The notes under the pieces were generated by a model. That model did no database searches and was not told the origin of the DNA. It saw only the letters and a list, made by a program, of their open reading frames with translations. The position numbers and the translations under genes are program-made. A DNA stretch of 20,790 bases, from IMG/VR virus record IMGVR_UViG_3300005253_000142, positions 1 to 20,790 of that record; one strand, written 5' to 3'. This DNA is from a virus. Positions 1 through 20,790 of the stretch are shown piece after piece (the first letter of the stretch is position 1; each line of letters opens with the position of its first letter).

Positions 1-478
1 CAGGAATTGGACCTCCTGACGCCGTGAAAGTAACCACCTTTGATACAGCTCGATAGTCACCCGCATCTAGAGCAACAGTCCAGTCGGTGCCGTCTGAGTT
101 CACAGCTTGCCGTGCGTAACCGTTACCGGAAGGCTCGGTGCCATCAACCCCGTCGGCGATGGTCGTCTCGGTAGTGAACTCGTCGATGCCGCCCGCGTTG
201 TTGAACGTCAGTCCGATCTGGAACGCAGCAGGTACTGACTGGGCCTCACTAAAGGCCACCTCCAGAATCCACTGCTCTCCCTCATCTGGCATCAAGTTGT
301 GCAGACCCATATCGGCCCACTTCAACTTCCCGTCAGGACCTGTACACCACACATCCCAAACACTATTGAAGCCCATTCCGAGATCTCGGGCAGCCTTTCT
401 CAGCGTGGCTTTGTCAAGAAACGGTGTCACTATCCCACTTACTCTACGCCTCCATCTTGCCTTGTCTAGTAAGTCCAT
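1..478 (-). CDS. Phage minor structural / tail fibre-like protein, 3' end outside window
   Basis: The reading frame is open from the ATG at 478 to the left edge, giving 159 residues with no stop. An SD sequence GGAGGGTA lies just upstream of the ATG. The N-terminus is basic (MDLLDKARWRRRV). It is followed by a region (GLHNLMPDEGEQWILEV, then FQIGLTFNN and NGYARQAV, then VTFTASGG) of a type I recall from many phage structural proteins of about 200 residues encoded after the tail tip genes. The ordered beta-rich pattern suggests a virion surface or fibre-associated protein. It is the last visible gene of the leftward late operon and has a possible promoter of its own directly upstream. The exact role is inferred from position, and the C-terminus is not visible. 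Confidence 0.8.
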   Translation of the reverse strand, partial: MDLLDKARWRRRVSGIVTPFLDKATLRKAARDLGMGFNSVWDVWCTGPDGKLKWADMGLHNLMPDEGEQWILEVAFSEAQSVPAAFQIGLTFNNAGGIDEFTTETTIADGVDGTEPSGNGYARQAVNSDGTDWTVALDAGDYRAVSKVVTFTASGGPIP

Positions 479-506
479 ATTACCCTCCGTCTGTCTTAAT
501 CTGTGT

Positions 507-526
507 CTCTATATCTTAGTATAGAG
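507..526. other. 7-bp inverted repeat in the leader of the left-edge gene
   Basis: CTCTATA at 507-513 and TATAGAG at 520-526 are perfect inverted copies around a 6-nt loop. The repeat lies about 30 nt upstream of the ATG at 478 and overlaps the proposed -10 box of a leftward promoter. It could be an operator or a short leader hairpin. It is short and AT-rich, so chance is not excluded. There is no T tract that would make it an intrinsic terminator. Confidence 0.35.
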
Positions 527-546
527 GATACACCAAGAAACCGCAA
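518..546 (-). promoter_or_regulatory. Candidate leftward promoter inside the late operon
   Basis: On the minus strand TTGCGG (541-546) is followed after exactly 17 bp by TATACT (518-523). The -10 box matches TATAAT at five of six positions and the -35 box starts TTGC. The two rightward promoters at 17576 and 19525 also have TTGC-type -35 boxes. It would drive the structural gene starting at 478 separately from the rest of the operon. Calls of this kind have a high false-positive rate. Confidence 0.35.
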
Positions 547-569
547 GACCGTTGTGCTAGTACTTCTCA

Positions 570-695
570 CTAGCTCCGCCTACTAGAGCGTCTTATGGTC
601 AATATAATGTTTTCCATCTCACGTATGACAATTCCCTCAGGTCTCACAGGGAGAAGATGATCGTATTTCGGATACGTGGATATAGGTATATTCAT
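570..695 (-). CDS. Small hypothetical protein (41 aa) between hub and fibre genes
   Basis: The ATG at 693-695 is preceded by a very strong SD (AAAGGAGG, 7 nt upstream). The frame runs 41 codons to a TAG at 570-572. The product begins MNIPISTYPKYDHLLPV and ends in a basic run (RRSSRRS). Its ATG overlaps the stop of the preceding 30-codon ORF as ATGA, the junction type used by proven genes in this operon such as portal and protease. I recognise no family and see no signal peptide or membrane segment. The case rests on the SD, the coupling and the fit into a gap that would otherwise be empty. It may be a small tail-tip or regulatory protein. Confidence 0.6.
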   Translation of the reverse strand: MNIPISTYPKYDHLLPVRPEGIVIREMENIILTIRRSSRRS

Positions 696-784
696 GAACG
701 AGCCTCCTTTCTAGCTCTTAGCTTTAAGCGCTCCAGGAGACGCAGAAACTTTCCACTAGGTCTTATGGTTGCTAGATGGTCCAT
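692..784 (-). CDS. Tiny basic ORF (30 aa) coupled to the hub gene
   Basis: The ATG at 782-784 shares its A with the hub gene's TAA stop (TAATG). The ORF ends in TGA at 692-694, which overlaps the ATG of the next small gene (ATGA). The product is MDHLATIRPSGKFLRLLERL plus a Lys/Arg-rich tail, which would be one amphipathic basic helix. Having both ends in the junction format of this operon is hard to explain by chance. It may nevertheless serve mainly to carry ribosomes from the hub gene to the next gene. No family is recognised. Confidence 0.5.
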   Translation of the reverse strand: MDHLATIRPSGKFLRLLERLKLRARKEARS

Positions 785-1896
785 TACGCTCCAATCACGG
801 ATTCTTCGGGTAGTACTAAAAGTTCTGCGTCTACGATTCCAGCTTCTGGGTTAAGTTGCAGTCCTAAAACCCTACAAACCCTTATCAACGAACTACCCAT
901 GTCTATGTCTGACAACCTTACTGTTATAATATCTCCCACGCCAAGTTTAGCCATGTCAATTTCCGACTCAATCAATTTAGGCGATAGTTGTTCCCGTGTT
1001 TCCACCGGAAGATCGTATAATTTTTTGGCTCCAGCAAAGAGAGCCTCTTGATTAGATACCTGCCTAGTCCATATAACAGTAGTACCCTCCAGTATTGGAG
1101 ACAGAGACGACGGACGAACAGGGCCTCCAGAGAGTTGTCGCCCAGAAATACTACCCTCTGTACGGCCACTTGTAGAAACTTGAACAGCATCTCGATCAGC
1201 GACGCTACCGCTCCCACCTATTACTACAGCCGTTCCTAAGAAGCCCTCCGCGTCTTCGGTAAGGGTGACCTCTTTGAAGTCCTGTGTCTGCTCAAATATA
1301 ACCTCAGTACGACGATCTAGTCCTTGTTTACCCTTCCAGACAAGAGAAGTATGTAACTGTGTACCTATCGGATCATGGCGTAACAACCATTCCCACCCAC
1401 TAAAGTCTGCTAGGGTACCGAGGAATTCTAGAAAAGATTCTGCTTGGGGTTGATAAGTTACTACTGGACCACCTTTCTGCTCTAACTGAACTAGTAGTGG
1501 AGGCTCGGCTCGTCTTTCAATATCCCCAAATATCTGGGTTAGGATATCCCCAGATGATGTAGAAAGTTCCGACCAATCCTTCGGTAATCGGGCTCGTTCA
1601 AATAGTGCTCCAGCATGATCTGTACATACAAAGTTAATTTTGGGCGCCCCAGCTCGTACAACACGTCTATTAACGAAGCCTACAAATGGGAGTACTCTAT
1701 CTGATCGTTCTATACTTACCATGGCTCCTATACGCATAATACCTGGGTCTAGACTAGGCTCTGAACGCGCCACCTGAAAACTGCCAGTTGCTGGCTCCAT
1801 TAGTTTGAACCCATACGCGAGGTTAGTCGAACGAACCTCAGCTAGTATCGAGTGGGGCGGAAAAGGGTTACGAAATCGAACTACAGTAGTTACCAT
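784..1896 (-). CDS. Baseplate hub / tail-associated protein (ReqiPepy6 Gp37-like)
   Basis: This 370-residue protein lies directly after the Dit-like gene, where siphophages encode the Tal/hub protein that closes the tail tip. The N-terminal part (residues about 1-90) has the beta-barrel pattern of tail hub proteins: GSFQVARSEP, then IMRIGAMVSIERSD and LPFVGFVNRR. The middle (about 130-170, ESFLEFLGTLADFSGWEW) fits the second hub domain. The C-terminus (IIRVCRVLGLQL-type segment, about 320-365) returns to the barrel. The overall pattern resembles the siphovirus ReqiPepy6 Gp37-like family, a recollection that I could not search. The start lies 1 nt after the preceding TAG with a GAAGG SD. No peptidase or lytic domain is visible, so any cell-wall enzyme is elsewhere. 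Confidence 0.75.
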   Translation of the reverse strand: MVTTVVRFRNPFPPHSILAEVRSTNLAYGFKLMEPATGSFQVARSEPSLDPGIMRIGAMVSIERSDRVLPFVGFVNRRVVRAGAPKINFVCTDHAGALFERARLPKDWSELSTSSGDILTQIFGDIERRAEPPLLVQLEQKGGPVVTYQPQAESFLEFLGTLADFSGWEWLLRHDPIGTQLHTSLVWKGKQGLDRRTEVIFEQTQDFKEVTLTEDAEGFLGTAVVIGGSGSVADRDAVQVSTSGRTEGSISGRQLSGGPVRPSSLSPILEGTTVIWTRQVSNQEALFAGAKKLYDLPVETREQLSPKLIESEIDMAKLGVGDIITVRLSDIDMGSSLIRVCRVLGLQLNPEAGIVDAELLVLPEESVIGA

Positions 1897-1897
1897 A

Positions 1898-4573
1898 CTA
1901 CACCTTCGCGTCTCGGTGCTTAATAACTAAGTCCGTATCTACCATATCTTTTTCAGTGTAGGTTAAGTTGTTGGTTCCGGGTAAGAGTGGCTGCCAATCG
2001 TCCAAGTTGGACGGAATAAGAACAACCGGTAGACTATATCGCTCCTGGCCGCGTGTATAAGTTACTGTTCGAGCCAGGACGTCAATAGTGAGTGTTGCTC
2101 CCCCAAGTGGTACTTGAAGCCATACATCAAGATCGAAGCTATCTCCCGATTCTGTTCCAACTAGATTACCAACGCAGTGATAATAGTCGGTCCCAAAGGC
2201 GGCATCAATAGCAACAAGTGGAGTCATTGGATCAGCCGCAGCATCGTTTAGGAGAACATCCGTATCACCAAAAGCGGCGTCGTTCCCTGAGTCGTTCGCT
2301 TCAGTTGCCTCTGGCTGTACCGGCTGATCGCCCTCGTGAACGAGTTGCCAAGTCGTGACGCTCGTTAAGAAATCACCAGCAGCGGTGCTATAGTGATTTA
2401 CATTCTTCGTTCGAGGTAGTCCAGCGGGCAATCGCAACGAACCGGTGCTATGAACCGTTACTCGCACCTCGATCCAATATATCCCCGCGATGAGTTTTCC
2501 CGCTCCCGCCGTAGCCGTGAATTCATAAGTTACATAGGCGGTCGTTAGGTCTGCGGCAGTGAATCCCGACCCCGAAGTCTGGTCAAGAGACATGACTTCT
2601 ATGCCAGCGCTCGGGTTGGCCCCGCTATTATCACGAATTCCAACTGTGAAAGTGAAGCTATCCCCGCCACCGTTCTTTTTAAGCTGCAACTGGATAGCCT
2701 TCATGGCGGTGTCCTGATCAAGAATCATCCGGTAGAAAAAGCTCGTCACACCGCTGAGAATATGAACTGTCGATTCATCGGTATTCTGAACCGTTGTGTA
2801 CGCCCTAACACCATTATAAATGAGCTGGTGCAATACTGCGTCAGGAGTGATTTTTTGATTTCCTTGAAGTGCCTCAGCTATATCCTGGCTATCAACTAAC
2901 TCCACTTCTAATCCAGCTTCGTCAACTCCCAAGATACGTAGTCTTATATCTTTCCGCTTCTGGATATCGTAGTTAATAGCATCCGCAGTCGCCTCGATTC
3001 CCTGCGGAAGAGATACCGTTAAACGAGGAACGAGGGGCTTCCCCGCAATGGGATCATTAGTCTCCCAACTAACAAAGTCAGCAGATTCCTTCATACGGAG
3101 CGCGGTTGCCTTATCAAGCTCATTTTGTTGTACTGAGGGGCGCCATTGAGCAGTCCGGTTGGGCTCACTTTGATCCCAAAATACAGTCTTAGCATCATCT
3201 GCTATATCTCCCCAAAACCACCGATTGTTGAGGCTTGCTTTAAGTTGAATACAAGGTCGCTTACTATCTGGAGATGGAGGGTCACCTGCCTTGGCAAAGC
3301 CACAAGATACTACTACTAAGTAATCACCTCGATAGGCAGATACCCCAGAGTGATTAGCTTCTGTAGTTCCCCAAGCTCCGCGCTCTACTTCCGTGATTGA
3401 TGTGAGGTCACTACTACGTCCTTTATATGTGATAATCTCCGATCCAATGATGATAAACCCTGAATCACTTAAACTAGATACTCCCTCTCTAAACTTAATA
3501 GTACCACCATCTGGTGGAAAGCCAATAGGAACCTTATTACGATCGGGAGTAAGAACCGTACGCGCAGGCATTGTCGCATTGATCCATACTTTAAGACTTC
3601 CAGTGTTTGCCCCATCAATCCAACGGTCTACCTCTACCTGGTTAAGCCACACACGGATGTCGTCACCATTAGCAAGTCCCTCAGAGAACTTGATCTCGGC
3701 ATTATCAGCGTGGCCAACATTTGCAGTACCACCAATTCCTCGAACGCACCCTGTTAATTGACTAGCTGTAAACCCGCCTCCTCCCGTATAGTATATTTGT
3801 TCGTCATCGATCATTATCATACCTTTGGTGGGAGGGTTTCCGTTCTGGCCGGTATCATAAGCGATTGTATCCTGGGTGGAGTCAATACCGCCCGCTTCGG
3901 TAATGAGTGCACGAACGTTACCCGTTACTAAAGCCGCATGATCGAGACCACTCGATAGAGAGGTCAGGAGCACAGGTTCATTGTTCCATCCACTGGGAGC
4001 ACGATTAGCAATAGCACCTAGTATCGACAACTTGTAGTCTTCTATAATACCAACGTCACCCTTAGTAGCGTTGGCTGTGATCGCAATTGATGTGGGTCGA
4101 GCTTTACGGTTACCATCATTAGCAACAGTAAACGCATCAGAATCACCAGACATAGCTAGACGTGAAGTAGTCGTCTCGGCAACTCTTTCCCAAGTAGCAT
4201 CCGCTATACGTAGTACCGCAACGAAGTAACTATAACTCTCACGCCTTAACCGTACCATACGACAAAGAACTTGCCAAGCAATACCGGCCCCATCAATAAT
4301 CTCTAGGAAAACACGCCCAGCCTCTTCGTCAAAGATCTTATAGAAGGCCTCAATATCATCCTGGTCAGTATTTGTCAACCAGATATGTAGTTCCCACACT
4401 CCCCCTTTAGGCTGGCTACGCACATCACGATCTCCCAGGCCGATCGCAGCAGCTTCCACAGGGGCGAACTGTCTTGTGATAGCAGGAGAATTAGGTAATT
4501 GGAAGCCTACGAAGAGATTACCTCCTAAGAGGGAGCTCCCGTTGAACTTTGTTGGGGTATATCTATAAGGCAT
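1898..4573 (-). CDS. Large Dit-like distal tail protein with inserted domains
   Basis: The 891-residue product follows the tape measure gene through a TAATG overlap, the usual position of the distal tail protein that links tube and hub. Residues about 1-135 resemble a Dit N-terminal domain (belt and ring contacts). The final 80 residues (TLTIDVLARTVTY, then W860 and LLPGTNNLTYTE) match the typical Dit C-terminal closing pattern. Ordinary Dit proteins have about 250-300 residues. Here about 600 residues are inserted. They include two copies of a motif (residues 252-288 and 373-408: I-x-D/G-x-E-x-I-x-Y-x-G, then RG-x-x-GT and a His) and a beta-rich module at about 600-715 that may bind carbohydrate. 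This makes it an evolved Dit that may carry adsorption functions. The Dit assignment is inference; the size and motif repeat are seen directly. Confidence 0.7.
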   Translation of the reverse strand: MPYRYTPTKFNGSSLLGGNLFVGFQLPNSPAITRQFAPVEAAAIGLGDRDVRSQPKGGVWELHIWLTNTDQDDIEAFYKIFDEEAGRVFLEIIDGAGIAWQVLCRMVRLRRESYSYFVAVLRIADATWERVAETTTSRLAMSGDSDAFTVANDGNRKARPTSIAITANATKGDVGIIEDYKLSILGAIANRAPSGWNNEPVLLTSLSSGLDHAALVTGNVRALITEAGGIDSTQDTIAYDTGQNGNPPTKGMIMIDDEQIYYTGGGGFTASQLTGCVRGIGGTANVGHADNAEIKFSEGLANGDDIRVWLNQVEVDRWIDGANTGSLKVWINATMPARTVLTPDRNKVPIGFPPDGGTIKFREGVSSLSDSGFIIIGSEIITYKGRSSDLTSITEVERGAWGTTEANHSGVSAYRGDYLVVVSCGFAKAGDPPSPDSKRPCIQLKASLNNRWFWGDIADDAKTVFWDQSEPNRTAQWRPSVQQNELDKATALRMKESADFVSWETNDPIAGKPLVPRLTVSLPQGIEATADAINYDIQKRKDIRLRILGVDEAGLEVELVDSQDIAEALQGNQKITPDAVLHQLIYNGVRAYTTVQNTDESTVHILSGVTSFFYRMILDQDTAMKAIQLQLKKNGGGDSFTFTVGIRDNSGANPSAGIEVMSLDQTSGSGFTAADLTTAYVTYEFTATAGAGKLIAGIYWIEVRVTVHSTGSLRLPAGLPRTKNVNHYSTAAGDFLTSVTTWQLVHEGDQPVQPEATEANDSGNDAAFGDTDVLLNDAAADPMTPLVAIDAAFGTDYYHCVGNLVGTESGDSFDLDVWLQVPLGGATLTIDVLARTVTYTRGQERYSLPVVLIPSNLDDWQPLLPGTNNLTYTEKDMVDTDLVIKHRDAKV

Positions 4574-7278
4574 TATATACTACTCACAGAGAGTCCTAGA
4601 GCTTCAAGACCTTCTTGGGGATCGCCTTGGAGTATTACCTGGTCAATGAAGAAGTTCTGTGTGCCTAGACCCATATTTCCTATCTTACTTAGGGGTGTAA
4701 TAAGTTCAGGTACGTCGCCAACCACCGCAAGGGTAGGTCGAAGTGCAAGTCCTCCCTCGGCTAGACGGTCTATATGTACTGCACCTATAGTGCCAATCTC
4801 GGGTATACTTGGTACACCTAGTAGGCCGGCCAGGAAGCTCAAGCCCCCTGTGATATTATTTATCCTGCCAGCAAACGTGTTTATACCCGTAATAATGAAA
4901 TTAAGTGCTCTCTCAAAAATGCCTATGAATCCATTAAGAATAATCTTAGATACACCACGCATACCTCGAAGTGCTCCAAGTACTATCTCCTTAATTAGAT
5001 TCCATGTAGTACTCGTTTGGTCCTTAATAGCATCCCATATACCAAGCACAATGTTTTTAACACCCCGAGCCTGTGTAGTTACTGTATCTTTTATCAAGCC
5101 CCAAATACGGGTAACAGTATCTCTGATTGCATCCCACGCAGCTTCCCAATCACCTCGAAGTATCGCCATCCAAAACCGGATGGTACCAGAAATAAATTGG
5201 ATCCCAATGAGCACTAGATTCTTCATGGTTGTCCAGATAACGTTAACCGTATTGGAGATTACTGTCCACCCTAGTTGGAACATGTTCCGTAAAGTATTGA
5301 ACCAAAATATGAAGGAGTTCGCGATAAATCCGATGGTAACCACTACTAAAATCTTAATGAAGTCCCAAGCAGCCTTTACTGCGACAGAAATATCATTCCA
5401 TCCACTAATGAACATTGCCTTGAGGAGTTTAAACCAGGGCATGATAATGTGATCTTTAACAAGAGTAACAGCCGTCTGAACAACCATTACTATGGTATCC
5501 CAATTATCACTAACTACGTCAGAGATAATTCCCCACCAATGCTGAAACGTCTCCAAGATTTCCTGGAAAGCCTCTTCTACGGGTGTAATAAGTTGGTCGA
5601 ATTTATCGCGGAGGGTGTTTTTAATACCTTCCCCGAACTCCTTAAGGCGGTTCCGAATCCCAACTCCGAACTCCTTCAGTTCATTTCGAATGAGTACACC
5701 AACACTCTTAAGCCCGTTACGAATGTTGACCCCTAAATCCTTAAGGAAGTTACGTATGTCAACTCCGAAGTCCTTGAGCCAGCCACGTAGCCTTATACCG
5801 AAATCTCGGAAGAAGTCCCGCGCTTGTCCAATACGTTTTGCGAACCCTTCCTTACTGAAGAATTCATCTACAGCCTCAATAAAGGGCATCATAGCTGCTT
5901 TGACTTCTGGCCAGAAGATTATCAATGCTCCAAGAGCAGCCGCTACAGCTATAATAGCCACCACGATCAAAAAGAGGCTTAGGGAAACAAGACCGAAAAT
6001 ACCTACAACCGCAGCAATAATCAGGGCAGTACCTGCAGCAAACGCAATCGCCCCGAACGCCGCAACCAGTGCCCCAAGAATCTGGATAAGCTGCGGATGA
6101 GCCTCAGTAAACTCACGGATCCCTTGGAAGAACGGCTTGAGACGGTCAACAACGTCCTTAATCACAGGGGCAAGAGCTTTACCCATAATGATATTGATCT
6201 CTGTGAGTAGGTTCCGGAACAAGCCTAGTTGACTACTCAGCGATGCGAACCGACGATCAGATTCTACTATGAGTGCTATATTCTCATCCCAGGCTGTATT
6301 TGACGTGTCAACTGTATTCCGTAGAAGATCCCCTGCTGCAGCAAGGTTAAGTGCCCCTTCACGAGTACGAATCTGATTGAGTCCCACCGCATCAAGAACC
6401 TCTACCCAGTTACCACCACTTCTGATAAGGCGCCCTAATCCCTCTAAGAACCGAACAAGCGCTTCTGTGGGGTCGGTCTTGATAAGGTCTCGCATCGCTT
6501 CAGTTGAAATACCAACAGTACTAGCGAATGTACCTAGCGACTCTCCCCCCTGGAATCCGGCTTCAGCCATCTCTGTAAACGTCCTAGCTAGTACGGAACC
6601 AGCAGATTGCGCTCTAGGCATCACGGTAGTGAGAGCCGCTACAATACCCACCAGATCCTGAGCGGAAATCCCTAGAGTGTTTGCCGCGCCGGCAGCTCTC
6701 ACAGAGGCGTCAACGATTAGAGGCTCGGTAGTAGCGAACTTGTTACCTAGGTCAACAATGGATGCACCGAGATTCGCTACTTGATCGATTGGAAGCTGCA
6801 TAACAGCAGCAATTCGGGCGAACGCAAACGAAGTAGACTCCTCTGTGAGGTCAGTGACCTGAGCCATACGCGCTACGGTCTCTGTGAAAACCAACAGGTT
6901 CTCTACACCTCGAACGCCCATCTGACCTGCGATCTTCATGATGTTTGCTAAGTCTGCCGCCGCAACGGGAATCACAAGGGCCATGTCTCTAATACCGGCC
7001 TCTAGGAGAGCGAACTCCTCTTCGGTCGCATCTACTGTTCTTTGCACCCCAATAAAGGCGTCCTCGAACGTCATGAACGTTCCCACAACATTCGCCACCA
7101 TATTTAAGATGCCACGACCGAAGAGCTGCATCTGAATACCAGCTCCACGAACAGTAGTAGCAAACCCGAAGACACGCTTCTCAGTGCGATCGAGAGCTGC
7201 TTCCGCCCCAGCAGAACTACCTGTAACGGTCAGTGTAGCAGGACCTATTTCAGTTCCGAAACCACCAAAGCCTGCCAT
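4573..7278 (-). CDS. Tail tape measure protein
   Basis: With 901 residues this is the longest gene and lies after the chaperone genes, as in nearly all siphophages. It sets tail length and is ejected through the tube at infection. Residues about 85-310 match the tape-measure core of the TP901/PhageMin type (TFEDAFIGVQRTVDATEEEF, then GQMGVRGVENLLVFTETVARMA). Residues about 397-456 form two or three hydrophobic, probably membrane-active segments. Six 11-residue tandem repeats occupy 492-557. After 580 follow Trp-spaced helical repeats (W-x-x-I pattern), then a Gly/Leu-rich end (AEGGLALRPTLAVVGD) common in this family. At roughly 0.15 nm per residue in helix, about 135 nm of tail would be predicted. 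It starts in a TAATG overlap with the chaperone frame. Confidence 0.95.
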   Translation of the reverse strand: MAGFGGFGTEIGPATLTVTGSSAGAEAALDRTEKRVFGFATTVRGAGIQMQLFGRGILNMVANVVGTFMTFEDAFIGVQRTVDATEEEFALLEAGIRDMALVIPVAAADLANIMKIAGQMGVRGVENLLVFTETVARMAQVTDLTEESTSFAFARIAAVMQLPIDQVANLGASIVDLGNKFATTEPLIVDASVRAAGAANTLGISAQDLVGIVAALTTVMPRAQSAGSVLARTFTEMAEAGFQGGESLGTFASTVGISTEAMRDLIKTDPTEALVRFLEGLGRLIRSGGNWVEVLDAVGLNQIRTREGALNLAAAGDLLRNTVDTSNTAWDENIALIVESDRRFASLSSQLGLFRNLLTEINIIMGKALAPVIKDVVDRLKPFFQGIREFTEAHPQLIQILGALVAAFGAIAFAAGTALIIAAVVGIFGLVSLSLFLIVVAIIAVAAALGALIIFWPEVKAAMMPFIEAVDEFFSKEGFAKRIGQARDFFRDFGIRLRGWLKDFGVDIRNFLKDLGVNIRNGLKSVGVLIRNELKEFGVGIRNRLKEFGEGIKNTLRDKFDQLITPVEEAFQEILETFQHWWGIISDVVSDNWDTIVMVVQTAVTLVKDHIIMPWFKLLKAMFISGWNDISVAVKAAWDFIKILVVVTIGFIANSFIFWFNTLRNMFQLGWTVISNTVNVIWTTMKNLVLIGIQFISGTIRFWMAILRGDWEAAWDAIRDTVTRIWGLIKDTVTTQARGVKNIVLGIWDAIKDQTSTTWNLIKEIVLGALRGMRGVSKIILNGFIGIFERALNFIITGINTFAGRINNITGGLSFLAGLLGVPSIPEIGTIGAVHIDRLAEGGLALRPTLAVVGDVPELITPLSKIGNMGLGTQNFFIDQVILQGDPQEGLEALGLSVSSI
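5608..5805 (-). repeat. Six tandem 33-bp (11-residue) repeats in the tape measure gene
   Basis: Residues 492-557 read as six consecutive 11-mers: DFGIRLRGWLK, DFGVDIRNFLK, DLGVNIRNGLK, SVGVLIRNELK, EFGVGIRNRLK and EFGEGIKNTLR. Gly3, Ile6, Arg/Lys7 and Leu10 are nearly invariant. An 11-residue period suits a right-handed or straight helical coil around the tube axis. Repeat number is a simple way to change tail length. Confidence 0.9.
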
Positions 7279-7535
7279 TACTTAGGAACCTCTTTTACAG
7301 CAATACCAGACTGTTGCAGGCGTGCCTTCCACGTAGCACTTCCTATTTGCGAGGCATCTGCTATCCTAGGCCGAGCTGCCGTCATAAGGTAACTCATCCA
7401 GGACTGACGATTCGCTCGAGCTTCCTTCATACCTGCGGTAGCTCCATATGTTGCTGCTTGCGCTTGTAGTATTGTAACCTCCGCCAAGTGCTGATCAATG
7501 TTTTGTACGTAAGCAGCCCACACATTAGGAGGCAT
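7278..7535 (-). CDS. Tail assembly chaperone, downstream (T-like) frame made by -1 frameshift
   Basis: Read alone this frame gives 85 residues (MPPNVWAAYVQNIDQHLAEV...) beginning 2 nt after the stop of the upstream chaperone, with no convincing SD at that ATG. The same frame is open upstream, without a stop, as far as the T8 tract at 7639-7646 inside the upstream gene. A -1 slip there would give a fusion of about 237 residues (117 from the upstream frame, about 120 from this one). This is the G/GT arrangement of phage lambda and most siphophages, in which the rare fusion recruits the tape measure protein to the tube protein. The ORF ends in a TAATG overlap with the tape measure gene. The shift itself is inferred. 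Confidence 0.8.
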   Translation of the reverse strand: MPPNVWAAYVQNIDQHLAEVTILQAQAATYGATAGMKEARANRQSWMSYLMTAARPRIADASQIGSATWKARLQQSGIAVKEVPK

Positions 7536-7537
7536 TC

Positions 7538-7990
7538 TTAGCTGCTCTTCGTAGCCGATCCCGCAGTAGAAGGAGACCTTTGTGAAGTAGCCACTAAGAT
7601 CTCCCTCTGGAAGGCTACCGATTGCGCCGCCTGCTCGGAAAAAAAATCCATGATAGCCATCTGCTGTGTATCATCGAGTTTCACCCGCTCCTCTTTAGGC
7701 ATGGATGGCATTACGATATCCAAGAACTCATTGAGGGAAGTTCCCATCTCCTCAACAACCTTATCTATTTCTACTTCCTTCTCCTCTTCGGACATTTCCT
7801 TATTATCCTGTACTTCGGCCATACGATTACCATAGCTAATGAACTTCGAACCCAGTCTCTGAGCTACAGCCGCTTTTTGTAGTCCTAGATGCTTAGGAAG
7901 AAGAAGAGGGTAACTATCCGCCCCTAGTTTAATGCGTGGCGCCGACGCCGTCAGGTCGTCTAGGTTGAGGGTATTGTTCTCGTTTACCAT
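7538..7990 (-). CDS. Tail assembly chaperone, upstream (G-like) frame
   Basis: This 150-residue, mainly acidic helical protein (NKEMSEEEKEVEIDKVVEEM at 63-82) lies between the major tail protein and tape measure genes, the canonical place of tail assembly chaperones. The N-terminal half (IKLGADSYPLLLPKHLGLQK) resembles actinophage-type chaperones that begin with a short beta region. The start is the ATG at 7990 with an AAAGGGG SD 5-7 nt upstream, inside the end of the 83-residue ORF. Codons 115-118 are GAT TTT TTT TCC, which carries the slippery site. The last 33 residues of the unshifted product are Ser/Thr/Ala-rich, as expected for a tail under little constraint. Confidence 0.85.
   Translation of the reverse strand: MVNENNTLNLDDLTASAPRIKLGADSYPLLLPKHLGLQKAAVAQRLGSKFISYGNRMAEVQDNKEMSEEEKEVEIDKVVEEMGTSLNEFLDIVMPSMPKEERVKLDDTQQMAIMDFFSEQAAQSVAFQREILVATSQRSPSTAGSATKSS
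7639..7646 (-). other. T8 slippery site for programmed -1 frameshifting
   Basis: The minus strand reads GAT TTT TTT TCC in frame within the upstream chaperone, which contains the heptamer T-TTT-TTT in the correct phase for tandem -1 slippage. It is the only homopolymer of this length in the coding part that I noticed. The -1 frame is open from here to the stop at 7278. The re-paired codons would be Phe-Phe in both frames. I see no strong stimulatory hairpin directly downstream. Confidence 0.8.
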
Positions 7991-8180
7991 TGTGAGCCCC
8001 TTTCGCTACTGAGGCCGTAGAAGCCTCTGCTTCTTGCGCCTCTTTTAGAGCCGTAAGTGCTCTCGTTGCTTCCTTCGCTGTACGGGTAAGGGCCTTAAGC
8101 TGTCGGATGTGGTCAGGAATAGTGGCGGCACCAAGATCCATCGACACCGTAGCTAGAGGCTCCTTACCCGTGCAACACAT
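7929..8180 (-). CDS. Hypothetical protein (83 aa) between tube and chaperone genes
   Basis: The ORF starts 1 nt after the stop of the major tail protein (TAAC-ATG) and ends 62 nt inside the chaperone gene, thereby filling the 190-bp gap between them. The predicted product has a central Ala/Lys/Glu-rich helix (IRQLKALTRTAKEATRALTA at about 25-44) that could form a coiled coil, and a basic Pro-rich end (PQPRRPDGVGATH). SD support is weak for the first ATG. An internal ATG at 8141 is an alternative start. The position suggests a tail assembly accessory protein, but I recognise no family. Confidence 0.6.
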   Translation of the reverse strand: MCCTGKEPLATVSMDLGAATIPDHIRQLKALTRTAKEATRALTALKEAQEAEASTASVAKGAHNGKREQYPQPRRPDGVGATH

Positions 8181-8181
8181 G

Positions 8182-8751
8182 TTACGCCGTCTGGGCGATT
8201 AGCCTACCAAACTTCTCAGCTGCAGTAGGCGCGCTCTGGTCGGCTAGTGCGTGGAACTCCACCGGAATTAGTGTCTTACCATCCTTTACGAACGCTGGTC
8301 CGATGTTTCCGGCTTGAACTGCGCGCGGTACTTCGAACTGCATGTTCGATGCAGTTCCCAGAACGTAGGGGGAGCTAGTCCTGAACAGCAATGCCATCTC
8401 TGTAACGACACCTACCCCGCGATACAAGGTGTTCGTCTTGATCGCCGGGGGGCCTGCCGCAGTAACAGGATCCTGGCGGTCGAAGGCGTTGCCGAGGTTT
8501 TCAAGAGTAGCCTCCGCTAGGTTTGCTACGATCTGTAGATCCTCTTCTGAGATCGTAGCCTTTATGGGACCGGATTCGTCGTCGACGCGGTGCTCGTCAA
8601 GGGTCTGGTTTAAGTTAACCGTAACACCTCCGTCGACGTCGCCAAGGCTCTCCCAGTTCCCTGCAGGAGTAGTATCCACATCAGGGAACGCTTCTCCCAC
8701 AGGGGCTACGAATAGCTCCCCCGAACCCACTAGAACTGACTCAAAAGCCAT
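8182..8751 (-). CDS. Major tail tube protein
   Basis: The 189-residue product has the look of a siphophage tube subunit. It starts SVLVGSGELFVAPVGEAFPD, continues with W33, LG and GVTVNLNQ, and has a TATISEED-like strand followed by LAEATLENL (about 66-86). The rest is beta-rich with a hydrophobic strand FEVPRAVQAG near 140. About 190 residues is normal for this fold. The gene has a strong SD (AGGAGGT, about 6 nt from the ATG) that fits a highly expressed protein. It follows the tail terminator and precedes the chaperones, which is the standard order. The subunits stack as hexamers around the tape measure protein. Confidence 0.85.
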   Translation of the reverse strand: MAFESVLVGSGELFVAPVGEAFPDVDTTPAGNWESLGDVDGGVTVNLNQTLDEHRVDDESGPIKATISEEDLQIVANLAEATLENLGNAFDRQDPVTAAGPPAIKTNTLYRGVGVVTEMALLFRTSSPYVLGTASNMQFEVPRAVQAGNIGPAFVKDGKTLIPVEFHALADQSAPTAAEKFGRLIAQTA

Positions 8752-8763
8752 TACTTACCTCCT

Positions 8764-9195
8764 CTATGCTGATAATGCTTCTGCCTGTACGAAACTCTCC
8801 ATGAAGGCGAGCATGAACGGTTTATTCAGGACTTCATCATATAGTACTGTTCCACCAGAAGAAATCCAGATCGACAAAACCCTCCCATCGTTCGCAGATA
8901 TGTTGAGTTTCCCGTTAAGAAGCCGGTACACTCTCCAGTACACCTGCGCGGCATCTTCCTCAGTTGCTCCGTAACAACGAAGCTCGAACCTGGGACGGAT
9001 GATCACTTCCTGGTATATTTCTCGAGGACCACCCGCAATTCTAATAGTGACAGCGTTATCTAATTGAGCACTCCCTGGTGGTAGCAACCCCCCAAAGATT
9101 CGCTTGTCAACTAGGTTGGTAAGATCTACTTGATCTAGTAGATACTGTACTACTATTCCAACCGGATCAACAATTTCTCCCGTTAGCGTGGCCAT
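8764..9195 (-). CDS. Tail terminator / tail completion protein
   Basis: The 143-residue product (MATLTGEIVDPVGIVVQYLL, then PREIYQEVIIRPRFELRCYG and VYWRVYRLLNG) has the alpha-beta pattern of tail terminator proteins (lambda gpU / DUF3168-like). It carries the characteristic helix after an FELRCYG strand. These proteins cap the tube and join it to the head. It lies between the gp10-like neck gene and the tube gene, the usual place. The ATG shares a base with the preceding TAA (TAATG). The family is assigned from pattern and position. Confidence 0.75.
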   Translation of the reverse strand: MATLTGEIVDPVGIVVQYLLDQVDLTNLVDKRIFGGLLPPGSAQLDNAVTIRIAGGPREIYQEVIIRPRFELRCYGATEEDAAQVYWRVYRLLNGKLNISANDGRVLSIWISSGGTVLYDEVLNKPFMLAFMESFVQAEALSA

Positions 9196-9626
9196 TAGAT
9201 CTTGTGCCTCTTTATGGTGTCGTCCACATTACCCGAGGCTGCTTGAAACGCCGGTTCCACATACGGATGAAGGAGCTCTTCGTAGATGGCATAGAAGGTA
9301 GTACCACCAACAGCAAGAGCTACTACGTTACCGCGTCTCTCTGGCCGAGGTACGGGATGCCCCAAGTCTCGACTCTCTGCTGCTTGTGTACGATCACGGA
9401 CTTCACTTGGGCGATCTACCTTAATAGACCTCATAAGTACACCAGAGATGATGTGTACAATCGACTTCGCAATAATCATCACATCCTGAGCGAAGTCCAT
9501 AACAATGTCTTCGGTTGCTCGTCTAACTCTGTCCTTAACACGCGTACCCTGCCAATTGACATCGACGAACATGTTGAAGGTAACTGCACCACCAGGTAGT
9601 CTACCGATGTTAGCTAGATTAGGCAC
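9195..9626 (-). CDS. HK97 gp10-like neck / tail completion protein
   Basis: The 143-residue protein contains a long N-terminal helix (RVKDRVRRATEDIVMDFAQD), then SGVLMRSIKV and a C-terminal YAIYEELLHPYVEPAFQAA. This closely follows the HK97 gp10 pattern in which a Y-x-x-x-E-x-x-x-x-P motif precedes a helix. The start is a GTG directly after the TAA of the head closure gene, with a GAGGG SD. It sits between the head closure and tail terminator genes, so it probably acts at the head-tail junction. It is slightly larger than typical because of a charged loop at about 75-97. Confidence 0.8.
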   Translation of the reverse strand: MPNLANIGRLPGGAVTFNMFVDVNWQGTRVKDRVRRATEDIVMDFAQDVMIIAKSIVHIISGVLMRSIKVDRPSEVRDRTQAAESRDLGHPVPRPERRGNVVALAVGGTTFYAIYEELLHPYVEPAFQAASGNVDDTIKRHKI

Positions 9627-10016
9627 TTAGAATACCCTCTCACCTATTACATTCAGGTGGTGTGAAGACCTCTTCTCGGCTGGGCGTATTAGAAGGATGT
9701 TAATAGGACCAGGCTCCAAAACTACACCATTGGTAAACTTAACATCCACAATCCGATCCTGTTCTGTAATGTCTAAACCGCGTGGGAGAATAACTCTTAC
9801 GACCCGCTTTACCGACTCTTTTAGACCCACGTTCGACGCCTCACCTACAGTACCTCCCATACCACGAACGTTACTCACTTGTGGAACGAGTCGACAAGGT
9901 ACATCCTCTGCGTGAGGCTGCCAGGAGGATTTCATATTAGTATTGTACGAACCCCTGATCGTCTGAGCATCCCGCTCAATAGTACAAGTATGTATCATCA
10001 TCCCATTGATACTCAT
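9627..10016 (-). CDS. Head closure / head-tail joining protein
   Basis: I choose the ATG at 10016, which overlaps the previous stop as ATGA and has GGAGG about 10 nt upstream. The frame is open further upstream to 10109, but that part lies antiphase inside the preceding 68-residue gene. The 129-residue protein starts MSINGMMIHTCTIERD, has W33 before EDVPCRLVP, and later VILPRGLDITEQDRIVDV, NGVVLEPGPI and HHLNVIGERV. This order is typical of SPP1 gp16-like head closure proteins, which form a small beta-barrel ring. It lies between connector and neck genes, as expected. Confidence 0.8.
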   Translation of the reverse strand: MSINGMMIHTCTIERDAQTIRGSYNTNMKSSWQPHAEDVPCRLVPQVSNVRGMGGTVGEASNVGLKESVKRVVRVILPRGLDITEQDRIVDVKFTNGVVLEPGPINILLIRPAEKRSSHHLNVIGERVF

Positions 10017-10219
10017 AACGCGACGGCCTCCGTAGACAAGATCCTCACAGAAGGGTCTGTTGCGAGCCATCTCACCGGAACGTCCCCAGTAACCGAAGCA
10101 AAGGTCCACCCTAAGAGATCTCCAATGACAGCGACCTCTATAGGCACAGTATATTCAATGTCCTCCCAAACGTGGCCATTGAACCTTTGTACTGGACCCA
10201 TTACCTCGACAAGTTGCAT
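10013..10219 (-). CDS. Hypothetical protein (68 aa) in the head-tail connector block
   Basis: The ATG at 10219 shares a base with the TAA of the preceding gene (TAATG) and has a GAGGAG SD. The stop overlaps the next ATG (ATGA). It is thus coupled on both sides and very likely real. The product (MQLVEVMGPVQRFNGHVWED, then VPIEVAVIGDLLGWTF and DVPVRWLATD) is a compact beta-rich protein without Cys. I do not recognise the family. Its neighbours suggest a small virion or assembly protein. Confidence 0.75.
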   Translation of the reverse strand: MQLVEVMGPVQRFNGHVWEDIEYTVPIEVAVIGDLLGWTFASVTGDVPVRWLATDPSVRILSTEAVAL

Positions 10220-10554
10220 TATCTCCTCAAAGCAATTAGCTCTACGTCGGTATCAACACTTACGTCTACATTTATCTTCGCGTTCGGCTGGTTCCACTCT
10301 CCTTGAGGGAATGGACCGAATTGCTGATCTATACCAGCTGCGATAGACTGACTCACGTCTCCTACTCGTCCGTGAGAGCAGGAAACGGCAATGATATCTA
10401 CTACTGTTGCTCCGGCGCCACCATTCTTCACAACGAGAACGGTTCTCCCGTCGTTCACGAACTCATGGTTATTGGCTGCGTCGGCAGGAGTATTCGTTAG
10501 TATTGCGGTACCGGCTCCTGCGGGTGGTTGTACTGGAACATCTACTCTAGGCAC
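10219..10554 (-). CDS. Small phage structural protein, beta-sandwich type (111 aa)
   Basis: The start is GTG with AGGAGG 6 nt upstream. The product has the pattern NHEFVNDGRTVLVVKNGGAG (about 29-48), then a strand-rich middle and FGPFPQGEWNQPNAKINVDV (about 79-98), ending in short strands. Phage head-tail regions often carry a small protein with a DGRTxLxVKNGG turn and a GPFPxxxY/W segment. I read this as that family, possibly a decoration or neck-decorating protein. The exact role is not known to me. It overlaps the next gene as TAATG. Confidence 0.65.
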   Translation of the reverse strand: MPRVDVPVQPPAGAGTAILTNTPADAANNHEFVNDGRTVLVVKNGGAGATVVDIIAVSCSHGRVGDVSQSIAAGIDQQFGPFPQGEWNQPNAKINVDVSVDTDVELIALRR

Positions 10555-10564
10555 GTGTCGCCTC

Positions 10565-11098
10565 CTATCCTATAATCAAGAAGTGTTGGAGCTTCGACAG
10601 CACATTCTCTCGTTCCCTCTCCCAATTATCTGGAGACTTGTACGAGTAGTCTTGCTGTCCAACAGTTTCTTGCTTCATAACCTGCCGCTCAATAGAGATC
10701 CGGCAAAGCTCTAGTAGTATACGTTGCCTCTCAAACTTGTCGTCCTGTGGTGTATACGTGATGACTACATGTGGTTGCCATTCGATTGTAATACCGAGCG
10801 TAGCTATACGTTCTAATCTTCCTTCGTTCGGCCACACTCTATAATCAGCTACTGCTAGGGCTGTCTGAGTAATTCCGTCGCCTTCTGTTACAGACGAGAC
10901 CGAGAAGATTCTCCGAGGGAGAAACACGTTACACTCTTTTTCGGAGTCGATGGTCTCTATCACTGTACCATCTTCAGCATGTACCCCGAACCGGCGAACA
11001 ATCTCAGCTTCCTCCTCGTTAATGATTTGACCGAGGGGAGCATCACCCAGATCGGTTCGTATTCGGCTCTTGATTTCCTCTACGCTTATTAGAGCCAC
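10565..11098 (-). CDS. Head-tail connector / adaptor protein (gp6-like)
   Basis: The 177-residue protein begins with a helix (SVEEIKSRIRTDLGDAPL) and continues IINEEEAEIVRRFG, a beta region (NVFLPRRIFSVSSVTE, DYRVWPNEGRLERI, HVVITYTP) and a C-terminal helix (ERQRILLELCRISIERQVMK). This helix-beta-helix order is typical of HK97 gp6/SPP1 gp15-like adaptors that bind beneath the portal. It lies after the capsid genes and before the head closure gene. The start is a GTG with a GAGG SD. A possible overlapping ORF and a long hairpin lie just upstream. Confidence 0.8.
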   Translation of the reverse strand: MALISVEEIKSRIRTDLGDAPLGQIINEEEAEIVRRFGVHAEDGTVIETIDSEKECNVFLPRRIFSVSSVTEGDGITQTALAVADYRVWPNEGRLERIATLGITIEWQPHVVITYTPQDDKFERQRILLELCRISIERQVMKQETVGQQDYSYKSPDNWERERENVLSKLQHFLIIG

Positions 11099-11207
11099 GA
11101 CGCCTCTTTCTCTGTTCCTTTGGGGGAGAGCCCTGAGGGGCCATCTCCATCCTCTCAGGGTCTCCCCCTAGGAACCTAGCGACTGTCTCCCTAGCCGCTC
11201 TTAACAT
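11043..11207 (-). CDS. Possible small basic protein (54 aa) overlapping the connector start
   Basis: The ATG at 11207 lies 5 nt after the stop of the decoration-like gene, and the frame runs 54 codons to a TGA at 11043. It overlaps the connector gene by 56 bp. The product starts MLRAARETVARFLGGDPERM and ends in a strongly basic, Asn-rich tail (KEQRKRRRGSNKRRGN). The SD is weak, and the ORF contains the long hairpin at 11114-11175. It may be a real small gene or only the region between two genes. The hairpin alone could explain the conservation of this stretch. Confidence 0.35.
   Translation of the reverse strand: MLRAARETVARFLGGDPERMEMAPQGSPPKEQRKRRRGSNKRRGNQEPNTNRSG
11114..11175. other. Long imperfect stem-loop between capsid and connector genes
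   Basis: The two arms (11114-11140 and 11151-11175) can form 24 base pairs around a 10-nt loop, interrupted by one bulge and one small internal loop. The inner arms contain GGGGGAGA and CCCTGAG against CTCAGGG and TCTCCCCC. No T tract follows on either strand, so it is not a standard intrinsic terminator. In a leftward transcript it would separate highly expressed capsid genes from the connector genes. RNase III processing, 3'-end protection or attenuation are all possible. Confidence 0.7.
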
Positions 11208-11212
11208 CCGAC

Positions 11213-11653
11213 TTAGAGGGCCACCTTGACCATCTGAGCCACTTCTGCAGCCACTTGAACCACAGGAGCGTGACGTCCCCGATATCGAATCGAGACGACT
11301 CCACGTACTCGAGCAACAGCGACTGCGTCGGTCACCTCGATGCGGATGAACTCTTCTGGCATGTTACCATGTACGTCGATGGCGTAGATCCTGTTGTCAC
11401 CCGTGTCGTCGATCAGAACCAGGGTGGCGCCAGGAACATCTGTAGGCGAACCGAACGCCGCTAGAGCATCAGATGTAATCTTGGCTATGATCGTACCGGT
11501 AGCAGCGATCGCACCTACAGACATTAGGAATAGACATCCGTCGTAATCCGACATATCTAATGCGTCGCCGTTAGCTGTACCGGCGGCCGAGACCGAAAGG
11601 GGAGCAATATCCTGGTTAAGCAGGACGTGCTCAGACAGGTCGTGAACTTGCAT
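11213..11653 (-). CDS. Probable capsid decoration / head-stabilising protein
   Basis: The 146-residue protein lies directly downstream of the major capsid gene with a strong SD (AGGAGGT). It starts MQVHDLSEHVLLNQDIAPLS and is almost wholly beta-strand-like: GDALDMSDYDGCLFLMSVGA at about 29-48, TLVLIDDTGDNRIYAIDVHG, and FIRIEVTDAVAVARVRGVVS near the end, followed by RYRGR. I recall phage structural proteins with this DxxxYxGCLFLxxVG and YxIDVHxP-like pattern in this position. Position and size support a decoration role, though I recognise no exact family. Cys38 is the only cysteine. Confidence 0.65.
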   Translation of the reverse strand: MQVHDLSEHVLLNQDIAPLSVSAAGTANGDALDMSDYDGCLFLMSVGAIAATGTIIAKITSDALAAFGSPTDVPGATLVLIDDTGDNRIYAIDVHGNMPEEFIRIEVTDAVAVARVRGVVSIRYRGRHAPVVQVAAEVAQMVKVAL

Positions 11654-11691
11654 TACGCGTTACCTCCTATCTACTAACCTTCGTTCAGGGT

Positions 11692-13005
11692 CTATGCACC
11701 TGTACGAGTAAGGGTTCGGAACATGTAGCTTTGTGTCACTTGGCCTCCGAGCCGTCGTGTCAGAACATACCCGATCTGGCTTTGTTCCGCGTATCTTTCG
11801 TCGAGTCGCTGGATTTCCATATCTAAGCGGTCGAAGATCCAATAACCTCTCATGTCACCGAACAGCATCACTACGTTGTTCTGGGCGTCGGCGGGCATGA
11901 ACTCCGAGCTGAATACCGGTCGACCTAGGATAGTACCAGGTGCTCCAGCAGACAGTCCTGGCTGCCAGATGTACTGGTTCTGGGTGTCCTTAACCTTCCG
12001 GATCTTCGCTTCAACAACAGATCGCATGATCCAAATCCCATTACCGCGATACTGTTGAGCGACCGCATAGAACGCGTCGATGATAGGGTCCGCAACGTCA
12101 GTAGTATCGAGAGCTACGAACACAGCGTCAGTGTTTCCGATACCCGAACCGGAGTCCAAGATACCTGCAGGGCGTTCGACTCCGTTCCCTGTGAGGAACG
12201 CCTGATCTTCGGCCATTGCTACCGCCTCGGCGTACAGCATCGTAATCAGGGACGTCACGTCTACTGCCGAGTCAAGGAGGAGATCCTTTGAGACTCGAGT
12301 CTTAGCCATCATCTTGTTGATCGGAATGCGCTCTTGGCCGAACGCCGGATCGGTCAGCCCCTTATCATCAGAGGGAGTCTCCTCGATCCACGTGATCCGA
12401 ACACCGGAGGTAAACATGTCGTCTCCACCAGTAACCGTCGGAACGGTAACCACGTCACGACTTGTCTGTCCAACTGTCGCGCGTTGGCGAATAACAGTCA
12501 GACCCGGAATGCGCTTAATCAGCTCTGCACGGAAGTCCTCCGGCACGAGGAAACCTCCAGCTGCTTCAGCGCCCTCAGTCAGTACACGCACCTCGGCTTC
12601 TCCTAGAGCGGCCTGGCCGTAACGTAGGAATCGATTAAATGCGTCACTCTGTGCTTTCCTCTCAGGACTCTGTCGACGATTCTCCCGGCGACTCTCGTCG
12701 GCTGCAGGCGTAATCTTTCGGGTCTCTCCATCTTCCTCTTCGTCTTCACCTTCCTCGTCATTGGAGCTTGAACCCCGAAGATGTTCCTCGATACCATCCT
12801 CGATAGCCTTACGAGTATCGCGGGTCTTCTTGAGCTTGTCCGCCTGCCCCTTCGTTTCGGTGTGCTTCTCCATAAGCACATCGACCCGGCCCTCGTCTTC
12901 TTCACTCAGGCCTTCATCTGAAGCAGCATTGATGATCTCTCGAGCCTCAGTCAAGAGGGCGAGAGCTTGTTCAGACAAACGCCGCTCCGCTTCCATAGTG
13001 GGCAT
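11692..13005 (-). CDS. Major capsid protein, HK97 fold with N-terminal delta domain
   Basis: The 437-residue protein has two parts. Residues 1-125 are charged and helical with a Glu-rich linker (SSNDEEGEDEEEDGE at 80-94), the typical delta domain that acts as scaffold and is removed by the protease. From about 126 on, the pattern is the HK97 capsid fold: GAEAAGGFLVPEDFRAELI at 145-163, FGQERIPINKMMAKTRVS, AEAVAMAEDQAFLTGNG, GIWIMRS, LGRPVFSSEFMP and VMLFGDMRGYWIFDR. The SD (GGGAGGT) is strong. Protease and portal lie immediately upstream. The likely cleavage site is between about 115 and 145, but I cannot fix it from sequence. Confidence 0.95.
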   Translation of the reverse strand: MPTMEAERRLSEQALALLTEAREIINAASDEGLSEEDEGRVDVLMEKHTETKGQADKLKKTRDTRKAIEDGIEEHLRGSSSNDEEGEDEEEDGETRKITPAADESRRENRRQSPERKAQSDAFNRFLRYGQAALGEAEVRVLTEGAEAAGGFLVPEDFRAELIKRIPGLTVIRQRATVGQTSRDVVTVPTVTGGDDMFTSGVRITWIEETPSDDKGLTDPAFGQERIPINKMMAKTRVSKDLLLDSAVDVTSLITMLYAEAVAMAEDQAFLTGNGVERPAGILDSGSGIGNTDAVFVALDTTDVADPIIDAFYAVAQQYRGNGIWIMRSVVEAKIRKVKDTQNQYIWQPGLSAGAPGTILGRPVFSSEFMPADAQNNVVMLFGDMRGYWIFDRLDMEIQRLDERYAEQSQIGYVLTRRLGGQVTQSYMFRTLTRTGA

Positions 13006-13008
13006 TAC

Positions 13009-13818
13009 TTACCTCCCTTCGGCTTCTACTATAGCAAGCCGCGCTCTCGACCGTCGGAGCCTCGCTTTACCGTCACGCTTCTTATTTTCATTATCACCGT
13101 TGGAACTGTCAGAGGAACTGGTACGCTGTTGATTTACTTCTTCTTGCCTCCCTTCGTCCCCTTCATTTTCGGTTTCTTGTGACCTCCCATTAGAAGTATC
13201 TCCTTCCTTTACCTGTAGATGAAAGTGTCCTTCATCGTTAATTCTTGCGAGGTCGGGAATCTGTACCAGAAATCGCTCCACTATCTCGTCTGCGAGCGAT
13301 TGTACATCAGGCATTCGACTTCGTGTACCGCCAATAACTGCTAGAGCGTTAGCTCCGAAGGTCACAGGTGATACGTCGAACAACTCCACCTCTGTGAAGT
13401 GTAACGTAGGTTCGTCGTCATCATCGCCACCCTCATCAACACTCATCTCAGTCTTCACACGACGAAAGCCGATGCTATTATCCGTGAGCGCCCCATCCTG
13501 AACGAGAGTAAGTATCTCATTCCCGAGAGGAGTATCACTGACTCTCCCTTCGAACTCAAGGCCTTCCTCTCCCTCACGTAGTCGAGTGAGCGTACCTATT
13601 ATCGACCAGGCATCATGGTTGAAGAGGAATTTAATCTTCCCTTTTCCAGCACTGAACTTGTTACGGATAGTCTTCTTAAACGCTCCCTTGTCGAACACCG
13701 TTCCGAAAGCATCTTTGTTGCCAAACACGTTAGCCAAGCCAAAGATACGTCTCTTCGCTAGGTCAACTCGTAACTCAGTAGACACGGAGCGATACTCAAC
13801 CGTATCTTCCTCACTCAT
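13009..13818 (-). CDS. Prohead maturation protease, HK97 type (U35)
   Basis: The 269-residue protein contains the expected catalytic elements: His68 in FLFNHDAWSIIGTL, Ser115 in TDNSIGFRR, and the following ELFDVSPVTFGANALA block (143-160). It would cut the capsid delta domain and itself inside the prohead. The catalytic domain ends near 165. The remaining 100 residues are hydrophilic (Glu-, Gln-, Ser- and Arg-rich, ending RLRRSRARLAIVEAEGR), probably a scaffold-like or self-cleaved tail. The ATG overlaps the portal stop as ATGA and follows a GGGGAGGT SD. The gene ends 3 nt before the capsid start. Confidence 0.9.
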   Translation of the reverse strand: MSEEDTVEYRSVSTELRVDLAKRRIFGLANVFGNKDAFGTVFDKGAFKKTIRNKFSAGKGKIKFLFNHDAWSIIGTLTRLREGEEGLEFEGRVSDTPLGNEILTLVQDGALTDNSIGFRRVKTEMSVDEGGDDDDEPTLHFTEVELFDVSPVTFGANALAVIGGTRSRMPDVQSLADEIVERFLVQIPDLARINDEGHFHLQVKEGDTSNGRSQETENEGDEGRQEEVNQQRTSSSDSSNGDNENKKRDGKARLRRSRARLAIVEAEGR

Positions 13819-15209
13819 ACTACCTCCCCTTCTACTACGTTTACTTCCTCAAGTAGGTGTGTTTCTACCACGTTGAAGAGCTTATGGTACCTCACCTCGC
13901 CTAAACGTTCAATAAGCGTACGTACTGTGGGAGGAGCTGCCTTCTCTGTCTTATTGCCTGGAATCAGGAACACATCTCCTCCGTCAACAGGTTCTTTACC
14001 AATCTCCACGAGGAACATGTTAATAGTAATCCCCCCAGTATTTAGTGCTTGCGTGGTCCTCTTCCAGAGTGCACTCACGTCTTCTCGAAGGGCTCTCACG
14101 TTGGACAGGTCGAAGTACGACGTAGCTCTAATGTCTGAAGGGAAGTCAGGGAAGATGAGGTCCTGATCAACCCTACTTGCGTGCCGAGCAAAGAGAGGTG
14201 AGAGTGTCTCATCCCAGAAAGAAGTCTTAGCCGCACCATAGTTGGTATAGGTAGACCGTTTCAAACCTACGTTCGACCCTACGAGAATGGGAGGAACTCC
14301 TAAGGCCATACAGATTCGCGTTTCTGGTACATCACGGAGAGAGCCCATATCCATCTCACGAAAGTTTAACCCGATCTTCACGTATGAAGCATCCTCATCC
14401 ATAACGGCAGGAGCGTGCCAACCAGTTAAGCCACTGTATCGTGACTGCCACCGCTTCATAATCCGATTAGCTTCTCGCTGGTCATTTAGCTTTCGCTTCA
14501 CCGTGATGATACCAGAAGGTACACCAGCGTTATCGAAGAACACCTTTATGAAGTCGGTTGCGTCGTTGTCTAGTATAGTGTTACGAAACGCCACTCGGAG
14601 AGGCGACATCCCCTGCTGGTAAATAGCCGTTGGATCTACTCCATGCTTGAAGGGGATCATGTCGTCTAGAGGAATGGGGATATCATTCCTACTTGTAAAT
14701 GATCCATCTGGAGAGTAGAGATAGAAGGACTGTGCTACGTTCTTCTTAGGTACGAATCGCACCCAGTCAGGGCGGAGAGTCCACAACGCTATAGGTCTTC
14801 CGACGTCGTTGCGCTCCTTCCAGTTATAGCAGTTACCATCAATATGCTCGATAGTAAGTACAATCTCCCAAAACTCCTGAGCAGATGCAATAATGCGATT
14901 AGGATGGTTAATAAGCTCAAGAGCAGGATGGTCAGGTACTGGAATGCGTACTCCAGCACCTTGCACTCCCACCATAAAAGGGGCCTCACTCACAGAGGTG
15001 GCGACCTCGCGAATACAAGCGTAGACTAGTTCGTTCTTGCGGTAGCCGTTATCAGTGAGTGATCTGTACCCTGAGGTAGGAAATTGTGGATTATTCATCC
15101 GCCAGGTCTCGAAGAGTTGTAGTCCCTGCCTAACTTCTGAGGTGCGGTCTCGAAGTAGATCGATAGTATCTTGGGCAGTACCCTTGATGAAGTCGGTGAC
15201 TCTAGACAT
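13815..15209 (-). CDS. Portal protein, HK97 type
   Basis: The 464-residue size and motifs fit the HK97-like portal family: YACIREVATSVSEAPFMV (63-80), NHPNRIIASAQEFWEIV (101-117), MIPFKHGVDPTAIYQQGMSP, AFRNTILDNDATDFIKVFFD with GVPSGIITV, CMALGVPPILVGSNVG and TNYGAAKTSFWDETLSP. The protein forms the dodecameric ring at one capsid vertex through which DNA is packed and to which terminase and connectors bind. The start is an ATG with a weak GATAGG SD. It lies after the large terminase and couples to the protease gene. Confidence 0.95.
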   Translation of the reverse strand: MSRVTDFIKGTAQDTIDLLRDRTSEVRQGLQLFETWRMNNPQFPTSGYRSLTDNGYRKNELVYACIREVATSVSEAPFMVGVQGAGVRIPVPDHPALELINHPNRIIASAQEFWEIVLTIEHIDGNCYNWKERNDVGRPIALWTLRPDWVRFVPKKNVAQSFYLYSPDGSFTSRNDIPIPLDDMIPFKHGVDPTAIYQQGMSPLRVAFRNTILDNDATDFIKVFFDNAGVPSGIITVKRKLNDQREANRIMKRWQSRYSGLTGWHAPAVMDEDASYVKIGLNFREMDMGSLRDVPETRICMALGVPPILVGSNVGLKRSTYTNYGAAKTSFWDETLSPLFARHASRVDQDLIFPDFPSDIRATSYFDLSNVRALREDVSALWKRTTQALNTGGITINMFLVEIGKEPVDGGDVFLIPGNKTEKAAPPTVRTLIERLGEVRYHKLFNVVETHLLEEVNVVEGEVV

Positions 15210-15281
15210 CCTATCTTCTATTCTAGCCGGAAACAGCTAAACCGTCAAGCTTCTGCTGTCCTCGAAAAAGAGCCTTAGTAG

Positions 15282-16694
15282 TCAAAGCCAGATCCCCTGC
15301 CCAGGAGCGTCGTTATCAATCAGCTCGTTAGCGAACGCCATCACAATAGCGTCAGCTTCGTTGGGGCTATCTAAGCCCTTCTTACGCATATCTTCCTTGC
15401 TCTCCATCTTGATAACTGTGTGACCCTTATAGGTTCGGTGCTCATACTTTTGCTCGATAAGCTGTCCCTCAAGGATCTCGTCTCGGGGAAGTTGAATATC
15501 TCCCTCACCTAGAATCGTACGTAGGTGCCAATAGGCTTCGGCCCGGAGGTTCAGATATGAATCCTCTTCCATTGGAGAACTAGCTCCGTCGTATTCAACC
15601 AGCTTATCACGAATCTTCTTCCGCTTCTTGAGGTAGTCGAATACTGCTGCTCCAAGTCCTCCACCCATGTCAATAATTACTTCGTCCGGCTCAAAGTTGA
15701 GGAACTCGTCGTATACTAACTGCTCCGTCTGAGGAACACTATTCTGATCCGACTTAAGCAAGGCATGTATCTTGTTACCTTCACGAAGGCAGATGATCGT
15801 TCTATCTGAACCATACCTAGCTGGGTCAACTGATAGGACCCGCTTAGCCTTCTTCACAGGAGTGAGTTTGAGCTCCATTGCTCGCTCAACCCAACCAGGT
15901 GGAATCAGTCTATCTTCGGAGACCTCGATCAGCAAGCCTTGTACGCGGATCTTGTATAGCCAGGAGTCCTCACCCCAAACAGCCTTCCTACCTTTAATCC
16001 ACGCGTGGCTTACCTGTTTGCCACCAGTGTTTATAGCTACATCTTCAGCATTGACGTGGTGAATCCTCCATTGATTCTTCTCAGCCTTTCTACCGCACAC
16101 TCGATAGAACTTACCCGTTACATCTGAAGGAGGAGTCGAGAGCATCAACATCTTTGCTTCCGCCGAGGACATTCCACCTGCCATAGCGTCGAAGATCTTG
16201 TCCGGGACCGCCTTGGACTCGTCTACTATATACAATATAGAAGGCGCGTGATAACCTTCAATCTTCTCCGGCTCGTCAGTTGATTCACCTACTGCGTACC
16301 ACTCCTGCTCGATCTCCAAACGTACATCCAGGAGTTTATAGGGAAACACCCAACCCATCTTCGAGAGATCCATTCGGCGATTCCACTTGTGTACTTCCGA
16401 CCACAAGAGGTCAGATACCTGCCGCCAAGTAGGTGCAGTAGTGATAACCTTAGACTCGTTGCGGGTGAACATAAACCAGAGTAGCGCCCAAGCACCTAGA
16501 GCGGTCTTACCTACTCCGTGACCTGTATGAGCAGCTACTTGTGGAAACTCACCAAGATCTACTAGGATATCTGCTTGATAGGGCCAAGGTTCAATTCCGA
16601 TGATCTCCCGCACAAAGAAGAGGGGCTCTGCCTTCGCTTGAAGAAACGTAGCAGACTGTTCAGCTAGTAGTGATGGTACAGTATCACTTACCAA
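15282..16694 (-). CDS. terL: Terminase large subunit
   Basis: The 470-residue packaging motor has all its key sites: Walker A HTGHGVGKT (56-64), Walker B LYIVDE (154-159), coupling motif STP (186-188), and three acidic nuclease positions, D290 in LSVDPARYG, D342 in VIIDMGGG and D448 in PNEADAIVMAF. The ATPase drives DNA into the prohead and the nuclease cuts the concatemer. The start is TTG: in-frame TAG TAG lies just upstream, AGG precedes it, and the adaptor-like residues FVREIIGIEPWPYQADIL (27-44) lie close behind. It overlaps the small ORF upstream by 11 bp. The strategy (cos or headful) cannot be read with confidence. Confidence 0.97.
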   Translation of the reverse strand: MVSDTVPSLLAEQSATFLQAKAEPLFFVREIIGIEPWPYQADILVDLGEFPQVAAHTGHGVGKTALGAWALLWFMFTRNESKVITTAPTWRQVSDLLWSEVHKWNRRMDLSKMGWVFPYKLLDVRLEIEQEWYAVGESTDEPEKIEGYHAPSILYIVDESKAVPDKIFDAMAGGMSSAEAKMLMLSTPPSDVTGKFYRVCGRKAEKNQWRIHHVNAEDVAINTGGKQVSHAWIKGRKAVWGEDSWLYKIRVQGLLIEVSEDRLIPPGWVERAMELKLTPVKKAKRVLSVDPARYGSDRTIICLREGNKIHALLKSDQNSVPQTEQLVYDEFLNFEPDEVIIDMGGGLGAAVFDYLKKRKKIRDKLVEYDGASSPMEEDSYLNLRAEAYWHLRTILGEGDIQLPRDEILEGQLIEQKYEHRTYKGHTVIKMESKEDMRKKGLDSPNEADAIVMAFANELIDNDAPGQGIWL

Positions 16695-16851
16695 CTACTA
16701 CCTCAGTGTCCCTAGCCCACTTATAAAATCTATACATTATTAGCGTACCTAGGTGTTTAGCCTCTCGAAGAGTTAGGTTAGTGTGTATACGAATCTCCCT
16801 TGTAAGACTACCCGCGGTGAGGTTAGGGTTTTCGAGAAGATTCTTAAGCAC
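16684..16851 (-). CDS. Small hypothetical protein (55 aa) between the terminase genes
   Basis: A GTG at 16849-16851 lies inside the last codons of the small terminase and is preceded by GAGGT about 8 nt upstream. The frame runs 55 codons and ends inside the start of the large terminase. It therefore fills the 149-bp gap between the two genes exactly, and overlaps both. The product starts MLKNLLENPNLTAGSLTREI and contains LTLREAKHLGTLIMYRFYKW, which suggests two amphipathic helices. No family is recognised. Its position suggests a terminase accessory or DNA-binding protein. The evidence is fit, SD and amino-acid character only. Confidence 0.6.
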   Translation of the reverse strand: MLKNLLENPNLTAGSLTREIRIHTNLTLREAKHLGTLIMYRFYKWARDTEVVVGK

Positions 16852-17521
16852 CCTGACCTACCTCTACCACCTCACCTTCAACAGTATTATCCTCTTCCTT
16901 AGGGGCGGGCTCCTGCAACCGACGTGCTTGATCTACCTGCCCCATAAACTTCATGAACTGCTCTGGATCTGCAAACATGATGTTGTCCCCAATATGGCCT
17001 ACACCGCTTCGAGCACCTTCTCCGGTACCCGTTTCTGGATCGATCCCAAGAGCCTTAGCCTTACTAGATGCTGCCTTAGAGGCGAGGTTGAGGAGGGTCT
17101 CGACGTCCTTAGGGGTTAGGATCTCAATCCCCTCTAGCTGTTCCCAGGCCTCTCGGAAGATACCGTCCATGCGTTCGCAGTACTCTAATAGTCCTTCCTT
17201 CTTCTTCGCCTCGTCGGCAAGGACCTCGCGAGTGCGCCTGTACCACTTGACATCATTCTGTACCACCCGATACAGGGGCATGTGATAACCTTCCAGTAGG
17301 TGGGAGAAGAGTGGATCAGCCTGAATCCGCTTTACGATCTCACTAGACGGCAAACCCTTAGCATGGAGAGTCTGAACGATCTCTCGGCGCAGATTCATAT
17401 CGTCAGCACTAACCATAGGTCTTCCTTTTCTATTAGGATCACGTGTGCCTCCACCATTCGGGTTGGAATGGTAGATAGGATTCTTAGCCTTCTGATGTGA
17501 GTCTCGATGCTCATTCTTCAT
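16844..17521 (-). CDS. Probable terminase small subunit
   Basis: The 225-residue protein precedes the large terminase as expected of TerS. Residues 1-35 are disordered, Asn/His/Arg-rich (GGGTRDPNRKGRP). Residues about 43-100 look like a helix-turn-helix (LRREIVQTLHAKGLPSSEIV, then YRVVQNDVKWYRRTREV). Residues 100-160 form helices suitable for ring assembly, and the C-terminus is acidic. The role is DNA recognition and loading of TerL. The start is uncertain. The ATG at 17521 has no SD but lies 7 nt after a TATAAT, as in leaderless messages. An ATG at 17416 (residue 36) has a good AAAAGGA SD. I keep the longer form because the N-terminal residues resemble basic TerS tails. No family search was possible. 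Confidence 0.7.
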   Translation of the reverse strand: MKNEHRDSHQKAKNPIYHSNPNGGGTRDPNRKGRPMVSADDMNLRREIVQTLHAKGLPSSEIVKRIQADPLFSHLLEGYHMPLYRVVQNDVKWYRRTREVLADEAKKKEGLLEYCERMDGIFREAWEQLEGIEILTPKDVETLLNLASKAASSKAKALGIDPETGTGEGARSGVGHIGDNIMFADPEQFMKFMGQVDQARRLQEPAPKEEDNTVEGEVVEVGQGA

Positions 17522-17528
17522 GTTTACT

Positions 17529-17557
17529 ATTATAGCTCCGCTAGAGAGAGGTAAAAA
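17529..17557 (-). promoter_or_regulatory. Candidate leftward late-operon promoter
   Basis: The minus strand has a perfect TATAAT (17529-17534), with a weak -35 candidate TTTTTA (17552-17557) after 17 bp. Transcription would start about at the A of the TerS ATG at 17521. It is the only -10 box of this quality ahead of the leftward operon. The poor -35 box fits a late promoter that needs a phage activator, which is inference. Confidence 0.5.
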
Positions 17558-17575
17558 GGGTGTTGCGGAGAGGAG

Positions 17576-17604
17576 TTGCTATTGAGTTGAAACTGTTGTA
17601 TAAT
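17576..17604 (+). promoter_or_regulatory. Rightward promoter, divergent from the late operon
   Basis: TTGCTA (17576-17581) and TATAAT (17599-17604) are spaced by exactly 17 bp. The -10 box continues as TATAATTAAA, identical to the promoter at 19549. The predicted start near 17611 leaves a leader with AAGGAGG at 17621-17627, 9 nt before the GTG of the next gene. Confidence 0.7.
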
Positions 17605-17636
17605 TAAAGAGACATTAAGAAAGGAGGTATTCCCGA

Positions 17637-17987
17637 GTGAATACCGAAGGTAGATTCGTAGCACTGGACACAGAAGAGGCACAGGAGGTAATGTCGCATG
17701 ACTCCTCCAACAGGCGAGGGAGAGTGAGCTACCCCATTCTTAAGGGGTTCCTCGAGAGTGGTATGGATGTTGCGAAGCTCAATCGTGAAGGACTCAATCA
17801 TCCGGCGATGCACTACCACACACTGCTCAAGATGTACATAGAGGGCCATAACATGCCAGTAGCACTCAAACTACTGAATGGAGAGCTCTACCTTATCCGT
17901 AAGGAGTACGCAGAGCAGAACGAGGAGACTAATGACGAACAGAAGGAAGCGCCAAAGCTCACAAAGGCAGCTCTCGCCAAGGCGTAA
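17637..17987 (+). CDS. Hypothetical protein (116 aa), first gene of the rightward unit
   Basis: The GTG at 17637 is set by AAGGAGG 9 nt upstream and by a promoter at 17576-17604. The protein has a core RRGRVSYPILKGFLESG (26-42), then HYHTLLKMYIEGHNMPVAL (about 59-77) and LLNGELYLIRKEY, and ends in an acidic then Lys/Ala-rich tail. Small phage proteins with a FLESG segment and an (L/H)-x-x-x-x-P-V-x-L-x-x-x-N-G-x-L-Y-L-x-R ending occur near TerS genes of several phages. They have no known function that I can name. The shape could suit a small winged-helix DNA-binding protein. It overlaps the next gene by 56 bp if that gene starts at 17932. Confidence 0.85.
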   Translation: MNTEGRFVALDTEEAQEVMSHDSSNRRGRVSYPILKGFLESGMDVAKLNREGLNHPAMHYHTLLKMYIEGHNMPVALKLLNGELYLIRKEYAEQNEETNDEQKEAPKLTKAALAKA

Positions 17988-19437
17988 GGCATTGGTAGTG
18001 ACAGCCAGTCTCTATAATGAGACTGAGCTGTTCACTATCTTGCGGAAGCTAGCCGCTGCAGACATCGACTGGGATATTGTTGCTCGCCGTCGAGTAATCC
18101 GTGCGGAGAAAGGCAACACCGACGAGTTCGAGGTAGACTATCTCCTACGGGAGTTCGATCCCAAAACCCTGGACCAATACTGTGCGGTCATCTTTACTAG
18201 TGGAGAAACCTCCGAGACTAGACATATGTGGTTCAGTCAGGAGATCAAAGAGATCGCCGAACGGGCGTCGGAGCAGGAAATACCTATCGGAGCAGTATGC
18301 TGTGCAGCTCCTTGTGTACGGTACATTGCTAAAGACCGTCGTGTAACAGGATTTCCCCTTCACGAGATACTCACCCTATTCAAATCCGCAGGAGCACATA
18401 TCACAGGGAGATCGGTTGAGGTAGATGGCACTCTTGTTACGGCGGAGGCAGAGATACAAGTCCTTGACTGGATGAATGCCATTATAGATCTCACCAACGG
18501 GCGACAGCCTACGTTGTCCTCCGATGACGCACATAAGTGGTTCCCCTTTTGGCGTGGAGTCCCTGACTCAGGCAAAGATCTCCTACGTAGACCGTTCCAT
18601 GCCGGATTTACGGGAACGACGGCGGACGAGATGCTTCCTGTGATAGACAGCGAGTGCAGGGGGGATCGTATACTACTACCCTTTACGGGCTCGGGGAAGG
18701 AAATATCTATCCTAGCACGTGAAGGAAGAACCATAACCTCGTTTGATACTCTCTTCTTTAGCAAGATGATTGTCCAAGGTATCTTCGCGGGGGAAGAACT
18801 CGCTAGCAACGAGATAAACCAGTCTATTAAGGGGTGGGCCTATCTTAATCGTCCCATACACGTAGACGAGGAGAGTGCCCAATTCATCGATACAGTAGCA
18901 CAGACAGGAGAGCCATATCGGCTAGCTGCTCTAGGTATATCCATAATAAGGTGTACCATGCGAGGTAGACTAGATGGATGGATCGGCTCTGTAGAACAAC
19001 TAGAGGATAGCTACGACGCTGCCCTTGCACGTAATCGGGAGTGGTTTCAACTTCCTGGACGACTCGTACATTACCATAATAATGTGCTTGGAAAGGAAGG
19101 ACGGAGCATTACGGACCATCCCTGGGACACGATGATAGTCGACCCCCCGAAAGTAATAGGACGTACGGACATCTACTCGGAACGGTATGCAATGCTTGAT
19201 AGTTGCCTCTCACAGGAGGACGTAGAACTTCCTATCTGGAAATCCGAGGGCTACATTGACCGGATACGGGAGCTGCTACAAATCCCCTGGAAGAGATGTC
19301 TGTTCATGTATACCACGGGAGTTAGTCCTACGGTCGAGGAGATAGAACGCCTGCTACACTCCGTAGGCGAGATTGTCGGTAGGTACCAAGTGTTACGCAC
19401 GAGCAGGAAAGACATCCTGTATGTGGTCGAAAAGTAA
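17932..19437 (+). CDS. DJ-1/PfpI-like domain fused to a DNA methyltransferase-like domain
   Basis: Two domains are joined in 501 residues. The first (about 19-185) follows DJ-1/PfpI amidotransferase-fold proteins: strand KALVVTASLYNETEL, strand YCAVIFTSGE, the nucleophile elbow IPIGAVCCAAPC (Cys123), then RRVTGFP and VEVDGTLVTAE. The usual His after the elbow Cys is Cys here. The second (about 200-501) looks like an alpha-class SAM-dependent DNA methyltransferase: motif X-like HAGFTGTTADEMLPVI (223-238), motif I RILLPFTGSGKE (246-257), and motif IV VDPPK (403-407), where canonical N6-adenine enzymes have DPPY. The start is unsure. The ATG at 17932 has GAGGAG at a short 4-nt spacing; TTG 17992 and GTG 17998 are alternatives but would clip the first strand. 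DNA modification is inferred. Confidence 0.8.
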   Translation: MTNRRKRQSSQRQLSPRRKALVVTASLYNETELFTILRKLAAADIDWDIVARRRVIRAEKGNTDEFEVDYLLREFDPKTLDQYCAVIFTSGETSETRHMWFSQEIKEIAERASEQEIPIGAVCCAAPCVRYIAKDRRVTGFPLHEILTLFKSAGAHITGRSVEVDGTLVTAEAEIQVLDWMNAIIDLTNGRQPTLSSDDAHKWFPFWRGVPDSGKDLLRRPFHAGFTGTTADEMLPVIDSECRGDRILLPFTGSGKEISILAREGRTITSFDTLFFSKMIVQGIFAGEELASNEINQSIKGWAYLNRPIHVDEESAQFIDTVAQTGEPYRLAALGISIIRCTMRGRLDGWIGSVEQLEDSYDAALARNREWFQLPGRLVHYHNNVLGKEGRSITDHPWDTMIVDPPKVIGRTDIYSERYAMLDSCLSQEDVELPIWKSEGYIDRIRELLQIPWKRCLFMYTTGVSPTVEEIERLLHSVGEIVGRYQVLRTSRKDILYVVEK

Positions 19438-19524
19438 CCCCCAGCAAAACGATACCACCTCCCCAGCACCATTTATATGACCCCCGTACACATACGAAAT
19501 CTCAAGAAACTCCTGAAAAACCAC

Positions 19525-19554
19525 TTGCCGTTTAGGTCTCGACGCCAGTATAAT
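19525..19554 (+). promoter_or_regulatory. Rightward promoter for the SEKGK-repeat gene
   Basis: TTGCCG (19525-19530) and TATAAT (19549-19554) are spaced by 18 bp, and the -10 box continues as TATAATTAAA. The predicted start near 19562 leaves a short leader containing the SD AAGGAAAGGA before the GTG at 19598. The 120 bp between the previous gene and this promoter hold nothing else that I can support. Confidence 0.65.
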
Positions 19555-19597
19555 TAAATTGATGGAGAGCAAGCTAGCAAGGAAAGGATCAAGCATC

Positions 19598-19822
19598 GTG
19601 GCAGAGCAAGAGCAAATCGATACGCGATCGCACTACGCCAAGTACACTGTCGCACACAAGAAGTACGAGCATAGCGAGAAAGGCAAAGTGGCTCGTGCGA
19701 AGTACATGTCGAGCGAGAAAGGCAAAGCAGCTCGCAAGCGCTACCAGGACAAGCGCAACGCTGAGATCAAGCAACTGCTGAAGCACGCCCGCGAGAGCGG
19801 AGCGGACGCTCGGACTAACTAG
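19598..19822 (+). CDS. Small basic protein with SEKGK repeats (74 aa)
   Basis: I choose the GTG at 19598, which has AAGGAAAGGA 9 nt upstream. Upstream starts at 19559-19562 lack an SD and coincide with the predicted transcription start. The protein is very rich in Lys, Arg, Ala and Glu. It carries two copies of KYxxSEKGKxAR (residues 22-33 and 35-46), then KRYQDKRNAEIKQLLKHARE. I recall short phage proteins with tandem Y-x-x-S-E-K-G-K-A-A-R-K-R-Y units, sometimes next to HNH-like segments, but without a known function. No Cys or zinc site is present. The charge suggests nucleic-acid binding. The codon use is slightly more GC-rich than that of its neighbours. Confidence 0.8.
   Translation: MAEQEQIDTRSHYAKYTVAHKKYEHSEKGKVARAKYMSSEKGKAARKRYQDKRNAEIKQLLKHARESGADARTN
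19661..19738 (+). repeat. Two 39-bp direct repeats in the SEKGK gene
   Basis: Two 39-bp units (19661-19699 and 19700-19738) both begin AAGTAC and both contain AGCGAGAAAGGCAAAG (19673-19688 and 19712-19727). They encode the 13-residue protein repeat. The near-identity at DNA level points to a recent duplication. Confidence 0.9.
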
Positions 19823-19834
19823 AGTCAGTCGAAG

Positions 19835-19869
19835 CGCTCGAGTGAGTACGCTCTCCACTCACTCGAGCG
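19835..19869 (+). terminator. Perfect 13-bp stem-loop after the SEKGK gene
   Basis: CGCTCGAGTGAGT (19835-19847) and ACTCACTCGAGCG (19857-19869) pair perfectly around a 9-nt loop, 12 nt after the TAA at 19822. There is no T tract, so it is not a classical intrinsic terminator. It may act with the C-rich stretch that follows as a Rho-dependent end, or protect the 3' end. Confidence 0.6.
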
Positions 19870-19889
19870 TAACGACATAGAAAGGCTAG

Positions 19890-20016
19890 TCAATCACCCC
19901 TTACCCAATCCACTACCCTTACCCAATCACTACCCTTACCCAATCACTCACCCAATCACTCACCCAATCACTCACCCCTACCCAATCACCCAATCCCTTA
20001 CCCTACAATTTCCCAC
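19890..20016 (+). repeat. G-less C-rich tandem repeat, CCCAATC units
   Basis: The + strand has not a single G in 127 nt. Within it are seven copies of CCCAATC, starting at 19904, 19922, 19939, 19951, 19963, 19981 and 19989. The best-kept unit is the 12-mer CCCAATCACTCA, and several units are joined by CTACCCTTA. The minus strand at 19981-20003 has the pattern GGG-N3-GGG-N3-GGG-N5-GGG, a canonical G-quadruplex motif. As RNA, the C-rich G-less stretch would suit a Rho loading site. As DNA it could be an iteron set or single-strand initiation site. No coding potential is credible here. Confidence 0.9.
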
Positions 20017-20145
20017 GCAACTACCCCCGCCACGTAGGGACTTTGAAAAACCCCTGGAGGGTTGGGCGAACACTGAGACAGGGGGAGGAGTGGTACTGTC
20101 TAAGGGGGGGGATGTGGCTTGAATAACCCTGAGGAGTTGCAGCTG

Positions 20146-20174
20146 GAAAATAAATACTGATGGGGAGTACATTA
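20146..20174 (+). promoter_or_regulatory. AT-rich upstream element, copy A
   Basis: GAAAATAAATA followed by TGATGGGG and a tail ending ATTA recurs at the right edge of the window (20760-20790). This copy ends at the -35 position of the promoter at 20191, so the A/T block lies where an UP element or activator site would be. The stretch 20017-20145 ahead of it holds G-rich runs (20083-20087 and 20103-20110) but nothing else I can name. Confidence 0.5.
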
Positions 20175-20196
20175 GAGGGTTGGGATATAGTATAAT
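20168..20196 (+). promoter_or_regulatory. Rightward promoter for the 87-aa gene
   Basis: TATAAT at 20191-20196 continues as TATAATATAA, close to the two other rightward -10 boxes. The -35 candidate TACATT (20168-20173) at 17 bp is weak and lies inside the repeated AT-rich element, which may compensate. The transcript would have AGGAGG at 20221-20226, 7 nt before the ATG at 20234. Confidence 0.6.
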
Positions 20197-20233
20197 ATAA
20201 GTGAAGGAAGGAAAGATAGTAGGAGGAGTACAG

Positions 20234-20497
20234 ATGTCGGAACAGTTGAAGGAGATGAAGGAGAGAGGGTTAGAAGTACTCCGACAGTTGAAGGAAGGAG
20301 ATATCCGACAACTTCTGGAGGAGATCCTAACCGACGGGTTAGAACAGACGTATGACGGATCCTGTGGATGTTGTATATCCCACCTCGACGACTTGAGGAG
20401 GACCCAGGTTGTCGTATCAGAACAACTCCTCATACAATTCGAGGTGGAGTTAGACCAAGACGATGTAACGCACGACAAGATCGACTGGATCAGGTAG
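20234..20497 (+). CDS. Hypothetical acidic protein (87 aa)
   Basis: The ATG at 20234 has AGGAGG 7 nt upstream. A GTG further upstream (20201) would overlap the predicted transcription start and is rejected. The product starts with two charged helices (MSEQLKEMKERGLEVLRQLK, then GDIRQLLEEILTDGLEQTY). A cluster GSCGCC (about 43-48) follows, then SHLDDLRRTQVVVSEQLLIQ and an acidic end with a final DKIDWIR. Three Cys within four residues could be a metal or disulfide site, but there is no second Cys pair, so a zinc finger is not supported. No family is recognised. It has its own promoter. Confidence 0.75.
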   Translation: MSEQLKEMKERGLEVLRQLKEGDIRQLLEEILTDGLEQTYDGSCGCCISHLDDLRRTQVVVSEQLLIQFEVELDQDDVTHDKIDWIR

Positions 20498-20531
20498 TCC
20501 GCAACAGGCGTAGGGGTAGGAGGAGTGGGAG

Positions 20532-20609
20532 ATGGTCCTAAGGGTCGGCCAGCCGGGACCCTACTCTTATGATGGCGGAGGCTACGAACGCCTGAGTTTG
20601 AAGGTGTGA
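20532..20609 (+). CDS. Possible very small ORF (25 aa), perhaps frameshifted
   Basis: AGGAGG at 20518-20523 stands 8 nt before an ATG at 20532, an excellent initiation site. The frame encodes only 25 residues (MVLRVGQPGPYSYDGGGYER then LSLKV). The -1 frame is open from 20573 to double stop codons at 20655 and encodes a protein-like segment (TPEFEGVRPDNHADFDWLRR). The two may be one small gene broken by an indel. A stem (20542-20546 with 20557-20561, GGGTC/GACCC) lies within the ORF. The real status is open. Confidence 0.3.
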   Translation: MVLRVGQPGPYSYDGGGYERLSLKV

Positions 20610-20759
20610 GGCCCGACAACCACGCGGACTTTGACTGGCTACGTAGAGGGCAGCATTAGTAGGTACGAAACGGGGCAGTCTCTGTAGGAGTTCGGTCGGA
20701 ATATTTGTATTGAGACTACGTACTACGACCATAGATCGTCGGGACAAAAGGCGTGGCCA

Positions 20760-20790
20760 GAAAATAAATATGATGATGGGGCTTGTATTA
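20760..20790 (+). promoter_or_regulatory. AT-rich upstream element, copy B, at the window edge
   Basis: GAAAATAAATATGATGATGG and a tail ending TTGTATTA repeat the element at 20146-20174. If the parallel holds, TTGTAT is a -35 box and a TATAAT box lies just outside the window. The region 20610-20759 before it holds no gene, tRNA or clear structure that I can support. Confidence 0.45.

Follow-up and report, generated by a model that had tools for sequence, protein, structure and literature searches.

Modifications of the 7-deazaguanine type protect phage DNA from restriction, and Cui et al. reportedly described in 2023 a dPreQ1 methyltransferase, DpdM, with a fold that had not been seen before in nucleic-acid methylases. 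The phage 7-deazaguanine systems combine the genes FolE, QueD, QueE and QueC with DpdA, and the paper that describes them makes no mention of a SAM methyltransferase (PMC6884629). DpdC, of the DUF6884 family, for which Montevideo is named, is described as an amidohydrolase-type enzyme (PMC11888242; PMC6884629). Another phage system leads to carboxymethylcytosine through CmoX, a homologue of C5-cytosine methyltransferases with an SPPC motif, and CmoY, an ATP-dependent ligase (PMC12783734). One member of the DJ-1 superfamily, isocyanide hydratase, adds water to a C-N triple bond by way of a thioimidate on its Cys, and an Asp serves as the acid/base (PMC10971408).

The window analysed here, a stretch of 20,790 bases that makes up a virus record and is probably an incomplete one (a fragment), carries a gene in which a DJ-1/PfpI domain is joined to a methyltransferase domain. 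The methyltransferase family and the domain fusion are new, while 7-deazaguanine modification of phage DNA is already known.

The fusion gene and its surroundings

The fusion gene occupies positions 17932..19437 on the plus strand and is an open frame of 501 codons plus stop, in agreement with the sequence-only reading, which had described two domains in a single unbroken frame. GAGGAG is located 4 nt 5' of the ATG. The linker between the domains (18490..18594, plus strand; residues 187-221) lies between the end of the Pfam match and residue 222, at which the alignment with the stand-alone homologues starts. Since the DJ-1 half and the C-terminal half are each supported and share one frame, an obvious frameshift artefact is disfavoured, and the fusion is strongly supported as genuine. 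It comes from a single metagenome record and did not turn up a second time in the searches. One of the observations that the earlier reading had named as counting against it, homologues in which the two halves are always separate genes, is partly borne out: all relatives detected are stand-alone methyltransferase-like genes, and the DJ-1 domain is absent from all of their records.

Upstream, an ORF of 116 residues without a family match (17637..17987, plus strand) runs 56 nt into the fusion gene and is a possible operon partner, perhaps co-transcribed. On the minus strand, positions 1-17521 hold a siphophage-type module for head and tail, with terminase, portal, protease, capsid and tape measure genes; the phage is unclassified. 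Its nearest relative, L002, has a capsid protein with 66% identity and the next ones are at about 30%; the part of L002 that was read contains structural genes only, without the fusion region. On the 3' side of the fusion gene, a very basic ORF of 87 residues (19559-19822, plus strand) has a weak match to a PHROG endonuclease VII (E=0.06), and further downstream short tandem repeats with the units ACCCAATCACTC and a 17-mer occur at 19890-19989, in non-coding DNA.

Features of the two domains

In the N-terminal half, residues 18-186 (17983..18489, plus strand) matched the Pfam family DJ-1_PfpI (PF01965) with E=1e-14 and 55.1 bits against a cut-off of 26.6, which places the domain in the DJ-1/PfpI superfamily, as had been proposed. 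The PfpI model TIGR01382 (E=1.4e-6) and NF040823 stay below their cut-offs, and the NCBIfam deglycase models score far under theirs. The active site was compared with 22 cellular (actinobacterial) PfpI-type proteins, a set that is biased to the PfpI type because it was drawn from the best-scoring PF01965 matches. In the nucleophile elbow, A121-V-C123-C124-A-A-P (18292..18312, plus strand), Cys123 falls in a column that is Cys in 21 of the 22 proteins, so that the nucleophile is kept, while the column of Cys124 is His in 21 of them; the earlier description of a retained Cys followed by a His-to-Cys change is therefore correct. An alignment with PH1704 gives the same register, and Cys124 was rejected as the nucleophile because the register P-x-x-x-[IV]-C places Cys123 in the Cys column. 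A further change, which the earlier reading had missed, lies in the segment N29-E-T-E32 (18016..18027, plus strand), where Asn29 stands in the column that holds the catalytic Glu in 20 of the 22 PfpI-type proteins, and Glu32 is conserved. Both the catalytic Glu and the post-Cys His of PfpI proteins and deglycases are thus replaced, which makes standard deglycase or protease activity unlikely as judged from these residues. What remains is Cys-only chemistry or an inactive domain, and the loss of Glu and His could mean the latter.

The C-terminal domain comprises residues 222-501 (18595..19434, plus strand). Sequence searches of Pfam, PHROGs, NCBIfam and PDB recovered no match to it, for Pfam, PHROGs and PDB even at E=10. 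The motifs quoted in the sequence-only reading are present, and exceed what chance would give, since nine loci encode relatives of the whole domain (E down to 1e-50) with an invariant DPPK. They are PFTGSG at residues 250-255, within the SAM-binding loop of motif I, PFTGSGKE (18679..18702, plus strand; family consensus PF[TA]G[ST]G[KR][DE], also aligned by hhalign to D12 methyltransferases), and VDPPK at residues 403-407 (motif IV; 19138..19152, plus strand), which is invariant in the six aligned family members. Between them, S-F-D-T (18739..18750, plus strand; SWDT in the relatives) ends strand 2, residues 67-72 of the modelled domain, with an acid that would correspond to motif II and bind the SAM ribose.

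An AlphaFold2 model built from a six-row family alignment is of middling quality (pLDDT 61.7, pTM 0.65): its core is confident, but the helical insert that connects strand 2 with strand 3 is uncertain. The single-sequence model was uninformative (pLDDT 35.5). E. coli Dam takes the first eight places among the Foldseek matches of the modelled domain in PDB, the best with E=8e-6 and prob 1.00, and VIA-align gives Z of 14-16 to many SAM methyltransferases with no single family standing out. RlmO and related RNA methyltransferases are also among the fold matches, and the viral structures matched include DNA methyltransferases of phages and giant viruses. The family profile scores 34.35 in hhalign against a profile of 18 D12 methyltransferases, where the maximum in 200 column shuffles was 25.4. 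The predicted model has a Rossmann fold with motifs I and IV at strand ends, as in class-I SAM methyltransferases, and together with the structural matches and the D12 profile score it strongly supports the assignment to this class, closest in shape to Dam, as well as the methyltransferase-like nature that had been proposed for the second domain. It does not place the domain within the D12/Dam family, of which there is no Pfam match and in which all 18 methyltransferases compared have DPPY instead of DPPK. Fold match 15, the BFVD entry A0A8S5SJK3, is a siphovirus protein named 'Amidoligase enzyme' with a methyltransferase-like fold, and may be a further case of a methyltransferase joined to an enzyme that forms amides.

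DPPK had been read as an altered DPPY, but every family member has it, as does motif IV of E. coli RlmI (VMDPPKF), so that it need not mean a dead enzyme, and its interpretation as a damaged motif was rejected. RlmI is an active methyltransferase despite DPPK. In enzymes of the RlmI type the catalytic Cys is expected at the position of the conserved segment LFMYTTGV of the present family, and a C5-cytosine mechanism of that type was rejected because the segment has no Cys.

Stand-alone relatives and their operons

Searches with the full protein, by peptide patterns and tblastn, found no match in viral contigs, genome contigs, phages or plasmids, and a scan for the AVCCAAP elbow hit 119 contigs, with no relative among the loci examined. 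A degenerate DNA pattern for PFTGSGKE gave 15 matches in viral contigs, out of which three are true relatives (L164, L175 and L176), matching the fusion protein in phmmer with E=6e-53 and about 35% identity across the whole C-terminal domain. An alignment-based scan brought in L182, L183, L185 and L186. The family now has nine loci in seven viral records and four lineages, with 64-87% mutual identity and 34-35% identity to the fusion protein. The search of 50,697 phage records yielded no relative, and about 1,190 genomes of three phyla gave only weak local matches at chance level, one of which (L162) was inspected and is not a methyltransferase. The family, with its invariant DPPK, is previously undescribed and absent from the libraries searched.

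In all seven related records (nine loci, four lineages), the methyltransferase-like gene lies within a preQ0 (que) block. QueC adjoins it or is near it on the upstream side wherever that side is covered. After it, every locus has DUF6884, QueD and FolE, with a QueE match everywhere except in L185, and then MazG; where the record extends far enough, a DpdA-like gene and a DNA polymerase are found further downstream. Pfam matches identify QueC (PF06508, E=8e-54), QueD/PTPS (4e-21), FolE (2e-51) and DUF6884 (2e-21), and QueE was assigned by its radical-SAM match and by homology. The stop of the methyltransferase-like gene overlaps the start of the DUF6884 (DpdC-family) gene, in the form TAGTG, TAATG or ATGA or by about 47 nt; the two genes are therefore probably translationally coupled and their products made together. 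The phages share a replication block and form one syntenic group, so that this context counts as one conserved arrangement and not as several independent events.

Pfam gave no match for the DpdA-like protein, which owes its label to homology with proteins encoded in que clusters elsewhere among phages rather than to a DpdA model. Relatives of it occur in Cellulophaga phage phi13:1 and Bacillus phage BSP7, in both cases within an annotated que cluster. With this transglycosylase, DpdA-like by homology, and the preQ0 synthesis genes, the relatives' records contain what characterizes a 7-deazaguanine system. Members of the DpdA-like family, for which Pfam has no model, lie at 4066-4821 in L175, 13907-14659 in L182 and 4854-5621 in L186, and their homologues in Cellulophaga and Bacillus phages are mostly annotated as hypothetical proteins; some of those in Bacillus phages go under the names polynucleotide kinase or integrase.

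Proposed function, alternatives and comparison with known systems

As its stand-alone relatives lie within 7-deazaguanine operons, the fusion protein probably helps to make a further-decorated guanine in phage DNA. For the phage of the window this link comes solely from homology, since the 20.8-kb window is a fragment with no que or dpd genes in it, and at about 35% identity to the relatives the function could have shifted. Most simply, judging from gene context, the family would supply the tailoring methyltransferase of phage 7-deazaguanine DNA modification. FolE, QueD, QueE and QueC would make preQ0, a DpdA-like transglycosylase would put it into DNA, and a DpdC-family protein would act on the 7-substituent of the inserted preQ0. 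The most likely substrate of the methyltransferase domain would be the 7-deazaguanine in phage DNA or its 7-substituent, and methylation would be an added activity in the relatives, because all of them already have a DpdC-family gene.

In the fusion protein, the Cys of the DJ-1 domain might, without the usual His and Glu, perform DpdC-type chemistry on the 7-substituent, such as a thiol-mediated nitrile hydration. This assignment is speculative; action on a 7-cyano or 7-amido group would be chemically reasonable because isocyanide hydratase belongs to the DJ-1 superfamily. The fusion would then stand in for the gene pair of methyltransferase and DpdC, and the replacement of DpdC by the DJ-1 domain is likewise a speculative, gene-swap argument drawn from a single fusion. 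Taken as a whole, a two-domain DNA-base-modifying enzyme of the 7-deazaguanine pathway, with the DJ-1 domain doing the work of DpdC, has in our judgement about an even chance of being correct. Rather unlikely is the more specific version, in which one polypeptide makes a new base, the DJ-1 domain converting the 7-cyano group to an amide or a derivative in place of DpdC and methylation following, to give a hypermodified guanine not yet reported.

Several other explanations were considered. The protein may be an orphan Dam-like N6-adenine methyltransferase against restriction, with DJ-1 as an accessory or structural domain and with relatives in 7-deazaguanine operons merely because both protect DNA. 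The rank of Dam as top Foldseek match and the D12 profile score above all shuffles speak for this account, but the invariant DPPK, against DPPY in every D12 methyltransferase compared, and the position of the gene inside the que block, coupled to a DpdC-family gene in all lineages, make it rather unlikely. The methyltransferase domain could also be an adaptor that binds SAM and flips the base without methyl transfer; the partner to which it presents the modified guanine would be the DJ-1 domain here and DpdC in the relatives. While such a role would agree with the fact that the whole family lacks the aromatic residue with which motif IV stacks on the base, and with the constant pairing with a second catalytic gene, we hold it to be improbable: the glycines of motif I and the acid of motif II are kept, as in active SAM enzymes, and RlmI is active with DPPK.

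A role of the DJ-1 domain as a deglycase or as a redox or chaperone-like stress domain, in a fusion that coordinates DNA repair with methylation, is very unlikely; members of the DJ-1/PfpI family frequently carry the annotation deglycase, but with Asn29 for Glu and Cys124 for His the deglycase set is not conserved, in line with the low scores of the deglycase models. Least credible is a route in which carboxymethyl is taken from Cx-SAM and then amidated by the DJ-1 domain, to give a CmoX/CmoY-like or Mom-like product; the sequence-only reading had put forward, as a speculation, the transfer of a carboxymethyl-like group and its amidation, as known from Mom. A route from carboxymethyl to amide does exist in phages (PMC12783734), but CmoA was not found in the window or in eight related records (all of them fragments, and CmoA of the host could serve), CmoX and CmoY are unlike either domain of the fusion, and the relatives lie in preQ0 operons; with a different set of enzyme families and no CmoA found, the route is disfavoured. 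The broader hint of that reading, that more than plain methylation takes place, is supported.

If the 7-deazaguanine reading is correct, the family would add to the few tailoring steps known for this base. In each of the seven related records it is embedded between queC and a gene of the DpdC family, from which a further tailored base is predicted. The fusion with DJ-1 suggests that the same position of the base is also worked on by a second enzyme fold, unrelated to the first.

Compared with the phage 7-deazaguanine systems (PMC6884629), the stand-alone family members are alike in lying inside such operons, beside a DpdC-family gene, while in the window que and dpd genes are lacking and the gene is fused to DJ-1. 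The CmoX/CmoY system likewise consists of phage enzymes that combine SAM-type transfer with carboxyl chemistry on a DNA base, but its enzymes belong to other families and no CmoA was found here (PMC12783734). PfpI and isocyanide hydratase share the DJ-1/PfpI domain and the nucleophilic Cys elbow, whereas the fusion has His replaced by Cys and Glu by Asn and an attached methyltransferase, and in isocyanide hydratase the general acid is Asp (PMC10971408). E. coli Dam and the D12 family resemble the C-terminal domain in predicted fold, in the order of motifs (I, helical insert, IV) and in a weak profile similarity, and differ in having DPPY for DPPK, in the lack of a Pfam D12 match and in operon context. 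The RlmI-type rRNA m5C methyltransferases have in common with it DPPK as motif IV and a Rossmann methyltransferase domain, but the fusion family has no Cys in LFMYTTGV and its context is that of DNA-modification operons. Like DpdM, the fusion protein would methylate 7-deazaguanine in phage DNA, and it would do so with a Rossmann-fold methyltransferase domain, whereas the fold of DpdM is said to be a new one.
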